The position numbers and the translations under genes were made by a program. From positions 1 to 59,875 of the forward strand of contig JAFQVY010000021.1 of NCBI GenBank assembly GCA_017407755.1: DNA of 59,875 nucleotides. The letters run 5' to 3'. The notes under the pieces were generated by a model. It worked only from the letters and a program-made list of their open reading frames with translations, did no database searches and had not been told where the DNA came from. Source of the DNA: Clostridia bacterium (GTDB lineage Bacteria; Bacillota; Clostridia; Oscillospirales; Acutalibacteraceae). This document shows positions 1 through 59,875 of the stretch, in pieces. The first letter of the stretch is position 1; the number at the start of each line of letters is the position of its first letter.

Positions 1-33
1 GTGTCCCGGGTTCGAGTCCCTGATGGTGCACCA
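1..33 (+). tRNA. tRNA 3' end (partial; isotype not certain, possibly Arg)
   Basis: The window opens inside a tRNA. The T-loop TTCGAGT, the 3' acceptor strand ATGGTGC, discriminator A and an encoded CCA are visible. The anticodon lies before the window, so the isotype cannot be read. The implied 5' acceptor GCACCAT resembles some bacterial tRNA-Arg genes, but that is a guess. Confidence 0.8.
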
Positions 34-36
34 TCT

Positions 37-111
37 GGCTCGTTGGTCAAGCGGTTAAGACACCGGCCTCTCACGCCGGTAACGGGGGTTCGATTCCCCC
101 ACGAGTCACCA
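37..111 (+). tRNA. tRNA-Glu (anticodon CTC)
   Basis: A complete cloverleaf. Acceptor GGCTCGT pairs with ACGAGTC, the anticodon stem CCGGC/GCCGG encloses loop CTCTCAC (anticodon CTC), the T-arm GGGGG/CCCCC has loop TTCGATT, and CCA is encoded. It lies 3 nt after the preceding tRNA tail, so the two are probably co-transcribed. Confidence 0.95.
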
Positions 112-159
112 TTTTTCGGTATCTACTGCATAATGTTCGCAGTTTGTACATATACTATA

Positions 160-275
<116 letters not shown>

Positions 276-283
276 ATATATAT

Positions 284-359
284 TCCTCCATAGCTCAGTC
301 GGTAGAGCACTCGGCTGTTAACCGAGTTGTCGTTGGTTCGAGTCCAACTGGGGGAGCCA
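284..359 (+). tRNA. tRNA-Asn (anticodon GTT)
   Basis: A complete cloverleaf. Acceptor TCCTCCA pairs with TGGGGGA, the anticodon stem CTCGG/CCGAG encloses loop CTGTTAA (anticodon GTT), the T-arm is GTTGG/CCAAC, and CCA is encoded. It starts 8 nt after the 5S end, as the last gene of this stable-RNA transcript. Confidence 0.95.
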
Positions 360-361
360 GT

Positions 362-402
362 TTAGGAAATTACCATTTTTATGGTGATTTCCTATTTTTT
401 TT
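362..402 (+). terminator. Rho-independent terminator of the tRNA/5S cluster
   Basis: A long inverted repeat, TAGGAAAT-ACCAT against ATGGT-GATTTCCTA, is followed directly by a run of eight T. It ends the stable-RNA transcript after tRNA-Asn. Confidence 0.85.
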
Positions 403-498
403 CAACATAATTATATATTTGCATATAAAAAGTAGAAATTCATCTTACATGGTTGTTATTTTTGTAACAATGATGTAAAATCTTCCTGTAGTGTTTCG

Positions 499-527
499 TT
501 GATACTTCAATGAAGTGCTTTTATATA
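499..527 (+). promoter_or_regulatory. Putative sigma-A promoter for the 140-residue membrane protein
   Basis: TTGATA (499-504), 17-nt spacer, TATATA (522-527). The expected start near 534 leaves a leader of about 40 nt before the RBS TGGAG. Pattern match only. Confidence 0.45.
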
Positions 528-573
528 GATTAAAATTGAATATTTCTTTTAATAACTATTTGGAGTGATGATT

Positions 574-996
574 ATGCAAACTGGTTTTCCTTCGGATAGT
601 GGGAAGTATCCGAAAGAACAAAAACGTAGTAATGATGCCAATATCAACATTTGTATTATTACTTATGCAAAAAACGATCTAGAAGAAACACAAGATTCTA
701 ATCTAAAAAATCATAAAAAAGCATTAGAATTGTTAGAGGAAGCTGAACGAATTAAGCAGAAGAAAGTTTTGTTTTATTGTTTAATTGCCTTTCTTGGTTT
801 CCTTTTTGTTAGTGCTTTGGTTATGATGTTTACTGATAGAGTTGTCTTTGGAATAATTCTATTCTGTATTTTTATGTTTTTGGTGGGAATTCTGATCGTC
901 TACTTTATCTCAAAGAAGAACAAAGAGGACCATTACTTACTTAATTTCATTTTTAATTTTATTAATGATATTATAGTTCGTATTTTTGGTTACTAA
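574..996 (+). CDS. Hypothetical membrane protein with two TM segments
   Basis: I do not recognise this 140-residue protein. The start at 574 is chosen because TGGAG ends 8 nt before this ATG; the upstream GTG and ATG overlap or crowd the RBS. The N-terminal half (about 1-65) is hydrophilic and charged, with a short helix rich in Glu and Lys just before the membrane. Two hydrophobic segments follow (about 66-87 and 92-112), then a Lys-rich break and a short hydrophobic tail. The gene is AT-rich and stands alone between the terminator of the RNA cluster and a strong hairpin. A cytoplasmic domain tethered to the membrane is the likely topology. Function unknown. Confidence 0.6.
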   Translation: MQTGFPSDSGKYPKEQKRSNDANINICIITYAKNDLEETQDSNLKNHKKALELLEEAERIKQKKVLFYCLIAFLGFLFVSALVMMFTDRVVFGIILFCIFMFLVGILIVYFISKKNKEDHYLLNFIFNFINDIIVRIFGY

Positions 997-1023
997 CTTA
1001 GTGATTTATTACGGCATATAGAA

Positions 1024-1066
1024 CACACGGGTCGGCAGTAATTACTGCCGACCCGCGTGCTTTATT
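1024..1066. terminator. Strong hairpin between convergent genes
   Basis: A near-perfect inverted repeat centred on GGTCGGCAGTA/ATTACTGCCGACC, extended by CACACG/CGCGTG, with a T-rich tail (CTTTATTT) on the plus side. It separates the convergent genes ending at 996 and 1080 and probably ends both transcripts. Confidence 0.75.
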
Positions 1067-1079
1067 TAGAGATTGTAAA

Positions 1080-2015
1080 TCAGGAAATGTCTTCGATTGC
1101 ACAAAGATACAAATGAGTTGCATCATTTTTGCACTTAAACTTTAAAGTTTTAGTGGTTGAGGTGCCGTCTGCAAAATTAGCGGTTACATCAAGTGCATAT
1201 TGGTCTGAACGGGAGTTAAACTCCTCTTCAAAAATCCTTTTAATGTCAACGTTGTCACGGGAGGTGGTGGTATATTTACCGTCTTCGAGTTCGAGATAAA
1301 ATGCAATTCTTAAAGGGATAGAGCCGTCGAGACTATCTTCGGGGAGTTCAAAGGTCAGAGTGCTTTTGGGCTGACAGTTATAGTCAAAAGTACATGAGGA
1401 AGCCCAGCCGAATCCATCAAAAGATGCATAAGCATTGTATTTTTCTCTTTCTTCTTCGGTAAGGTCAATCGCCTTGATTAGTCCTTCGTAGCTAGGCATA
1501 TAAGAAAGATATGTGTTGTGGGCTGTGTAGGTAACGGTTTCTATATTTTCGCCGCTACAGTCTAACTCAAGAGTGAATTCTTTTAATACTTCAAAAATCT
1601 CATCGTACAGATAATCGCCGTTTTCGTTGTATTTTGTTGTTGTTCCAAAGCCTTGCCCAAAGTTTTTGATTTTGTTTACTTTTACGTAGGTATCTTTGCT
1701 TATCTCGTCCATTGTGGAACTATTGCCAAGAGAGTCAGCCGCCTGAACGGATAGGATAAAAGGGTGAGAAACCGGATTGCTGTCGGGTGTAGGGGATTCG
1801 CCGTTATCTTTAAACATAACTATGCTCAGAACAAGAACCAACACCAGAGAAGCCGCAATAGCAGACGTCAGCTTTAGCTTGAAATGTTTATATTTTTTCA
1901 TAATAAATACCTCATTGTTATTTACGGCACCATAGAGGGTATTAATTGATTTTTCTACAAGCTCGTCTGGTGCCTTGATTTTTTCGATATCTTGTGTGTA
2001 AAGATTTCTTTTCAC
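1080..2015 (-). CDS. Putative membrane anti-sigma factor (ECF partner)
   Basis: 311 residues. A cytoplasmic N-terminus (about 1-48) carries the IKAPDELVEKSIN-type motif common at the start of Gram-positive anti-sigma proteins. One TM segment lies at about 50-68, followed by a large outside domain of about 240 residues. The start is GTG at 2015, overlapping the sigma stop as GTGA with AGGTG upstream, so translation is coupled to the sigma gene. By analogy with sigma/anti-sigma pairs it should hold the sigma factor at the membrane and release it on an outside signal. The outside domain resembles DUF4179-like anti-sigma C-terminal regions but I cannot name it firmly. The signal is unknown. Confidence 0.65.
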   Translation of the reverse strand: MKRNLYTQDIEKIKAPDELVEKSINTLYGAVNNNEVFIMKKYKHFKLKLTSAIAASLVLVLVLSIVMFKDNGESPTPDSNPVSHPFILSVQAADSLGNSSTMDEISKDTYVKVNKIKNFGQGFGTTTKYNENGDYLYDEIFEVLKEFTLELDCSGENIETVTYTAHNTYLSYMPSYEGLIKAIDLTEEEREKYNAYASFDGFGWASSCTFDYNCQPKSTLTFELPEDSLDGSIPLRIAFYLELEDGKYTTTSRDNVDIKRIFEEEFNSRSDQYALDVTANFADGTSTTKTLKFKCKNDATHLYLCAIEDIS

Positions 2016-2497
2016 AAATTATCACCTTCTTCAAGAATTTCTTTAAGTTTTTTACGTGCACGCTGCAGCTTAGAATTGATGGTGTTTTTATTTTCACCAA
2101 GAATTTCGGCGATTTCTGCAATTGTATATTCTTCGTAGTAGTAAAGATAAATTATGTTTCTGTACTTTTGAGGCAGGGAATATACAAGCTCGGGAATCAG
2201 GTTTTGAGTTTTATTCGGATTTTCACGTGATAAATCCAATGCCTCGGTTTTGCTTTGCCAATGGGATTTTCTGAAATTCTTACATTTGTTGATTGTTACG
2301 CGTATCAACCAGTTCTTGATGTGTACATCATCAAAGAGAGGAGCGTTTTTCGTTAGAAGTGCAAGGCAAACATCCTGAAATATGTCTTCAGCATCAGCAG
2401 TATTTTTCAGATTATGTAAAGCAATACGATAAATCATATCAGCATATAGCCTGATAATCTGTTCTGCCTGTTTGATTTTTGTGTTTTGTTCTGACAT
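2012..2497 (-). CDS. ECF-type RNA polymerase sigma factor
   Basis: 161 residues. Region 2 is seen in the N-terminal half (IYRIALHNLKNTADAEDIFQDV, here named only by its key residues DAEDIFQDV, followed by WLIRVTINKCKNF). Region 4 at the C-terminus has YRNIIYLYYYEEYTIAEIA and the helix NTINSKLQRARKKL. The start at 2497 is preferred over an upstream GTG because AAAGGAGGA lies just before it. It is first in a two-gene operon with its probable anti-sigma factor. Such factors usually control a small set of envelope or stress genes and often their own operon; the targets cannot be read here. Confidence 0.88.
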   Translation of the reverse strand: MSEQNTKIKQAEQIIRLYADMIYRIALHNLKNTADAEDIFQDVCLALLTKNAPLFDDVHIKNWLIRVTINKCKNFRKSHWQSKTEALDLSRENPNKTQNLIPELVYSLPQKYRNIIYLYYYEEYTIAEIAEILGENKNTINSKLQRARKKLKEILEEGDNL

Positions 2498-2593
2498 AAG
2501 CCCTCCTCCTTTCACTTATAATACAATTTAGCATATACCTAAAAGTGCATTGCTTGGAAAAATTTTTGGTATAACGTAATTATAGCATTTTCA

Positions 2594-2622
2594 TTGACTG
2601 TAAATAAATAATTTGATACAAT
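2594..2622 (+). promoter_or_regulatory. Putative sigma-A promoter of the NSS symporter gene
   Basis: TTGACT (2594-2599), 17-nt spacer, TACAAT (2617-2622), 30 nt before the ATG at 2653 and its RBS AGGAG. Confidence 0.65.
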
Positions 2623-2652
2623 CTATCTGTATTTTTTCATTAGGAGATTATT

Positions 2653-4050
2653 ATGGAACGTGAACGTTTAGGCAGTCGCTTGGGGTTTATATTACTTAGT
2701 GCCGGCTGTGCCATTGGAGTTGGAAACGTATGGAAGTTTCCTTGGATGGCGGGTGAGTACGGCGGCGGAGCCTTTGTACTTGTATATTTATTCTTTTTGT
2801 TCCTTTTAGGACTTCCCGTAATGGTAATGGAGTTTTCCCTTGGCAGAGCAAGCCAGGCAAGCCCTGTAAGGCTTTATCAAAAGCTTCAAAAGCCTGGGCA
2901 AAAGTGGCATTTTCACGGCTACGGAGCATTGGTTGCAAATGTGATTTTGGTGATGTTTTATACTTCTGTGGCAGGTTGGATTCTTTATTACTTTATAAGC
3001 TTTCTAAAAGGTGATATGACAGGCATCAGCAACGAAGCCTCAGCTAAGCTTTTTGACAATATGCTTAATAGTCCTGCAATTACTGTCGGCTTTATGGCAA
3101 TTGTTGTGGTTCTCGGTTTTTTAATACTTTCTTTTGGTGTTCAAAAGGGTGTTGAGAGGGTCACAAAGTATATGATGATTGTGCTTTTGGCTCTTATGAT
3201 GGTGCTTGCTGTCAATAGCTTTACCCTTGAAGGTGCCGCAGAAGGCTTAAGTTTTTACCTTAAGCCTGACCTTACCAAAATCAACGGTGAAGTTATTGTT
3301 GGTGCTATGAATCAGGCTTTTTTCACACTTAGCCTCGGTATAGGTTCTATGGCGATTTTTGGCAGTTATATCGGAAAAGAACGCTCCCTTATGGGCGAAA
3401 GCATTAACATTCTTGTCCTTGACACTTTCGTAGCAATTACTGCAGGACTTATTATTTTTCCCGCCTGCTTTACCTTTGACGTTGAACCTACCGCCGGCCC
3501 TAAGCTTTTGTTTGTGGCTATGGCAAAGGTTTTCAACAATATGTCAGGTGGCAGAATATGGGGAAGCCTTTTCTTCCTATTTATGTTCTTTGCGGCAATG
3601 TCCACCGTAATTGCAGTTTTCGAAAACATTTTAGCTTGTGTCAAAGAGCTTACAGACTGGAGCCGTATTAAAACATCAGCAATTTGCGGTATTTCAATAC
3701 TTTTGCTTTCGACTCCTTGTGCCTTAGGCTTTAATTTATGGTCAGGCTTTACACCGTTTACATCAAAGTCTTCAATACTTGATTTAGAGGACTTTTTGGT
3801 AACTAATTGCTTGCTTCCTTTGGGTGCTCTTTGCTACGTCCTTTTCTGTGTTAGCAAAAAGGGATGGGGGTTTGATAATTTTATTGCAGAAGCTAATACA
3901 GGCAAGGGTCTTAAGGTTAAAGGGTGGATGCGCCCGTATATGACCTATGTATTGCCTACTGCTATTGTTTTCATTTTTATTATTGGTATATTAAATTTTG
4001 AATTTACTGACAATTTTACAATACTTAATTGGATAAAAAGTTTATTCTAA
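2653..4050 (+). CDS. Sodium:neurotransmitter symporter family (NSS/SNF) amino acid transporter
   Basis: 465 residues, the usual bacterial NSS length, with about eleven to twelve TM segments. The signature near residues 10-40 is clear: GSRLGFILLSAGCAIGVGNV followed by WKFPWMAGEYGGGAF, the unwound TM1 that binds Na+ and substrate in LeuT-like folds. The family couples inward Na+ to amino acid uptake (LeuT, MhsT and Tyt1 are known members); the substrate cannot be predicted here. It is monocistronic, with its own promoter and a strong terminator. Confidence 0.9.
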   Translation: MERERLGSRLGFILLSAGCAIGVGNVWKFPWMAGEYGGGAFVLVYLFFLFLLGLPVMVMEFSLGRASQASPVRLYQKLQKPGQKWHFHGYGALVANVILVMFYTSVAGWILYYFISFLKGDMTGISNEASAKLFDNMLNSPAITVGFMAIVVVLGFLILSFGVQKGVERVTKYMMIVLLALMMVLAVNSFTLEGAAEGLSFYLKPDLTKINGEVIVGAMNQAFFTLSLGIGSMAIFGSYIGKERSLMGESINILVLDTFVAITAGLIIFPACFTFDVEPTAGPKLLFVAMAKVFNNMSGGRIWGSLFFLFMFFAAMSTVIAVFENILACVKELTDWSRIKTSAICGISILLLSTPCALGFNLWSGFTPFTSKSSILDLEDFLVTNCLLPLGALCYVLFCVSKKGWGFDNFIAEANTGKGLKVKGWMRPYMTYVLPTAIVFIFIIGILNFEFTDNFTILNWIKSLF

Positions 4051-4053
4051 AAA

Positions 4054-4093
4054 TAAGCCTTATGAAGATTATTTCATAAGGCTTAATTTTTTT
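4054..4093 (+). terminator. Rho-independent terminator after the NSS gene
   Basis: TAAGCCTTATGAA pairs with TTCATAAGGCTTA around a short loop, followed by a run of T. The next promoter starts at once at 4095. Confidence 0.88.
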
Positions 4094-4094
4094 G

Positions 4095-4123
4095 TTGACA
4101 AGAATACACTAATAGACTATAAT
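4095..4123 (+). promoter_or_regulatory. Perfect consensus sigma-A promoter for dockerin protein 1
   Basis: TTGACA (4095-4100), exactly 17 nt, TATAAT (4118-4123). Both hexamers match the consensus fully, which suggests strong constitutive expression. The ATG at 4158 has GAGGAG upstream. Confidence 0.85.
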
Positions 4124-4157
4124 GTTAGACAAAGAAACAAGGAAATGAGGAGATATT

Positions 4158-5357
4158 ATGTTAAAGAAAATGCTTAGTATGTTGCTTGCGTTAATTACAG
4201 TTCTTTCAATGCTCAGTGTGGCTGTGGTTTCTGCTTCAGCGCAAGAGACTGAAGCGGTAGCAACTGCTGATGAAGCTACAATTGACGAGGCAACAGTCGA
4301 CGAAGCGAAGCTTGTGCTTACAGACGAGCCTAATGTGCCTGCAGAATCCGTTAATGGTACAATTATCGGCTATATGGGTGACAGTAACCTTGACGGCAAA
4401 ATCAATATCAAGGACTGCACTGCAATTCAGAAATATCTTGCAAAATATACTTTGCTTAACGAGCGTGCAAAGCTTCTTTCTGACGCTGACAACAACCAGA
4501 AACTTAATGTAAGAGATGCAACAGCTATTCAGAAGTACGTTGCAGGTATGCAGGTTGAGTCTGTGGTGTGGCACCTTCTTTACGAAACAGGAACTCATAC
4601 CCATAATTACGTAGAAGAGGTTGTAGAAGTAAAGTGCGAAACCGACGGCTATACACTTAAAAGCTGTATCTGCGGCGACGAGAGCAAAGAAAACGTAATT
4701 GAGGCAAAGGGTCACGCTTATAAAATTAAAAGAGTAGACGCCACCTGTGTTGACGAGGGCTACACTCTTTACGATTGCCAAAACTGCAACTATTCTGAAA
4801 AGCGTGGTGTTGCTAAGCCTACAGGTAAGCATGTGTTTGAAAACCGTACTTGCAAATACTGTTCACTTGATTTATCAGACTATTCATTTGATAAATTGAG
4901 AGATTATCTCATTGCCAACGGTGAATACGATAAAGACACTCAGTCTTATGTTTGTGAAATAATACCTGACAGTTACGGAATTGACGATATAGCCAATGTG
5001 CTTTATTGCGAGGCAGACCAAGGTATTGCTATCAGCTATGCCGCTAACGTTGAAGGCTATGTCGATGCAATTAGCATAGGTATATATAAGGGTCAAAAAG
5101 ATTTCATTTACTATATGATTTGCAGCGGTGTATTTGAAGGTATCGGAACATACGATATGGGCAAATACACAGTCCATATCAAAGATTTGGAAAATATAGA
5201 GCTCTATTATGCATTTGAGGGAATTGATGAGCAGCTTGCCATTGATTACACCCTTGATTATATTGATTTTGCCTTAGGTATTTATGAAGACCACCAGCGT
5301 GATTTTGGTGTAACAATCAAAGATTTAGGATTTAAAAATTTTGTATATAACGGGTAA
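4158..5357 (+). CDS. Secreted protein with a dockerin-like domain and Cys-rich repeats
   Basis: 399 residues. A signal peptide (about 1-29, ending ASA) is followed by a short acidic repeat (DEATIDEATVDEAK). A type I dockerin domain lies at about 72-131, with two calcium-loop/helix repeats, GDSNLDGKINIKDCTAIQKY and DADNNQKLNVRDATAIQKY. Next come about three Cys/His-rich repeats (about 145-235) of the form H-x-Y ... C-x(3-4)-G-Y-x(4)-C-x-C-G. The C-terminal 160 residues have no recognised fold and no catalytic motif. Dockerins bind cohesins in cellulosome- or amylosome-type complexes or on the cell surface. Its perfect promoter suggests an abundant product. Role unknown beyond cohesin docking. 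Confidence 0.8.
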   Translation: MLKKMLSMLLALITVLSMLSVAVVSASAQETEAVATADEATIDEATVDEAKLVLTDEPNVPAESVNGTIIGYMGDSNLDGKINIKDCTAIQKYLAKYTLLNERAKLLSDADNNQKLNVRDATAIQKYVAGMQVESVVWHLLYETGTHTHNYVEEVVEVKCETDGYTLKSCICGDESKENVIEAKGHAYKIKRVDATCVDEGYTLYDCQNCNYSEKRGVAKPTGKHVFENRTCKYCSLDLSDYSFDKLRDYLIANGEYDKDTQSYVCEIIPDSYGIDDIANVLYCEADQGIAISYAANVEGYVDAISIGIYKGQKDFIYYMICSGVFEGIGTYDMGKYTVHIKDLENIELYYAFEGIDEQLAIDYTLDYIDFALGIYEDHQRDFGVTIKDLGFKNFVYNG

Positions 5358-5393
5358 CAAAAAGGTGCTGAGGATAAACTCAGCACCTTTTTA
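5358..5393. terminator. Bidirectional terminator between convergent genes
   Basis: AAAAAGGTGCTGAG and CTCAGCACCTTTTT form a perfect stem with a 6-nt loop. A-rich and T-rich flanks let it work for both the dockerin gene (plus) and the HAD gene (minus). Confidence 0.9.
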
Positions 5394-6032
5394 TCAGTTG
5401 AAATATTCTTTAGCAATGTTAATTAAATCTTTTGGCTTTAGGATTATATAGTCAGGGTTTTTAACCTCGCCAAAGCCGTAGGAAGCAAAAACAAAGGGAA
5501 CATCTGCCTTGTCGGCGGCTTCCTTGTCAAGGATAGTGTCACCTACATAAATCGCTTTGCTCAGGTTATTTCTTTTTATAACAAGGCTTATGTTGTCTCC
5601 TTTTGGTTTGCCTGTTCTGCCTGCCATTTCAAAATCCTTGATTATACCTTCAAGGTGATAATGCTCAACAAACGCCTGCACATACCCGTCTTCGCTGTTG
5701 CTTACAATATATAGATTATAGTCCTTGCTAAGCTCATTAAGGGTTTCAAGAATACCCTCATAAAGAATTGCACCGTTTCTTCTAAGCTCCTCAAGCTCTT
5801 CCTCACAGCCCTCTTTCATAAGGGCAATGCCGTCTTCAAGGCTTAATTCGGGAAGCATAAGGGGTGCAATCTGAGCAACTGTTTTGCCCATATAGCTGTT
5901 CATTTCCTCCTGAGTAAGAGGAGGTCTTTTAATGCCGTGGGCATTCATAACCTTTTGCCAAGAGGGCACAATTGCCACACAGGAATCCCAAAGGGTTCCG
6001 TCTAAATCAAAAATAATACCGTTTTTATTCAT
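5394..6032 (-). CDS. HAD-superfamily phosphatase (phosphoglycolate phosphatase-like)
   Basis: 212 residues from the ATG at 6032. The upstream in-frame ATG at 6062 would overlap trkH by 20 nt, and AAAGGA precedes 6032. HAD motif I is DLDGT (9-13, nucleophile and acid Asp), motif II is the SNS near residue 105, the conserved Lys is in GRTGKPKGDN and motif IV is GDTILDKEAA. The helical cap between motifs I and II fits subfamily I (Gph/PGP-like) enzymes. It probably removes phosphate from a small metabolite; substrate not predictable. It lies 10 nt after trkH and may be the last gene of the trkA-trkH transcript. Confidence 0.85.
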   Translation of the reverse strand: MNKNGIIFDLDGTLWDSCVAIVPSWQKVMNAHGIKRPPLTQEEMNSYMGKTVAQIAPLMLPELSLEDGIALMKEGCEEELEELRRNGAILYEGILETLNELSKDYNLYIVSNSEDGYVQAFVEHYHLEGIIKDFEMAGRTGKPKGDNISLVIKRNNLSKAIYVGDTILDKEAADKADVPFVFASYGFGEVKNPDYIILKPKDLINIAKEYFN

Positions 6033-6042
6033 AATTTTCCTT

Positions 6043-7485
6043 TTATCTTCTTTTCCAAACAAGGGGATTAAGCCCTAAAACAAGTGGGAATATTTCAAGT
6101 CTGCCTAAAAGCATTGCCAAAGACAAAAGAATCTTTGAAAAGCCTGAGTAGTCTGCATAACTGCCGATAGGGCCAACAGCACCAAAGCCGGGGCCAACGT
6201 TATTGAAGCATGCAATTGTTGCCGAAAGGTTTGTTTCAATACCGAAAGGTTCAATGCTTAAAAGCACGAAAACTCCTAAAGTGCACATAATGTAAATTGC
6301 AAAATAAGATGTAACGCCGCTTAAGGTTTGCTCGTCAACACGCTTGTCTTCCATACTTACCGCCCTTACAGAACGCGGGTGCAAAAGCCTTTTAAGCTCT
6401 CGGTGAACGGTTTTTATTAGCATAACAACTCTTGCATTCTTAAGTCCGCCTGCAGTAGAACCTGCACAACCGCCTATCATCATCAGCATAAGAAGTATTG
6501 CCTTAGAAAGGCTTGGCCAGGTGTTGAAGTTAGCGGTTGCATAGCCTGTTGTAGAAATAATCGTAGCTACCTGGAAAGATGAGGTTCTTATGGTTTCGCC
6601 AAAGTTTGCATACATCGGGTAAATATCGTAGGTAATAATTGCAATGCTTACTAAAACAAGACCTAAGAAAAACCAAAGTTCTGTGCTCTTTAAAATAGAT
6701 TTGAATTTTCTTAAAAGTAAAAGATAGTATAGGTTAAAGTTAAGAGAAAACAGCAGCATAAATACTGTAATTACCCATTGGCAATAAGAATTGTAGCCGC
6801 CGATACTGGTGGATTTTATGCCAAAGCCGCCTGTTCCTGCTGCGCCGAAGGTATGAACAATACTGTCAAAAAGCGGCATACCGCCTATAAAAAGCATTGC
6901 TATCATAATTATGGTCATAGCTATGTAGATAAGGTAAAGTATCTTTGCAGTGTCTCTTGCTTTTGGCACCAATTTGCCAACGGTAGGGCCGGGAACTTCT
7001 GCTTTCATAATATTCATTGAACGGTCGGCAATATTGGGAATAATCGCCATAACAAAAACAATAACGCCCATACCGCCAATCCAGTGAGTAAAGCTTCGCC
7101 AGAAAAGAAGACCCCTGCTCATTGCCTCGATATCGGTCAGAATAGATGCACCTGTGGTTGTAAAACCTGAAACGGTTTCAAAAAAAGCATCTATATAGTT
7201 TGGAATTTCACCGCTTAAAAAGAAAGGCAGAGCACCGATTGCCGACATAAGAAGCCACGCGTAGGTAACTATTACAAAGCCTTCTTTGGCGTAAATAACC
7301 TTATTACCGGGGTTAGAGGCAAATTTAAGCACAAGACCTGATACAAGTGCAATTCCTATTGTAATAAGAAAAGCCCAAAGGCATTTTTCTAAATAAATAA
7401 CAGACACTATGGCGGGCAAAATGAGAAGTGCCGCTTCTGCCAAAAGTATATGCCCCACAGTGTTAAGCACCATTCTACGATTCAT
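6043..7485 (-). CDS. trkH: Trk/Ktr potassium uptake membrane subunit TrkH
   Basis: 480 residues, the usual TrkH length, with about ten TM segments. The four pore-loop filter repeats can be seen in order: TTTGAS (about 112), AGTGGFG (about 222), TTGYATA (about 318) and NNVGPGFG (about 435). It forms the K+-translocating channel-like subunit in the cytoplasmic membrane and works with the ring-forming TrkA regulator encoded 9 nt upstream. RBS AGAGG. The operon order trkA-trkH-HAD is clear from the spacing. Confidence 0.93.
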   Translation of the reverse strand: MNRRMVLNTVGHILLAEAALLILPAIVSVIYLEKCLWAFLITIGIALVSGLVLKFASNPGNKVIYAKEGFVIVTYAWLLMSAIGALPFFLSGEIPNYIDAFFETVSGFTTTGASILTDIEAMSRGLLFWRSFTHWIGGMGVIVFVMAIIPNIADRSMNIMKAEVPGPTVGKLVPKARDTAKILYLIYIAMTIIMIAMLFIGGMPLFDSIVHTFGAAGTGGFGIKSTSIGGYNSYCQWVITVFMLLFSLNFNLYYLLLLRKFKSILKSTELWFFLGLVLVSIAIITYDIYPMYANFGETIRTSSFQVATIISTTGYATANFNTWPSLSKAILLMLMMIGGCAGSTAGGLKNARVVMLIKTVHRELKRLLHPRSVRAVSMEDKRVDEQTLSGVTSYFAIYIMCTLGVFVLLSIEPFGIETNLSATIACFNNVGPGFGAVGPIGSYADYSGFSKILLSLAMLLGRLEIFPLVLGLNPLVWKRR

Positions 7486-7494
7486 AAAAACCTC

Positions 7495-8853
7495 TTACTT
7501 AATAATATCTGCAAGGTCGTAAAGCCTGTGCTCGGCACTTATAACAATAACCTTGTCGCCGGGCAAAATAACTGTATCGCCTGTAGGAACCATAGCCTTG
7601 CGGTTTCTGAGAATTCCTGCAATAAGAATATTAGACTTGAAGTTAATATCCTTAAGGGGAGTGTTTATGTATTTGAAATCTTCTTTTACATTGAATTTAA
7701 GTGCTTCGGCGTTGCCGTCCATAATTTTATATAGCTTTTCAACGTTACTGCCCACAGAGTTTTTCAGTGCTCTTACATACCTTAAAATAACGTCTGTAAT
7801 AGTTCTTCTGGGAGAAACGATTGTATCAAGACCCAAGCCTGTTGCAAGGGGAATAAATTCACTTCGGTTTACCTTGGTAATAACCTTAGGCACATTCTGG
7901 CTCTGAGCATAGTAAGAAATAAGTATATTTTGCTCGTCCATACCTGTAAGAGAAATAAAGGCATCAACGTCGTTTATGCCTTCTTCTTTTAAAAGCTCCT
8001 GCTGAGCACCGTCGCCTAAAATAACGGTAGCGTTTGGAAGTGCTTCGCATATTTCCTGACATTTCTGAGGGTCTTTATCAATAATAACAACAGAACATCC
8101 CGACAAAAGAAGCATTCTTGCAAGGTAATAGCCTGTGCGGCTTGCACCTAAAATCATAATCTTTTTAGCAGAACGCTGAGTAATCTTAAGACTCTTAAGA
8201 AGCTTAATAATCTCACTTGGTGCGGCAGTAAGGGCAATTTTGTCGCCGCTTTGAAGCTCGAAATTACCGTCGGGTATATAAACCTTGCCCTCTCGGCAAA
8301 CGGCACAAATAAGAAATTTTGCCTTGTGCTGGCGTCTTAAATCCATTATTTTCATACCCGAAAGGGGAGAGTCCTGTCTTAAAACAAGCTCGATAATCTC
8401 AAAATTACGGGTTGAAAAGGTTTCTATATGAGCGGCTGACGGAAGCTTGAGAACGTTATAAACGTCGTGAGCCGCAAAAAACTCAGGGTTGATTGACATA
8501 GAAAGCCCTAACTCGTGCTGTAGAAAACCAAGGCTTTTTTCGTTGTATTCGCGGTTGCGGATACGTGCAACGGTGTTTTCGGCACCAAGAGTTTTAGCGA
8601 GATAACAGCTAAGCATATTAAGCTCATCAGAGCCTGTAACAGCAATGAAGATATCTGCCTTGTTAGCACCGGCCTCTGTTAAAATTTCACAGTCTGTGCC
8701 AATGCCGCAAACGCTGATTACATCATAAATATTTGTAACTTCAGAAAGTACCTCGGCGTCTTTGTCGATTGCTATAACGTTGTGACCTTCGCTTAATAAG
8801 CTGGCAATTATAGATTGACCGATTTTACCGCAACCTACGACAATAATGTTCAT
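7495..8853 (-). CDS. trkA: Trk potassium transport regulator TrkA (two RCK modules)
   Basis: 452 residues with two tandem TrkA-N/TrkA-C modules. The first nucleotide-binding fold opens with VVGCGKIGQSI (about 4-14), the second with ILGASRTGYYLA (about 230-241). TrkA-C lobes lie at about 130-215 and 370-450. TrkA binds NAD(H)/nucleotides on the cytoplasmic face of TrkH and gates K+ flow. RBS AAGGAG. A promoter with TATAAT lies about 65 nt upstream. First gene of the trkA-trkH operon. Confidence 0.94.
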   Translation of the reverse strand: MNIIVVGCGKIGQSIIASLLSEGHNVIAIDKDAEVLSEVTNIYDVISVCGIGTDCEILTEAGANKADIFIAVTGSDELNMLSCYLAKTLGAENTVARIRNREYNEKSLGFLQHELGLSMSINPEFFAAHDVYNVLKLPSAAHIETFSTRNFEIIELVLRQDSPLSGMKIMDLRRQHKAKFLICAVCREGKVYIPDGNFELQSGDKIALTAAPSEIIKLLKSLKITQRSAKKIMILGASRTGYYLARMLLLSGCSVVIIDKDPQKCQEICEALPNATVILGDGAQQELLKEEGINDVDAFISLTGMDEQNILISYYAQSQNVPKVITKVNRSEFIPLATGLGLDTIVSPRRTITDVILRYVRALKNSVGSNVEKLYKIMDGNAEALKFNVKEDFKYINTPLKDINFKSNILIAGILRNRKAMVPTGDTVILPGDKVIVISAEHRLYDLADIIK

Positions 8854-8914
8854 ATAAACTCCTTGTTTTAAAGGGTAAACGATAAAAACCGATATTACCC
8901 TATTATTGTCTCAT

Positions 8915-8942
8915 ATTATACACCTTTTTAAGAGAATTACAA
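8915..8942 (-). promoter_or_regulatory. trkA: Putative trkA promoter
   Basis: On the minus strand: TTGTAA (8942-8937), 16-nt spacer, TATAAT (8920-8915). It gives a leader of roughly 55 nt before trkA. Confidence 0.6.
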
Positions 8943-8960
8943 TATTTTTTCGCTATATTT

Positions 8961-8995
8961 TAAAAAACGGGAAGTGAGTTTTCTCACTTCCCGTT
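8961..8995 (-). terminator. Terminator of the Asn-rich lipoprotein gene
   Basis: AACGGGAAGTGAG and CTCACTTCCCGTT form a 13-bp stem with loop TTTT (plus-strand 8966-8995). On the minus strand the stem is followed by a T-run (8967-8963), just after the lipoprotein stop at 9000. Confidence 0.85.
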
Positions 8996-8999
8996 AATT

Positions 9000-9299
9000 T
9001 TAAGGCTGGCCTTCTGTATTTACGTTTGTGCTTATATCAGGAATCATACTTTCAAGCATATTTTCAGAGGGCTTGGTGTTATTGTTGCTGTTGTTATTGC
9101 CGCTATTGCCATTATTTGAGCTGTTGCCTGCTGAGTTGTTTGCGGAATTGTTGGCGTTACCACCTTCGTTTGCATTGTTGCCGCCGCCTGAGTTTGTAGA
9201 TGAGCCCGGCCCTGCACCGGTGTCGTTTTTGCCCATTGAGCAAGCAACAAGTGATACCGCTATAAGTGCAACAAGTAAAAGTGCAATGAATCTTTTCAT
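9000..9299 (-). CDS. Small lipoprotein with Asn/Ser/Gly-rich low-complexity tail
   Basis: 99 residues from the ATG at 9299, which has AAGGAG upstream; the longer reading frame to 9515 has no RBS and crosses the divergent promoter. A lipoprotein signal peptide ends in the lipobox LVAC (Cys20). Residues 28-75 are almost only N, G, S and A (for example NNGNSGNNNSNNN). A short acidic/hydrophobic tail follows. It should be lipid-anchored outside the membrane, with the low-complexity part as a flexible spacer. No enzymatic motif; function unknown. It is divergent from the acyltransferase gene at 9434. Confidence 0.75.
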   Translation of the reverse strand: MKRFIALLLVALIAVSLVACSMGKNDTGAGPGSSTNSGGGNNANEGGNANNSANNSAGNSSNNGNSGNNNSNNNTKPSENMLESMIPDISTNVNTEGQP

Positions 9300-9384
9300 A
9301 AATTTTCTCCTTAAACTGAAATTATGATAGCTTGTGCTGTCTTTTATATTATTACCCATATAAGCCTGATTAATCACATTTTTC

Positions 9385-9413
9385 TTGCGAAAGAGCTGAA
9401 AGTGGTATATAAT
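9385..9413 (+). promoter_or_regulatory. Putative promoter of the acyltransferase gene
   Basis: TTGCGA (9385-9390), 17-nt spacer, TATAAT (9408-9413). The ATG at 9434 has GGAGGAG upstream, giving a very short leader. Confidence 0.65.
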
Positions 9414-9433
9414 ACTTACTCGGAGGAGATAAA

Positions 9434-10471
9434 ATGAGCAATTTAAATACACGTGTTGCAAAATGGGATAACACCAAAGCAATACTGATTTTTCTTGTTG
9501 TGTTTGGCCATGCAATTACTGCTTTTATATCCGATAACGAAGTTACAAGAAGTGTATTTTTGTGGATTACGGCGTTTCACATGCCGCTTTTTATGTTTTT
9601 GACAGGACTTTTTTCAAAAAGCTTTGTCAATGCACCTAAATTTAACTATAACAAAATAGTCTCTTACGTGCTTCTTTACTTTTTTATGAAGCTAACTATT
9701 TACCTTACATTGGGAATAGTTCGCAGTTGGGGAAAATTCAGATGGACAAGCGAAGGCGGAACACCTTGGTATATTTTTGTAACCGCTGTGTTTATGGTGC
9801 TGACATATCTGCTTAAAAACTTTAATCACAAAAAGGTGTTTATAATTAGTATTATCCTTGCTTTAACGGTAGGCTACATAAATGAAATCGGCGACACTTT
9901 TATGCTTTCCAGAATTTTCGTATACTATCCCTATTTTTTCTTAGGATATATGCTTGACAGGGAAAAGCTCCTTGCTTTTATAAGCAAAAAAAGCGTAAGA
10001 TTTATTTCACTTGCAATTCTTGTGCTGTTTACCATAGTAATTTTTGCCTTGGGCGACAATATTTTCAGCATACGCTATGCTTTAACAGGCAACAACCCTT
10101 ATAGCGAGTTTGGAGCAGACTGGGCACCCTTTGGCATTCTTTTGAGAATGGGGTGCTATACTGTAAGCTCTCTCGTAGGTCTTTCGGTTTTAAGCCTTGT
10201 GCCCATAAAGCGAATTCCTGTAATTACCAGAATCGGTTCAAAAACCCTTTCAGTTTACGCTTTGCACAGACAGGTGCTTTATGCTTTCGAGTATACTCTT
10301 ATGGTGCCTATGGTAGCTTTATTACCGCAAAATTTAATTTTACCTGCATTGCTTCTAATTTCTGCATTGCTTACCTATGTGCTTTCGTTAAAGCCTTTTG
10401 ATTATGTGCTTTATCCCTGTACAAAGTGTGATAGGTGGCTTGATCCCTTAACCAAATGGCTTGCAAAATAA
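9434..10471 (+). CDS. Acyltransferase family 3 membrane protein
   Basis: 345 residues, polytopic (about ten TM segments). The N-terminus has the family pattern of an early Asp-Asn-x-Lys (WDNTKAILIFLVVFGHA, about 11-27) with the catalytic-type His, then HMPLFMFLTGLFSKSF. These match the fucose 4-O-acetylase/OafA-like acyltransferase_3 group, which move acetyl or other acyl groups from the inside to sugars of surface polymers. The exact acceptor is unknown. A second, longer family member lies at 32622. Monocistronic with its own promoter and terminator. Confidence 0.85.
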   Translation: MSNLNTRVAKWDNTKAILIFLVVFGHAITAFISDNEVTRSVFLWITAFHMPLFMFLTGLFSKSFVNAPKFNYNKIVSYVLLYFFMKLTIYLTLGIVRSWGKFRWTSEGGTPWYIFVTAVFMVLTYLLKNFNHKKVFIISIILALTVGYINEIGDTFMLSRIFVYYPYFFLGYMLDREKLLAFISKKSVRFISLAILVLFTIVIFALGDNIFSIRYALTGNNPYSEFGADWAPFGILLRMGCYTVSSLVGLSVLSLVPIKRIPVITRIGSKTLSVYALHRQVLYAFEYTLMVPMVALLPQNLILPALLLISALLTYVLSLKPFDYVLYPCTKCDRWLDPLTKWLAK

Positions 10472-10474
10472 GCA

Positions 10475-10509
10475 AAAGCATCGGACTTAATCCGATGCTT
10501 TATTTTTTA
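10475..10509. terminator. Terminator between convergent acyltransferase and glycosylase genes
   Basis: AAAGCATCGGA pairs with TCCGATGCTTT around CTTAA, followed by ATTTTTTAT on the plus side. The stem overlaps the 3' end of the minus-strand glycosylase gene (stop at 10487). Confidence 0.85.
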
Positions 10510-11011
10510 TTATAAACCGCCAAGGTTTATCTTGGTCTTCTTTTGAGGCATAGCCAATGCCAACTCGTTTATCAGTAACTACATGGCACTTAAACCCATC
10601 GTCTTCAATATAAAAATCTTCGCAGGCGGTAATGTCTTTGCGGTTAAATTCCCCTGTAATTTCTAATTTTTTAGTAAGCTTTGCAGGGCCTTCGTAATTT
10701 TCGCAAGCTCTGATTAAAACCGCCTCAGGTTTTTCTTCTTCGCCTGTTACTATATTTAAAAGCCAGTGCATACCGTAGCAAAGATAAACATAAACAGTGC
10801 CCGCTTTCATATACATAACCTCGGTGCGCTTTGTTCTGCCTTTGTGAGCATGGCAGGCGGTGTCCTCTTCGCCGATATAGCTTTCGGTCTGAGTAATCCT
10901 CAGTCTTATTTCTGTGTCAGCAGTTTTTCTTACCAAAACCTTACCCACTAAATCCCTTGAAACCTCAAGACACGGACGGTTAAAGAAAGAAAAAGGCAAT
11001 TTCATATACAT
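10487..11011 (-). CDS. 3-methyladenine (alkyladenine) DNA glycosylase, AAG/MPG family
   Basis: 174 residues, slightly shorter than the usual 190-200. The family signature is visible: RDLVGKVLVR (about 20-29), TESYIGEEDTACHAH with the catalytic Glu (about 41-55) and GTVYVYLCYGMHWLLNIVTG (about 71-90), then EAVLIRACE. The enzyme flips and excises alkylated or deaminated purines, starting base excision repair. Start ATG 11011 has AAGGAG at close spacing; an alternative ATG two codons later is equally possible. Single gene facing the acyltransferase gene. Confidence 0.9.
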   Translation of the reverse strand: MYMKLPFSFFNRPCLEVSRDLVGKVLVRKTADTEIRLRITQTESYIGEEDTACHAHKGRTKRTEVMYMKAGTVYVYLCYGMHWLLNIVTGEEEKPEAVLIRACENYEGPAKLTKKLEITGEFNRKDITACEDFYIEDDGFKCHVVTDKRVGIGYASKEDQDKPWRFIIKNKASD

Positions 11012-11080
11012 ATTTCTCCTTAAAATCAGTTTATTATTTTTACCATTATTGTGATAATTTTATAAAGTTTTTAAAAGTTA

Positions 11081-11109
11081 TTGAACTTGTTTTAAGTCTA
11101 TGGTAACAT
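11081..11109 (+). promoter_or_regulatory. Putative promoter of the zinc-ribbon/VAEAP-repeat gene
   Basis: TTGAAC (11081-11086), 17-nt spacer, TAACAT (11104-11109), with the ATG at 11166 after AAGGAG. Confidence 0.45.
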
Positions 11110-11165
11110 AAAATCGAAAAATATTAAATATATTTTTACTGAATTTCAGATAAGGAGAATGAATT

Positions 11166-11732
11166 ATGTTTTGTAGTAAATGCGGTAAACCCGTTGCAGA
11201 CGATGCGGCTTTCTGTGCTAACTGCGGCGCAGCTTTAAAAAAAGAGGTTGCTCCTGTTGCTGAGCCTGTAGCAGAAGCACCTGTAGCAGAAGCACCTGTA
11301 GCAGAAGCACCTGTAGTTGAGGCACCTGTAGTTGAAGCACCTGTAGCAGAGGCACCTGTAGTTGAGCCCGTTGCAGCAGAAGCTCCTGTTCAAGCAGAAA
11401 TTCCTGTTGCAGCGCCTGTTTATCAGCAGGAAACATTCCAGCAGGCACCTACCTTTAATGCTGCACCCGTAGCACCTGTTGATGCCGGTTCACTTATGAT
11501 TAAGGGCATACTTGCTATTGCACTTTGCGGATTTGGTATCCCCGGTATTATTCTTGGCTCAATGGCTAAAAAGCTTGCGGCTCAGTTTATGGCGGCAAAC
11601 GGCGGTCAGATTTTTGGCAAAGCAAAGATTGGCTCTATCCTTGGCAGAATCGGTTTCGGTTTTGGTATCGGTTTAACAATTTTCTGGGCTTTTTATTTTA
11701 TTATTATCGTTGGCATCTTAGGTGCACTTTAA
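11166..11732 (+). CDS. Zinc-ribbon membrane protein with VAEAP repeats
   Basis: 188 residues in three parts. First, an N-terminal zinc ribbon (C3-x2-C6 and C17-x2-C20: FCSKCG...FCANCG). Second, a long Ala/Pro/Val/Glu linker (about 30-105) made of a five-residue repeat (VAEAP/VVEAP). Third, a hydrophobic C-terminal half (about 110-188) with two probable TM helices separated by a Gly/Lys-rich loop. The ribbon should be cytoplasmic and metal-binding, held away from the membrane by the extended linker. Such zf-ribbon membrane proteins are common in Clostridia and of unknown role. It converges on a second ribbon-bearing membrane protein at 11778-12701. Confidence 0.75.
   Translation: MFCSKCGKPVADDAAFCANCGAALKKEVAPVAEPVAEAPVAEAPVAEAPVVEAPVVEAPVAEAPVVEPVAAEAPVQAEIPVAAPVYQQETFQQAPTFNAAPVAPVDAGSLMIKGILAIALCGFGIPGIILGSMAKKLAAQFMAANGGQIFGKAKIGSILGRIGFGFGIGLTIFWAFYFIIIVGILGAL
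11256..11366 (+). repeat. 15-bp in-frame tandem repeat encoding (V/A)EAPV units
   Basis: About seven units of the type GCAGAAGCACCTGTA follow one another, some with GTT for GCA and GAG for GAA. Three consecutive units (11271-11315) are identical. The near-identity at DNA level suggests recent slippage expansion, so copy number may vary between strains. Confidence 0.85.
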
Positions 11733-11743
11733 TTCAAACTGTT

Positions 11744-11776
11744 AAAAAGGACTTGGTTTTATCCAAGTCCTTTTTT
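11744..11776. terminator. Bidirectional terminator between the two zinc-ribbon genes
   Basis: AAAAAGGACTTGG and CCAAGTCCTTTTTT with a 6-nt loop; A- and T-runs on both sides fit termination for both convergent genes. Confidence 0.9.
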
Positions 11777-11777
11777 G

Positions 11778-12701
11778 TTAGTTGATGTTTTCTTCATCAG
11801 CGGTCTGAACTTTACCGCATTTATAGCAGAAAGAGTCTGTTGAAGAAAGTTGTGTGCCGCAGTGTATACAGAATTTTACAGCTTTTTCTGCCTCTGCCGA
11901 TTTCTGAGCGGCTAAGCGGCGGCGTTTTTTAGTTTTTGTTACAATAATTATTGCTACAATACCGCCTGCGATTAAGGTAAGTACAAAAGATGCAACTGAG
12001 ATAATCGCCGAAACGGCAATAGTTTCAATGGCTTCATCGCTTACAGTATATTCTTCAAAATATTCGGTTGCCCCTTCACTGACTTGAGGGGTGGTTTCTG
12101 TCGTGTTTATATTGTAAGCACCATAAGTAATGCTGTCTACTACGGTTTTAAATAGCGCTCTGTCTTGTTCTGTAACTGCTTCTTCGTATGTCCAGCAAGT
12201 GATATTTATAGCTTTGTAGTTTTTAATGGTATAATAATTGATAGCGTAACCGCTTTCAGGTGAAAACAAGTGAATTGCTATATAAGTGGTTTTTGAGTTT
12301 ACATATATTTCGTAATCAAAAACCTCCGTACCTTCATCTTCAACAGAGCCTATGTAACCTTTTGCCAAATCCTCAAGCTCGTCGTCATCAAAAACTGCGA
12401 TATTACTTGCTTTTACAGGTGTTGCAGTTATAACAAATTCTACATCTGAATTGTCGGGAAATGCGTCAAAATAAATGTTGCCGTTTTTGAGCAGTTCTAA
12501 CAATTCTTCTTTGGTATATCCAAGCTTCTTAAGCTCTAAAGCATCTTCCTCAATATCGCGGGTTAAAACGTTATAGTGAGAAGGAACGGTAATACTAAGG
12601 TTTAAATCCTTTACCTCAAAAGTTTCATTCTCTGCGCTTACGCTTATAGCAGAAATCAGTATTAATAGAATGCTGATTGCAAGGGCTAAATGTTTTTTCA
12701 T
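11778..12701 (-). CDS. Exported/membrane protein with a C-terminal cytoplasmic zinc ribbon
   Basis: 307 residues from the ATG at 12701 (AGAGGTGG upstream). A signal peptide lies at 1-23. An outside domain of about 195 residues follows and resembles a PsbP-like or lipoprotein-type fold (beginning VKDLNLSITVPSHYNVL), though I cannot name it with certainty. A single TM lies at about 223-250, then a basic stop-transfer (KTKKRRR) and a cytoplasmic zinc ribbon FCIHCG-x9-FCYKCG. This topology, sensor-like outside and ribbon inside, suggests signalling across the membrane or a structural role; no direct evidence. It faces the ribbon protein at 11166. Confidence 0.7.
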   Translation of the reverse strand: MKKHLALAISILLILISAISVSAENETFEVKDLNLSITVPSHYNVLTRDIEEDALELKKLGYTKEELLELLKNGNIYFDAFPDNSDVEFVITATPVKASNIAVFDDDELEDLAKGYIGSVEDEGTEVFDYEIYVNSKTTYIAIHLFSPESGYAINYYTIKNYKAINITCWTYEEAVTEQDRALFKTVVDSITYGAYNINTTETTPQVSEGATEYFEEYTVSDEAIETIAVSAIISVASFVLTLIAGGIVAIIIVTKTKKRRRLAAQKSAEAEKAVKFCIHCGTQLSSTDSFCYKCGKVQTADEENIN

Positions 12702-12813
12702 TGCTACCACCTCTTAGCTAAATATACCACTCTGTTAGACAAGTTGCAAGTGCTTTTGGCAATATAAAACATAATTTTTTTAAAAAATATAAGTGTTTTT
12801 TTCGCTCATACTA

Positions 12814-12842
12814 TTTACAACTTAAAAATATGGAGTTAAAAT
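12814..12842 (+). promoter_or_regulatory. ddh: Putative ddh promoter
   Basis: TTTACA (12814-12819), 17-nt spacer, TAAAAT (12837-12842), about 39 nt before the ATG at 12881. Confidence 0.5.
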
Positions 12843-12880
12843 AAGCACATATTTATTTTATCCGGAAAGGATTGATAAGA

Positions 12881-13867
12881 ATGAAAATCAGAGTAGGTAT
12901 TTACGGCTACGGAAATTTAGGCAGAGGTATTGAAAGTGCAATCCGCCAGAACCCCGATATGGAACTTGTTGCCGTATTCACAAGAAGAGACCCCGAAAAC
13001 CTTAAAATCGGCACAGAGGGAGTTGAGGTTAAGCACGTAAGCGATGCCGAAAGCTTTACAGATAGAATTGACGTTATGATTCTTTGCGGCGGCTCTGCTA
13101 CAGATTTACCTGAGCAGACTCCTGAGCTTGCAAAGATGTTTACGGTTATAGATAGCTTTGACACCCATGCAAGAATCCCTGAGCATTTTGATAACGTTGA
13201 CAATGCTGCAAAAGAAGGCAAAAACGTTGCCATTATCTCAGCAGGCTGGGACCCCGGTATGTTTTCTCTTAACCGACTTTACGCCTCTGCTGTTCTTCCT
13301 GAGGGTGAGGACTACACCTTCTGGGGCAAGGGCGTCAGTCAAGGCCACTCAGATGCTATTCGCCGTATTGAGGGTGTATTAGATGCAAAGCAGTATACAA
13401 TTCCTGTTGAGGCGGCTTTAGATGCCGTAAGAAGCGGCTCTGCACCCAAGCTTTCGACCCGTGAAAAGCACACCCGTGAGTGCTTTGTGGTTACCGCTGA
13501 GGATGCCGACAAAGCCCGCATTGAGAAAGAAATCAAGGAAATGCCCAACTACTTTGCGGATTATGACACCACAGTTCATTTTATTTCTATGGAAGAATTA
13601 AAAAGAGACCACAGCGGAATTCCCCACGGCGGTTTTGTTATCCGCACAGGTAAAACAGGCATAAATAAAGAAAACAACCACGTTATTGAATATAGCTTAA
13701 AGCTTGATTCAAACCCCGAATTTACCGCTTCTGTTATAGTTGCTTTCGCAAGAGCCGCTTATAGAATGAAGGCTAAGGGTGAGGTTGGTTGCAAAACCGT
13801 TTTTGATATTCCCCCTGCACTTTTAAGTATGAAATCCCCTGAAGAGCTTCGTGCTCATCTTTTATAA
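12881..13867 (+). CDS. ddh: meso-diaminopimelate D-dehydrogenase
   Basis: 328 residues, the normal Ddh length. The N-terminal NADP-binding fold has GYGNLGRGIE (about 9-18). The family stretches SFDTHARIPEHF, SAGWDPGMFSLNRLY and FWGKGVSQGHSDAIRRI bind diaminopimelate. The enzyme makes meso-DAP in one NADPH- and ammonia-dependent step from tetrahydrodipicolinate, skipping the acylated branches of the lysine/peptidoglycan pathway. The start at 12881 is preferred over an in-frame TTG at 12872 because it is an ATG with GGAAAGG at suitable distance. Monocistronic; terminator follows. Confidence 0.96.
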   Translation: MKIRVGIYGYGNLGRGIESAIRQNPDMELVAVFTRRDPENLKIGTEGVEVKHVSDAESFTDRIDVMILCGGSATDLPEQTPELAKMFTVIDSFDTHARIPEHFDNVDNAAKEGKNVAIISAGWDPGMFSLNRLYASAVLPEGEDYTFWGKGVSQGHSDAIRRIEGVLDAKQYTIPVEAALDAVRSGSAPKLSTREKHTRECFVVTAEDADKARIEKEIKEMPNYFADYDTTVHFISMEELKRDHSGIPHGGFVIRTGKTGINKENNHVIEYSLKLDSNPEFTASVIVAFARAAYRMKAKGEVGCKTVFDIPPALLSMKSPEELRAHLL

Positions 13868-13872
13868 AAAAT

Positions 13873-13903
13873 AACTGCTTCACTTTGGTGGAGCAGTTTT
13901 TTA
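13873..13903 (+). terminator. ddh terminator
   Basis: AACTGCTTCAC and GTGGAGCAGTT form an 11-bp stem with loop TTTG, followed by TTTTAC. Confidence 0.88.
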
Positions 13904-13909
13904 CTTTAT

Positions 13910-13938
13910 TTGACACATTTTCTGTAATAAGTTATAAT
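13910..13938 (+). promoter_or_regulatory. Perfect consensus sigma-A promoter of the AGCS transporter
   Basis: TTGACA (13910-13915), 17-nt spacer, TATAAT (13933-13938). It starts only a few bases after the ddh terminator. Confidence 0.85.
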
Positions 13939-13969
13939 AATTACATATTTTTGTGAGTGAGAGGATAAA

Positions 13970-15415
13970 ATGTTAGACCAAATTATCGGTTTTTTAAACG
14001 ATGCCCTTTATAGCTACATACTGGTTATTATTCTTGTTTTAGGCGGAATTTTCTTTACTGTAAGAACCAAAGGCGTTCAGTTCAGACTTTTTAAGGAGCA
14101 AATTCGCTGTGTAAGCGAAAAACCCAGCAAAAAAGGTGCGGTTTCCTCCTTTCAGGCGTTGATGGTTTCCACTGCCTCCCGTGTTGGCACAGGCAACATT
14201 ATCGGTGTTTCCACCGCAATATGCCTTGGTGGTTTTGGCTCGGTTTTCTGGATGTGGCTTATTGCTATTGTGGGCAGTGCTTCTGCTTTTGTAGAAAGTA
14301 CCCTTGCCCAGATTTTCAAGAAAAAAGGCAACGACGGCGAAAGCTACGGCGGCCCTGCCTACTATATAAGTGCGGCGCTCAAAAGCCGCTGGTTGGCTGT
14401 TGTTTTCTCGGTTTTTCTTATTCTTACTTACGGCATAGGCTTTAATATGCTTGCCTCTTACAATCTGCAGTCAACTTTTTCTGCTTATGAGTTTTATAAT
14501 GTAAATGTAAGCTTTAACCTTTTTGGCAACGAAATTGCATTTAACGTTATTCCCTGGCTTATCGGTCTTTTGATTGCCGGCTTGGTTGCTTTCTGTCTTT
14601 TCGGCGGCGGCAAGCGAATTATAAACGCAACTACATTTATTGTGCCTGTTATGGGTGTTGCATATATTCTTGTAGCACTTATTATTACAATTATAAATAT
14701 CCCTCAGCTTCCTTCTGTTTTTTTAAGGATTTTTACCGAGGCATTTAATTTTGAGGCTATTTTTGGCGGCTTCAGCGGTTCCTGTTTAATGTTTGGTATT
14801 AAGCGCGGTCTTTTCTCAAACGAAGCAGGCGTTGGTTCAGCTCCTAACGCTTCCGCTTCTGCTCACGTAAGCCACCCTGTAAAGCAGGGCTTGGTGCAGA
14901 TTCTTTCTGTATTTATTGATACATTGCTTATTTGTACGGCTTCTGCATTTATGTGTATGTGCTCAGGTGTTGAGCCTACTGCCGAAATTTCCGGCGCTCA
15001 GTATGTTCAGCTTTCGCTCAAAGCCACCTTAGGCGAAGCGGGTCCCATTTTCATTACAGTTGCAATGGCGCTTTTCGCCTTTACAACCCTTATCGGTAAT
15101 CTTTTCTATGTTGACAAAGCAATAAAATTTATCTTCGGCAAAGAACCTACAAAAGCATTTATGACTGTGTATCACATTATTGCTTCATTGCTTATTTTTG
15201 TGGGTGCAGGCTTAAGTGCTGATTTGCTTTGGAACATTTCCGATGTACTTATGGGCGGTATGGCCCTTATCAATATGCCTGTTATATTTATTTTAGGTAA
15301 GTATGTTTACGAGGCACTTAACGATTATGTAAAACAGCGTAAAGAGGGTAAAGACCCTCTGTTTAAAGCAAAGGATATAAACCTTCCAGTTGAAACTGAT
15401 TACTGGAACGAATAA
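13970..15415 (+). CDS. Alanine/glycine:cation symporter (AGCS family)
   Basis: 481 residues, about eleven TM segments. Family stretches include SSFQALMVSTASRVGTGNI (about 60-78), GGPAYYISAAL (about 127-137) and GIKRGLFSNEAGVGSAPNAS (about 277-296), all hallmarks of AlsT/DagA-type carriers. They import alanine, glycine or in some cases glutamine with Na+ or H+. The substrate among these cannot be told from sequence. RBS GAGAGGA; strong promoter just upstream. Single gene with its own terminator. Confidence 0.93.
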   Translation: MLDQIIGFLNDALYSYILVIILVLGGIFFTVRTKGVQFRLFKEQIRCVSEKPSKKGAVSSFQALMVSTASRVGTGNIIGVSTAICLGGFGSVFWMWLIAIVGSASAFVESTLAQIFKKKGNDGESYGGPAYYISAALKSRWLAVVFSVFLILTYGIGFNMLASYNLQSTFSAYEFYNVNVSFNLFGNEIAFNVIPWLIGLLIAGLVAFCLFGGGKRIINATTFIVPVMGVAYILVALIITIINIPQLPSVFLRIFTEAFNFEAIFGGFSGSCLMFGIKRGLFSNEAGVGSAPNASASAHVSHPVKQGLVQILSVFIDTLLICTASAFMCMCSGVEPTAEISGAQYVQLSLKATLGEAGPIFITVAMALFAFTTLIGNLFYVDKAIKFIFGKEPTKAFMTVYHIIASLLIFVGAGLSADLLWNISDVLMGGMALINMPVIFILGKYVYEALNDYVKQRKEGKDPLFKAKDINLPVETDYWNE

Positions 15416-15417
15416 AT

Positions 15418-15450
15418 AAAACGCCGCACTAAGTGCGGCGTTTGCTTTTT
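15418..15450. terminator. Terminator after the AGCS gene
   Basis: AAACGCCGCAC and GTGCGGCGTTT around loop TAA, then GCTTTTTAT. The tail touches the 3' end of the minus-strand reading frame at 15449. Confidence 0.9.
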
Positions 15451-15642
15451 ATAAAGGCATTTCTTCCTTGGTAGAAGGCTCTATAACAAAGGAATTTGCC
15501 CAGAATCCCGGTTTGATGTAAACCTTTGCATAAGCTACAGGATTTTCGGGGGTGATGTTAACGGTCAAATCCGTACATTCCCAACTCCTGCATCTAAAAC
15601 GTGACCGCAACTGCACTTTACTCTCATCATATTGCTTGCCAT
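15449..15642 (-). pseudogene. Small zinc-binding-like gene, apparently frameshifted
   Basis: An ATG at 15642 with an excellent RBS (AAAGGAGA, 15657-15650) opens a frame reading MASNMMRVKCSCGHVLDAG... that stops after 25 codons (TGA at 15567-15565). Near that stop, another frame carries protein-like sequence (TDLTVNITPENPVAYAKVYI...) to a stop at 15449. That second frame has no RBS-linked start that makes sense: read upstream it begins MLELEKRTKEIYYGK through the RBS of the first. The simplest reading is one gene of about 64 codons with a one-base indel around 15570-15600; sequencing error or programmed frameshifting are alternatives. The product is unrecognised; the CxCGH motif hints at metal binding. 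Confidence 0.5.
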
Positions 15643-15690
15643 AATAAATCTCCTTTGTTCTTTTTTCTAATTCTAACATTAGGTTTTGTT

Positions 15691-16374
15691 TTAGTCAATT
15701 GTACGTTGAGAAATTTCCATTTTACGCCAGTTTATGAAAGCATATATATCGTTTATCAAAAACATTGAAAAACATACCACAACGGAAATGTAAGAAGTAT
15801 CTACAGAAGAAGCCAATACCCACAGTATTATTAGAATAATGTCGTTAGCAGCATAAGCTAAAGAAAAATATGGACTTCTGCGAAAAGTAAGATATACTGC
15901 AATAAAGCTTGTGGTAACAGACAGGGTAGAAGGAAGCAGATTTGCGGTGTTAAAGAATTTGAGCACAAAGAAAAACAGAATGGTAACAATTAACGTAAGA
16001 ATAAGCATAAAGAGAGTTTCTTTTTTTGTAATTCTGTTTACCTTTACCTCTGCCTTGTTGCCGTTAAAGGGGTTTCTAAGCCACGCTATAAGCGATAAAA
16101 TCGCCATAGGCATTGTCATACCAAGATAAGTTATCATTTCGCCGAAATAGGAAAAGCTATATGAGATAAAGCCATAGATAAGGCTGAATATTACCATAAG
16201 TCCTTGCCCCAGAGGGTTTCCCTTGGCGTTTAGAATTATTGCAGTTACACCGATAATTGATGCAATAAGGGTCAAAAAGTTTTCACGGTCAAATATAACA
16301 AAAGATGTAACAATCAAAACCGATGAAACACACCACAGTGATATTTCGAATTTAGAAAAATAATTAGTTTTCAT
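15691..16374 (-). CDS. pnuC: PnuC-family nicotinamide riboside/mononucleotide transporter
   Basis: 227 residues with about seven TM segments. Family features include SVIGVTAIILNAKGNPLGQG-type loop residues (AKGNPLGQGLM, about 51-61), YGFISYSFSYFGEMITYLGM and a C-terminal INDIYAFINWRKME close. PnuC moves nicotinamide riboside across the membrane for salvage into NAD. It is the last gene of the nadA-nadB-nadC-niaR-pnuC cluster. The start at 16374 is chosen over GTG 16407 because the latter lies inside the leader hairpin; the RBS (GGAT) is weak. Preceded by a structured leader. Confidence 0.9.
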   Translation of the reverse strand: MKTNYFSKFEISLWCVSSVLIVTSFVIFDRENFLTLIASIIGVTAIILNAKGNPLGQGLMVIFSLIYGFISYSFSYFGEMITYLGMTMPMAILSLIAWLRNPFNGNKAEVKVNRITKKETLFMLILTLIVTILFFFVLKFFNTANLLPSTLSVTTSFIAVYLTFRRSPYFSLAYAANDIILIILWVLASSVDTSYISVVVCFSMFLINDIYAFINWRKMEISQRTID

Positions 16375-16472
16375 AGTGCATCCATAAAAATAAGCATCCG
16401 TATGCACATCTTCTAAGACCTAACGATGTGCAAACGAATGCTGTGCATTCACTACCCGGTGGCAGCTTTATT
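16375..16472 (-). promoter_or_regulatory. Structured leader between niaR and pnuC (candidate terminator or riboswitch)
   Basis: On the minus strand, 16441-16425 pairs with 16410-16394 to form a 17-bp stem with one U-U mismatch and one G-U, a 14-nt loop, then the U-rich TTATTTTTAT. Two short hairpins compete with it: GAATGC/GCATTC (16450-16445 with 16441-16436), and GTGCAT/ATGCAC (16407-16402 with 16381-16376), which would mask the bases just before the pnuC start. Mutually exclusive pairing next to an NAD-precursor transporter suggests control by attenuation. An NAD-type riboswitch is known upstream of some pnuC genes; I could not match its consensus from memory. Confidence 0.5.
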
Positions 16473-16985
16473 TTAAATTTCAGGTGCAATATAACCCTTG
16501 CTGTTAAGGGTGTTTTCTATTTTGTTGAGGATTTCATCACTTTCAGCTACTACGGTGTGATAGTGATATCCCCCTGTAATATTCATAAGCTCGGTGGATT
16601 TTCCGCTTCTTACCCCTTCAATAAACTGCTTGACATGCATTCTTGAAAAGATGTTCATTTTAGCTTCTACCTTGCCGTAAACCTTGTGCCAAACAAAAAC
16701 ATCAACAACCGTGCCGCCTAAGTCAACAATCGTGTTGAGCTCGTCCTCGGTCTGGTCCTTTGTATGCTTGAGCTTAAACACCCTTTCTTTTAAGGGTGAG
16801 CTTTGCAATATATAGCCGTGATGTGTAGAAAGTATCTCGTACCCTGCGGCTTTTAGCAAGGAAATGTCCTGCACGATAATCTGCCTTGATACTCCGAATT
16901 TCGCCGAAAGCTCTGTGCCCGAAACAGGAGAATCCGATAACATCAGGTAAGCGGCAATTTCCTTTCGCCTTTCATTAGCTTTCAT
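16473..16985 (-). CDS. niaR: NiaR transcriptional repressor of NAD biosynthesis (HTH-11 + 3H domain)
   Basis: 170 residues. An N-terminal winged helix (about 1-58; SGTELSAKFGVSRQIIVQDI) is followed by the 3H domain. The metal site seen in the family is present: His in FVWHKVYGKVEA with its Glu, and the HxH in GYHYHTV. NiaR (YrxA) senses nicotinate and represses nad and niacin uptake genes. The start at 16985 (RBS AAGAGG) is preferred over the longer frame that runs into nadC. It lies 10 nt after nadC, so it sits in the operon it probably controls. A likely operator lies in front of nadA (20065-20090). Confidence 0.93.
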   Translation of the reverse strand: MKANERRKEIAAYLMLSDSPVSGTELSAKFGVSRQIIVQDISLLKAAGYEILSTHHGYILQSSPLKERVFKLKHTKDQTEDELNTIVDLGGTVVDVFVWHKVYGKVEAKMNIFSRMHVKQFIEGVRSGKSTELMNITGGYHYHTVVAESDEILNKIENTLNSKGYIAPEI

Positions 16986-16995
16986 AGTTAACCTC

Positions 16996-17847
16996 TTAAA
17001 TTGTATGAAGATTTTTAAGTGAAAGGTCAAGAATAGGGGAGGAGTGAGTTAATGCACCGCTTGAGATATAGTCAACGCCAATATCTGTAAGCTTTGCAAC
17101 ATTTTCTTTGGTAACGTTGCCGCTACACTCTGTTTCAGCCTTGCCTTTACAAAGTTTAACTGCTTCTTTCATATCTTCAATGCTCATATTGTCAAGCATA
17201 ATGATGTGGGCGCCTGCCTCTAAAGCTTCTTTAAGCATTTCAAGGTTTTCAACCTCAACCTCGATTTTTCTTACAAAAGGAGCATACTCTTTTGCCATCT
17301 CAACAGCCTTTTTCACACTGCCTGCGGCACCGATGTGGTTATCCTTAAGAAGCACACCGTCGCTTAAATTAAAGCGGTGGTTATATCCGCCGCCTACCTT
17401 AACGGCGTATTTTTCGAATACTCTCATATTAGGCGTGGTCTTTCGTGTATCTAAAAGCTTTGTGCCTGTGCCCTCTAAAAGGTCAGCGATTGTACGGGTA
17501 TAGGTTGCGATACCGCTCATACGCTGAAGGTAGTTAAGGGCAGTTCTTTCTCCTGAAAGAAGCACACGTATGTCACCTTTAACCTTGCCTAAAAGCTGGC
17601 CGTTTTCAACCTTGTCGCCGTCTTTTGCAAAGAAAGTAACCTCTGTTTCCTTGTCTAAAAGCTCAAAAACTCTCTTGAAAACTCCAAGTCCTGCAATAAT
17701 GCCATTTTGCTTACAAATAAGGTCAACCTCACCTAAACAGTAGTCGGGCATAACAGAGTTAGTGGTAATATCCTCAGAAGTAATGTCCTCTCTCAGAGCA
17801 CTTAAAATCATTTCGTCAGCGTTCATTAACATTGTAATATTATTCAC
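16996..17847 (-). CDS. nadC: Nicotinate-nucleotide diphosphorylase (carboxylating), quinolinate phosphoribosyltransferase
   Basis: 283 residues, normal for NadC. It has the N-terminal alpha/beta sandwich (ALREDITSEDITT, DLICKQNGIIAGL, ERTALNYLQRMSGIAT) and a TIM-like barrel with LDTRKTTPNMR, KDNHI, IEVEVEN, IMLDNM and ECSGNV. It converts quinolinate and PRPP to nicotinate mononucleotide. The start is GTG at 17847, overlapping the nadB stop by 8 nt, with AAAGGAG 10 nt upstream inside nadB; this implies translational coupling. Confidence 0.96.
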   Translation of the reverse strand: MNNITMLMNADEMILSALREDITSEDITTNSVMPDYCLGEVDLICKQNGIIAGLGVFKRVFELLDKETEVTFFAKDGDKVENGQLLGKVKGDIRVLLSGERTALNYLQRMSGIATYTRTIADLLEGTGTKLLDTRKTTPNMRVFEKYAVKVGGGYNHRFNLSDGVLLKDNHIGAAGSVKKAVEMAKEYAPFVRKIEVEVENLEMLKEALEAGAHIIMLDNMSIEDMKEAVKLCKGKAETECSGNVTKENVAKLTDIGVDYISSGALTHSSPILDLSLKNLHTI

Positions 17848-19114
17848 GGTTTTTCTTCTCCTTTTCAATGGCGGCAAGCACCATTTCTTTATATTTTTCC
17901 TGATAGTTTTCGTAGTTGTCTTTGTTTACAACAAAATCAGTTTTGTTTGCAAGCTCTGAGTAATCAGCCGAAATGTGCTCTGCGGCACGTTTTGCAAACA
18001 CAAGGCTTTCCAAAAGCGAGTTGCTTGCAAGCCTGTTTTTGCCGTGCACACCGTTGCAGGCGGTTTCGCCTACGGCGTAAAGCCGTTTCATAGACGTAAG
18101 GCTGTTTGTGTCAACCTCAATACCTCCCATAAAGTAGTGCTGAGAAGGCACAACGGGAATGGGCTCTTTGGTAATGTCATAGCCTTCTTCAAGACAGTGC
18201 TTGTAGATATTCGGGAAGTGACCTTTTATTTCCTCCTCAGGAATAGGAGCAAGAGAAAGCCAAACGTGCTCACTGCCTTCTTTTTTCATTTCATCAAAGA
18301 TTGCATTTGCCACAACGTCACGTGGTAAAAGCTCGTTAACAAACCTTTCGCCCTGTGAGTTTAAAAGGATTGCGCCCTCACCTCTGACGGATTCAGAAAT
18401 AAGAAATTCTCTGCCGTGTTTTTTAGAAAACAGAGTTGTGGGGTGAATCTGAATATAGTCAATATCCTGAAGCTTTATGCCGTATTTTAAAGCCAAAGCC
18501 AAGGAATCGCCTGTTAAGTGGGGGTAGTTGGTAGAGTGCTTGAAAAGTCCGCCGATGCCTCCCGTGGCAAGCACAGTGTAGTCAGCGCTAATGCTTATGT
18601 AGTTATCCTCTGCATCGTGGCCGATAATACCCTTGCACAGGTTATCCTCTGAAATAAGGTCAACCATAGTAAAGTTTTCTATTAAGGTAATGTTTTCTTT
18701 GCTACGGGCAGTTTCAAGAAGGTGAGAGGTGATTTCCTTGCCTGTTTCATCCTCGTGGAAAAGAATACGTGGGCGGGAATGGGCACCTTCGCGGGTATAA
18801 ACGAACTCTTTGCCGTTTTTTTCAAAGTGTACACCAAAGCCTACAAGGTCGCTGATAACCTCTTGAGACGAGCGAATCATAATTTCAACGGAGTCGGGGT
18901 CGTTCTCATAATGTCCTGCCCGCATAGTGTCCTCGTAAAAATCCGAAAAATCCTTTTCGTCACGAAGTACACAGATGCCGCCCTGCGCAAGATACGAGTC
19001 GCTTCGCCTTGCTTTGTTTTTGGTAACTATAACTATATTCTTTTCTTTGGGCAGATTAAGGGCACAGTAAAGACCTGCCACCCCGCAGCCTACAATTACA
19101 ATATCAGTTTTCAT
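17840..19114 (-). CDS. nadB: L-aspartate oxidase
   Basis: 424 residues. An FAD fold starts VGCGVAGLYCALNLP (about 8-22). SYLAQGGI, EGAHSRPRILFHEDETGKEI, ATGGIGGLF, IQIHPTTL and GVHGKNRLASNSLLESLVFAKRAA match the succinate dehydrogenase/fumarate reductase flavoprotein group as L-aspartate oxidase. It is about 110 residues shorter than the E. coli enzyme at the C-terminus, as is common in Clostridia. It makes iminoaspartate for NadA; in an anaerobe fumarate is the likely electron acceptor. Start ATG 19114 lies 1 nt after the nadA stop codon. Confidence 0.95.
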   Translation of the reverse strand: MKTDIVIVGCGVAGLYCALNLPKEKNIVIVTKNKARRSDSYLAQGGICVLRDEKDFSDFYEDTMRAGHYENDPDSVEIMIRSSQEVISDLVGFGVHFEKNGKEFVYTREGAHSRPRILFHEDETGKEITSHLLETARSKENITLIENFTMVDLISEDNLCKGIIGHDAEDNYISISADYTVLATGGIGGLFKHSTNYPHLTGDSLALALKYGIKLQDIDYIQIHPTTLFSKKHGREFLISESVRGEGAILLNSQGERFVNELLPRDVVANAIFDEMKKEGSEHVWLSLAPIPEEEIKGHFPNIYKHCLEEGYDITKEPIPVVPSQHYFMGGIEVDTNSLTSMKRLYAVGETACNGVHGKNRLASNSLLESLVFAKRAAEHISADYSELANKTDFVVNKDNYENYQEKYKEMVLAAIEKEKKNRE

Positions 19115-19115
19115 A

Positions 19116-20015
19116 TTATTTACCCAGTTCAAGCATTCTGTCTAAGGGAAGAAGTGCACCGTTTCTGAGGTTTTCGCTAACCTTTACTTCGTTTTCTTCG
19201 TTTTCCAAAACCTTGAGTATGTTTTCGAGAGTATTAAGCTTCATATCCTTGCAAACAGGACACGGAGTAGGAAAGTAGAATTTCTTTTGAGGATTGTCTG
19301 TCTCAAGCTTGTAGCCAACACCCTTCTCTGTGCAGATTATAAATTCAGAAGCCGTGCTTTCTTTTGCAAAGTCTATAATTTCGGCGGTGCTTCCGCTGAA
19401 ATCAGAAAGCTCAAGAATTTCTTTTTCGCATTCGGGGTGGCAAAGCACAAGGGCATTTTGATGCATTTCTTTTACTTTTAAAACCTGAGCGGCGGTAACC
19501 TCAGCGTGAATAGGACAGCAACCGTCGTTTAAAATAATATTTTTTTCAGGCACCTGAGAAGCAACATACCGGCCTAAATTCCTGTCGGGAATAAAGAATA
19601 TGTTTTTGTTAGGTAGTGCCTTAACAATTTTAACGGCATTAGAGGAGGTAACACAGACGTCGCTCTGGCATTTAAGTTCAGCCGTTGAGTTTATGTAGCA
19701 AACTACTGCAAGGTCAGAGTACTTTGCTCTCATTTCTTCGATTTTGCCCTCTTTTACCATGTGTGCCATAGCACAGTCTGCACTAAGGTCGGGCATAAGC
19801 ACCTTTTTGTCATTGCAAAGAATCTTTGCACTTTCGCCCATAAAGGCAACTCCGCAAAAAACTATTACGTCAGCCTTGCTTTGCTTTGCAACCTTTGCAA
19901 GGTAAAAGGAGTCACCTACATAATCTGCAATTTCCTGTGCTTCAGAAGGTGCATAGTAATGCGCCAGAATTACAGCGTTTTTTTCTTTTTTAAGCTTCTC
20001 AATTCTGTTTCTCAT
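19116..20015 (-). CDS. nadA: Quinolinate synthase
   Basis: 299 residues. The three [4Fe-4S] cysteines of NadA are in place: VVCYINS, LNDGCCPIHAE and CPVCKDMKL near the end. ILAHYYAPSEAQEIADYVGDS and SDVCVTSSNA are also typical. It condenses iminoaspartate with dihydroxyacetone phosphate to quinolinate. The start ATG at 20015 (AAGGAC upstream) is chosen over the longer frame from TTG 20078, because that stretch contains a complete TTGACA/TATAAT promoter and lies at or before the transcription start. First gene of the NAD operon. Confidence 0.95.
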   Translation of the reverse strand: MRNRIEKLKKEKNAVILAHYYAPSEAQEIADYVGDSFYLAKVAKQSKADVIVFCGVAFMGESAKILCNDKKVLMPDLSADCAMAHMVKEGKIEEMRAKYSDLAVVCYINSTAELKCQSDVCVTSSNAVKIVKALPNKNIFFIPDRNLGRYVASQVPEKNIILNDGCCPIHAEVTAAQVLKVKEMHQNALVLCHPECEKEILELSDFSGSTAEIIDFAKESTASEFIICTEKGVGYKLETDNPQKKFYFPTPCPVCKDMKLNTLENILKVLENEENEVKVSENLRNGALLPLDRMLELGK

Positions 20016-20048
20016 AAAATCGTCCTTAATAGCTGAATTGTCTCGAAT

Positions 20049-20078
20049 ATTATACATTTCAGGGTTTACAACTGTCAA
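20049..20078 (-). promoter_or_regulatory. nadA: Promoter of the nadA-nadB-nadC-niaR operon
   Basis: On the minus strand: TTGACA (20078-20073), 18-nt spacer, TATAAT (20054-20049). Both hexamers are perfect. Confidence 0.8.
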
Positions 20079-20090
20079 GTTATCTGTAAA
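20065..20090. promoter_or_regulatory. Candidate NiaR operator: TTTACA-N14-TGTAAA
   Basis: An exact 6-bp inverted repeat (20065-20070 and 20085-20090) surrounds the -35 hexamer of the nadA promoter. A dimeric winged-helix repressor encoded in the same operon (NiaR) would be the natural ligand. The pairing is seen; the assignment is inference. Confidence 0.5.
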
Positions 20091-20221
20091 GTTTTGTAGA
20101 AAAGCAAAGAAATAAAAAGCTTTTTTAACATAAACTGTATATTATGGATATAAAGGTTCGTAAATAATCTCAGATTTTACAAGCATCATCAAAAAGATTT
20201 AAAAAAATTTATTAAAACCTA

Positions 20222-20250
20222 TTGACTTTTTTTAGAGTCTCTGTTATAAT
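20222..20250 (+). promoter_or_regulatory. Promoter of the tRNA-Thr/tRNA-Tyr pair
   Basis: TTGACT (20222-20227), 17-nt spacer, TATAAT (20245-20250), 41 nt before tRNA-Thr. Confidence 0.75.
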
Positions 20251-20291
20251 CTCTAACTGTTGGCGATACAAACGTTAGCCAAATATTCTAC

Positions 20292-20367
20292 GCTGGTGTA
20301 GCTCAGTTGGTAGAGCAGCTGATTTGTAATCAGCAGGTCGGGGGTTCAAGTCCGTCCACCAGCTCCA
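20292..20367 (+). tRNA. tRNA-Thr (anticodon TGT)
   Basis: A complete cloverleaf. Acceptor GCTGGTG pairs with CACCAGC, the anticodon stem GCTGA/TCAGC encloses loop TTTGTAA (anticodon TGT), and CCA is encoded. Confidence 0.95.
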
Positions 20368-20370
20368 AAC

Positions 20371-20399
20371 AAAACCTGCTTTATTCTAAAGCAGGTTTT
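20371..20399. terminator. Hairpin between tRNA-Thr and tRNA-Tyr
   Basis: AAAACCTGCTTT and AAAGCAGGTTTT form a 12-bp perfect stem with loop ATTCT. It may be a partial terminator or a processing site separating the two tRNAs; tRNA-Tyr starts 6 nt later with no room for its own promoter, so some read-through is expected. Confidence 0.6.
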
Positions 20400-20404
20400 A
20401 ATAT

Positions 20405-20489
20405 GGGAGAATTCCCGAGCGGCCAAAGGGGGCAGACTGTAAATCTGTTGTCAACGACTTCGGTGGTTCGAATCCACCTTCTCCCACCA
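20405..20489 (+). tRNA. tRNA-Tyr (anticodon GTA)
   Basis: A class II tRNA with a long variable arm. Acceptor GGGAGAA pairs with TTCTCCC, the anticodon loop CTGTAAA reads GTA, the T-arm is GGTGG/CCACC, and CCA is encoded. Confidence 0.95.
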
Positions 20490-20495
20490 AAACAA

Positions 20496-20527
20496 AAATC
20501 CTGTCGATTTTATCGGCAGGATTTTTT
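20496..20527 (+). terminator. Terminator of the tRNA-Thr/Tyr transcript
   Basis: AAATCCTGTCG and CGGCAGGATTT form an 11-bp stem (one G-U), followed by TTTT. Confidence 0.85.
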
Positions 20528-20602
20528 GTATTACTCGCTATTCATCATTGATTTTGACAAATTTACAATAAATAAAGAATAATTTCACCGCTTTGCAAAG
20601 CG

Positions 20603-20631
20603 TTGATTATTAATATAGTTTTTGGTATAAT
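20603..20631 (+). promoter_or_regulatory. Putative promoter of the XRE membrane regulator
   Basis: TTGATT (20603-20608), 17-nt spacer, TATAAT (20626-20631). Confidence 0.65.
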
Positions 20632-20657
20632 CTGATCAATGAATTTAAATTTTTACT

Positions 20658-20696
20658 CTACCATAGGTTTATTTCTCCTCACTAAACCAATGGTAG
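20658..20696 (+). promoter_or_regulatory. Large inverted repeat in the 5' leader of the XRE gene
   Basis: CTACCAT-A-GGTTTA (20658-20671) is complementary to TAAACC-A-ATGGTAG (20683-20696) except for one A-A position, with an 11-nt loop. It lies about 20 nt downstream of the predicted transcription start and about 40 nt before the RBS. There is no T-run after it, so it is not a standard terminator. It could be an operator for the XRE protein or an mRNA stem. Confidence 0.55.
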
Positions 20697-20747
20697 GTGT
20701 TCTTTCTACTCCTAATTATCTATACTGAAAGCAAAAGGAGGCACCTT

Positions 20748-21356
20748 ATGGACCAAATAAAAATCGGAAGATTTATTGCAGAGCGCAGAAAAAAAGCAAA
20801 TTTAACACAAATGCAGTTGGCAGAAAAACTTGGTATTACCGACAAAGCAATATCAAAGTGGGAAAGAGGCATGGCGATGCCCGATTCTTCTATTATGCTT
20901 GAGCTTTGTGGTATCCTTGGCATCAGTGTAAATGAATTATTAAGTGGGGAGAAAACCAATATGGAAAACAACAATCAAAAAAACGAACAGCTTTTGCTTG
21001 ATATGGCGAAAGAGTTAGAGCGAAAGAACAAAACAATTTGGACAACCATGTGGATAATTATGTCAGTTAGCATGACAGCTTTGTTTGCATGCATCTTCAT
21101 TTCTGCATTCTTGATACCCGAAGGTGTATGGCAGATTGTTTCAATCCTTGGAGCCTGCATATTGTTTTTGATACCTTGCTTTTATGCATTAAAACTTGAA
21201 ATAAGTGTAGGTGCTTATAAATGCAAAAATTGCGGTCATGAAATTGTGCCTACCTATTCAGAAGCATTGTGGGCGATGCATAGAGGAACTACCCGTTACC
21301 TAAAGTGTCCTAATTGCGAAAAACGCACTTGGTGTAAAAAGGTATTGAAGAAATAA
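20748..21356 (+). CDS. XRE-family regulator with two TM segments and a C-terminal zinc ribbon
   Basis: 202 residues from the ATG at 20748 (AAAGGAGG upstream). An N-terminal HTH-3 domain (about 5-60: TQMQLAEKLGITDKAISKWERG) is followed by a charged linker (66-90). Two TM segments lie at about 94-116 and 122-142. The C-terminal ribbon has CKNCGHE...CPNCEKRTWC. This is a membrane-bound DNA-binding protein architecture common in Clostridia. The leader inverted repeat may be its own operator. It is followed 88 nt later by a YhfC-like membrane protein, a possible functional partner. Ligand and targets unknown. Confidence 0.82.
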   Translation: MDQIKIGRFIAERRKKANLTQMQLAEKLGITDKAISKWERGMAMPDSSIMLELCGILGISVNELLSGEKTNMENNNQKNEQLLLDMAKELERKNKTIWTTMWIIMSVSMTALFACIFISAFLIPEGVWQIVSILGACILFLIPCFYALKLEISVGAYKCKNCGHEIVPTYSEALWAMHRGTTRYLKCPNCEKRTWCKKVLKK

Positions 21357-21444
21357 ATTTCAATATATTTAGCAGATACAAAACTGATAACATTTTGTTG
21401 CTGATAAAACCAAACTTTTTATTTTGTTGAAAGGAGAATAGGTT

Positions 21445-22251
21445 ATGGTTCCTTTAGCGAATATTGTTGCCTGTGTAATTACGCTGTTAATTAGCATAGC
21501 GTTGCCGATAGCAGTTCTGATTATCTTTGAGGCAAAAAATAAAAAACAGGGAATCGGTTCAGCTTGGTGGTTAGGTGCTGCCGGTTTCTTTGTGACACAA
21601 ATTCTGATTCGTGTGCCCATTTTGTCTATTTTGGGAAGCCAGAGCTGGTTTATTGCTTTTGCACAGGACTACCCCTTTATCTATGCCTTTGGTCTTGCTT
21701 TTACGGCAGGACTTTTTGAGCTGGCAGGTCGCTTTGCAATAGCAATGCTGATGAAGAAAAAACTAACATGGAAGCGTTCTTTGGCCGCAGGTTTGGGGCA
21801 TGGCGGCATTGAGGCAATGTTGATTATAGGTATGACTTATGTAAATAATTTAATTTACATTATAATGATTAACAGCGGCTATATTGATATAATCATTTCA
21901 AAAGCAATTGCCGCCGGGGCAGATGTAAGCCAGCTGGAGTTGGTTTGTGCACAGTTGATTAGTTTAACTCCTGCTCAGTTTTTGTTGGCAGGCTTCGAGC
22001 GTCTGCTGGCTATGACTTGTCATGTGGCTATGAGTGCATTGGTTTGTTACGGAGTAGCTCATAAAAAAGCAGGCATTTGTGCTTTGCTGTGCTTGGGAAT
22101 TCATACGGCCATAGATTTGACGGCGGGCATTTCTCTTCTGCTGCCACAAAATATTGCCATTCCTGTTATATACGCCATTCTGATTGTTATTACAGTGGTG
22201 TCTTTAGTGATTTTGAAGAACCTCCATAGCCGTTGGAAAAAGGTTTTTTGA
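21445..22251 (+). CDS. YhfC-family intramembrane protease-like protein
   Basis: 268 residues with about seven to eight TM segments. ELAGRFAIAMLMKK (about 91-104), GLGHGGIEAMLIIG (about 116-129) and FERLLAMTCHVAMSALV (about 188-204) match the pattern of conserved Glu/Arg and His residues in YhfC proteins (DUF2324/PF10086), grouped with CAAX/PrsW-type intramembrane peptidases. The reaction has not been shown for most members. RBS AAAGGAG. It follows the XRE membrane regulator on the same strand and ends at a terminator; regulated cleavage of a membrane factor is one idea, unproven. Confidence 0.75.
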   Translation: MVPLANIVACVITLLISIALPIAVLIIFEAKNKKQGIGSAWWLGAAGFFVTQILIRVPILSILGSQSWFIAFAQDYPFIYAFGLAFTAGLFELAGRFAIAMLMKKKLTWKRSLAAGLGHGGIEAMLIIGMTYVNNLIYIIMINSGYIDIIISKAIAAGADVSQLELVCAQLISLTPAQFLLAGFERLLAMTCHVAMSALVCYGVAHKKAGICALLCLGIHTAIDLTAGISLLLPQNIAIPVIYAILIVITVVSLVILKNLHSRWKKVF

Positions 22252-22283
22252 AATATATTCATATCTCATAAGCTTAAGTCCCA

Positions 22284-22311
22284 AAATCCTCGTACAAAAG
22301 TACGGGGATTT
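22284..22311 (+). terminator. Terminator after the YhfC-like gene
   Basis: AAATCCTCGTAC and GTACGGGGATTT around loop AAAA, followed by ATATTTT. Confidence 0.75.
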
Positions 22312-22400
22312 ATATTTTGCCGATTTACTTTTTTAGTTTAGTATGTTAATATAGGTTTATATGTAGAAAAATAAGGAAATCTGACGCTGAGGGTGATGTT

Positions 22401-22985
22401 ATGAACTTTTTAGAAGAAAGAATAGTAAAAGACGGAATCATTAAATCCGGCAATGTTTTAAAGGTTGACAGCTTTTTGAATCATCAGATGGATATTTCGC
22501 TTATGGAAGAAATCGGTCGTGAGTTTAAACGCCGTTTCGCCCATAAAACTATAGACAAGGTTATAACCATTGAAGCTTCCGGTATCGGTATAGCGGCTTT
22601 TGTTGCCAAGGAGTTTGGTGTTCCCCTTGTTTTTGCTAAAAAATCCAAGTCAATTAACATTGACGGCGATATGTATGTGGCTGAGGTGGAGTCTTTTACC
22701 CATAAAAATAAAAATCAGGTTATCGTTTCCAAAAGATTTCTTCACGAAGGCGAGCATATTCTTATTGTTGACGACTTTCTTGCCAACGGCTGTGCCTTGC
22801 AGGGGCTTATTTCCATTACCGAGTCAGCAGGTGCAGTGGTTGAAGGCTGCGGCATTGTTATAGAAAAGGGCTTTCAGTTTGGCGGTCGTGTTATCCGAAA
22901 TATGGGATATCACGTTGAGTCTCTTGCAATTGTTGATGCAATGGACGCCGAAAGCGGCAAAATTACTTTCAGAGCACAGGACTAA
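22401..22985 (+). CDS. xpt: Xanthine phosphoribosyltransferase
   Basis: 194 residues, the usual Xpt length. SFLNHQMDISLMEEIGREF (about 24-42), ITIEASGIGIAAFVA (about 56-70) and the PRPP-binding loop ILIVDDFLANGCALQGLI (about 119-136) match Xpt closely. It salvages xanthine to XMP with PRPP. RBS GAGGGTGAT. The 148-nt upstream region shows no purine riboswitch core, unlike B. subtilis xpt. Two small membrane proteins, a PstS-like protein and a Cys-rich protein follow at 28, 4, 1 and 7 nt, so xpt may lead a five-gene operon. Confidence 0.95.
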   Translation: MNFLEERIVKDGIIKSGNVLKVDSFLNHQMDISLMEEIGREFKRRFAHKTIDKVITIEASGIGIAAFVAKEFGVPLVFAKKSKSINIDGDMYVAEVESFTHKNKNQVIVSKRFLHEGEHILIVDDFLANGCALQGLISITESAGAVVEGCGIVIEKGFQFGGRVIRNMGYHVESLAIVDAMDAESGKITFRAQD

Positions 22986-23013
22986 TTTTTACATATTTTA
23001 AGGAGTGTTTGTT

Positions 23014-23262
23014 ATGGCAGGTGCTTTTATTTCTGTTTTATTGTTTGCGGTGCCTATTGGTTCAATAATCTTTTTTGTAGTAAGCCTTGTTTTGTTTTTG
23101 TCGGCAAGAAGTGCAAATAAAGAAAATCCGGGTACTTATACCGAAAGTCAGATTAATACTCGCAAGGTGCTTTTGATTGTTTCTTCAATCCTTGCTTTTG
23201 TAGTGGTTTCTGTTGTAATTACCATAATCTCACTGCTTTATATGGCTGTGGCTTATATGTAA
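23014..23262 (+). CDS. Small two-TM membrane protein
   Basis: 82 residues starting at ATG 23014, which has AAGGAG upstream. Two hydrophobic helices (about 4-30 and 50-78) flank a polar loop (ARSANKENPGTYTESQINTRK). Not recognised. It sits between xpt and another tiny membrane protein and is probably co-transcribed with them. Confidence 0.65.
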   Translation: MAGAFISVLLFAVPIGSIIFFVVSLVLFLSARSANKENPGTYTESQINTRKVLLIVSSILAFVVVSVVITIISLLYMAVAYM

Positions 23263-23266
23263 GGTT

Positions 23267-23407
23267 ATGAAAACAAAGACTTTTTACGTGTTCTTGTTTG
23301 CGGTAATGGCGCTTTGCATTCTTTTAACCATTGCCCACGTAATTTATGCGGTTTATGCTTATCAGCATTGCTCTATAATTCAGTTTATTGCAAAGGAGCT
23401 TTGGTGA
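23267..23407 (+). CDS. 46-residue single-TM small protein
   Basis: A short frame starting MKTKTFYVFLFAVMAL and ending FIAKELW. ATG at 23267 follows the previous stop by 4 nt (AAGG close upstream) and its TGA ends 1 nt before the next ATG at 23409. One long hydrophobic helix fills residues 6-30. Perfect tiling between two genes supports real translation; the RBS of the next gene (AAAGGAG) lies inside its 3' end. Function unknown. Confidence 0.55.
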   Translation: MKTKTFYVFLFAVMALCILLTIAHVIYAVYAYQHCSIIQFIAKELW

Positions 23408-23408
23408 T

Positions 23409-24395
23409 ATGAAAACCTTTAAGCAGGCTTTGTGCATACTTTTGGTGGTGCTTATTTTCACTGCTTTTAACGGCAGTATCTATATGCTTCTTACCCGCAG
23501 ACTTTCGAATAATTTCAGCTCTACATCTCAGTCAAAGATGATTGACGTAGAGAAATACCTGCCTTTTGAAGAGGACTCTGACCTTGCAAAAGTCGAGTCG
23601 ACTTTAAAGCTTACAGGCGATTTGCCCACACTTGACGGTGCAGCGGCACTTGTGCCTGTTTACGCTTCGGTTATTAATGCGCTTTATCCCGAAGGCTCGG
23701 TAACTTTTGAGGGCGGAAAGTTTTCTGACGACAATTTTTACGGCGAAAATTTTGCTCCCGACAGTAAAATGCAGTATAAAAATACTGTAAGAGGCTACAC
23801 CGCAATCGTAGACGGAGACACCGATATTTTATTTTGTGCCGCACCGAGTGATGAGCAAAGGCAGTATGCAAAAGAGCAGGGCGTAGAGCTTGTTTACGTT
23901 CCTGTGGGACTTGAAGCTTTTGTGTTTTTTGTAAATAAAAATAACCCCGTGGATAATCTCAGTGCCCGGCAGATAAGAGATATTTACAGTGGCAAAATCA
24001 AAAACTGGTCAGAAGTCGGCGGTGCCAACAGAGTTATTAACCCCGTGTCAAGGCTTTCAGGCAGCGGCAGTCAGTCGGCCATGGAGGCTTTTATGGGTGA
24101 AGAGGAGATAGCTTTAAAATCTCCCTTTGCTATAACAGGCGGCTCTTTGGGTTTTTCTTTCCGCTATTATCTGGGCACAATTGTAGAAAACGAAAGCGTG
24201 AAAATGCTTTCCTTAAACGGCGTTTATCCAAGCAGCGAAAATATCCAAAACGGCAGTTATCCTGTAATTGCCGAGTTTTACGCTATCTACAGAGCAGATA
24301 ACGAAAACGAAAATATCCCGATTCTTATTGACTGGCTTATTTCTGACGAGGGTCAGACCCTTATCGAAGAAAGCGGTTATGTAAGGATTAACTGA
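23409..24395 (+). CDS. PstS-like periplasmic-type substrate-binding protein
   Basis: 328 residues. An N-terminal signal or anchor helix (about 7-27, no lipobox Cys) is followed by a PBP-type fold. The C-terminal lobe has the PstS hallmarks: DNLSARQIRDIYSGKIKNWSEVGG (about 180-203; named by key residues), SRLSGSGSQSAMEAFMG with the Ser/Gly-rich phosphate loop, and EGQTLIEESGYV at the end. It may bind phosphate or another oxyanion outside the cell. No ABC permease or ATPase is adjacent, so it could be a stand-alone sensor or surface protein. RBS AAAGGAG. Confidence 0.75.
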   Translation: MKTFKQALCILLVVLIFTAFNGSIYMLLTRRLSNNFSSTSQSKMIDVEKYLPFEEDSDLAKVESTLKLTGDLPTLDGAAALVPVYASVINALYPEGSVTFEGGKFSDDNFYGENFAPDSKMQYKNTVRGYTAIVDGDTDILFCAAPSDEQRQYAKEQGVELVYVPVGLEAFVFFVNKNNPVDNLSARQIRDIYSGKIKNWSEVGGANRVINPVSRLSGSGSQSAMEAFMGEEEIALKSPFAITGGSLGFSFRYYLGTIVENESVKMLSLNGVYPSSENIQNGSYPVIAEFYAIYRADNENENIPILIDWLISDEGQTLIEESGYVRIN

Positions 24396-24402
24396 GGTAA
24401 TT

Positions 24403-24879
24403 ATGAATACCGACTACACTAAAATGTACGAAAATATTTTTAAGATAATGGGCGACCTTACCCCCTTAAAGGCAGATTGCGGCAAGCTTTGCGACGGTGC
24501 TTGCTGTAAGGGTGACGAGCTTACAGGTATGCGGCTTTTTCCTTTTGAAAAAACCGAGCTTCCCGTAAAGAAAGTTGGGGGAGGGGTTCGACTTGTGGTT
24601 TGCGAAAGCGAATGTGACAGGTCGAAAAGACCCTTAGCCTGTCGGATTTTTCCTTTCTTTCCCACAGTTGACGAAAAAGGCAGAGTGTTTGTTGAGGCGG
24701 ATTTTCGCGGTGCAAGGCTTTGCCCTCTTGTTACTCATTCTGATGAAATTGTTTTTGACAAGCGTTTTTTCAAAGCCCTGAAAAAGGTTGGAAAAATCCT
24801 TGCTAAGGACGAAGTATGCCTTGAATTTCTTAGAGAGGCAACTGAAGAAATCGATACATACAGTGCATTTTTAAAGTGA
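24403..24879 (+). CDS. Cysteine-rich protein, YkgJ (CxxCxxCC)-like
   Basis: 158 residues. Cys clusters occur at DCGKLCDGACC (C26, C30, C34, C35), at CESECDRSKRPLACRIFPFFP and at ARLCPL. This resembles the zinc/iron-chelating YkgJ family (UPF0153) in layout, though spacing differs from the classic motif. Cytoplasmic, no signal peptide. It begins 7 nt after the PstS-like gene, last in the xpt cluster, and its stop overlaps a terminator. Metal or Fe-S binding is likely; the reaction is unknown. Confidence 0.6.
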   Translation: MNTDYTKMYENIFKIMGDLTPLKADCGKLCDGACCKGDELTGMRLFPFEKTELPVKKVGGGVRLVVCESECDRSKRPLACRIFPFFPTVDEKGRVFVEADFRGARLCPLVTHSDEIVFDKRFFKALKKVGKILAKDEVCLEFLREATEEIDTYSAFLK

Positions 24880-24908
24880 CCGTTTCAGTTTTTTTGAGAC
24901 GGTTTTTT
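24879..24908 (+). terminator. Terminator of the xpt cluster
   Basis: ACCGTTTCA and TGAGACGGT with a T-rich loop, followed by TTTTTG. Confidence 0.82.
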
Positions 24909-24967
24909 GTTTTAAGCGGAAAAAATAAGGGTTTAATCCGTCATATTAAATGAAAGGAGGAGTGAGC

Positions 24968-25486
24968 GTGAAAAACATCGATCTGAAAGAAACCTTTGAA
25001 AAAATCAGAAACGGCGACAAAGAAGCCTTCGCCCTTGTATATAGTGAGCTAAAAAAACCGGTGTTTACTGTTGTGTGCCGAACTGTTGGGGATAGTCTTA
25101 CTGCAGAAGACATTACTCAAGAGGTTTTTGTCAGGCTGTTTTTGTCGCCCCCTGACTCCTCTGTAAAAAACATAAGGGCGTGGATTTTTAAGGTCGCAAA
25201 TAACCTTTCCATTGATGCTCTTAGAAAAAAACAAAGCCTGAGTATTGACGATTATGAGCTTAAAGTTGATGACACCTGCGAAAACGTTGCTATGCACCTT
25301 GATTTAGAAGCCGCAATTCAGAGGCTGTCTCAATCAGAAAGACAAATATTAACTTTGCACTTAAACGGCGGTTTGAAATTTAATGAAATTGCCGCTGTCT
25401 GCAGTTTATCTTTGTCAGCTACCTATCGCAGATACCGCAAGGCTTTGAAAACCCTACGTGAGATTTTAGACGGAGGTGCCTTATGA
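24968..25486 (+). CDS. ECF-type RNA polymerase sigma factor (second)
   Basis: 172 residues from GTG 24968, with AAAGGAGG 7 nt upstream; the ATG at 24950 precedes that RBS. Region 2 includes SLTAEDITQEVFVRLF and AWIFKVANNLSIDALRKK; region 4 has LSQSERQILTLHLNGGLKFNEIA and the recognition helix SLSATYRRYRKALKTLRE. It overlaps the next gene by 4 nt (ATGA), the usual arrangement for a sigma factor and its membrane regulator. Confidence 0.88.
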   Translation: MKNIDLKETFEKIRNGDKEAFALVYSELKKPVFTVVCRTVGDSLTAEDITQEVFVRLFLSPPDSSVKNIRAWIFKVANNLSIDALRKKQSLSIDDYELKVDDTCENVAMHLDLEAAIQRLSQSERQILTLHLNGGLKFNEIAAVCSLSLSATYRRYRKALKTLREILDGGAL

Positions 25487-26259
25487 AAAAAACACTGACT
25501 ATTTTGATTTGTTTGCTTATTATTTTATTGCCCATAAACGTTTCTGCCAATGAAGAGCGCTTTGAAACCATTCAGGATTTTGCAGAGTATTTTTATGCTC
25601 ACAATAAATTCCCCGATTATTACTGCGGAATGTGGTCTAACGACGGCACTATGTACAATATTACAGTTTCAGTGGTTGAAGGTGAAGATGGTGAAAGGGG
25701 CAAGCAAGAAATCCTTGACTGGGTTAAAGAGGACGCTAACCTGACTTTCGCTTACGGCAAGCATAGCTTTAATTTTCTTAAATCCTTGCAGGAAAAATTG
25801 ATGAAAGAGCTTAAGGATTACGGCATTGTATGCTCAGGAATTTTAGAGAAGGAAAACGTTCTTGATATCGGCATTTTGTCGGAATATAAGGAAAATCCTG
25901 AAACTCAGCAAAAGCTAACGGAGGTAAAAAAACTATACGGTGATGCGGTTGAAATAAGATACACCGAAGGAGTTTTTTTTCAGGACGATATTATTCACTA
26001 TACATCAGCTATATTTGAGCCCGATAAAAACACTATTGACCTTAAATTATACTTGGTTTTAGGAACTGTACTTTTGCTGTCGTCAGCTTTGGTTTTCATT
26101 CTGATGAGAAAAAGAAGGGTGCTTATAGATGCTAACGGCAAAACCTATGAAAGCACATTAACAGAAAAAGAAGTTGAAAAAATAGTTAAAAATACAGAGC
26201 CTCAGGTGCCAAGTTATTTGGAAGAGAGAATATTCAAGGAAATTCACAAGAGTAGGTAG
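25483..26259 (+). CDS. Membrane partner of the ECF sigma factor (candidate anti-sigma, outside-in topology)
   Basis: 258 residues. A signal peptide (1-22) leads to an outside domain (about 23-185) resembling TPM/TLP18-type modules in its length and alpha/beta pattern, though I cannot confirm this. One TM lies at about 189-209, then a basic stop and a cytoplasmic tail of about 45 residues (STLTEKEVEKIVKNTEPQV, then PSYLEERIFKEIHKSR). The start overlaps the sigma stop (ATGA). Most anti-sigma proteins keep the sigma-binding part at the N-terminus; here only the C-terminal tail is inside, so if it is an anti-sigma factor the layout is inverted. Function inferred from coupling only. Confidence 0.6.
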   Translation: MKKTLTILICLLIILLPINVSANEERFETIQDFAEYFYAHNKFPDYYCGMWSNDGTMYNITVSVVEGEDGERGKQEILDWVKEDANLTFAYGKHSFNFLKSLQEKLMKELKDYGIVCSGILEKENVLDIGILSEYKENPETQQKLTEVKKLYGDAVEIRYTEGVFFQDDIIHYTSAIFEPDKNTIDLKLYLVLGTVLLLSSALVFILMRKRRVLIDANGKTYESTLTEKEVEKIVKNTEPQVPSYLEERIFKEIHKSR

Positions 26260-26263
26260 GCTG

Positions 26264-26300
26264 TTGCAAGGCGTTTGATGTTGTGTTACAATATCAAACG
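26264..26300 (+). promoter_or_regulatory. Promoter with an overlapping 8-bp inverted repeat
   Basis: TTGCAA (26264-26269), 17-nt spacer, TACAAT (26287-26292). The perfect repeat CGTTTGAT (26272-26279)/ATCAAACG (26293-26300) brackets the -10 hexamer, which fits a repressor operator for the phosphoesterase gene. Confidence 0.6.
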
Positions 26301-26308
26301 GTGATAAA

Positions 26309-27169
26309 ATGGCTAAAAAGAAAAAACTAACCATTATATTGGTATCAATTGCATTGATTTTGCTTTCTTTTATTATTTATGTTCTCTGGGCAAACAAGGC
26401 GGTTACGGTTAAAAATATTACTGTAGAAAGCTCACTTATCCCCAAAAGTTATGACGGCTTTCGCATTGCCCATGTTTCGGATTTGCATAACGATGAGTTT
26501 GGCAAAGATAATAAAAAGCTTTTAAGCCTTATAGAAAGCAGTAACCCTCATATTATTGCAATTACAGGCGATTTGATAGACTCACACACTCCTGATGTTA
26601 AGCTTTCGGTAGATTTTTCTGAAAAGGCGCAGCAGATTGCTCCGTGCTTCTATGTTAACGGTAACCACGAGCAAAGAGTGCCTGAGGAATATGAGGTTTT
26701 AAAGAAAAGCCTTGAAGAAATAGGCGTCGTAATTCTTGAAAATAAGGCTGTGCCTTTTGAGTTTAAGGGCGAGACAATCAATATTATTGGCGTAAGCGAC
26801 CCCGGATTTGAAACCGATTATCTTTTTGGCGACACTAAGGCGGTTATGAGAAAAAACCTTGAGCCGTTAATTTGTGAAGAAAGCTTTAATTTGCTTTTAT
26901 CTCACAGACCAGAGCTTTTTGAGGTCTATGCGGATTTGAAAGTCGACTTGGCGCTTACGGGGCATGCTCACGGCGGACAGTTCAGGCTTCCTTTTGTAGG
27001 CGGACTTTATGCCCCTAATCAGTGGTTTTTCCCTGAATATGACTCAGGACTTTACACTGATGGCGACACTAATATGATTGTAAGCCGAGGAGTGGGCAAC
27101 AGCCTTTTTCCTCTAAGACTTTTTAACCGCCCTGAGGTTGTATTGGTAGAGCTTAAATGTATTAACTAA
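26309..27169 (+). CDS. Membrane-anchored metallophosphoesterase (YaeI/YkuE-like)
   Basis: 286 residues. An N-terminal TM anchor (about 8-28) is followed by a calcineurin-like phosphoesterase domain. The metal ligands are in order: HVSDLHNDEFG (DxH), ITGDLID (GD), VNGNHEQ (GNHE), SHRPE and GHAHGGQ (GHxH). The family includes phosphodiesterases and UDP-diacylglucosamine- or lipid-linked hydrolases; the substrate is not known here. The domain probably faces outside. RBS GGTGAT. Promoter with an operator-like repeat just upstream; terminator after. Confidence 0.88.
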   Translation: MAKKKKLTIILVSIALILLSFIIYVLWANKAVTVKNITVESSLIPKSYDGFRIAHVSDLHNDEFGKDNKKLLSLIESSNPHIIAITGDLIDSHTPDVKLSVDFSEKAQQIAPCFYVNGNHEQRVPEEYEVLKKSLEEIGVVILENKAVPFEFKGETINIIGVSDPGFETDYLFGDTKAVMRKNLEPLICEESFNLLLSHRPELFEVYADLKVDLALTGHAHGGQFRLPFVGGLYAPNQWFFPEYDSGLYTDGDTNMIVSRGVGNSLFPLRLFNRPEVVLVELKCIN

Positions 27170-27185
27170 ATATCAATTTTATTTT

Positions 27186-27213
27186 GCCTTGCCAAAGCGG
27201 CAAGGCTTTTTAT
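27186..27213 (+). terminator. Terminator after the phosphoesterase gene
   Basis: GCCTTGCC and GGCAAGGC around AAAGC, followed by TTTTTATTT. Confidence 0.88.
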
Positions 27214-27270
27214 TTACAAAAGTTTTAAGTTGTGCTATACTTTATCGGAAACTTTTTGGGAGGTGCAGAT

Positions 27271-29151
27271 GTGGCTATATTAAGTGCAAGGGATATTTCC
27301 ATGGTCTTTGTTGAGCGTACGCTTTTTGAAAATGTAAGCTTTGATATAGAAAAACGCGACAAAGTTGGCTTTATAGGCTCAAACGGCACAGGAAAAACCA
27401 CCTTGCTTAAGATTTTAAGCAGAGAGCTTAGTCCCACAAGCGGCGAAGTTATTATAGCTAAGGACGCTAAAGTCGGCTTTATGCACCAGCACGTTTTGGA
27501 GCATCCCGAAAGAACGGTTTATAATGAACTTTTGTCGGTGTTTGACTATCTTGCAGATATGGAAAAACGCCTCGAAAGCTTGACTTTGGAAATAGAAAAG
27601 GGCGATAATCTCGACAAGCTTGTTTCAGAGCAAACCCTGCTTTTAGAGAAGTTTGAACGCGAGGGCGGCTTAACCTACAAAAGCCGAGCTCGCTCAGCTT
27701 TGCTTGGCCTTGGCTTTACCGAGGAGGATATGGACAGAAAAAGTGCTACTCTTTCAGGCGGACAGGCTTCTAAGCTTTCGCTTGCAAGGCTTCTTTTAAG
27801 CGGTGCCGACATTTTGCTTTTAGACGAGCCTACAAACCACCTCGATATTGAATCGGTTCGCTGGCTTGAGCAGTTTTTAAAGGATTTTTCAGGCACTGCT
27901 TTTATAGTTAGCCACGACAGATATTTCCTTGATGCAGTAACTAACAAAACCATTGAGCTTGCTCACAAAAAAACCACGGTATATACAGGAAATTACACAA
28001 CCTTTATGGAGAAAAAGCAGCGTGAGCAAGAGGCAATTCGCCGTAAATTTATTAATGACAGTAAAGAGATAAAGCGTATTGAAGGTATTGTTGAGCAGCA
28101 AAAGCGTTGGGGCAGAGAGCATAACTTCATCACTGCCGCCTCTAAGCAAAAAGAGGCAGACCGCATTAAGGCTCAGCTCACTCCTCCCGATGGCGAGGAA
28201 GAGACTCTTACTCTTAAATTGGAGCCTAAGCGGGAAAGCGGCAACGATGTGCTCATTGTTAAAAACCTTTCCAAGTCCTTTGGTAATAATTTGCTTTTTA
28301 AGAATGTGGATATGCATATCCGTAAGGGCGAAAGGGTGTTTATCTTAGGCTCAAACGGCACAGGTAAAACCACACTTTTTAATATTCTTACAAAGAAATA
28401 TGATGCTCAGTTTGATGAGCTTACTTATGGTGCAAGGGTGGATATGGGCTATTTTGACCAGATGCAGTCTGACCTTAATGTAAACAATACCCCCGTTGAA
28501 GAAATAAGCGATGCATTTCCAAAAATGAGCAACACCCAAATCCGCGCAGCCTTAGGACGTTTTCTTTTAAAAGGTGATAACGCTCTTAAGAAAATTTCTA
28601 CTCTTTCTGGCGGAGAACGTGCCAGGGTGGCACTCTTAAAGCTGGTGCTTGCAGGCTCTAACTTTCTTTTGCTTGATGAGCCTACAAACCACCTTGACAC
28701 TGCCTCAAGAGAAGCTTTGGAAGACACTCTTTTAAATTACGACGGCACAATGCTTATAATAAGCCACGACCGTTATTTCATTAATAAGCTTTCTACTCGA
28801 ATTTTAGAGCTTAAATCAGAGGGTGTAAAAGAATATCTGGGCAACTACGATTACTACTGCGAAAAGAAGCAAAATGTAGAGGTTTCTCAAAAAAATGAGG
28901 AAAAACCCAAGGTCAACGACTACAAGCTGAGAAAAGAAGAGCAGTCAAAAGAGCGTAAACGCCAGACGGCAATTAAGAAGGCAGAGGAGTTAATTGAGGA
29001 GCTTGACGTAAAAATCGCTGAAACCGAAGAAAAGCTTTCAAGCGAAGAGGTAATCAGCGATTACGAAAAATTAGTTGAGCTTACCGAGATTTTAAATAGT
29101 CTGCAAAAGCAGCAGGAAGAAGCCTATGAGGCTTGGGAGTCTTTGCAATAA
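27271..29151 (+). CDS. ABC-F family ATPase
   Basis: 626 residues from GTG 27271 (GGGAGGTG upstream); the longer frame from 27232 lacks an RBS. There are two ABC domains and no TM segment. Walker A GSNGTGKTT appears twice (about 36-44 and 356-364), signatures are LSGGQASKLSLA and LSGGERARVALL, Walker B LLLDEPTNHLD twice, and the switch SHDRYF twice. A linker of about 80 residues with basic and coiled-coil character separates them. A C-terminal coiled coil (about 560-626) resembles Uup/YdiF types. ABC-F proteins act on the ribosome E site in translation; some give antibiotic resistance. The exact subfamily is not settled. Confidence 0.92.
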   Translation: MAILSARDISMVFVERTLFENVSFDIEKRDKVGFIGSNGTGKTTLLKILSRELSPTSGEVIIAKDAKVGFMHQHVLEHPERTVYNELLSVFDYLADMEKRLESLTLEIEKGDNLDKLVSEQTLLLEKFEREGGLTYKSRARSALLGLGFTEEDMDRKSATLSGGQASKLSLARLLLSGADILLLDEPTNHLDIESVRWLEQFLKDFSGTAFIVSHDRYFLDAVTNKTIELAHKKTTVYTGNYTTFMEKKQREQEAIRRKFINDSKEIKRIEGIVEQQKRWGREHNFITAASKQKEADRIKAQLTPPDGEEETLTLKLEPKRESGNDVLIVKNLSKSFGNNLLFKNVDMHIRKGERVFILGSNGTGKTTLFNILTKKYDAQFDELTYGARVDMGYFDQMQSDLNVNNTPVEEISDAFPKMSNTQIRAALGRFLLKGDNALKKISTLSGGERARVALLKLVLAGSNFLLLDEPTNHLDTASREALEDTLLNYDGTMLIISHDRYFINKLSTRILELKSEGVKEYLGNYDYYCEKKQNVEVSQKNEEKPKVNDYKLRKEEQSKERKRQTAIKKAEELIEELDVKIAETEEKLSSEEVISDYEKLVELTEILNSLQKQQEEAYEAWESLQ

Positions 29152-29154
29152 GGG

Positions 29155-29183
29155 TTGACATAAGTTGTCTAATATGGTAAAAT
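29155..29183 (+). promoter_or_regulatory. Promoter of the four-TM membrane protein
   Basis: TTGACA (29155-29160), 17-nt spacer, TAAAAT (29178-29183), immediately after the ABC-F stop; no terminator is visible between. Confidence 0.75.
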
Positions 29184-29216
29184 TTCATTGAAGTTATACG
29201 AAAAGAGGTTTTATCA

Positions 29217-29765
29217 ATGGATAACGGCAATAATTTAAATAATCAGCCTTATGAAAACTGTGCTGTATATAACGGTGGAGCAGGTGGCCCTGAAATAACT
29301 CAAAAGGAAAATTACATCTTAGGCATTTTAGGTGCACTTTTGTTTTCTTTAGGCGGAGTAGTTGTGTATTTCGGCTTGTTTCAGCTTGATTTTATATCGG
29401 GCATTTCAGGTTGGATTATGTTTATACTGGCACGCTTCGGTTACGGGATATTTACCAAAACCGCAAAGAAAATCACAGTTGCAAGTATGATTACCGCTAT
29501 AATAGTTACGGTTATAATGATATTTGTTGCCGAGTACGTATCTGTTACTTTTTATATGTTTACAGAGTTTAAGGATTTGGGCGTTACGCTTTTAGAAGCT
29601 TTTAAAGCAATGCCCGGCTTTTTGGCAGAGCCTGTAGTTATAAAAGCCTTTCTCAGAGATTTAGGCTTTGCATATCTTTTCGGCGCCCTTGGTATCTTAG
29701 GCAATGTGTTAAACTTTATTAAACAGAAAAAGGCAGAAAAAGCTATAGAAAATAATGCAGAGTAA
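29217..29765 (+). CDS. Hypothetical membrane protein with about four TM segments
   Basis: 182 residues. An Asn/Gly-rich soluble N-terminus (1-30) precedes hydrophobic helices at about 33-55, 60-78, 85-107 and 145-165. A basic tail ends the protein. Not recognised. RBS AAGAGG. It has its own promoter and terminator, so it is a single-gene unit. Confidence 0.65.
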   Translation: MDNGNNLNNQPYENCAVYNGGAGGPEITQKENYILGILGALLFSLGGVVVYFGLFQLDFISGISGWIMFILARFGYGIFTKTAKKITVASMITAIIVTVIMIFVAEYVSVTFYMFTEFKDLGVTLLEAFKAMPGFLAEPVVIKAFLRDLGFAYLFGALGILGNVLNFIKQKKAEKAIENNAE

Positions 29766-29771
29766 AAATAA

Positions 29772-29803
29772 GGAGCTGACTTAAAAAGTCAGCTCCGTTT
29801 TTT
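29772..29803. terminator. Terminator between convergent genes
   Basis: GGAGCTGACTT and AAGTCAGCTCC form a perfect stem, followed by GTTTTTTAG. The minus-strand transferase gene ends 20 nt further on. Confidence 0.88.
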
Positions 29804-29822
29804 AGTTTTTCGCCCTCTCTTA

Positions 29823-32525
29823 TCAAAGGCTGTTGTAGATTTCTTCGTAAATACGCTTAGCGTTGTTAAAGTCATCATATTCAAAGAAATCGTTTGCCCT
29901 TCTGATATACTCAGGCTCTGTTTTACAGGAGTTTTCCATATATTTGCAAATCTCACTGACAACTGCATCGTGGTTTGTAATAATGGGGCCAAAGCCCTGA
30001 GTGGGATAATCAATACCGCCTGACTCGTAGTGAGGGGGCAGGGTGTCGGGGTGGTAGTAGACAATAGGCTTTCTCATATATGCAAAGTCAAACTGCACAC
30101 CCGAATAGTCGGTAACCATAAGGCTTGCTTCGGTCAAGATTTTTTCATAGCTCATATCACCCGAAGCGGCTACAATTTCAACAAAACCGTTTTGCTCAAA
30201 GTCCTCAATCTGGGGGCTCATGGCAGGGTGAAGCAGATAAGTAATGCCGTAGCCTGTTTTCTTTGCACATTCAATAAGACGTTTGTCATTTATAAGTGTG
30301 TTATATAGTCTGAAGTATTCTGTGTGTTTAAAATGTTCGTTATAGGGCTTTTTCTTGTATGCAATGCCAAGAGTAACAACATTACGCCTCCAAGTAGGAG
30401 TGATAAGAATAAACTTTTTGTCGTTATTCTTAAGGCCGTCGTATCTTGCCAAGCCGTTGATTTTAAGCATATCTTCCTCATAGCCGTAAATGGGGTGCAT
30501 AAGGTTTTGCTTTTCATATTTAGAAGCTAAACAGTAAAGGGTGGTGTTGTCGTAAAGTCGGTTTTGGTACTGACCCAACTGCTGAACGGTTAAGCCGTGC
30601 TGAATGCAGATGATTTTTGCATTGAAAAGGTCAAGGAAGTTAGGCACAAGATATTTCGGGAATCCGCAATATTGCATAACAGAAGCGTGTGTAGCCGCAA
30701 CCGCCTCAGCGTTAAGTGCATAGAGCTTGCATCTTAAAGAGTTGTGAATAAGCACTCGCTCTTTGTCGTACTCCAAAAGTCGCTTGCAGTCGGGGGAGTC
30801 TTTGTCTATAACGTAATAAACCTCAACGTCGTCCTTAACTGTGTTGGCGTATTTAAAGAAATATTCGCCGTTATCTCCACCTTTATAAAGCTTGTCAAAA
30901 GTAAGCCAGATACGTTTATTTCTGAAATAGGGGCGGGTGAGCCAATAAATGATTCTTAAAATAACTCTGCGAACCGCGTTAGAAAAAGGCTTTGTGTGAA
31001 TAAGCTGAGAGCCTAAAAGTGCAATTTCGCGGAAAAATCTTTTAATTCCTTTGCACTTGAAAACTCTTAAGTATTCGCCGTTTTTGCACTCAAGTGCTTT
31101 GTCAGAGTTAAACTTCCAGTAGGCCATACCAAAGCGGAGTCGGATTCTTGAAAATACCCTTGCAAACTGAAGGCTTAAAGGCTGTTCACTTCCGTCAATA
31201 ACGTAAGTAAAGCTGATTTTATCTAAGGTGTCGGTAACAGGAACAAAGAAATGAACGTTGAACTTTTTAGAGTAGCTCATTCCAAAGCACTTGAGCAAAG
31301 GATAAATAGCGTACTCAGAAAGCTTAACCTTATTGCCGTCGTAATTTGCATAAAGCTCAATATCTTCGGTAGCAATAAAGTCCTTGCCGGTAAACTCGGC
31401 ATCAAATTCAAGACCCTTTTCGCCATAGTTTATGTTGTTGATAATAAGTGCAACGCTATTAAGTGTAGAAATATGAGCACTTTCCTTACCTTCAACTGCA
31501 AAGTTAATGTTGCCTTCCTCGTCAAGCTCAAGACTGTGGCTTTCATTTGCACGCTCTGTTTTGTCTTTGAGAATCTTCATCCAAAGAGAACGATTGATGT
31601 ATTTGCATCTGATGGCAGCCGCAGTATAAACAGTGTTGTCAATATATTTTAAGGCATCGCAAACGGCATCGTAAAATTCATAAACTTCACTGTCGCTTAG
31701 AATACCCTTGTTGTTTTCAAAGTAGTTGTTGGCAAATTTTGCAAAAATAAGCTTGCAGAAAGCGTACTGCACAAAAGAGGGAACAGAGCCTTTTTCGTCA
31801 ATGAGCTTTTCCATAAAGGGTATCATAAAATTGCGGATACTCGGTGTGTAGTATGCTTTGTCGTACTGCCCGTCAAAAAGCACGCTGTCGTTTTCCAAAG
31901 CACGGGTGCTTTTGCACCACACTTTGTTGGAGTAGCTTATATTTGGATTTTTAAGAAGTGCATCAAGAACAAACTTCTTTAAAGCCTCATCGCCTATAAA
32001 AAGGTCAAACTCAAGGTCTTTAATGTCGCTTGCCTTAAAGAAGTAGCCGAAAATCGCCAAAGCGGCATTATAGGGGTATTCGTTAAGGTCGCAGAATTCA
32101 GAAAGACCGTCAAGCTTTGAATAACCCATAAACTTTTCGTTTTTATTTCGTGTTTTTACAGAGATTTCAACAGGGTACATCGGGTAGCTTTCTATAGCCT
32201 GAGAAACAAAGCTTACCGCCTCGTCTGTAAGAGTAACGGCAGACTCCGTAAAGCACACGTAGCCGTCTGAAAGTAAGCTTAAACCTTTGCTGTAAACTTC
32301 ACTTCGGGTAGGAAGATTATCAAATTCAAGCAGAGATACTGTGTCGGGATTATCAGAAGCTGCTTTGCTTATTGCTTCTGCCGACTCTTCGCTTAAGACA
32401 CAGTCGGCCATAAGAATTCTTACGCTGCTGAAGGCTCCTTTTGCACTTAAGTAAGAATTTACGGATTCTTCTAAATTTTCTTCGTTTGTTACCGCCATAA
32501 TAACGGTAAGGTTTAAGTTATTCAT
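29823..32525 (-). CDS. Fusion: GT2-like glycosyltransferase + CDP-glycerol glycerophosphotransferase (TagF/TarL-like)
   Basis: 900 residues. The N-terminal part (about 1-230) opens like a family 2 glycosyltransferase (LTVIMAVTNEENLEESVNSY) but the usual DxD is not obvious. The C-terminal part (about 515-895) is a Glyphos_transf domain, with RIWLTFDKLYKGGDNGEYFF, KIICIQHGLTVQQ, ITPTWRRN, YLLHPAM and VTDYSGVQFDFAYMRKPIVYY; these include the His and Asp/Ser residues used by TagF-type polymerases. It may build a poly(glycerol phosphate) or similar surface polymer on the inner membrane face. Upstream on the other strand lie an acyltransferase and an LtaS-like enzyme. RBS GGAGG. Confidence 0.85.
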   Translation of the reverse strand: MNNLNLTVIMAVTNEENLEESVNSYLSAKGAFSSVRILMADCVLSEESAEAISKAASDNPDTVSLLEFDNLPTRSEVYSKGLSLLSDGYVCFTESAVTLTDEAVSFVSQAIESYPMYPVEISVKTRNKNEKFMGYSKLDGLSEFCDLNEYPYNAALAIFGYFFKASDIKDLEFDLFIGDEALKKFVLDALLKNPNISYSNKVWCKSTRALENDSVLFDGQYDKAYYTPSIRNFMIPFMEKLIDEKGSVPSFVQYAFCKLIFAKFANNYFENNKGILSDSEVYEFYDAVCDALKYIDNTVYTAAAIRCKYINRSLWMKILKDKTERANESHSLELDEEGNINFAVEGKESAHISTLNSVALIINNINYGEKGLEFDAEFTGKDFIATEDIELYANYDGNKVKLSEYAIYPLLKCFGMSYSKKFNVHFFVPVTDTLDKISFTYVIDGSEQPLSLQFARVFSRIRLRFGMAYWKFNSDKALECKNGEYLRVFKCKGIKRFFREIALLGSQLIHTKPFSNAVRRVILRIIYWLTRPYFRNKRIWLTFDKLYKGGDNGEYFFKYANTVKDDVEVYYVIDKDSPDCKRLLEYDKERVLIHNSLRCKLYALNAEAVAATHASVMQYCGFPKYLVPNFLDLFNAKIICIQHGLTVQQLGQYQNRLYDNTTLYCLASKYEKQNLMHPIYGYEEDMLKINGLARYDGLKNNDKKFILITPTWRRNVVTLGIAYKKKPYNEHFKHTEYFRLYNTLINDKRLIECAKKTGYGITYLLHPAMSPQIEDFEQNGFVEIVAASGDMSYEKILTEASLMVTDYSGVQFDFAYMRKPIVYYHPDTLPPHYESGGIDYPTQGFGPIITNHDAVVSEICKYMENSCKTEPEYIRRANDFFEYDDFNNAKRIYEEIYNSL

Positions 32526-32559
32526 ATTAACCTCCGAAACCTTTTGGGATTTCCCCTTA

Positions 32560-32589
32560 TTGACAAACTTTTGCTTTATATGGTAAATT
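32560..32589 (+). promoter_or_regulatory. Promoter of the 450-residue acyltransferase gene
   Basis: TTGACA (32560-32565), 18-nt spacer, TAAATT (32584-32589), with AGGAGGG and ATG at 32622. Confidence 0.65.
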
Positions 32590-32621
32590 ATATAAAATTA
32601 ATACATTAGGAGGGAACAGTA

Positions 32622-33974
32622 ATGAGAAAAGGTATAGCCAGACTTTCTGTTGGGTATATCCTTATATTTGTCCAAATACTGTTATTGTTTCACTATCAGG
32701 GTGCGAAAAACCTGTTTTCATTGGTTTTTAAGTCGCTCAGTGCAAGCAGTAACCCTGTGCTTTGGTACATCGGACTGTTTTTGATAGGTGCTATAGGTTT
32801 GGCGTTGGCTCTGTGGGGTGGCGTTGATTATAAAAAGACTGCACCTGCCGCTTCATATCCTGCAGATTTAACCAAAGTAGGGGATATGTACAGAGACCCA
32901 AAGGGCAGAGAGTATTTTTACGACAATGCAAAATTTATTCTCATTTTCCTTGTAGTTCTTGCTCATGCAATTTCTCCCTTTAAGGATATGTCAGGCTTCT
33001 GGCTTAAGGGTGAATATATGCTTTTGTGGCGAGCTATCAACACAATGCACATGCCCTGCCTTATTTTCATTTCAGGCTTCTTTGCTAAGAAATATATAAG
33101 ACCCGACGGCGGTATAAACGTGCAAAGACCCTTTACTTACATTGTTTATTATTTAGCCGCACAGTTTACCGTTGGTGCCTTTGAGGTCTTTGTTTTAGGC
33201 GACTCAATCGCCAAGAGCGTTCTGGCACCAAGGTCTTCGCTGTGGTTTTTGGTGTGCCTTATTTGGTGGTACCTTTTGCTTCCTGTTATTGACAAGATTG
33301 ACCCCAAAATTATGCTGACTGTAGCTGTTCTTTTTGGCCTTCTTATCGGTTACGACGAGAGAGTAAGCAATTTAATGGCAATGTCCAGAATGATTGTTCA
33401 CTTCCCGTTCTTCCTTACAGGCTACTACCTTTCATCAGGTCAGATGCAGAAACTTTTTACCAAAAAGTCAAAGCTGCTTTCGATACCTGCTTTCTTGGTG
33501 GCAATGCTTACCCTTGCAGCAACCTTGTATATTACAGGCTCGGGCAAAGTGCTTAACTTCAGCATTAACGGCTTTATCACCTGTGACAGGTCTTACTTTG
33601 CAATCTTTAAAAACACCTCGATAAATCCTGTTTTCTGGTTCTTACCCAGAGTATGGTTCTATCTTTGTGCCGCACTTCTGTGTTTTGCTTTCCTTGTATG
33701 GGTTCCCAGAAAGAAGAACTTGTTCACCGCTTTCGGTGCACGTACACTTTCGGTTTATATTCTTCACCGTTACTTGTACCTTGCATACCTTGAGTTCAAG
33801 TGGTACACCTTCGATTGGCTTCCCTTTGAAGTATCTGAGACTGCCGCAGGCTTTATAATGATTGGCGTGTCTGTAGTGCTTACAATTGTGCTTTCGCTTT
33901 ATCCTTTCTATTTGCCCTTTGAGCTTTTGGGAAGGATTAAGGTTAAGCCCTTGCTTAAAAAGCAGGCAAAGTAA
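32622..33974 (+). CDS. Acyltransferase family 3 membrane protein with an extra N-terminal segment
   Basis: 450 residues, about twelve TM segments. The first 100 residues hold two TM helices not needed for the fold. The acyltransferase signature follows: FYDNAKFILIFLVVLAHAIS (about 98-117, with the key His), then MHMPCLIFISGFFAKKY. The end has ARTLSVYILHRY, seen also in the shorter paralogue at 9434. It should acylate a cell-surface glycan or polymer. It is divergent from the polymerase fusion and precedes an LtaS-like gene, so a role in modifying the same envelope polymer is likely but inferred. Confidence 0.85.
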   Translation: MRKGIARLSVGYILIFVQILLLFHYQGAKNLFSLVFKSLSASSNPVLWYIGLFLIGAIGLALALWGGVDYKKTAPAASYPADLTKVGDMYRDPKGREYFYDNAKFILIFLVVLAHAISPFKDMSGFWLKGEYMLLWRAINTMHMPCLIFISGFFAKKYIRPDGGINVQRPFTYIVYYLAAQFTVGAFEVFVLGDSIAKSVLAPRSSLWFLVCLIWWYLLLPVIDKIDPKIMLTVAVLFGLLIGYDERVSNLMAMSRMIVHFPFFLTGYYLSSGQMQKLFTKKSKLLSIPAFLVAMLTLAATLYITGSGKVLNFSINGFITCDRSYFAIFKNTSINPVFWFLPRVWFYLCAALLCFAFLVWVPRKKNLFTAFGARTLSVYILHRYLYLAYLEFKWYTFDWLPFEVSETAAGFIMIGVSVVLTIVLSLYPFYLPFELLGRIKVKPLLKKQAK

Positions 33975-34073
33975 TTTGCACCAATCTTTATTATACAATA
34001 GTACACAAATTAAATCAATATACGACATATATACATTTATTATGCCTAAAAGTAATTTTTGTGTAAAATATTA

Positions 34074-34142
34074 TTGTAATTTTAATTAAATATGCTATAA
34101 TAATTTGAAGCGGTTAGTCTAAAAATATGACAGCCGCTTCAA
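34074..34142 (+). promoter_or_regulatory. Promoter and 5'-end hairpin of the LtaS-like gene
   Basis: TTGTAA (34074-34079), 16-nt spacer, TATAAT (34096-34101). The expected start near 34108 falls on a stem TTGAAGCGG (34105-34113)/CCGCTTCAA (34134-34142) with a 20-nt loop, so the mRNA would begin with a hairpin. It could stabilise the transcript; it may also serve as a weak terminator for the upstream gene. Confidence 0.5.
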
Positions 34143-34172
34143 TTTGGTTTTATTTAGTCGGGAGGAATAGAA

Positions 34173-35891
34173 GTGAAGTTTTTTTCAAAGCTTAAGACTT
34201 TTTTGTTTGCCGATAGCAGAAAACTTAAAAGCAGAGCTTTAATTTCATTTGGTGCAGTATTTACTTTTGTAATGACTTATTTTCTTGCACCTATAATTGA
34301 AATTTTCGTAGCCAACACAATGTTCTTTGACTACACCATTTCTCAGGTGATGCTTCCTGTGGGCATTTCGGCACTTGTTGTATTTATAGTGCTGTTCGGC
34401 TTGTCTTTAATTATGAAAGGCAGGCTTCTTGACTGGTATCTTTCTTTGCTTGTGGGACTTTCACTGGGCGCTTATATTCAGTCAATTTTCATGAACTCAA
34501 GTGTTGGCATTTTAGACGGCACCGAGGTTTTGTGGAAAGACCTTGCTGTTGAGGCTGTAATCGGCTTAGCGGTTTGGGGCATTATCCTCTTTTTACTTTT
34601 TGCTTTACAGCAGTTTAGCAAAAAAATCTGGACATACACAACCGCCTTTCTCTGTGTGCTCCTTTCTGTAATGCAGCTTGCAAGCTCAGTGGGTGTTTTC
34701 TTCATAAGCGAAATTGATGAGAAGAGCACAATTTCTGCAACCCGTGTAGGAGAGTTTGACCTTTCTGACAAGCACAACGTAATCGTGCTTGCCATTGATT
34801 CTTTCGATGTTACCTTTGCCGAAGAGGTTATGGAAAATGACCCTGAGTATTTCAGTGAGTTTGACGGCTTTACATGGTACAAAAATACCACCCCTCACTA
34901 CTCCCGTACCTTTCCCTCAGTAGCTTACCTTTTCACAGGTGAAAATTCTTTCTACAACGCTGAGTACGACGAAGCTATGGCTACTGCTTGGGAAAACAAT
35001 AATTTCCTTAAGGATATGAAGGATGCAGGCTACGCTGTACGAATTTATGCTCACCAGAAGTATGTAAACCCAGACGGTGAGTATTTAATGGAATACTTAG
35101 ACAATTACAAGGTTATTGAGCCCGAAATTGACTACCTTAAGCTTGAAAAAGAAATGCTTACTCTTTCTCTTTACCGTACAGCTCCCACCTCGCTTAAGCC
35201 TTTCTTTGAAACCGACACGACCCAGGCAAACAGTGCATATTCCCTTACAAATAACGAGCGTATTTCTCTTACCGACTATGCTTTTTACGACAGGTTAACT
35301 ACCCAAAAGCTTAATAAGGATAACGATTCAGGTGAAAAGGGCACTTTCTCATATTATCTCTTCCGAGGTTGCCACGCACCTTATCTTTTTGACGAAAACT
35401 GCGAGAAAACCGACGAAAAGGTAACTGTTAAAGAAGCTACTCGCGGTGCTCTTACAAATGTTAATGAGTATTTAAGACAGCTCAAAGAACTTGGAATTTA
35501 CGATTCCTCAACAATTATTGTAACCTCTGACCACGGCAGGTCGGGTACAATTACCGAGCTTGATGCCCCCCGAGTTGTTTCTATGTTCTATAAGCCTGCA
35601 GGTGCAAAAGGCGAAATGAAAGAAAGCTTAAGCCCTCAGCAACTGTTAAACGTGCGACCCACAGTTTTAAAGGAAATGGGACTTGATTACGCCGATTACG
35701 GTACACCCTTTGACGAGGTTTTGGAGGATGCCGACGTTACAAGATATATGTATATGAGCGGTGCATCTGAGGATGGTTCTGTCCGCGAAGAAAATCTTCT
35801 TACCTACGAAATCAAGGGCGACGCTAACAATTTTGAAAATTGGAAAATCATAGACAAATTCCCCATAGAATACCCCTTCTTGCAGGGATAA
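34173..35891 (+). CDS. LtaS-like sulfatase-fold membrane enzyme (phosphoglycerol/phosphoethanolamine transferase type)
   Basis: 572 residues starting with GTG (GGGAGG upstream). About five TM segments (about 17-170) precede an extracellular alkaline-phosphatase-superfamily domain. Metal and nucleophile positions: VIVLAIDSFD (Asp), RTFPSVAYL with Thr as likely nucleophile (about 250), and TSDHGRSG (Asp-His near 452). The architecture is that of lipoteichoic acid synthase-type transferases, which move phosphoglycerol or phosphoethanolamine onto surface glycolipids or polymers. It ends the envelope-polymer group with its own terminator. Confidence 0.82.
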   Translation: MKFFSKLKTFLFADSRKLKSRALISFGAVFTFVMTYFLAPIIEIFVANTMFFDYTISQVMLPVGISALVVFIVLFGLSLIMKGRLLDWYLSLLVGLSLGAYIQSIFMNSSVGILDGTEVLWKDLAVEAVIGLAVWGIILFLLFALQQFSKKIWTYTTAFLCVLLSVMQLASSVGVFFISEIDEKSTISATRVGEFDLSDKHNVIVLAIDSFDVTFAEEVMENDPEYFSEFDGFTWYKNTTPHYSRTFPSVAYLFTGENSFYNAEYDEAMATAWENNNFLKDMKDAGYAVRIYAHQKYVNPDGEYLMEYLDNYKVIEPEIDYLKLEKEMLTLSLYRTAPTSLKPFFETDTTQANSAYSLTNNERISLTDYAFYDRLTTQKLNKDNDSGEKGTFSYYLFRGCHAPYLFDENCEKTDEKVTVKEATRGALTNVNEYLRQLKELGIYDSSTIIVTSDHGRSGTITELDAPRVVSMFYKPAGAKGEMKESLSPQQLLNVRPTVLKEMGLDYADYGTPFDEVLEDADVTRYMYMSGASEDGSVREENLLTYEIKGDANNFENWKIIDKFPIEYPFLQG

Positions 35892-35911
35892 AAGAATATA
35901 ATATAAAACCA

Positions 35912-35948
35912 AACGCTGTAGAGTAAAATCTACAGCGTTAATTTTTTT
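35912..35948. terminator. Bidirectional terminator
   Basis: AACGCTGTAGA and TCTACAGCGTT around GTAAAA, followed by AATTTTTTT. It lies between the sulfatase gene and the 3' end of the minus-strand XRE gene. Confidence 0.88.
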
Positions 35949-36195
35949 CGTCGTTACTTATCTTAAAAAGTTCTTCTATACCAACCCCAAGCACCTCGGC
36001 TATGCCGTAAAGCTCAATGTCGGTAACAGTTCGGGACTTGTCCTCAATTCGTGACACTGACCCACGGCACACATATACTCCCAAAAGCTCCAGTTTGTTT
36101 GAAAGCATCTGTTGGCTCATATGCTTTCTTTTGCGTAAAATACGCACATTTTCGCCGATTAGATTCATTTCATTACCGTCAATAATCCTCGCCAT
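35938..36195 (-). CDS. XRE-family repressor, divergent from the large dockerin protein gene
   Basis: 85 residues from ATG 36195 with GGGAGG 7 nt upstream; a longer in-frame start at 36216 overlaps that RBS. It is nearly all HTH-3: LIGENVRILRKRKHMSQQ, then a short insert LLGVYVC and the recognition part RGSVSRIEDKSRTVTD, then YGIAEVLGVGIEELF. No ligand domain. The divergent intergenic region holds two matching 21-bp inverted repeats, the natural target for this protein. Confidence 0.85.
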   Translation of the reverse strand: MARIIDGNEMNLIGENVRILRKRKHMSQQMLSNKLELLGVYVCRGSVSRIEDKSRTVTDIELYGIAEVLGVGIEELFKISNDEKN

Positions 36196-36219
36196 ACATA
36201 TACCTCCCATACACATTGA

Positions 36220-36240
36220 ATTGTCTTGACATAGGACAAT
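36220..36240. promoter_or_regulatory. Operator 1 (XRE-type inverted repeat)
   Basis: ATTGTCTT-GACAT-AGGACAAT: 8-bp half sites with a 5-nt centre and a single mismatch. It contains the -35 hexamer of the promoter at 36226-36254, so binding would block RNA polymerase. Confidence 0.75.
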
Positions 36241-36254
36241 TTAAATGCTATCAT
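36226..36254 (+). promoter_or_regulatory. Promoter of the 880-residue surface protein gene
   Basis: TTGACA (36226-36231), 17-nt spacer, TATCAT (36249-36254). The -35 is embedded in operator 1; operator 2 lies just downstream of the expected start. Confidence 0.75.
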
Positions 36255-36268
36255 CAACATGAAGAAAG

Positions 36269-36289
36269 TTTGTCCTGCAATAGGACAAA
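36269..36289. promoter_or_regulatory. Operator 2 (XRE-type inverted repeat)
   Basis: TTTGTCCT-GCAAT-AGGACAAA: a perfect 8-bp inverted repeat with the same 5-nt spacing and half site as operator 1. Centre-to-centre distance is 49 bp, and it sits in the early transcribed leader. Confidence 0.78.
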
Positions 36290-36313
36290 ATATAATTATA
36301 GGAGGATTATTTT

Positions 36314-38956
36314 ATGAAACGTGCACAAAAACTCATTAGCATTATTCTTATGGTAACGATGCTTTTAGGTGTAATTGGAATCTTTCCTGCAAGTGTTACT
36401 GCGGCTTCGGCAATTGATATCAAAGCGGCTTTGGATGCAAAAATGCAATCCAGCACCTTTAAACCGGGAAATACACCGCCGTCATCACAGTATAGAAGCG
36501 GTACATCAGGTTGTTATGGTTTTGTCGATTTACTTTACAGACAAATTTTCGGACATACGTTACCTTCTATAAAAAAGGTAGAATCAAGTGTTGGTACGCA
36601 AAAAATGGAACTTATAGCGTCTGCAAATTTTACTCAAATTGGCACAACACTATCTAATAAAGCAGGAAATTTGAACTCTTCAAATTTATCTAACTTGTTC
36701 TCAAAGGCACAAGTTGGAGATGTTGTGCAAATGGATTATACAACCTATGATAATGTCGATAGCCTTCATACGATGATTGTTTATTCGGTTTCTACTTCTG
36801 GAGTAGTGTTGTATCACGCTGGATCTTCTAAGATATATTTTGGTGCATCTTCTGGGAAAGAACCGTTATGGGGTACAACGGGTAACGTCCTTACCTGGTC
36901 AAAATTGTTAGATAGATTAGGTTCAAGTGACGATGGAATAAGTATCTATCGTTCGAATAGCAGTTCTGTAAATATTGATAACAATACAGATTCTTATTCA
37001 AGCAAAAATCCTGATGACTATACATACCCTTCAAGCACAATTTATCGTACATCACCTTCTATGAAGGGTTCAACTGTTGCTTGGGTGCAGGCTGTGTTGT
37101 ATCAATTAGGATATAGCATAGATATTGATGGTTCCTATGGTGCGAATTCAGAAGCTGTTGTTAAGCAGTTCCAAAATGCCAATGGATTAGAAGTTGACGG
37201 CAGAGTAGGTCCTGCCACGCGAGCAAAGCTTCTCGAACTTTGGAACAAAAAGAAGCATACCCATAGTTTTGAGGTGTTGACTGAGACGGCACATCCTCAT
37301 AAGGTATACAAAAGCTGTTCTTGCGGTTATAAGGAGTATACAGGGGAGTATAAAACTGTATATACCTGTAACAGTTGCCTGCCCGAGAAATCAGTTCTCA
37401 CCATTTTGGCAGGTACATCGTTAGATTACACCTCTTTTTCGTGGAAAGCTGCACAGGGTGCAGATTGCTACGAGCTGATAGTGTATAAAAAAGGCGAGGA
37501 CAAGCCTGTGCAATGGCTGTATAACTTAACTACTAATCAGCATAAACTACTCCTTTCAGCAGGAGATTACACAGCATATGTAGCATCGATAAATAATGAT
37601 TTGATTGATTCATCCTGTTGGTGGGTATATAGTGACAAGGTAGAGTTTTCTGTGTTGGAAAGAGAAACTTTTGCTCCCTCTGCAAGTGCGGAGTTTAATG
37701 GTAATAAATATGAAATATATGATGTTAATATGAGTTGGTCAGAGGCAAATGCTAAATGCGAGGAGCTTGGTGGTCACCTTGTTACAGTAAATAACGAAGA
37801 TGAAATGAATGCAGTTCATCAACTTATGAGCCAAGGACAATATGCTATGTATTGGCTGGGTATTACAGATGAAGATCAAGAAGGTGTTTGGAAGGATATT
37901 ACAGGAAAGGTACTTGTTTACACAAACTGGCGGGCAGGATACCCTGATAATGATAATAACGTAGAGCATTATGGTTTGATATTAAATGATGGCACTTGGG
38001 GCGATGTAAGTAATATGTATCCGGGTGAAATAGGTTTTGTTTGCGAATATGAAACAGAGGATAATACAGATGACGGGCATATTCATGATTATTATGTTAC
38101 TGATTCAATTTCTTCTACTTGTACAGAGTACGGATATAAGGTTTACACCTGTGATTGTGGCGATACTTATACAGAAAATGTTGAGTTAAATGAGCATGAT
38201 TTATTGCAAATGGATTTAGGAGGACAGTCTAATTCTTGTGTTAATTTCGAATATGAATTTTGCCAAGTGTGCAAGCAGGTAGTGGAATTTAGTGTTGCTT
38301 GTCCCGACGGCTCGGTTGTCGATTTGCCCTTACCTGAAAATACAGAGTATCCAGGTTGTCATAGAGTGTTGATTGAAAAGATGAAAGATTTGTTGGTTGA
38401 TTTTGATTTGAAAGCAAATATGAGTACATCCGATGAAAAAACCATAGATTTTTCGTGGAATGCTATTGTAGTTGAAGAATCAACAGCGGATGAGTCTATT
38501 TATTATGTGTTGTCAATATATAAAGGCACAGAGTTAATAGAAACGATTAAAACCTCTACACCATATTGTATATGGAAGTTTGATTCAAATGACTATAATA
38601 TTGTTATAACAGCGTTTAATGAGCTTGGTGAATTGGTAGCTATAAGTAGCATATATAATATGTGGTTTGTAGAAATCAATGCAGATGTTTTCTATTATTA
38701 TGGCGATGCGGATTTGAACAGAAGTATAAATGTTAAGGATGCTACAATTATTCAGAAGTATTTAGCAAATCTGGCAGAATTAGAAAAATATTCAATGAAA
38801 GTATCTGATGTTAATTCCGATGGTAAGGTTAATATAAAGGATGCTACAGCAATTCAGAAATACTGTGCCAAGATTGACACTGAAAGTAGAGTTGGAAATG
38901 AATTTTGGGATAGCTATACAGATTACAGTGGTGTTATTGTAGAAGTTGCAAGATAA
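36314..38956 (+). CDS. Secreted modular protein: NlpC/P60-like + PG-binding + C-type lectin-like + dockerin
   Basis: 880 residues. Signal peptide (1-31). An NlpC/P60-like or amidase-like domain (about 55-215) has Cys67 in SGCYGFVDLLYR and His152 in DSLHTMIVYS. A peptidoglycan-binding type 1 domain (about 250-306) shows VAWVQAVLYQLGY and VDGRVGPATRAKL. Next are a Cys/His-rich repeat (about 315-355), a fibronectin-like stretch, a C-type-lectin-like domain (about 461-576: WSEANAKCEELGGHLVTV, WLGITDEDQEGVW, GEIGFVCEYE), another Cys/His repeat, and a C-terminal dockerin (about 795-855) with two NVKDAT/NIKDAT-IQKY repeats. It is AT-richer than its neighbours. It could remodel or bind cell wall and glycans in a cohesin-linked complex. 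RBS AGGAGG; control by the divergent XRE protein. Confidence 0.85.
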   Translation: MKRAQKLISIILMVTMLLGVIGIFPASVTAASAIDIKAALDAKMQSSTFKPGNTPPSSQYRSGTSGCYGFVDLLYRQIFGHTLPSIKKVESSVGTQKMELIASANFTQIGTTLSNKAGNLNSSNLSNLFSKAQVGDVVQMDYTTYDNVDSLHTMIVYSVSTSGVVLYHAGSSKIYFGASSGKEPLWGTTGNVLTWSKLLDRLGSSDDGISIYRSNSSSVNIDNNTDSYSSKNPDDYTYPSSTIYRTSPSMKGSTVAWVQAVLYQLGYSIDIDGSYGANSEAVVKQFQNANGLEVDGRVGPATRAKLLELWNKKKHTHSFEVLTETAHPHKVYKSCSCGYKEYTGEYKTVYTCNSCLPEKSVLTILAGTSLDYTSFSWKAAQGADCYELIVYKKGEDKPVQWLYNLTTNQHKLLLSAGDYTAYVASINNDLIDSSCWWVYSDKVEFSVLERETFAPSASAEFNGNKYEIYDVNMSWSEANAKCEELGGHLVTVNNEDEMNAVHQLMSQGQYAMYWLGITDEDQEGVWKDITGKVLVYTNWRAGYPDNDNNVEHYGLILNDGTWGDVSNMYPGEIGFVCEYETEDNTDDGHIHDYYVTDSISSTCTEYGYKVYTCDCGDTYTENVELNEHDLLQMDLGGQSNSCVNFEYEFCQVCKQVVEFSVACPDGSVVDLPLPENTEYPGCHRVLIEKMKDLLVDFDLKANMSTSDEKTIDFSWNAIVVEESTADESIYYVLSIYKGTELIETIKTSTPYCIWKFDSNDYNIVITAFNELGELVAISSIYNMWFVEINADVFYYYGDADLNRSINVKDATIIQKYLANLAELEKYSMKVSDVNSDGKVNIKDATAIQKYCAKIDTESRVGNEFWDSYTDYSGVIVEVAR

Positions 38957-38969
38957 ATGAAATGTTTCA

Positions 38970-38998
38970 GCCCTCGGCATTATGCCGAGGGCGTTTTC
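38970..38998 (+). terminator. Terminator after the 880-residue protein gene
   Basis: GCCCTCGGCA and TGCCGAGGGC around TTA, followed by GTTTTCT. Confidence 0.88.
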
Positions 38999-39099
38999 TA
39001 TCAATAAGAAATATAAAACTATCCGACATATTTTAACTTAATTTAAACTACAGGCGGTAGTATACTGTTTGCAAAGTTCATTAGAAGCGAAGGTATATT

Positions 39100-40104
39100 A
39101 TGTCCAGAGTTACATATTTAGTCAAACGCATCTTCGGGATGAACACTCGCCAGATGTTCCTTAAAATAAAAGAAGTTAAAGCAAAAAGCGGCAAAAGTTC
39201 GGTGGGTATATTTTTTGATATGCTTTACTGCGGACTTAAATATCAGGCGGGTTATATGGATTATGCTCTTTTTGAGATGTATAATTTAAATGCTTCGCAA
39301 CGAAAAACCGTTGTAACGAGAGGTATCAACAATAGCTTTATAAAGCGTTTTAATAATCCTGAATTTACTGTTATTTTTGAAGATAAACGAAAGTTCAATG
39401 CATCTTTTTCTGATTTTTTGCACCGTGATTGGGTAGATGTTGAAAACTCCTCAGATGAAGATTTAGAGCTTTTTATTAAAAAGCATCCTCTGTTTATGGC
39501 AAAGCCTTTTGACGGTATGTGCGGCAAAGGCATAGAAAAGATTAGCATAGGCGACTTTTCGTCGCTTTCTGAGATTAAAAGTTATCTTTTTGAAAATAAG
39601 CTTATGCTTTTAGAAGAGGTTGTCGCTCAGCACCCTGTTATGTCTGAGCTTCACCCAAATTCGGTTAATACTTGCCGTGTAATAACGCTTTTAAAAGACG
39701 GCCAGGCAAACGTTGTTGCTACATACCTTCGAATAGGAAACGGAAAATATGTTGACAATTTCAATTCCGGCGGTATGGTTGTGCCCGTTGATGAAGAGAG
39801 CGGAGAAGTTTTCTATCCTGCAATTAACAAGAAAAGTGAGCTTTTCGAGGTTCATCCCCTTACAAACGTGTCTATCAAAGGCTTTAAGATGCCCTTGTGG
39901 CAAGAGGTTCTGGATTTGGCAAAAAACGCCGCAAAGGTTGTGCCTCAGGTAGGCCTTATTGGTTGGGACGTTGCCATAACCGAAAATGGACCTCTTATTA
40001 TTGAGGGCAACGACTTTCCGGGACATGATATTTACGGCTTGCCGGCACATCGTACAAACGGCATCGGAGTTTTGCCGAAATTTGAAAAAATACTTAACAG
40101 TTAA
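39100..40104 (+). CDS. ATP-grasp protein, sugar-transfer-associated type
   Basis: 334 residues. It resembles the ATP-grasp group often found beside capsule or sugar-transfer genes (ATPgrasp_ST, PF14397). Seen: FMAKPFDGMCGKGI (ATP-binding loop, about 131-144), LMLLEEVV, HPNSVNTCRVITL and the closing GWDVAITENGPLIIEGND, with Glu/Asn ligands for Mg2+. The substrate is unknown; the family joins a carboxylate to an amine or similar. Cytoplasmic. RBS GAAGG. Stand-alone gene with a terminator. Confidence 0.82.
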   Translation: MSRVTYLVKRIFGMNTRQMFLKIKEVKAKSGKSSVGIFFDMLYCGLKYQAGYMDYALFEMYNLNASQRKTVVTRGINNSFIKRFNNPEFTVIFEDKRKFNASFSDFLHRDWVDVENSSDEDLELFIKKHPLFMAKPFDGMCGKGIEKISIGDFSSLSEIKSYLFENKLMLLEEVVAQHPVMSELHPNSVNTCRVITLLKDGQANVVATYLRIGNGKYVDNFNSGGMVVPVDEESGEVFYPAINKKSELFEVHPLTNVSIKGFKMPLWQEVLDLAKNAAKVVPQVGLIGWDVAITENGPLIIEGNDFPGHDIYGLPAHRTNGIGVLPKFEKILNS

Positions 40105-40106
40105 AC

Positions 40107-40135
40107 AAAGCATCGCTTTTGCGGTGCTTTTTCTT
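40107..40135 (+). terminator. Terminator after the ATP-grasp gene
   Basis: AAAGCATCGC and GCGGTGCTTT around TTTT, followed by TTCTTTT. Confidence 0.85.
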
Positions 40136-40225
40136 TTAGTTAAAGTTAATTTTTTATTCATAATTTGATTTTTAAAAGGTATATAATATAAAATGTCGAA
40201 ATTTGTTTTTTTAAGGAAGATGTCT

Positions 40226-41482
40226 ATGCCAAGCAGAAAACCGCCTGTTGACTTTACAAAACAGATGAAAAAGGAATATACAATTATCGCTCCCGATATT
40301 TTTCCTACTCACATGGAAATTTTACAGGAGCTTTTTAAGATGCAGGGATATAATCTTTTTGTTGCTCACTACGAGGGCAAAGAGGTTATTGACACAGGCC
40401 TTAAATATATGCATAACGATATGTGTTACCCTGCAATCTGCTCCACAGGCCAGCAGATTTATGCCTTGCAGTGCGGTGATTTTGACCCCGATAAATGCGC
40501 ACTTATCCAGTTTCAGACCGGCGGCGGATGCCGTGCATCCAACTATATCTGGCTTCTGAGAAAGGCTCTTAAAAATATGGGTTGGGGACACATTCCGGTT
40601 ATTTCTTTAAGCCTGACAGGCATTGAAAAATATTCTGGCTTTAAATTTACTTTGCCTTTAATGCTCAAGGCAATTATGGCGATTATCTACGGCGATATGC
40701 TTATGCTTTTAAAAAATCAGACCACTCCCTATGAGGTGAACAAGGGCGACACAAGAAAGGTTCTTGACAAATGGGTGGCTGAAATTGTTTCTCAGTTTAA
40801 AGAAAATAAGGGTCTTACCCCTAAAAAGTTCAGAGAAAATTTAGAGGGCATTGCCAAGGATTTTTCAAATATTAAAATTGAAAAAACACCTAAAATCAAG
40901 GTTGGTATTGTTGGCGAGATTTACGTTAAGTTTTCTTCCTTTGGCAATAACGGACTTGAAAAGTTTTTAGAGTCACAGGGCGTTGAGTATATGGTGCCCG
41001 GCGTGCTTGGATTCTTTCAGTATTGCTTTTCAAATATCGAAACCGACTATAAATACTACGGCGGCAACTGGTTTGTTAAGCAAGGCGGCAAAATTGCAGA
41101 ATACGCCGCCGCAAAGATTGAGGGTATTATGCTTGATGTATTAAAGGCTTATCCTCAGTTTACATCACCTGCTCCTTTTTCACATATCAAAGAGCTTGGC
41201 GAAAAGGTAATTGACCGAGGCGTAAAAATGGGTGAGGGGTGGCTGCTTCCTGCAGAAACTGCCGAGCTTATCGAAAAAGGGTATTCAAACGTTATCTGTA
41301 CCCAGCCCTTTGGTTGCCTGCCTAATCATATAGTGGGCAAGGGGGTTATCCGCAGTATGCGCGAAATTTACCCCTCAGCCAATATTTTTCCCATAGATTT
41401 TGATGCAGGCGCCTCAAAGGTTAATCAGGAAAACCGCATCAAGCTTATGCTTTCTGTGGCAGAAGAGGAGATGAACAGATGA
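40226..41482 (+). CDS. 2-hydroxyacyl-CoA dehydratase-like protein (HgdB/COG3581 type)
   Basis: 418 residues from ATG 40226, which has AAGGAAG 6 nt upstream. The ATG at 40193 lies only 6 nt after a TATAAT (40182-40187), too close to be translated from that promoter. Cys-containing loops MHNDMCYPAICSTGQQ, QTGGGCRASNY and ICTQPFGCLPNH resemble the iron-sulfur-binding parts of dehydratase subunits, and IDFDAGASKVNQENR ends the fold. In related enzymes these proteins receive an electron from an activase. The real substrate of this very widespread gene pair is unknown. It overlaps the activase gene by 4 nt (ATGA). Confidence 0.82.
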   Translation: MPSRKPPVDFTKQMKKEYTIIAPDIFPTHMEILQELFKMQGYNLFVAHYEGKEVIDTGLKYMHNDMCYPAICSTGQQIYALQCGDFDPDKCALIQFQTGGGCRASNYIWLLRKALKNMGWGHIPVISLSLTGIEKYSGFKFTLPLMLKAIMAIIYGDMLMLLKNQTTPYEVNKGDTRKVLDKWVAEIVSQFKENKGLTPKKFRENLEGIAKDFSNIKIEKTPKIKVGIVGEIYVKFSSFGNNGLEKFLESQGVEYMVPGVLGFFQYCFSNIETDYKYYGGNWFVKQGGKIAEYAAAKIEGIMLDVLKAYPQFTSPAPFSHIKELGEKVIDRGVKMGEGWLLPAETAELIEKGYSNVICTQPFGCLPNHIVGKGVIRSMREIYPSANIFPIDFDAGASKVNQENRIKLMLSVAEEEMNR

Positions 41483-44409
41483 AGCGAATAGGTCTTGACG
41501 TAGGCTCTACCACCGTAAAATGTGTGGTGTTGGATGAAGAAGGCAAAATAGTTTTTTCTACATATAAACGCCATTTTTCAAAAATTTCAGAGATGACCTC
41601 AGAGCTTTTAAAAGAAGTTTTGAAAGCCACAGGTGATGAAGAAATGAGCATTGCCCTGTCAGGCTCAGCAGGCATGGGCATGGCAAACGATTTGAGTATT
41701 CCTTTTGTGCAGGAGGTTTATGCCACAAGAAATGCAGTCAAAAAGCTGTCACCTCTGACCGATGTTGTTATTGAGCTTGGCGGTGAAGATGCAAAAATTC
41801 TTTTCCTTACAGGTGGTCTTGAGGTAAGGATGAACGGTACCTGTGCAGGAGGTACAGGTGCATTTATTGACCAGATGGCTTCGCTTTTAAACGTCACTAC
41901 CGAAGACGTAAACGAGCTTGCAAAAGGCAAGGAAAAGGTATATACCATTGCCTCCCGTTGCGGCGTTTTTGCAAAAACCGACGTTCAGCCTCTTATTAAT
42001 CAGGGTGCAAGAAAAGAGGATATAAGTGCAAGTATTTTCTACGCTGTAGTTAACCAGACCGTCGGCGGACTTGCTCAGGGCAGAGAGATTAAGGGCAATA
42101 TCCTTTACTTAGGCGGCCCTCTTACCTTTATGTCAGAGCTGAGAAAAAGCTTTGACGATGTGCTGAAACTTAAGGGTGCCTTGCCCGAAAATTCGCTTTA
42201 TTTCGTAGCACTTGGTGCGGCTTATTCTTCTGCCGCAGAGGCAAAAAACATCAAAATCCTTGCAAACACCATAGAAACCTACAGTGCAAAAGCAGGATAT
42301 ACAAGCTGCCGCAGACTTTTTGAATCGGAGCAGGAGTACGCTGAATTTACAGAGCGTCACAAAAAAGCGTCAGAGGGAATTAAAGAGTTAAGCGAGCCCG
42401 AAAGTGAGATGTACCTCGGTATTGATGCAGGCTCTACAACCGTAAAATGCGTGCTTTGCTCAGAGTCGGGCGACATTTTCCGCCCTTACTATACCTCAAA
42501 CAGCGGCAATCCTGTGCCTGTTATTAAAGAATATCTCATAAATCTTTTCAAGGATTATCCCGATTTAAAAATTAAATCCTCTGCCGTAACAGGCTATGGC
42601 GAGGATATTATTAAAAGCGCTTTTCACGTAGACTACGGCATTGTTGAAACCATTGCCCACTATACCGCCGCTAAAAAGTTCAAGCCAAATGTTGACTTCA
42701 TTCTTGATATAGGCGGACAGGATATCAAATGCTTTAAAATCCGAAACGGTGCAATAGATAACATTTTCTTAAACGAAGCCTGTTCCTCAGGTTGCGGCTC
42801 TTTCTTGCAGACCTTTGCCCACGCCTTAGGCTACAGCGTTGAAGAATTTGCACGTCTGGGTCTTTTTGCCGACAGACCTGTTGATTTGGGCTCACGTTGC
42901 ACGGTGTTTATGAATAGCTCCGTTAAGCAGGCTCAAAAGGACGGTGCAACGGTTGAGAATATCTCAGCAGGACTTTCCACAAGCGTAGTTAAAAATGCAC
43001 TTTACAAGGTTATACGCTGTGCAAGAGCCGAAACTTTGGGCGAAAATATCGTAGTTCAGGGCGGTACATTTTTAAGTGATGCGGTGCTCAGAGTTTTTGA
43101 ACAGGAAATCGGCAGAGAGGTTATCAGACCTGCATATTCTGCTATTATGGGTGCTTACGGTGCCGCTTTGTATAGCCTTTCCAAGTATAAGAAAAAAAGA
43201 AGAGAAACCACGCTTATCTCACTTTCTCAGCTTCTTGACTTTAAGCATAGCGTAAAGGCGATTACCTGCCACGGTTGTGAAAACAGATGCCGTCTCACTG
43301 TAAACACATTTGGCGAAGGCGATAAGTATATTGCAGGCAACCGTTGCGACAAACCTTTGCAAAATGCAAATGGTGTAACTGTCTATAATCTTTACGAATA
43401 TAAAAACAAGCTTTTGGACTCTTTCAGAGAGCTTCCTCTAAAGGAAAATAAGCCTACTATAGGACTCCCCTTAGGACTTAATATGTACGAGCTTTTGCCT
43501 TTCTGGGCAACGTTTTTCAGCTCTCTTGGCTTTAACGTCAAGGTTTCGCCTAAGTCTAACCGCAAGCTTTATCTTAAGGGTCAGCATACAATTCCCTCTG
43601 ACACTGTCTGTTATCCTGCCAAGCTTATGCACGGGCATATTGAGGCTCTTATAGATGAAGGCGTTGATGCGCTTTTTTACCCTGATATGACCTATAACCT
43701 TGACGAGGGCTTGGGGGACAATCACTTCAACTGCCCTGTTGTTGCTTACTATCCTCAGGTTATCAAGTCAAATGTTAAGGCAATAGAAAATACGAAGTTT
43801 ATTTCTGATTTTATAGGACTTCACGACAAAAAGCAGTTCGAGGTACATATTGCTCCTATTTTAGAGAAATATTTTGGCAAATTTGATAAAAAAGATATAA
43901 AAAACGCCAGCGAAAAGGCTTACGAGGCATATTATAAATTCCTTAGCGACGTAAGAGCAAAGGCTCAGGAGTATCTTGAAATAGCTGAAAAAGAAGACTT
44001 GCCCGTAATAGTATTGTCGGGAAGACCCTATCACATCGACCCCGAAATAAACCACGGCATAGATTCGCTTATTGCAAGCGAGGGTGCAGTTGTAATTACC
44101 GAGGACTCTGTCAGCGACAGATATAAAAAGTTCAGAGTAACTGTGAGAAATCAGTGGACATACCACGCTCGTCTTTATGCCGCCGCAAAGTTTGTGGCAG
44201 AGCATAAAAGGGGACACAAGGTTAATCTGGTTCAGCTTGTATCCTTTGGTTGCGGTGTTGACGCCGTTACTACCGATGAAGCTCGCTCCATTGTAGAAGA
44301 AAGCGGGAAAATTTATACTCAGCTTAAAATTGACGAAATTTCCAATATGGGTGCTGTTAGAATCCGTATCCGCAGTCTGCTTTCGGCGGCGGCTGACAGA
44401 AATGATTAA
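41479..44409 (+). CDS. Double BadF/BcrA-type activase with C-terminal DUF2229 (COG1924 + COG3580)
   Basis: 976 residues. Two ASKHA ATPase domains: the first (about 1-255) has GLDVGSTTVKCVVLD, GTCAGGTGAF and SRCGVFAKTD, where the two Cys match the Fe-S ligands of HgdC; the second (about 312-575) has GIDAGSTTVKCVLC, NEACSSGCGSF and SRCTVFMNSS. A CxxCxxxC-like segment TCHGCENRCRL lies near 598. A DUF2229 domain (about 655-870) and an HgdB-like end follow. Together with the upstream gene it would form a complete activase/dehydratase-type electron-transfer system. In other clostridia the two parts are often one long protein. Substrate unknown. Confidence 0.85.
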   Translation: MKRIGLDVGSTTVKCVVLDEEGKIVFSTYKRHFSKISEMTSELLKEVLKATGDEEMSIALSGSAGMGMANDLSIPFVQEVYATRNAVKKLSPLTDVVIELGGEDAKILFLTGGLEVRMNGTCAGGTGAFIDQMASLLNVTTEDVNELAKGKEKVYTIASRCGVFAKTDVQPLINQGARKEDISASIFYAVVNQTVGGLAQGREIKGNILYLGGPLTFMSELRKSFDDVLKLKGALPENSLYFVALGAAYSSAAEAKNIKILANTIETYSAKAGYTSCRRLFESEQEYAEFTERHKKASEGIKELSEPESEMYLGIDAGSTTVKCVLCSESGDIFRPYYTSNSGNPVPVIKEYLINLFKDYPDLKIKSSAVTGYGEDIIKSAFHVDYGIVETIAHYTAAKKFKPNVDFILDIGGQDIKCFKIRNGAIDNIFLNEACSSGCGSFLQTFAHALGYSVEEFARLGLFADRPVDLGSRCTVFMNSSVKQAQKDGATVENISAGLSTSVVKNALYKVIRCARAETLGENIVVQGGTFLSDAVLRVFEQEIGREVIRPAYSAIMGAYGAALYSLSKYKKKRRETTLISLSQLLDFKHSVKAITCHGCENRCRLTVNTFGEGDKYIAGNRCDKPLQNANGVTVYNLYEYKNKLLDSFRELPLKENKPTIGLPLGLNMYELLPFWATFFSSLGFNVKVSPKSNRKLYLKGQHTIPSDTVCYPAKLMHGHIEALIDEGVDALFYPDMTYNLDEGLGDNHFNCPVVAYYPQVIKSNVKAIENTKFISDFIGLHDKKQFEVHIAPILEKYFGKFDKKDIKNASEKAYEAYYKFLSDVRAKAQEYLEIAEKEDLPVIVLSGRPYHIDPEINHGIDSLIASEGAVVITEDSVSDRYKKFRVTVRNQWTYHARLYAAAKFVAEHKRGHKVNLVQLVSFGCGVDAVTTDEARSIVEESGKIYTQLKIDEISNMGAVRIRIRSLLSAAADRND

Positions 44410-44461
44410 ACAAAGGCTTTTTCAGGCATAAAATATGTTAAAAATAATATCTCTTTTTCTG

Positions 44462-44490
44462 TTGACAAGAGGGTGAAAAAGGGGTATTAT
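44462..44490 (+). promoter_or_regulatory. Promoter of the cation:proton antiporter gene
   Basis: TTGACA (44462-44467), 17-nt spacer, TATTAT (44485-44490). The start near 44497 excludes the upstream GTG at 44498 as an initiation codon. Confidence 0.75.
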
Positions 44491-44536
44491 TTCGTGGGTG
44501 AAAAATCCGAATTTTTTAGAAATCAGGGGATATATA

Positions 44537-45823
44537 ATGACAAATGTAGTGCTTTGTCTTGGCGTAGCAATACTTGTTGGACTTTTGATGACAAGAATTT
44601 GCAAACCCTTAGGACTTCCTGCTGTTACAGGTTATCTTGTGGCGGGTATATTGATAGGCCCTTATTGCTTGGGTCAGTTAGGTATTGAAGGCTTAGGTTT
44701 TGTCAGCCTTCACTACGTTGAAAGTCTTTCTGTTATCTGCGACGTTGCCTTAGGCTTTATTGCTTTTACAATCGGCAATGAGTTCAGAGTTTCGCAGGTT
44801 AAAGCAATCGGTAAGCAGGCGGCTATTGTTTCCACTTCGGCTGCTGTTTTGGCTACAATTTTAGTTGGCGGCGGACTTGTTGGTCTTCACTTTATAATGC
44901 CCGATGTTGTAAGCATTCCCACGGCACTTATTATGGGTGCTATTGCGGCGGCTACTGCTCCTGCGGCAACACTTATGGTAATCAAGCAGTATAAGGCAAA
45001 AGGCCCTGTTACTACCATACTTTTGCCTGTTGTTGCACTTGACGATGCTATCGGTCTTGTTATTTTTGCAGTGTGCTTTGGTGCGGCAAAGGCGGTTGCT
45101 ACAGGTCACCTCAATGTGCTTTCGTTGGTGCTTGAGCCTATTATCGAAATCGTTGCTTCTCTCTTGGTAGGTTCTTTATTAGGTGCAGCTCTTGCTTTTG
45201 TTGAGCGTTTCTTCCACTCAAGAAGCAAGCGACTCTCTTTAACAGTTGCATTTGTGCTTTTGGGCGTTGCCATTTCTACTCTTAAATTTAATATAGGCAC
45301 AGTTCACGTTGGTTTTTCGTCACTTCTTCTTTGTATGATGATGGGTACAGTTTTCTGTAACCTTTGCGATTTTTCAGAAGAGCTTATGGACAGACTGGAC
45401 CGCTGGACCGGCCCCTTGTTTGCACTTTTCTTCGTAATTTCCGGTGCCGAGCTTGAGCTTTCAATCTTTACTAAATGGACAGTTGTTCTTGTTGGTGTTG
45501 CTTACATTGTGCTTCGTTGCCTCGGTAAATACTTCGGTTCTTACTTCAGTGCTAAGCTTACAAAGTGCGATGAAAATATTACCAAGTACCTTGGTATCAC
45601 ACTTTTCCCTCAGGCAGGCGTTGCTTTGGGTATGATGTCTGTTGTTGCGGCATCAACTGAGTTTCACGGAACAGAGGAGGTTGAAATTATCAGAAACCTC
45701 ACCCTGTTCTCTGTAATGATTTATGAGCTTGTAGGTCCTATGATGACCAAAATTTCCCTTACAAAAGCAGGTGAAATCAATCCTGAACATAGAAAATCCT
45801 CCCGTGGAGTTATGCACAAATAA
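44537..45823 (+). CDS. CPA2-type cation:proton antiporter
   Basis: 428 residues, about twelve to thirteen TM segments. LGLPAVTGYLVAGILIGPYC (about 25-44), GFIAFTIGNEFRV, ATAPAATLMVIKQY and VVALDDAIGLVIFAV (about 165-179, with the paired Asp used for ion binding) match the Na+(K+)/H+ antiporter family (Kef/NapA fold). No TrkA-N or USP domain is attached. It exports Na+ or K+ in exchange for protons at the cytoplasmic membrane. RBS AGGGGAT before ATG 44537. Monocistronic. Confidence 0.88.
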   Translation: MTNVVLCLGVAILVGLLMTRICKPLGLPAVTGYLVAGILIGPYCLGQLGIEGLGFVSLHYVESLSVICDVALGFIAFTIGNEFRVSQVKAIGKQAAIVSTSAAVLATILVGGGLVGLHFIMPDVVSIPTALIMGAIAAATAPAATLMVIKQYKAKGPVTTILLPVVALDDAIGLVIFAVCFGAAKAVATGHLNVLSLVLEPIIEIVASLLVGSLLGAALAFVERFFHSRSKRLSLTVAFVLLGVAISTLKFNIGTVHVGFSSLLLCMMMGTVFCNLCDFSEELMDRLDRWTGPLFALFFVISGAELELSIFTKWTVVLVGVAYIVLRCLGKYFGSYFSAKLTKCDENITKYLGITLFPQAGVALGMMSVVAASTEFHGTEEVEIIRNLTLFSVMIYELVGPMMTKISLTKAGEINPEHRKSSRGVMHK

Positions 45824-45830
45824 AACTTTT

Positions 45831-45862
45831 TGCCCCTATGAGCCTTTCATAGGGGCATTTTT
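45831..45862 (+). terminator. Terminator after the antiporter gene
   Basis: TGCCCCTATGA and TCATAGGGGCA around a 5-nt loop, followed by TTTTTG. Confidence 0.9.
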
Positions 45863-45955
45863 GCAGTCAATTTTAATAATAATGTTAAAAACTTGATGTA
45901 ACAATAGGGCAATTTGGAGATTATTGGGAATTAAGGCGTAAAGTGTAAAAATCAC

Positions 45956-45985
45956 TTGACAATTGACTTGTAAATGGAGTAAAAT
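45956..45985 (+). promoter_or_regulatory. Promoter of the T-box-controlled operon
   Basis: TTGACA (45956-45961), 18-nt spacer, TAAAAT (45980-45985). The start near 45992 gives a leader of about 300 nt. The stretch 45863-45955 before it shows nothing else I can name. Confidence 0.75.
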
Positions 45986-46018
45986 AAATCTAATTTATTT
46001 CATAATATATAAGTATAA

Positions 46019-46260
46019 ATGCAGTGACGGAGAATAGCTTTTCCAAATAGTTTTACAGAGAGCCCGTGTATGCTGAAATCGGGCAAACTTAAGTTTAGCT
46101 TCTCACTCCTGAGCAGGGATACTCAAAGGTCAGGTCTTAGTAGGTATTCTCGGTTTGCCGCCGTTAATGGCAAAGAGTGGTTGTCTTTTAGACAGCAATA
46201 CGGGTGGTACCGCGGTTTATTATCGTCCCGAAGCAGTGCTTCAGGGGCGTTATTTTTTTA
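46019..46260 (+). ncRNA. T-box riboswitch leader, specifier probably CUC (Leu)
   Basis: Hallmarks in order: GACGGAG (stem I base), AGAGAGCC-CG...GCTGAAA-TCGGGC (AG bulge and apical loop, 46055-46084), a stem III-like hairpin (TTGTCTTTTAGACAGCAA), the T-box sequence GGGTGGTACCGCGG (46202-46215) and a terminator (CGTCCC-GAAGC/GCTTC-AGGGGCG, 46225-46250, then a T-run). GGAG (46029-46032) pairs with CTCC (46106-46109) and GCT (46037-46039) with AGC (46097-46099). This leaves TTCTCA in the specifier loop, where CTC followed by A (46102-46105) is the best codon. Uncharged tRNA-Leu would then allow read-through into the downstream genes. Confidence 0.9.
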
Positions 46261-46289
46261 TATTTCATTTAGCAAGGAGACAAGAGAAA

Positions 46290-47696
46290 ATGAAACAGGT
46301 AAGAATTTCTGACGTAACTTTAAGGGAGGGCACAACCCACAAGGGCGCAACCTTAAGCTTCAAGGAAAAAATCGAGATTGCTAAGCTTCTTGACAAGCTT
46401 AACACCGACGTTATTGAAATGGCGGCTATTGAAAATACTGCCACAGATACTCTCCTGCTAAAAACTCTATCTTCTCTCCTTAAAAAATCTCAGCTTGCAG
46501 TAGTTGCAGGTACCACAAAAGAACAGATTGACAAGACGGTTTCTGCTTTAAGTGAAGCAAAAAGCAAGAGACTTATTGTTTCGCTTCCCACATCCAATGT
46601 GAGAATGGAATACATAAGTCACTTTAAGCCTGCTGCAATGCTTGAAAAAATCAAAGAGCTTGTGTCTTATGCCGCAAGTGTTTGCGATTTTGTTGAGTTT
46701 GAGGCAGAGGACGCTACAAGAAGCGAAAAAGACTTTTTGGCAAAGGCTATAAATACAGCCATAAAAGCAGGTGCAAAGGCAGTTACAATTTGCGACACAG
46801 CCTCAGCTACTGTTCCTGATGAGCTTGAAGCTCTTATTAACGGGCTTAATGAGGCAGTCCCCGGTCTTAAGGAAGTTGAGCTTGGCATAGCCGCTTACAA
46901 TGAGCTTGGTATGGCAAACGCCTGTGCACTTTCTGCATTTAAGTGCGGTGCGGTTTATGTAAAAACCGCTATGGCAAACACTAAGCTTAATTCTACCGAA
47001 AGCTTTGTTCACCTTATCCGTTTAAGAGGCGAGCAGGCGGGTATAGGCGTTGGTCTTAATGTAACCGAGCTTGTAAGAACTGCAACCCAGATTAAAACAA
47101 TTGCCAAATCCCGTCGCAGTGACACAACACCCTTTGATAACAAAATTGGCGAGGGTAAGGATGTTGTTATAAGCAAGGATAGCGATATTTCCGAATTAAG
47201 CAAGGCTATTAAAGAACTTGGCTACACACTTACAGATGATGATACCGCAAAGGTTTACGAAGCATTCCTTTTAACCGCCGCAAAAAAAGAGGTTGGTGCT
47301 AAGGAGCTTGAGGCTATTGTTGCTTCCGAAGCTTTACAGGTGCCTCCCACATATAAACTCATAAGCTATGCAGTTAACTGCAGTAATGTTATTGCTCCTA
47401 CTGCACATATTGTGGTAGAGAAAAAAGGCGAGGAGCTTTGCGGACTTTCCACAGGTGACGGCCCAATTGATGCCGCACTTTTAGCATTAGAGCAGATTGT
47501 AGGCTGTCACTACGAGCTTGATGATTTCCAGATTCAGGCAGTAACAGAGGGCAGAGAGGCAATGGGCGAGGCTATTATCAAGCTTCGTTTTGAGGGCGTG
47601 CTTTACTCAGGCCGCGGTATTTCTACCGACATTATGGGTGCAAGCATTAAGGCTTACCTCAACGCTCTTAACAAAATTGTATACGAGGAGGACTAA
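46290..47696 (+). CDS. LeuA-like protein with altered active site and LeuA regulatory domain
   Basis: 468 residues from ATG 46290 (AAGGAG upstream); the longer frame from 46155 runs through the T-box. Residues 1-270 form an HMGL/2-isopropylmalate synthase-like barrel (SDVTLREGTTHKG, FVEFEAEDATRSEKDFL, TICDTASATVPDE). The LeuA allosteric/dimer domain is at about 355-466 (IVVEKKGEELCGLSTGDGPI). Key changes: TLRD is TLRE, the metal-binding HxHND is AAYNE, and the GxGERAGN loop is missing. A standard 2-isopropylmalate synthase activity is therefore doubtful. The T-box tuned to leucine and the leucine-sensing domain link it to branched-chain metabolism. The stop is 2 nt before the next start. Confidence 0.8.
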   Translation: MKQVRISDVTLREGTTHKGATLSFKEKIEIAKLLDKLNTDVIEMAAIENTATDTLLLKTLSSLLKKSQLAVVAGTTKEQIDKTVSALSEAKSKRLIVSLPTSNVRMEYISHFKPAAMLEKIKELVSYAASVCDFVEFEAEDATRSEKDFLAKAINTAIKAGAKAVTICDTASATVPDELEALINGLNEAVPGLKEVELGIAAYNELGMANACALSAFKCGAVYVKTAMANTKLNSTESFVHLIRLRGEQAGIGVGLNVTELVRTATQIKTIAKSRRSDTTPFDNKIGEGKDVVISKDSDISELSKAIKELGYTLTDDDTAKVYEAFLLTAAKKEVGAKELEAIVASEALQVPPTYKLISYAVNCSNVIAPTAHIVVEKKGEELCGLSTGDGPIDAALLALEQIVGCHYELDDFQIQAVTEGREAMGEAIIKLRFEGVLYSGRGISTDIMGASIKAYLNALNKIVYEED

Positions 47697-47698
47697 GA

Positions 47699-50218
47699 GT
47701 GAAATTATCTTTCTCTACAAACGGTTGGAACGGCTTTACTTGGGAAGACTTTTACACCATGGCAAAGGATTTGGGCTTTGAGGGCATTGAAATCCACGAC
47801 GTAAGCAATCAGGCTTTTCAGGGTGTAAACGGTCCTTTAAAGAAAGAAAACCTTTCCAAAACCGCCAGAAAATTAGCTAATTTAGGACTTTCTCTGCCTT
47901 GTGTGAATGTTCTTTCAGATATTTCAAAGGCAGAAAATAAAGACGATAATATAACAGAGATTATTGAGCATATTGAGCTTGCAAAAAAGCTTAATTGCCC
48001 TTATGTACGACTCAGAGCAGGGGAGGAAAGCACAAGCGAAACCGATGACACCTGTGCTGAGGTGCTTCGTAAAATTAAGGACTTTGCAGAGGAAACAGGA
48101 GTAGTAGTCCTTGTGGAAACTGTTGGCGTTTATGCTGATACAAAGCGTCTTTCAAACCTTTTAAACCGCTTTGCCTGTGACAACATTTCGGCACTTTGGG
48201 ATTTTAACCACCCCTACAGAAACGGCGAAAGCCCCGAAACCACTATCACAAACTTAGGTGCTTATGTAAAGCATGTTCATATCAAAGACTCTGCCGCTGT
48301 GGACGGCTCTTTTGAGTACCGTCTTATGGGCGAGGGCGATATGCCCATTGACCGAATGATGCTCTCTCTTCGCTCAATTAACTACGAAGGCTTTATTTCT
48401 TTCGAGTGGCGAAGCGAGTGGATTGAAGAAATCGGCGACGCAGGTATTGTGTTCCCGCATTTTATCAATTATATGAGCCGCTTTGAAAGTGCAAAAACTA
48501 CCACCGATACCCTTTACGACAACAAGGCTAAAACAGGTAAGTTTGTATGGAAAAAGGAAACCCTTATAACCAAAACCTTCCCTGAGGTTTTAGATAAAAT
48601 GGCTGACCTTTTCCCTGACCAGTACGCTTTCAGATATACAACCCTTGACTATACCCGTACATACTCACAGTTCAGAGACGATGTTGACGAGTTTGCCCGT
48701 ACTCTTATTGCTCTTGGCGTAAAAGCAGGTGATAAGGTTGCTATCTGGGCAACAAATATTCCCCAGTGGTTTGTTACTTTCTGGGCAACAACAAAAATCG
48801 GTGCGGTTCTGGTTACTGTAAACACAGCTTACAAAATCCACGAGGCTGAGTACCTTTTCCGCCAGTCTGATACTCATACACTGGTTATGATTGAAAATAA
48901 CCGCGACTCCGACTATGCCGCAATTATTCAGGAGCTTTGCCCTGAGCTTAAAAACACTAAGCCCGGTGAACCTTTACATTCAAGAAGACTTCCTTTCCTG
49001 AGAAACGTTATTACCGTAGGTTTTTCAATGCAGGGTTGTCTTACCTGGGAGCAGTCCTTGGGACTTTCCTCAAAAGTTCCTCAGGAGGAAGTAAGAAGAC
49101 GTGCTTCTTTAATTGACCCTAACGACGTGTGTAATATGCAGTACACCTCAGGAACCACAGGCTTCCCCAAGGGTGTAATGCTTACTCATTACAATATCGT
49201 AAATAACGGCAAGTGCATCGGCGACAGAATGGATCTTTCCACCGCCGACAGAATGATGATTCAGGTGCCTATGTTCCATTGCTTCGGAATGGTGCTTTCT
49301 ATGACAGCGGCAATGACTCACGGCGCAACTCTTTCACCGATTCCTTACTTCTCACCCAAGAATTCCTTGGCTTGCATAAATAACGAAAGAATCACCTGTT
49401 TTCACGGTGTTCCTACAATGTTTATTGCTCTTTTGGAGCACGAGGACTTTGAAAAAACCGACTTTTCTTATGTGCGCACAGGTATTATGGCAGGTTCACC
49501 CTGTCCTATAGCTGTTATGGAAGACGTAGTTAAGAAGATGAATATGTCTGAGATTACCATTGTTTTCGGTCAGACAGAGTCATCCCCCGGTTGCACAATG
49601 AGCTCAACTGATGACCCCCTTGACGTACGAGTGGGCACCGTTGGCAGACCCTTGCCCCAGATTGAGTGTAAAATCGTTGACCCCGAAACAGGGGAGGAAA
49701 TGCCCGACGGTGAGATTGGCGAGTTTGTGGCACGTGGCTACAACATTATGAAGGGCTACTATAAAATGCCTCAGGCAACTGCGGCGGCTATTGATAGTGA
49801 AGGCTGGCTTCACACGGGAGACCTTGCCTGCAGAACTTTAGACGGCAACTTCCGTATTACAGGCAGACTTAAGGATATGATTATCCGCGGCGGTGAAAAT
49901 ATTTACCCCAAAGAAATCGAGGAGTTTATTTATACTCACCCGTCTGTTAGCGACGTGCAGGTTATCGGTGTCCCCGACGAGCAGTACGGCGAAGAAATTA
50001 TGGCTTGCATTATTCTTAAAGAGGGCGAAACCCTTACTGAAGCCGACGTCAAGAAGTATGTTCTTGACCACATGGCAAAGCATAAGGTGCCTAAATACAT
50101 TGATTTTGTTGAAGGCTTCCCTATGAACGATGCAGGTAAAATCCTCAAGTACAAAATGCGTGAGGAAGCAGTAAAGAAATACAATTTATCTAAAGCAGAT
50201 AAAATAGAAACAGCTTAA
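47699..50218 (+). CDS. Fusion: sugar-isomerase-like TIM barrel + AMP-forming acyl-CoA synthetase
   Basis: 839 residues starting with GTG (GAGGAGG upstream). Residues 1-265 are an AP-endonuclease-2/xylose-isomerase-like barrel with an intact set of metal ligands: LVETVG (Glu), LWDFNHPY (Asp, His), HVHIKD (His) and FEWRSEW (Glu). Residues about 290-830 are an ANL acyl-CoA ligase with YTSGTTGFPKGVMLTH, FGQTES, HTGDLA, GRLKDMIIRGGENIYP and the C-terminal catalytic Lys in AGKILKYKM. It would activate a fatty acid to acyl-CoA. The role of the barrel is unknown. It lies between the LeuA-like gene and ilvE under the T-box, so branched short-chain acids are plausible substrates. Confidence 0.85.
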   Translation: MKLSFSTNGWNGFTWEDFYTMAKDLGFEGIEIHDVSNQAFQGVNGPLKKENLSKTARKLANLGLSLPCVNVLSDISKAENKDDNITEIIEHIELAKKLNCPYVRLRAGEESTSETDDTCAEVLRKIKDFAEETGVVVLVETVGVYADTKRLSNLLNRFACDNISALWDFNHPYRNGESPETTITNLGAYVKHVHIKDSAAVDGSFEYRLMGEGDMPIDRMMLSLRSINYEGFISFEWRSEWIEEIGDAGIVFPHFINYMSRFESAKTTTDTLYDNKAKTGKFVWKKETLITKTFPEVLDKMADLFPDQYAFRYTTLDYTRTYSQFRDDVDEFARTLIALGVKAGDKVAIWATNIPQWFVTFWATTKIGAVLVTVNTAYKIHEAEYLFRQSDTHTLVMIENNRDSDYAAIIQELCPELKNTKPGEPLHSRRLPFLRNVITVGFSMQGCLTWEQSLGLSSKVPQEEVRRRASLIDPNDVCNMQYTSGTTGFPKGVMLTHYNIVNNGKCIGDRMDLSTADRMMIQVPMFHCFGMVLSMTAAMTHGATLSPIPYFSPKNSLACINNERITCFHGVPTMFIALLEHEDFEKTDFSYVRTGIMAGSPCPIAVMEDVVKKMNMSEITIVFGQTESSPGCTMSSTDDPLDVRVGTVGRPLPQIECKIVDPETGEEMPDGEIGEFVARGYNIMKGYYKMPQATAAAIDSEGWLHTGDLACRTLDGNFRITGRLKDMIIRGGENIYPKEIEEFIYTHPSVSDVQVIGVPDEQYGEEIMACIILKEGETLTEADVKKYVLDHMAKHKVPKYIDFVEGFPMNDAGKILKYKMREEAVKKYNLSKADKIETA

Positions 50219-50231
50219 AGGAGAGAATATT

Positions 50232-51296
50232 ATGCTGGATATTAAAATCACCAGAACTCAGACTCCTAAAGAGAAGCCTGACGAAACAAAACTCGGTTTT
50301 GGTAAAATCTTTACCGACCACATGTTTATTATGGACTACACAGAGGGCAAGGGTTGGCATGACCCCAGAATTGAGCCCTACCACAATTTAAGCCTTTCAC
50401 CTGCATCAATGGTTTTCCATTACGGTCAGGAAATGTTTGAAGGCTTAAAGGCTTACCGTGGTGCAGACGGAAAGGCTCGTCTTTTCCGTCCCGATATGAA
50501 CGGTAAGCGTACAAACGACACAAACAAGCGTCTTTGCATTCCTGAGCTTCCCGTTGAAGATTTCGTTGAAGCAGTAAAGGCTATTGTAAAGGTAGACGAA
50601 GACTGGATTCCCACTGCACCCTCAACCTCTCTTTACATCCGCCCCTTTATTATTGCAACTGACGACTTCCTTGGTGTTGCTCCCTCTAAGACATATATGT
50701 TCATCATCATCCTTTCACCCTCAGGTGCTTACTACGAGAGCGGTCTTGCTCCTGTTGGCATCTGGATTGAAGACGACTATGTTCGCGCTGTAAAGGGCGG
50801 TATCGGCTTCGCAAAAACAGGCGGTAACTACGCTGCATCCTTAGCCGCTCAGGTTAAGGCTCACGACGGCGGTTACAGTCAGGTTCTCTGGCTTGACGGC
50901 GTTGAGAGAAAGTACATCGAAGAAGTTGGTGCTATGAACATCTTCTTCAAAATCGACGGCAAGGTTGTTACTCCTGCTCTCTCAGGTTCAATCTTACCCG
51001 GTATCACAAGAAACTCTGTTATCACCCTTTGTAAGGATTGGGGACTTGAGGTAGAGGAAAGAAAGATTTCCGTTGACGAGCTTATTGAAGCTCAGAAGAG
51101 CGGCAAATTAGAGGAATGCTTCGGTTCAGGTACAGCGGCAGTTATTTCTCCTGTCGGTACACTCAGATACAAGGACGATGTAATGCAGATTGGCGACGGC
51201 ACAACAGGCCAGCTCAGCCAGAAGCTTTATGATACAGTTACAGGCATTCAGAACGGTACAGTAGAGGATAAATTCGGTTGGGTTGTGAATGTATGA
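50232..51296 (+). CDS. ilvE: Branched-chain amino acid aminotransferase
   Basis: 354 residues, class IV PLP aminotransferase of the long BCAT type. Key parts: HYGQEMFEGLKAYRG (about 59-73), YIRPFIIATD, VKGGIGFAKTGGNYAAS with the PLP Lys (about 198), YIEEVGAMNIFF, LSGSILPGITRNSVI and CFGSGTAAVISPVG. It interconverts leucine, isoleucine and valine with their 2-oxoacids using glutamate/2-oxoglutarate. RBS AAAGGAG; 13 nt after the fusion gene. In this operon it would carry out the last step of branched-chain amino acid formation. Confidence 0.96.
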   Translation: MLDIKITRTQTPKEKPDETKLGFGKIFTDHMFIMDYTEGKGWHDPRIEPYHNLSLSPASMVFHYGQEMFEGLKAYRGADGKARLFRPDMNGKRTNDTNKRLCIPELPVEDFVEAVKAIVKVDEDWIPTAPSTSLYIRPFIIATDDFLGVAPSKTYMFIIILSPSGAYYESGLAPVGIWIEDDYVRAVKGGIGFAKTGGNYAASLAAQVKAHDGGYSQVLWLDGVERKYIEEVGAMNIFFKIDGKVVTPALSGSILPGITRNSVITLCKDWGLEVEERKISVDELIEAQKSGKLEECFGSGTAAVISPVGTLRYKDDVMQIGDGTTGQLSQKLYDTVTGIQNGTVEDKFGWVVNV

Positions 51297-51961
51297 TAAA
51301 AAAACCTAAAAGAATTACCCTTTTTGCAGGGCACTACGGCTCAGGTAAAACCAATATCGCCGTAAATTTCGCTTTAAGACTTAAAGAAATGGGCAAAGAG
51401 GTGGAAATTGCCGACCTTGACATTGTTAATCCTTATTACCGCACAAAGGATAGCGAGAAAGAGCTGAACGCCGCCGGCATTAAGGTTATATCCTCAGAGT
51501 TTGCCAATTCAAACGTAGACTTTCCCGCAATGCCCGGTGAGGCATACTCAATAATTGACAATAAAGACGTGTTTGCCGTTTGCGATGTAGGCGGTGACGA
51601 CAGAGGTGCCTATGCCTTAGGACGTTTTCGCGAGGGCATAATGGCTGAGGATTACGAGATGTATCTGGTTATAAACAAGTATCGCCCTCTTACAAGTGAC
51701 GTTGACTCTTTAGCAGAAATTAAAGAGGAAATCGAAGCGGCGGCAGGTATTCCTTTTACCGCAATTGTAAATAACTCAAATTTGGGCAGAGAAACTACCG
51801 CCGAAGCGGTACTTGATTCTCTTGCTTATGCAAATGAAGCTTCACTTCGTTTAGGCTTACCCATAAAGCTTACAACAGTTTATGAGCCTGTATATGAAGA
51901 ATTAAAAGACAAGATAGAAAACTTGATGCCATTAGTTTTGCAACAGCGAAACTTTTGGTAA
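51293..51961 (+). CDS. P-loop ATPase of the MinD/CobQ-like group
   Basis: 222 residues. Walker A is GHYGSGKTNIAVNFALRL (about 12-29), followed by IADLDIVNPYYRTKD (switch region) and CDVGGDDRGAYALGRF. The fold is MinD/CobB-CobQ-like, but its partner is unknown. Its start overlaps the ilvE stop (ATGA), so translation is coupled. Genes of this kind often stand beside ferredoxin oxidoreductases in Clostridia; a role in cofactor or complex assembly is a guess. It is the last gene before a new promoter at 51974. Confidence 0.75.
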   Translation: MIKKPKRITLFAGHYGSGKTNIAVNFALRLKEMGKEVEIADLDIVNPYYRTKDSEKELNAAGIKVISSEFANSNVDFPAMPGEAYSIIDNKDVFAVCDVGGDDRGAYALGRFREGIMAEDYEMYLVINKYRPLTSDVDSLAEIKEEIEAAAGIPFTAIVNNSNLGRETTAEAVLDSLAYANEASLRLGLPIKLTTVYEPVYEELKDKIENLMPLVLQQRNFW

Positions 51962-51973
51962 TTTAAAAGTATT

Positions 51974-52002
51974 TTGACAAAAGAGTGATAGTGTTTTATC
52001 AT
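51974..52002 (+). promoter_or_regulatory. Internal promoter for the 2-oxoacid:ferredoxin oxidoreductase genes
   Basis: TTGACA (51974-51979), 17-nt spacer, TATCAT (51997-52002). No terminator separates it from the upstream operon, so T-box read-through can also reach these genes. Confidence 0.75.
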
Positions 52003-52032
52003 AAATACAGATTACTCTAAGGAGGAAATGAT

Positions 52033-52236
52033 ATGGCAAAGGTTACTTTTGACAAAGACAGATGCAAAGGCTGTTCTCTTTGTGTAGGTGTATGCCCCAA
52101 GGGCATTGTTGCACTCTCAGATGAGCTTAATGCAAAGGGTTATCATCCCGCACAGGTTACAGAGCAGGATAAATGCATCGGTTGTGCATTCTGTGCTACA
52201 ATGTGTCCCGACTGTGTAATTACAGTTGAGAAGTAA
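52033..52236 (+). CDS. 2x[4Fe-4S] ferredoxin-type delta subunit of 2-oxoacid oxidoreductase
   Basis: 67 residues with two clusters, CKGCSLCVGVCP (about 11-22) and CIGCAFCATMCP (about 48-59), each CxxCxxCxxxCP. It passes electrons between the TPP enzyme and free ferredoxin. RBS AAGGAGG. It lies 13 nt before the alpha subunit gene. Confidence 0.92.
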   Translation: MAKVTFDKDRCKGCSLCVGVCPKGIVALSDELNAKGYHPAQVTEQDKCIGCAFCATMCPDCVITVEK

Positions 52237-52249
52237 GGAGGAAGAGTAA

Positions 52250-53311
52250 ATGGCAGATAAAGTTTTAATGAAAGGTAACGAGGCTATGGCTGAAGCCGCC
52301 ATTATGGCAGGCTGCCGTCACTACTTAGGTTACCCAATTACACCTCAGACAGAAATCGCCGCTTATATGAGCAAGCGTATGCCTAAAGTAGGCGGTACAT
52401 TCTTACAGGCAGAAAGCGAAATTTCCGCTATCAATATGGTTATCGGTGTAGCTTCCGCAGGTAAAAGAGCTATGACGTCAAGCTCAAGCCCCGGTATCTC
52501 TCTTAAGGGCGAGGGCCTTTCTTACCTTGCAGGTTGCGACCTTCCTGCTTTTGTTGTAAACGTTCAGCGTGGCGGTCCCGGTCTTGGCGGTATTCAGCCT
52601 TCTCAGGCAGACTATTTTCAGGCTACCCGTGGTACCTCCCACGGTGACTACCACATGATTGTTCTTGCTCCTAATTCAGTTCAGGAAATGGTAAATCTTA
52701 CCTTCCAGGGCTTTGATATGGCAGACAAGTACAGAATGACTGTTATGCTTCTTGCAGACGGCACAATGGGCCAGATGATGGAGCCTGTTTCCCTTGATAT
52801 GGGCGAGGTTAAATCTTACGATAAGCCTTGGGCAGTTACAGGCACTAACTGCGAAAGAGAGCATAATATCGTTAACTCACTTTTCTTAAAGCCTGAACTT
52901 TTAGAGAAAAAGAACTTCGAGCGTTTTGAAAAGTATAATTATATTGAAGAAAACGAAGCACTCTATGAGGAGTACCTTATGGATGATGCCGAGGTTTGTA
53001 TCGTAGCTTACGGTATCTCTGCAAGAATTGCAAAGAACGCAATTGATGCAGCAAGAGCTAAGGGCATCAAGGTTGGTATGTTCAGACCTATCACCCTCTG
53101 GCCTTTCCCCAAGAAGGAGATAAGAGCTATTGCCGATAAGGTTAACTCCTTTATTAGCGTTGAGCTTTCTATGGGTCAGCTTATTGAGGACGTTAAGCTC
53201 TACACAGAGTGCACAAAGCCTGTGTACCTCTGCAACCGCACAGGTGGTATGATTATGACACCCGAAGAGGTTCTCCAAAAAATCGAAGAAGCAGTAGGAG
53301 GTAATAAATAA
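52250..53311 (+). CDS. vorB: Branched-chain 2-oxoacid:ferredoxin oxidoreductase, alpha subunit
   Basis: 353 residues. LMKGNEAMAEAAIMAGCRHYLGYPITPQTEI (named by GNEAMAEAA and GYPITPQ, about 8-36), AESEISAINMVIG, TSSSSPGISL and QRGGPGLGGIQPSQADYFQA match the VorB/KorA type. The subunit forms the pyrimidine-binding half of the TPP enzyme. In the oxidative direction it makes acyl-CoA, CO2 and reduced ferredoxin; the reaction is reversible. VOR versus KOR cannot be fully settled by eye, but ilvE and two acyl-CoA synthetases beside it favour branched-chain substrates. Its stop overlaps the beta start (TAATG). Confidence 0.88.
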   Translation: MADKVLMKGNEAMAEAAIMAGCRHYLGYPITPQTEIAAYMSKRMPKVGGTFLQAESEISAINMVIGVASAGKRAMTSSSSPGISLKGEGLSYLAGCDLPAFVVNVQRGGPGLGGIQPSQADYFQATRGTSHGDYHMIVLAPNSVQEMVNLTFQGFDMADKYRMTVMLLADGTMGQMMEPVSLDMGEVKSYDKPWAVTGTNCEREHNIVNSLFLKPELLEKKNFERFEKYNYIEENEALYEEYLMDDAEVCIVAYGISARIAKNAIDAARAKGIKVGMFRPITLWPFPKKEIRAIADKVNSFISVELSMGQLIEDVKLYTECTKPVYLCNRTGGMIMTPEEVLQKIEEAVGGNK

Positions 53312-54066
53312 TGGCAGTTGTATTTGAGAAGCCCAAGGCATTAACAGACGCTACACTTCACTATTGCCCCGGCTGTACTCACGGTATTATTCACCGCCTT
53401 GTTGCCGAGGTTTTAGATGAGCTTGGCATTCAGGGCAAAACAGTAGGTATTGCATCCGTTGGTTGCTCCGTTATGTCCTACGATTATTTTGACGTTGATA
53501 TGGTTCAGGCGGCTCACGGCAGAGCACCTGCAGTTGCTACAGGTGTTAAGCGTGCAAACCCTGAGAACATTGTCTTCACATATCAGGGCGACGGCGACCT
53601 TGCCGCTATCGGTACTGCTGAGACAGTTCACTCTGCAGCAAGAGGCGAAAACATTACAATCATCTTTGTTAATAACGCTATCTACGGTATGACAGGCGGT
53701 CAGATGGCTCCCACAACTCTCCCCGGACAGGTTACCCAGACTTCTCCTTACGGCAGAGACACAAACCACGTTGGTTTCCCCTTAAAGGTTTGTGAGCTTC
53801 TTTCTAACGTTGATGGTGCTACATACCTTGAGCGTGTTGCTGTTAACAACGTTAAGAATATCAAGAACGCTAAAAAGGCTATTAAAAAAGCTTTTACATA
53901 TCAGACAGAGGGTAAGGGCTTTACTCTTATTGAGGTGCTCTCAACTTGTCCTACAAACTGGGGTCTTACACCCGTAAACGCTCTCAAGTGGTTAGAGGAA
54001 AATATGATTCCTTACTATCCCTTGGGTGTATACAAGGATAAATACGCAGAGGAGGCAGAAAAGTAA
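53311..54066 (+). CDS. 2-oxoacid:ferredoxin oxidoreductase, beta (TPP-binding) subunit
   Basis: 251 residues. HYCPGCTHGIIHRL (about 17-30), VGCSVMSYDYFDVD, AAHGRAPAVATG and the TPP/Mg2+ motif QGDGDLAAIGTAETVHSA ... IFVNNAIYGMTGGQMAPTT are diagnostic. It holds thiamine diphosphate at the active site. Start and stop overlap those of the neighbouring subunits by one base each, so alpha, beta and gamma are translated as one unit. Confidence 0.93.
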   Translation: MAVVFEKPKALTDATLHYCPGCTHGIIHRLVAEVLDELGIQGKTVGIASVGCSVMSYDYFDVDMVQAAHGRAPAVATGVKRANPENIVFTYQGDGDLAAIGTAETVHSAARGENITIIFVNNAIYGMTGGQMAPTTLPGQVTQTSPYGRDTNHVGFPLKVCELLSNVDGATYLERVAVNNVKNIKNAKKAIKKAFTYQTEGKGFTLIEVLSTCPTNWGLTPVNALKWLEENMIPYYPLGVYKDKYAEEAEK

Positions 54067-54605
54067 TGACAACTACAAATATGCTTATTGCAGGCTTCGG
54101 CGGTCAGGGTATCCTTTTTACAGGTAAGTTTTTAGCTTACGAAGGACTTTTAGAGGGCAGAGAGGTAAGCTGGCTTCCCTCTTACGGCCCTGAAATGCGA
54201 GGCGGTACTGCAAACTGCTCTGTTATCCTTTCCGACATTCCCGTAGGTTCTCCCATTGTGTCCAATCCCGACACACTTTTAGTTATGAACTTACCTTCTC
54301 TTGATAAGTACGAGGATGCAACTGTTGCTGGCGGCAAAATATTTGTTGACTCTGCACTTATCGGCAGAAAGGTAAACCGTACTGATGTAGAGGCTTACTA
54401 CATCCCCGCAACTAAGCTTGCAAGTGACGAAGGCCTTACAGGTCTTGCAAATATGATTCTTTTAGGCTTCGTTATCAAGCACACAAACGTTATTCCTTTT
54501 GAGAATATCGAGCGTGCTTTACAGAAGGTTGTTCCTGCTTCAAAGCAGCACCTTATTGAGTCTAACAGAAAAGCTCTTGAGCTTGGCTACAACTACGCCG
54601 AGTAA
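54066..54605 (+). CDS. 2-oxoacid:ferredoxin oxidoreductase, gamma subunit
   Basis: 179 residues. [17 protein letters not shown] (about 8-24), [19 protein letters not shown] and SLDKYE match the POR/KOR gamma family, which binds the CoA side. It completes a four-gene delta-alpha-beta-gamma complex (52033-54605). Confidence 0.93.
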
Positions 54606-54634
54606 TAAAAATTTAAAGTAAGGAGATTATCGCT

Positions 54635-55186
54635 ATGACCGAACAGTTAAAAGAAATCGGCACAAGACTTGAAGAACTCAGAGACATTTGCGGTGTATCT
54701 GCAGAAGAAATGGCTGAAAAGCTTGATATGAGCGTCGAGGAATACCGTAAATACGAAGAAGGCCAGCTTGACTATTCTTTCAGCTTCCTTTATAATGCCG
54801 CATCAGTCCTTGGTGTGGAGGTCGTCGATATTATGAGCGGTGATTCTCCCAAGCTTTCAACCTGCGTTGTTACAAAGAAGGACCAGGGCATTGTGGTTAA
54901 AAGAAATCAGTCTTATAACTATATGCACCTCGCCTTTACCTTCCGCAATAAAAATGCAGAGCCTATGATTGTTACTACTGAGCCTACAAACAAGGTTCCC
55001 GTAATGCACACTCACGACGGTCAGGAGTTTGACTACATTCTTTCAGGCACAATGAAGCTTTATATTGAGGACATTTCCTATGAGCTTTCAAAGGGTGACA
55101 GTGTTTACTACGATTCTTCTAAGCCTCACTCCTTTAAAGCAATAGGCGACAAGCCTCTTAAATTCTTAGCAGTAGTGATTAAGTAA
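54635..55186 (+). CDS. XRE-cupin regulator
   Basis: 183 residues. An N-terminal HTH-3 domain (about 8-66) is followed by a cupin 2 domain (about 105-180: VPVMHTHDGQEFDYILSGTMKLYIED...DSVYYDSSKPHSF). The metal-type His/His/Glu and late His are present. Such proteins often lie next to acyl-CoA synthetase genes and may sense a small acid or acyl-CoA. Here it sits between the oxidoreductase gamma gene and an acyl-CoA synthetase, 15 nt from the latter. RBS AAGGAG. Confidence 0.88.
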   Translation: MTEQLKEIGTRLEELRDICGVSAEEMAEKLDMSVEEYRKYEEGQLDYSFSFLYNAASVLGVEVVDIMSGDSPKLSTCVVTKKDQGIVVKRNQSYNYMHLAFTFRNKNAEPMIVTTEPTNKVPVMHTHDGQEFDYILSGTMKLYIEDISYELSKGDSVYYDSSKPHSFKAIGDKPLKFLAVVIK

Positions 55187-55201
55187 TACGGAGACGTTGT
55201 T

Positions 55202-56929
55202 ATGGCAATTTATGAAGAATATTTAGGCAGGGACAGAGACTCCTTCGAGTCTTATGAGGACTGCTGTAAAAATTATAAGCTTACATGGAAGGCTGACTTT
55301 AACTTCGCTTATGATGTTATTGACAAGCTTGCCAAAGAAAAGCCCGACAAGCTGGCACTTCTTTATGTAGCTAATGACGGAACTGAAAAACGCTTCACTT
55401 TCCGTGATATGATGCTTTGGTCAAATAAGGCGGCAAACTGCCTTAAAAAGCTTGGTATCAAAAAGGGCGACAGAGTACTTTTGGTGCTTCGCAGAAGCTA
55501 CCTTTTCTGGATTACTCTTTTGGGTATGCACAAAATCGGTGCTATTGTTGTACAGGCTAATGATATGCTTAAAACAGGCGAGTACATTTACCGTTGTAAT
55601 GTTGGCGGAATTTCCGCAGTTATCCTTACCGGTCACGGCAAATGCACCGAGATTTACGACGAGGGCGAGGGCGAATACGAGCATGTTCGCCTTAAGATGG
55701 TTACCGAGCACAAAAAAGCAGGTGAGCATTGGATAGACTTCGAAGAAGAGCTTGAAAAAGCAAGCGACAAGTGGACACGCCCCACAGGCAGAGCCGATAC
55801 AAAGGCAACTGACCCCATGATGATGTGCTTTAGTTCAGGTACAACAGGCTATCCTAAGATGATTGTCCACGATTTTTCTTATCCCTTAGGCCACATTGCG
55901 ACAGGCGTTTTCTGGCACAGGGTTGTTGACGGAGGTTTGCATTTCACAATTTCCGACACAGGCTGGATGAAGTCCGTTTGGGGCAAGCTTTATGGTCAGT
56001 GGTTTGGCGAGTCTGCAATCCTTGTTTACGATTTTGAGCGTTTCGTACCTAAAGATATACTTAGCGTTTTAGAGAAATATAAGGTTACTACCTTCTGTGT
56101 TCCTCCCACAATGTACCGCTTTATTTTGCAGGAGGACGTTGCTTCTTACGACCTTTCCTCAATTACACATTGCTGTACTGCTGGCGAGGCTTTGCCCTCT
56201 GATGTTTTCCTTAAGTGGAAAGAGATTACAGGTCTTGAGATTTACGAAGGCTTCGGCCAGAGCGAAACTCCTGTTTGTATCGGTACTTTCTATCCTTGGA
56301 ACAAGCCTGTTCCCGGTTCTATGGGTCTGCCTGCTCCCGGCTTTAACATTACTGTAAGAGATTTAGACGGCGATGAGTGTAAGCAGGGTATTACAGGCGA
56401 GGTTTGCATTAAGGCACCTACAATGGCTAGTCGTCCCAGAGGACTTCTTTGCAACTATAACTGGAGCAAGGAAGATACCAAGGAAAAATGGTATGCAGGA
56501 TATTACCACACAGGCGACACTGCTTATAGAGATGAGCAGGGCTACTTCCATTATGTAGGAAGAAACGACGACGTTATTAAATCTTCAGGCTATCGTATCG
56601 GCCCCTTTGAAGTTGAAAGCGTTCTTTTAGAGCACCCTGCAGTTTTAGAGGCTGCCGTTACCGCTTATCCTCACGAAACAAGAGGCCAGATTGTAAAGGC
56701 TAATCTTGTACTCAGAGAAGGATATAAGCCTTCTGACGAGCTTACAGAAGAGCTTCAGCAGTATGTAAAGCAGAATACTGCTCCTTATAAATACCCCAGA
56801 ATCGTTGAGTATTTCGAGGCTTTGCCCAAGACATTCTCAGGCAAAATCCGCCGAGTAGAAATTCGCGACAGGGATATTGAAAAGTATAAGGCAGAAAAGC
56901 GTGCTTTAGAAAAATTCACATCCGACTAA
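55202..56929 (+). CDS. AMP-forming acyl-CoA synthetase (medium/short branched-chain type)
   Basis: 575 residues, ANL family. FSSGTTGYPKMIVHD (about 210-224), DTGWMKSVWGKLYGQW, EGFGQSET, YYHTGDTAYRDEQGYFHYVGRNDDVIKSSGYRIGPFEVE (key parts HTGD, GRNDD, GYRIGP) and the catalytic Lys in PKTFSGKIRR resemble MACS-type medium-chain acyl-CoA synthetases, which accept short and branched acids in several bacteria. It forms acyl-CoA, AMP and PPi. Last gene of the oxidoreductase transcript; terminator follows. Together with the fusion at 47699, two acyl activators flank the oxidoreductase. Confidence 0.9.
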   Translation: MAIYEEYLGRDRDSFESYEDCCKNYKLTWKADFNFAYDVIDKLAKEKPDKLALLYVANDGTEKRFTFRDMMLWSNKAANCLKKLGIKKGDRVLLVLRRSYLFWITLLGMHKIGAIVVQANDMLKTGEYIYRCNVGGISAVILTGHGKCTEIYDEGEGEYEHVRLKMVTEHKKAGEHWIDFEEELEKASDKWTRPTGRADTKATDPMMMCFSSGTTGYPKMIVHDFSYPLGHIATGVFWHRVVDGGLHFTISDTGWMKSVWGKLYGQWFGESAILVYDFERFVPKDILSVLEKYKVTTFCVPPTMYRFILQEDVASYDLSSITHCCTAGEALPSDVFLKWKEITGLEIYEGFGQSETPVCIGTFYPWNKPVPGSMGLPAPGFNITVRDLDGDECKQGITGEVCIKAPTMASRPRGLLCNYNWSKEDTKEKWYAGYYHTGDTAYRDEQGYFHYVGRNDDVIKSSGYRIGPFEVESVLLEHPAVLEAAVTAYPHETRGQIVKANLVLREGYKPSDELTEELQQYVKQNTAPYKYPRIVEYFEALPKTFSGKIRRVEIRDRDIEKYKAEKRALEKFTSD

Positions 56930-56933
56930 AATT

Positions 56934-56960
56934 AAAGGGTCTGTTTTACAGACCCTTTTT
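56934..56960 (+). terminator. Terminator of the acyl-CoA/2-oxoacid operon
   Basis: AAAGGGTCTG and CAGACCCTTT around TTTTA, followed by TT. Confidence 0.88.
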
Positions 56961-56971
56961 AAGGTGATTAT

Positions 56972-57538
56972 ATGAAAGAAAACAAGTTCATAACCTGCTT
57001 AAAGCTTTTTCTCACATTCTTTAAAATCGGTGCCCTAACCTTTGGCGGCGGTCTTGCAATGATTCCTTTTATGGAGCGTGAAACCTTTGAGAAGCACCAT
57101 TGGATAGAAAAAGAGGATTTGCTTGATATTGTTACAATTTCCGAATCCACTCCGGGTCCTATTGCCATTAACGCCGCTACCTTTATCGGATTTAAAACCG
57201 CAGGTACTATAGGCTCGGTTTGTGCTACCTTTGGCGTGGTGCTGCCTTCATTTCTCATAATCCTGCTTTTGTCCTTTTGCCTTGATTATATAATTACTTT
57301 TAAACCTGTTAAGTATGCATTATGGGGAATAAGAGCAGGCGTTCTGGCACTTATTGCAAAGTCCTTCTGGTCTCTTTTCAAGCAGACCAAAAAGAATGTT
57401 TTTGCCTTTGTTATGATGGTACTTGCCTTTGTTGGAGTAAGCATTTTCAAGCTGGATGTTATTATCATTGTAGTAAGTGCGGCAGTTTTAGGTATTGCGG
57501 CATATTTCATTTCACTGAAAGCAGGTGAGAAAAAATGA
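56972..57538 (+). CDS. Chromate transporter family, short-chain subunit 1
   Basis: 188 residues, about five to six TM segments. KIGALTFGGGLAMIPFMERE (about 18-37) and SESTPGPIAINAATFIGFK (about 63-81) are the CHR-domain signatures. Short CHR proteins work as pairs encoded in tandem, as here with the next gene (ATGA overlap). The physiological anion is uncertain; chromate export is known for some family members only. RBS AAGGTGAT just after the terminator at 56934-56960, so the promoter is unclear. Confidence 0.88.
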   Translation: MKENKFITCLKLFLTFFKIGALTFGGGLAMIPFMERETFEKHHWIEKEDLLDIVTISESTPGPIAINAATFIGFKTAGTIGSVCATFGVVLPSFLIILLLSFCLDYIITFKPVKYALWGIRAGVLALIAKSFWSLFKQTKKNVFAFVMMVLAFVGVSIFKLDVIIIVVSAAVLGIAAYFISLKAGEKK

Positions 57539-58104
57539 TTTACCTTGATTTATTTCTCACCTTTTTAAAGCTTGGTGCCTTTACCTTTGGCGGAGGTGCC
57601 GCTATGATGCCTTTTATTCAGGAGGAAGCCGTAACCAAGTGGGGCTTTACCGCCGAGGAAATCATTAATTTTATTGCGATTTCCGAGTCTACACCGGGGC
57701 CCTTCGCTGTTAATATAGCTACATACGTAGGTGCCGAAAAAGGCGGTTTTTTAGGTTCGGTTTGTGCTACCTTTGGTCTTGTGTTGCCATCATTTATTAT
57801 TATTTTAATCATTGCAAGATGCTACGAAAAATTCAAAACCAACAGAATTGTAGCAGGTGCTATGACAGGGCTTCGTCCTGCTTCGGTTGGACTTATTGCG
57901 GCGGCTACCATTTCAATCGGTATGGAAGTACTTTTTCCGTCAGGATTTGCGGTAAGCTTTGAGTTTATCTGTGCATTGATTATTTTTCTTTCAATGCTTT
58001 CTCTTTGTCTTTTTGTCAAAAAGTTTAACCCCATATATGTAATTTTAATTTCTGCTACCCTTGGTATAGCAGTTGGCTATGCAGGGGAATCTCTGATAAA
58101 ATAA
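57535..58104 (+). CDS. Chromate transporter family, short-chain subunit 2
   Basis: 189 residues, paralogous to the previous gene. KLGAFTFGGGAAMMPFIQEE (about 12-31) and SESTPGPFAVNIATYVGAE (about 57-75) repeat the CHR signatures. It starts 4 nt inside the first gene and likely forms the second half of a heterodimer with opposite membrane orientation. Terminator follows. Confidence 0.88.
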   Translation: MIYLDLFLTFLKLGAFTFGGGAAMMPFIQEEAVTKWGFTAEEIINFIAISESTPGPFAVNIATYVGAEKGGFLGSVCATFGLVLPSFIIILIIARCYEKFKTNRIVAGAMTGLRPASVGLIAAATISIGMEVLFPSGFAVSFEFICALIIFLSMLSLCLFVKKFNPIYVILISATLGIAVGYAGESLIK

Positions 58105-58105
58105 G

Positions 58106-58137
58106 AAAAACCCGTGTTTTCAAACACGGGTTTTTTA
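58106..58137. terminator. Bidirectional terminator
   Basis: AAAACCCGTGTTT and AACACGGGTTTTTT with a very short loop, between the chromate transporter pair and the minus-strand Cys-rich gene. Confidence 0.88.
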
Positions 58138-58139
58138 AA

Positions 58140-58286
58140 TTAGCAGCAGCCGCAGTTGTTGGAGCCGCAACCATTGTCACAACCGTTGCCGCAACCGTTT
58201 GAGCCGTTACCGCCACAGCAGCAAATGAGGATGAGAAGGATGATAATCCAGCAGCAGTTACCGCCGCCAAAGAAGCCGTTACACAT
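58140..58286 (-). CDS. 48-residue Cys/Gly/Asn-rich small membrane protein
   Basis: A short frame starting MCNGFFGGGNCCWIIILLIL and ending in CGCC. ATG at 58286 has a strong RBS (AAAGGAGG). One hydrophobic helix (about 12-23) is followed by a tail rich in Gly, Asn and Cys (CGNGCDNGCGSNNCGCC). There are twelve Cys in 48 residues, near a quarter. Small proteins of this type occur in Firmicutes as spore or envelope components or are simply unstudied; I cannot assign a role. Cys could bind metal or cross-link. The long hypothetical frame overlapping it on the same strand is a shadow. Confidence 0.75.
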   Translation of the reverse strand: MCNGFFGGGNCCWIIILLILICCCGGNGSNGCGNGCDNGCGSNNCGCC

Positions 58287-58434
58287 TTGTTTTTCCTCCT
58301 TTCTTGTTTACAATACATTCTATTTCGGATAGCTTGTACTGGTTACTGGAATAATTTCAAAATATAAAATAGGCTTTATTTTGTTAATCAAATCTGCAAT
58401 ATATACAATCTGCTACTACGGATTTGTGCAAAAT

Positions 58435-58462
58435 GCCAAAATATCGAGCGTATATTTGGCAA
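58435..58462. promoter_or_regulatory. Inverted repeat upstream of the final dockerin gene
   Basis: TGCCAAAATAT and ATATTTGGCA (one extra A in the left arm) with a 7-nt centre, about 20 nt before the -35. It could be an activator or repressor site between the two divergent genes. The remaining gap 58287-58434 shows nothing I can name. Confidence 0.4.
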
Positions 58463-58481
58463 TGTTTTTTGCCTCTTTTTA

Positions 58482-58510
58482 TTGTTTTTGTCTAACGAAA
58501 AAGCTATAAT
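58482..58510 (+). promoter_or_regulatory. Promoter of the CBM26-like dockerin gene
   Basis: TTGTTT (58482-58487), 17-nt spacer, TATAAT (58505-58510); ATG at 58559 has TGGAGG upstream. Confidence 0.65.
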
Positions 58511-58558
58511 TTATACGATAGCAATACTATGCTAAATTTAGAAATGGAGGAATTTTTT

Positions 58559-59875
58559 ATGCAAAAGACAAGAAAACTCATCTCAATGCTTCTTGCAGTT
58601 ATGATGGTTCTTTCTATGTTTACTGTTATGAGTGTTTCCGCTTTACCCGAGAACGCAGTTATCAGTGACACAGAAGGCGACGATGCAAGCAACGTTGACG
58701 GCGAACTTTATGGTCTTATGGGCGACTCCGACGCTAACGGTAAAATCAACGTTAAAGATGCCACCCAGATTCAGAAATTCGCTGCAAAGCTCATCACTCT
58801 TGATGAGACAAGTGAGGCTCTTTCTGACGTTGACCTTAACGAAAAGGTAAACGTTAAGGATGCAACTGCTATTCAGAAGTGGGTTGCCAAGATTCCTGTT
58901 GATATGCCTATCAACTGCTTGGTTTACTTCCCTGCTGAGGCAACAACTGCTGCTACAGAGCCCACAACTGTGGTAGTTGAACCCACAACTCAGGCATCAG
59001 AGGACGAATCAAAGCCTTCTGTTCCTGTTATCGTTATCCCCACAACAGTAACCACTGAGCCCACAGAGGGCACAGAGCCTACAGAGGCAACTGAGCCTAC
59101 AGAAGCAACTGAGCCTACAGAGGCTACAACTGTAGCAACCGAGGCAACAACAGAGGCTACTGAGGCTACAACTGTTACAACAGCAACAGAGCCTGTTGAT
59201 GACGGTAAGGTTACAATCTACTTCCAGAATAACTGGTTGTGGGGCGATGTACGTGCTTACGCATGGAATGACGCAGGTCAGATTTCCGAGTGGCCCGGCG
59301 ATGCAATGACATTCGTTGAGAATGACGGTAACTACGACATCTACTCTTATGTTGTTCCTGTTGGCGTTACAGGCATTGTAATCAGCGGTACTAAGGATAC
59401 AGCTCCCGATACACGTGACCAGACACCCGACATCGAAAGCTGGTATAACGGTCAGTGTTTCTACATGATGTGGGATTCTTCTTTAAATGAAGGTGCAGGC
59501 GGCAACGCTGTTGACTCCTTCCAGTACATTGTTCCCACAGAGGCAACAACAGCTTCTACACCAGCTACTGGAGATGAGACTACAACGGTAGCTACTGAAA
59601 CAGCTACAACTGCTACTGAGGTTGAGCCTACAACTGAAGCTGACGACGATATGTATACAATTTACTTTACCAACAACAAGGGTTGGGATAAGGTATTTGT
59701 TTATGCTTACTACGGCGTAGCAGGCGGTGAAGCTACAGGTAAACCTCTCGGCGATTATCCCGGTACTGAGATGACTTTCGTAAGAGAGAACCAGTACGGT
59801 CAGGATATCTACAAGATTGACGTTCCTGCAGATATTGACAACATCAAGTTCTCTGACGGTACAGCAGAAAACAAC
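58559..59875 (+). CDS. Secreted dockerin protein with CBM26-like starch-binding modules (partial)
   Basis: 439 codons are visible and the frame is still open at the window end. A signal peptide (about 1-28) is followed at once by a dockerin (about 51-112) with repeats GDSDANGKINVKDATQIQKF and DVDLNEKVNVKDATAIQKW. A Thr/Glu/Pro linker (about 124-214, TEPTEATEPTEAT type) leads to a beta module (about 217-305: VTIYFQNNWLWGDVRAYAW, WPGDAMTF). A second linker precedes a second module (about 364 on: YTIYFTNNKGWDKVFVYAYY, DYPGTEMTF). The W/WPG pattern fits CBM26-type starch-binding modules. The N-terminal dockerin suggests an amylosome-type complex component; a catalytic domain may lie beyond the window. 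Confidence 0.85.
   Translation, partial: MQKTRKLISMLLAVMMVLSMFTVMSVSALPENAVISDTEGDDASNVDGELYGLMGDSDANGKINVKDATQIQKFAAKLITLDETSEALSDVDLNEKVNVKDATAIQKWVAKIPVDMPINCLVYFPAEATTAATEPTTVVVEPTTQASEDESKPSVPVIVIPTTVTTEPTEGTEPTEATEPTEATEPTEATTVATEATTEATEATTVTTATEPVDDGKVTIYFQNNWLWGDVRAYAWNDAGQISEWPGDAMTFVENDGNYDIYSYVVPVGVTGIVISGTKDTAPDTRDQTPDIESWYNGQCFYMMWDSSLNEGAGGNAVDSFQYIVPTEATTASTPATGDETTTVATETATTATEVEPTTEADDDMYTIYFTNNKGWDKVFVYAYYGVAGGEATGKPLGDYPGTEMTFVRENQYGQDIYKIDVPADIDNIKFSDGTAENN

Follow-up and report, generated by a model that had tools for sequence, protein, structure and literature searches.

A leucine T-box leader and the genes behind it

The window is a stretch of 59,875 nucleotides from a Clostridia bacterium (Oscillospirales, Acutalibacteraceae; GCA_017407755.1, contig JAFQVY010000021.1, positions 1-59,875 of the forward strand), and the unit described here lies on its + strand. 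The unit is headed by a promoter-like site (TTGACA-18-TAAAAT, 45956-45985; 11/12 matches in a consensus scan) located 5' of a T-box leader (46015-46233), which scores 122.5 bits against the covariance model RF00230 (gathering score 93; E 1.2e-26). The specifier position in the Rfam alignment holds CUC plus A, placing a leucine codon at 46102-46104, in agreement with the stem I pairing scripts. This codon, the antiterminator T-box sequence GGGTGGTACCGCG (46202-46214), an intrinsic terminator hairpin with a subsequent U run (46224-46249; fold -15.7 kcal/mol, z -4.8) and the start codon at 46290 follow one another in the order that a T-box element requires.

The first gene encodes a LeuA-like protein (leuAL, 46290-47696; HMGL-like and LeuA_dimer domains), composed of a degenerate HMGL/IPMS barrel and a conserved LeuA leucine-binding domain. 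It is followed by fus (47699-50218), in which a xylose-isomerase-like TIM barrel (AP_endonuc_2, PF01261) is fused to an AMP-dependent acyl-CoA ligase (PF00501 and PF13193), and by the branched-chain aminotransferase IlvE (50232-51296; NF009897, 510 bits, cut-off 307), the only classical Leu/Val/Ile enzyme in the unit. The next gene (51293-51961) encodes a ParA/CbiA-like P-loop ATPase, recognized by weak matches under the Pfam cut-offs, which adjoins VOR genes in other clusters as well. Profile searches reveal all four subunits of a 2-oxoacid:ferredoxin oxidoreductase: a 2x[4Fe-4S] ferredoxin-type delta subunit (52033-52236), the alpha subunit (52250-53311), the TPP-binding beta subunit (53311-54066; PF02775) and the gamma subunit (54066-54605; PF01558). 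Its assignment as VOR comes from the alpha subunit, which exceeds the cut-off of the VorB family (3-methyl-2-oxobutanoate dehydrogenase; NF005507, 531 vs 399 bits), whereas beta and gamma stay under the specific curated cut-offs; the setting beside IlvE and Leu/Val/Ile T-boxes fits a branched-chain substrate. The last two genes encode an XRE-cupin protein (54635-55186; family profiles) and a short branched acyl-CoA ligase (55202-56929). MbcS is the best NCBIfam family of this ligase and is also indicated by a tree, but the score of 412.6 bits lies under the curated MbcS cut-off of 850, and the protein is therefore named MbcS-like only. In other loci, the XRE-cupin domain is fused to the N-terminus of such ligases.

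The unit is closed by a symmetric terminator-like hairpin (56934-56958), which appears in the scan on the - strand alone; our own reading is that this inverted repeat also acts on the + strand. Between 44400 and 57300, both strands together hold 17 terminator-like sites against 13.3 expected (sd 3.7), which is near the chance number, and hence none of those inside the unit is convincing. The leader with its CUC specifier, the series of genes and the lack of a terminator before 56934 had all been claimed in the original prediction and are borne out by these analyses. The internal promoter that it also proposed stands only in part: the site (TTGACA-17-TATCAT, 51974-52002; consensus scan) is present, but it is absent in the two nearest relatives (L008 and L009), where 17 and 46 nt separate the ATPase and ferredoxin genes, and it is thereby ruled out as a general feature. 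In this genome, the promoter may uncouple VOR from the T-box.

The search for the classical pathway and the distribution of the operon parts

The original prediction had also directed attention to the rest of the genome for missing ilv and leu genes. The host genome (94% complete) was searched for IlvB, IlvC, IlvD, LeuB and LeuC, and none of the five was found. IlvB and IlvD are without a match, and IlvC is represented by one 25-bit non-KARI match only. The sole Aconitase and Iso_dh matches, a pair at C16:8031-11124, were considered as a hidden LeuC/LeuB and ruled out by their family scores, which identify them as aconitate hydratase (997 bits, cut-off 612) and NADP-isocitrate dehydrogenase (668 bits, cut-off 335).

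Among 18 genomes of the genus, leuAL is present in 7, and the remaining 11 are precisely those with a true IlvC (Fisher 3e-5; threshold >150 bits, with a partial match of 157.8 bits in G013 entered as present). VOR is found in 6/7 leuAL genomes and in 0/11 IlvC genomes. The pattern within the genus may stem from as few as two events. The remaining leuAL genome (G014, 84% complete) carries leuAL-fus, and neither IlvC nor VOR was found in it; a loss of VOR at a contig edge is ruled out, because its leuAL-fus occupies a different site, and the genes in the 2.9 kb upstream are unrelated.

At the level of the order, IlvD is missing in 27/34 leuAL-positive genomes vs 55/163 others (p 1.6e-6), with 197 genomes in each of the IlvD and leuAL lists, which were taken as the same genomes; the counts rest on the matches listed, genomes without a match being shown in part. 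Two partial leuAL matches (G142 and G130), neither in the IlvD list, were entered as negative, and the count becomes 29/36 when they are entered as positive. Seven leuAL-positive genomes were entered as IlvD-positive, including G055 and G115 by weaker, paralogue-like matches only.

A sample of 80 fus loci comprises 50 with leuAL as partner and 30 with fus alone (solo fus). It includes a named cultured strain, Anaerobacterium chartisolvens DSM 27016, which carries solo fus and has IlvC. In the genomes of the first 50 of these loci (L008-L057), IlvC (>200 bits) is present in 5/34 with leuAL compared to 12/16 with solo fus (p 5e-5). The five include the genome of L009, which carries the whole operon; beyond the genus, the reciprocity of leuAL and IlvC is not strict. 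The genus and locus sets overlap, with L031 and G011:C186 as well as L086 and G004:C84 probably being the same contigs. Within the DNA around each locus, VOR is visible in only 20/50 leuAL loci, and units that combine IlvE and VOR vary in gene order between loci. The parts of the operon are widespread and modular and not peculiar to the host genome, and the closest relatives include several MAGs from ruminant guts. Of 82 plasmid records matching the fusion at E 1e-100, all fall short of 80% query coverage.

Specifiers, ligases and the proposed pathway

A T-box motif is located at most 400 nt upstream of leuAL in 35/45 loci and of solo fus in 18/29 (6/80 loci have too little upstream DNA), compared to 1/940 for the other ORFs of at least 200 aa in the same loci. 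The absence of the motif in 10/45 and 11/29 loci, respectively, counts against the pathway proposed below. The specifier script returned Leu as first pick for 29/36 leuAL leaders, including that of the window, and for 16/18 solo-fus leaders. In all seven leuAL leaders that it missed (L010, L011, L013, L017, L019, L064 and L065), CTC is seen by eye at the usual place, in L017 also as an equal-score second pick. The two missed solo-fus leaders are L075, which is CTC by eye and by an earlier, looser script (several candidates per leader, and hence not a count), and L042, which is unreadable. The first picks for eight leaders before MbcS-type ligases were GTA (Val) in six, ATC (Ile) in one and GTG in one (L017), the latter being overruled in favour of the second pick ATC. 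In addition, an ATPase-VOR unit (L016) has a Leu specifier, and an Ile T-box of the host precedes an XRE-cupin::MbcS-like fusion. Four host leaders served as controls (genes named by eye), with Cys before cysE/cysS, Phe before pheS and Thr before thrS; the host Ile leader was missed at first pick, and the motif rule used to extract leaders passed over two T-boxes of the host itself (L004 and L005). The occurrence of Leu specifiers at leuAL and fus and of Val or Ile specifiers at MbcS-type ligases argues for synthesis, and the specifier is a candidate reading rule for which ligase serves which acid.

It is highly likely that the unit is a leucine-responsive operon that builds branched-chain amino acids out of branched short-chain fatty acids which the cell scavenges. 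Synthesis from branched acids had been claimed in the original prediction, and it is strongly supported by the missing ilv and leu genes, the trade-off of leuAL and IlvC in the genus, the presence of VOR in six of the seven leuAL genomes and the specifiers. In the proposed scheme, uncharged tRNA-Leu (anticodon GAG) would cause the T-box leader to antiterminate. The ligase of fus would convert isovalerate into isovaleryl-CoA, while the MbcS-like ligase would activate isobutyrate and/or 2-methylbutyrate. From these acyl-CoAs, VOR would yield the 2-oxo acids by working in the reductive direction with ferredoxin and CO2, and IlvE would aminate them to Leu, Val or Ile, with the ligase substrates and the direction of VOR being as we infer them. 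The role of fus as an isovaleryl-CoA ligase is proposed from its sequence and from the preference of Staphylococcus aureus MbcS, which according to the accessible part of its description activates 2-methylbutyrate and isobutyrate, and isovalerate poorly (PMC10026030), so that isovalerate would be left to fus.

It is rather unlikely that the pathway operates as proposed while fus acts in some other leucine-linked reaction, with a hydroxy- or oxo-acid as a conceivable substrate. The TIM barrel of fus gave only weak matches to PDB structures (Art22 and MJ1311). The residues D168, H171, H194 and E236, which, by comparison with the family, we take to be its metal site, are each present in 30/30 solo fus, which points to a real isomerase-like activity, and solo fus is mostly found in genomes that keep IlvC. 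However, in the 50 fus proteins partnered with leuAL the site is loosening (D168 in 34, H171 in 20, H194 in 45 and E236 in 32), whereas the ligase stays conserved, suggesting that the ligase is the part needed. The ties of MbcS-type ligases to Val and Ile T-boxes, along with the poor use of isovalerate by the S. aureus enzyme, likewise argue against this alternative.

VOR and IlvE are reversible enzymes, and peptide fermenters run VOR-type enzymes oxidatively. The operon might accordingly be thought to transaminate leucine, produce isovaleryl-CoA by VOR and release the acid for ATP or reduced ferredoxin, but we regard this as improbable. A T-box responds to uncharged tRNA by induction, and T-boxes for Leu, Val and Ile are repeatedly found before these genes; in the genus, leuAL and VOR occur only where IlvC is missing; and AMP-forming ligases spend ATP, making them poorly suited to gaining it. 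Even less probable is a supply of branched acyl-CoAs to membrane branched-chain fatty acids, as with S. aureus MbcS, with VOR and IlvE being incidental: the homology to MbcS would fit, but IlvE and VOR share the unit despite its varying gene order, control is exerted by amino-acid-specific T-boxes, and the search of the genome did not reveal the amino-acid pathway.

Synthesis from branched acids, as preferred here, assigns no catalytic step to the LeuA-like protein. In an alignment of 48 rows (47 proteins and that of the window, 3/50 leuAL proteins being too short), no row has both His of the HxH motif, with His in 0/48 at the first position and 1/48 at the second, and the GER of GERAGN is gapped in 48/48; both motifs are invariant in 14 working-type LeuA. 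The residues checked at these motifs read AAYNE in the protein of the window. The best LeuA model gives 312 bits against a cut-off of 532, with no LeuA model reaching its cut-off, and PF08502 (LeuA_dimer) gives 110.5 bits against a gathering score of 24.9. The mean pairwise identity over the 48 rows is 0.42 in the barrel and 0.685 in the LeuA domain, which is the reverse of the gradient in the 14 working-type LeuA (0.63 and 0.49). G389, D390, G391 and P392 of the GDGP loop are among the columns conserved at 97% or more. A search for homology of the LeuA domain to a solved leucine-bound structure gave no significant match. Judged by its sequence, the protein is very probably not an isopropylmalate synthase but catalytically dead, and hence not a step in the pathway; as a pathway enzyme it is rejected on the lost catalytic residues together with the finding of neither LeuB nor LeuC. 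Despite the family-level match and the intact open frame, a working synthase that, with LeuBCD, would extend the 2-oxoisovalerate made from isobutyrate by VOR to leucine is thus the least probable reading of all.

Instead, the LeuA-like protein would most likely sense leucine and restrain fus, re-establishing an end-product feedback that had disappeared along with the classical pathway; that it acts on fus is what we infer. The chances are about even that leuAL encodes a catalytically dead isopropylmalate synthase now serving as a stand-alone leucine sensor, with a decaying barrel and a strongly constrained leucine-binding domain, and that it feedback-inhibits the unrelated, two-headed isovaleryl-CoA ligase encoded next to it, while the ligases for isobutyrate and 2-methylbutyrate come under Val/Ile T-box circuits that run in parallel. 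If true, leucine would govern both transcription (by the Leu T-box) and enzyme activity (by the pseudo-LeuA) in genomes that have lost the classical pathway, and an allosteric domain would, unusually, have survived the catalytic domain of its own protein.

Significance and relation to known systems

The unit supplies candidate genes for every step of a route from isovalerate to leucine. This conversion, reported in the 1960s for ruminococci and mixed rumen cultures, helps explain the need of fibre degraders for branched volatile fatty acids. As a genomic marker, leuAL/fus may indicate which uncultured gut species rely on the branched acids of others. The unit could bear on branched-acid feeding of cattle, on cultivation media for uncultured relatives and on models of amino-acid cross-feeding, which might score such genomes as plain auxotrophs. 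The original prediction held the operon to be, as far as known, an undescribed unit, and no prior description was found among the best-ranked literature matches, which is weak evidence as most subscription journals lie outside the coverage. A term search in the accessible parts of PMC2494555 and PMC3766115 found no mention of ferredoxin, acyl-CoA or isovalerate. The chemistry itself is classical, and on this weak evidence the genes, the T-box logic and the sensor appear to be the new part within the literature searched.

Firmicutes have T-box controlled ilv/leu operons, and the host unit resembles them in that a Leu T-box governs leucine supply and the first gene encodes a LeuA relative, but of the classical enzymes it has IlvE alone, and its LeuA relative is degenerate. 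Compared to LeuA itself, the LeuA-like protein retains the HMGL and LeuA_dimer architecture, the GDGP loop and the GxGxSTD region, but lacks the catalytic metal site and the substrate loop, and its conservation gradient is reversed. S. aureus MbcS, from the family that fits the second ligase best, serves to scavenge isobutyrate and 2-methylbutyrate and, as far as the accessible part of the source describes it, feeds membrane fatty acids (PMC10026030), whereas the ligase found here sits with VOR and IlvE, and its relatives in other loci carry a fused XRE-cupin domain and are preceded by Val/Ile T-boxes. Methanogens, according to the accessible part of PMC10658910, use 2-methylbutyrate and isovalerate for Ile and Leu and thus likewise take branched volatile fatty acids as amino-acid precursors, but the host unit is bacterial, employs AMP-forming ligases and is T-box controlled. 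The closest parallel in net chemistry is the carboxylation of isovalerate to leucine in ruminococci and the rumen (Allison 1962, 1966, as cited in the accessible part of PMC7356843), for which the same sequence of branched acid, carboxylation and amination is proposed here; the description there is physiological, whereas here the genes, the ligases, the T-box control and a candidate sensor are named.

Operon layout and the search for the classical pathway in the host

The operon lies on contig 12 of a 1.56 Mb host genome (22 contigs, 94% complete). A promoter-like site starting at 45956 precedes a T-box leader (46015-46233) that scores 122.5 bits against a gathering threshold of 93. As predicted, the specifier is CUC in the Rfam alignment, followed by A. 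The antiterminator shares its 3' part with a strong terminator hairpin. Behind the leader come ten same-strand genes, encoding in order a LeuA-like protein (LeuAL, 46290-47696), a TIM-barrel::acyl-CoA-ligase fusion (fus, 47699-50218), IlvE, a small ATPase, the ferredoxin and the alpha, beta and gamma subunits of a 2-oxoacid:ferredoxin oxidoreductase (VOR, 52033-54605), an XRE-cupin protein and an MbcS-like ligase (55202-56929). These genes overlap or lie less than 30 nt apart, except for a 71-nt gap 5' of the ferredoxin gene. The internal promoter that had been proposed ahead of the VOR genes finds a good candidate site in this gap (51974-52002), but does not extend to the two nearest relatives, in which the ATPase-ferredoxin gap is 17 and 46 nt and the site is absent. 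Given the shorter gaps and the missing site, a single transcript is the likelier ancestral state. Ranked by fus identity among genome contig loci, the four nearest relatives come from samples of goat, roe deer, yak and horse, and are MAGs that carry the label Ruminococcus or Lachnospiraceae. In four similar operons of this type (L080, L082, L085, L087), motif scans did not find a T-box before leuAL. Further 5' (40193-44409), two genes resemble relatives of 2-hydroxyacyl-CoA dehydratase activase, the second matching TIGR00241 at 250 bits and the first named by eye; an antiporter gene and a terminator separate them from the operon. The second of these genes and the antiporter hold the same place in loci L008 and L009.

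The original prediction raised the question whether the host lacks the classical ilv and leu genes, and the five enzymes covered (IlvB, IlvC, IlvD, LeuB and LeuC) were not found. The genome gave no match for IlvD (PF00920) or acetohydroxyacid synthase (TIGR00118), and its lone match to the ketol-acid reductoisomerase domain reaches 25 bits, versus approximately 265 in most true IlvC of genus mates. LeuC and LeuB are counted as not found in the family searches because aconitate hydratase accounts for the sole aconitase-family match and NADP-isocitrate dehydrogenase for the sole Iso_dh match. Each of the five enzyme-family searches was positive in 14/14 control genomes, and although up to 6% of the genome may be missing, it is unlikely that all five genes sit there.

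Among 18 genomes of the genus, the host's included, full-length leuAL occurs in seven (G000, G004, G011, G012, G014, G016, G017) and true IlvC in exactly the remaining 11 (Fisher 3e-5). VOR beta (at least 76% identity) is present in 6/7 leuAL genomes versus 0/11 IlvC genomes. The exception is G014 (84% complete), where leuAL-fus occupies a different site and the 2.9 kb upstream hold unrelated genes; VOR was not found in this incomplete genome, and may be in its missing part or truly absent. Over the whole set of 29 genomes, VOR occurs in 12/13 without IlvC versus 2/16 with it (p 2e-5). A MutS2 tree pairs the window genome with an IlvC genome, G010, as its sister and groups the remaining six leuAL genomes in one clade, so that these p-values overstate independence; the tree implies at least two switches between states within the genus, and the two leuAL lineages differ in gene order. 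At the order level, IlvD is missing in 27/34 leuAL genomes versus 55/163 others. In the genomes of the first 50 of 80 fus loci, IlvC is present in 5/34 with leuAL versus 12/16 with fus alone. The reciprocity is strong, but not absolute: the L009 locus contains the whole operon, and its genome also has IlvC.

T-box specifiers and ligase partners

Of 80 loci with fus homologues, 50 carry leuAL, always with fus behind it on the same strand, and 30 carry fus alone. A scan of the 400 nt upstream found a T-box motif for leuAL in 35/45 loci with enough DNA, for solo fus in 18/29 and for other ORFs in 1/940. Specifiers were read by eye and with pairing scripts. Among 36 leuAL leaders, one of them the window's, the script picked CTC first in 28 and CTG in one, and the other seven are CTC by eye; for 18 solo-fus leaders its first pick was CTC in 13 and CTG in three, with L075 read as CTC by eye and by an earlier script and L042 unreadable. 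Solo fus (L024, L033, L035, L045 and others) is a stand-alone gene in Clostridia, for example in Candidatus Formimonas (Leu T-box) and Anaerobacterium (T-box not detected).

Eight T-boxes elsewhere precede MbcS-type ligases. Six read GTA (Val; L014, L031, L032, L039, L063, L065) and one ATC (Ile; L069); in L017 the script ranked GTG (Val) first and ATC second, and ATC is preferred because it adjoins the GAGC anchor. All but one of the eight ligases are XRE-cupin::MbcS fusions that precede VOR genes; the exception, in L063, is truncated by the contig end, and VOR is not on that locus. An ATPase-VOR unit (L016) has a CTC specifier. Five of six genus-mate loci show one or two mbcS copies, then ATPase-ferredoxin-VOR-ilvE and finally leuAL-fus, with a T-box ahead of leuAL in 6/6 and ahead of the mbcS nearest VOR in 4/6; the other two are G014, which has no VOR part, and G004, which meets a contig end.

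On contig 13 (21608-24216; L092:3609-6217), the host itself has an Ile T-box (AUC; 81 bits, below gathering) ahead of a 764-residue XRE-cupin::MbcS-like fusion, one half of which is 40% identical to the window's XRE-cupin protein over 184 residues and the other 51% to its MbcS-like ligase over 523. This is likely the 2-methylbutyrate arm of the same metabolism. According to PMC10026030, S. aureus MbcS accepts 2-methylbutyrate and isobutyrate and uses isovalerate poorly, and the natural reading is therefore that MbcS types serve Val and Ile and fus serves Leu, with VOR and IlvE common to all. On host contig 16 (L091:8476-10402, minus strand), a further T-box (111 bits) precedes a gene that, by eye, encodes an AMP-dependent acyl-CoA ligase. 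The specifier is ACC, or UAC (Tyr) when read one base earlier, and given the latter the enzyme may be an aryl-acid salvage ligase.

LeuAL and the synthase active site

LeuAL is very probably not a synthase, judging from an alignment of 48 leuAL proteins with 14 LeuA from the same order. Histidine occurs at the first metal position in 0/48 leuAL and at the second in 1/48, GER of the GERAGN loop is gapped in 48/48, and TLRDG keeps TL but loses RDG (R in 20/48), all being invariant in the 14 LeuA. The window's AAYNE aligns with HCHDD of 3ewb and HCHND of 3rmj, which we take to be metal ligands. All 48 are nevertheless open frames across at least 85% of their length. Mean pairwise identity is lower in the barrel (0.42) than in the LeuA domain (0.685), the reverse of the 14 LeuA (0.63 and 0.49). 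The GDGP loop and the GxGxSTD region, presumably in the leucine pocket, are conserved, and the simplest role for LeuAL would be that of a leucine sensor. Counting against the conservation of its LeuA domain, five of 17 columns invariant in the 14 LeuA are kept in at most 10% of leuAL, with eight kept in at least 90%, so that the domain has a signature of its own as well.

Since fus follows leuAL by 2 nt here and is the next scored gene in all 50 leuAL loci, it is probably the partner of LeuAL, which might inhibit it. The fus TIM barrel fits this picture: D168, H171, H194 and E236, which by family we assume to be putative metal-site residues, are present in 30/30 solo fus each versus 34, 20, 45 and 32 of 50 partnered with leuAL.

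Proposed route and known systems

Leucine shortage would raise uncharged tRNA-Leu and cause antitermination, yielding the ligases, VOR and IlvE. Isovalerate would then pass via isovaleryl-CoA and 2-oxoisocaproate to leucine, while the common VOR and IlvE would yield valine from isobutyrate and isoleucine from 2-methylbutyrate. The carboxylation would be driven by reduced ferredoxin and CO2, which is possible because 2-oxoacid:ferredoxin oxidoreductases are reversible. The ATPase adjoins VOR through differing gene orders and, as a guess, may serve its iron-sulfur clusters.

Dockerin-like repeat proteins, recognized by eye, are encoded at 4158-5357 and 36314-38956 and at L092:6264-8222. These repeats suggest that the host degrades fibre with a cellulosome-type system, a lifestyle that would agree with the need of ruminococci for branched acids. 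Allison and colleagues (1962, 1966), as cited in PMC7356843, are the source for ruminococcal incorporation of isovalerate into leucine and for its importance in the rumen; according to PMC10658910, methanogens likewise use 2-methylbutyrate and isovalerate. A literature search, with most subscription journals outside its coverage, found no paper that assigns branched-acid salvage to a T-box operon, to a VOR/ligase gene set or to a pseudo-LeuA, in line with the original view that the operon is not a described unit. The chemistry is therefore known, and what is new, within the literature searched, is the genetic unit and its regulatory part.
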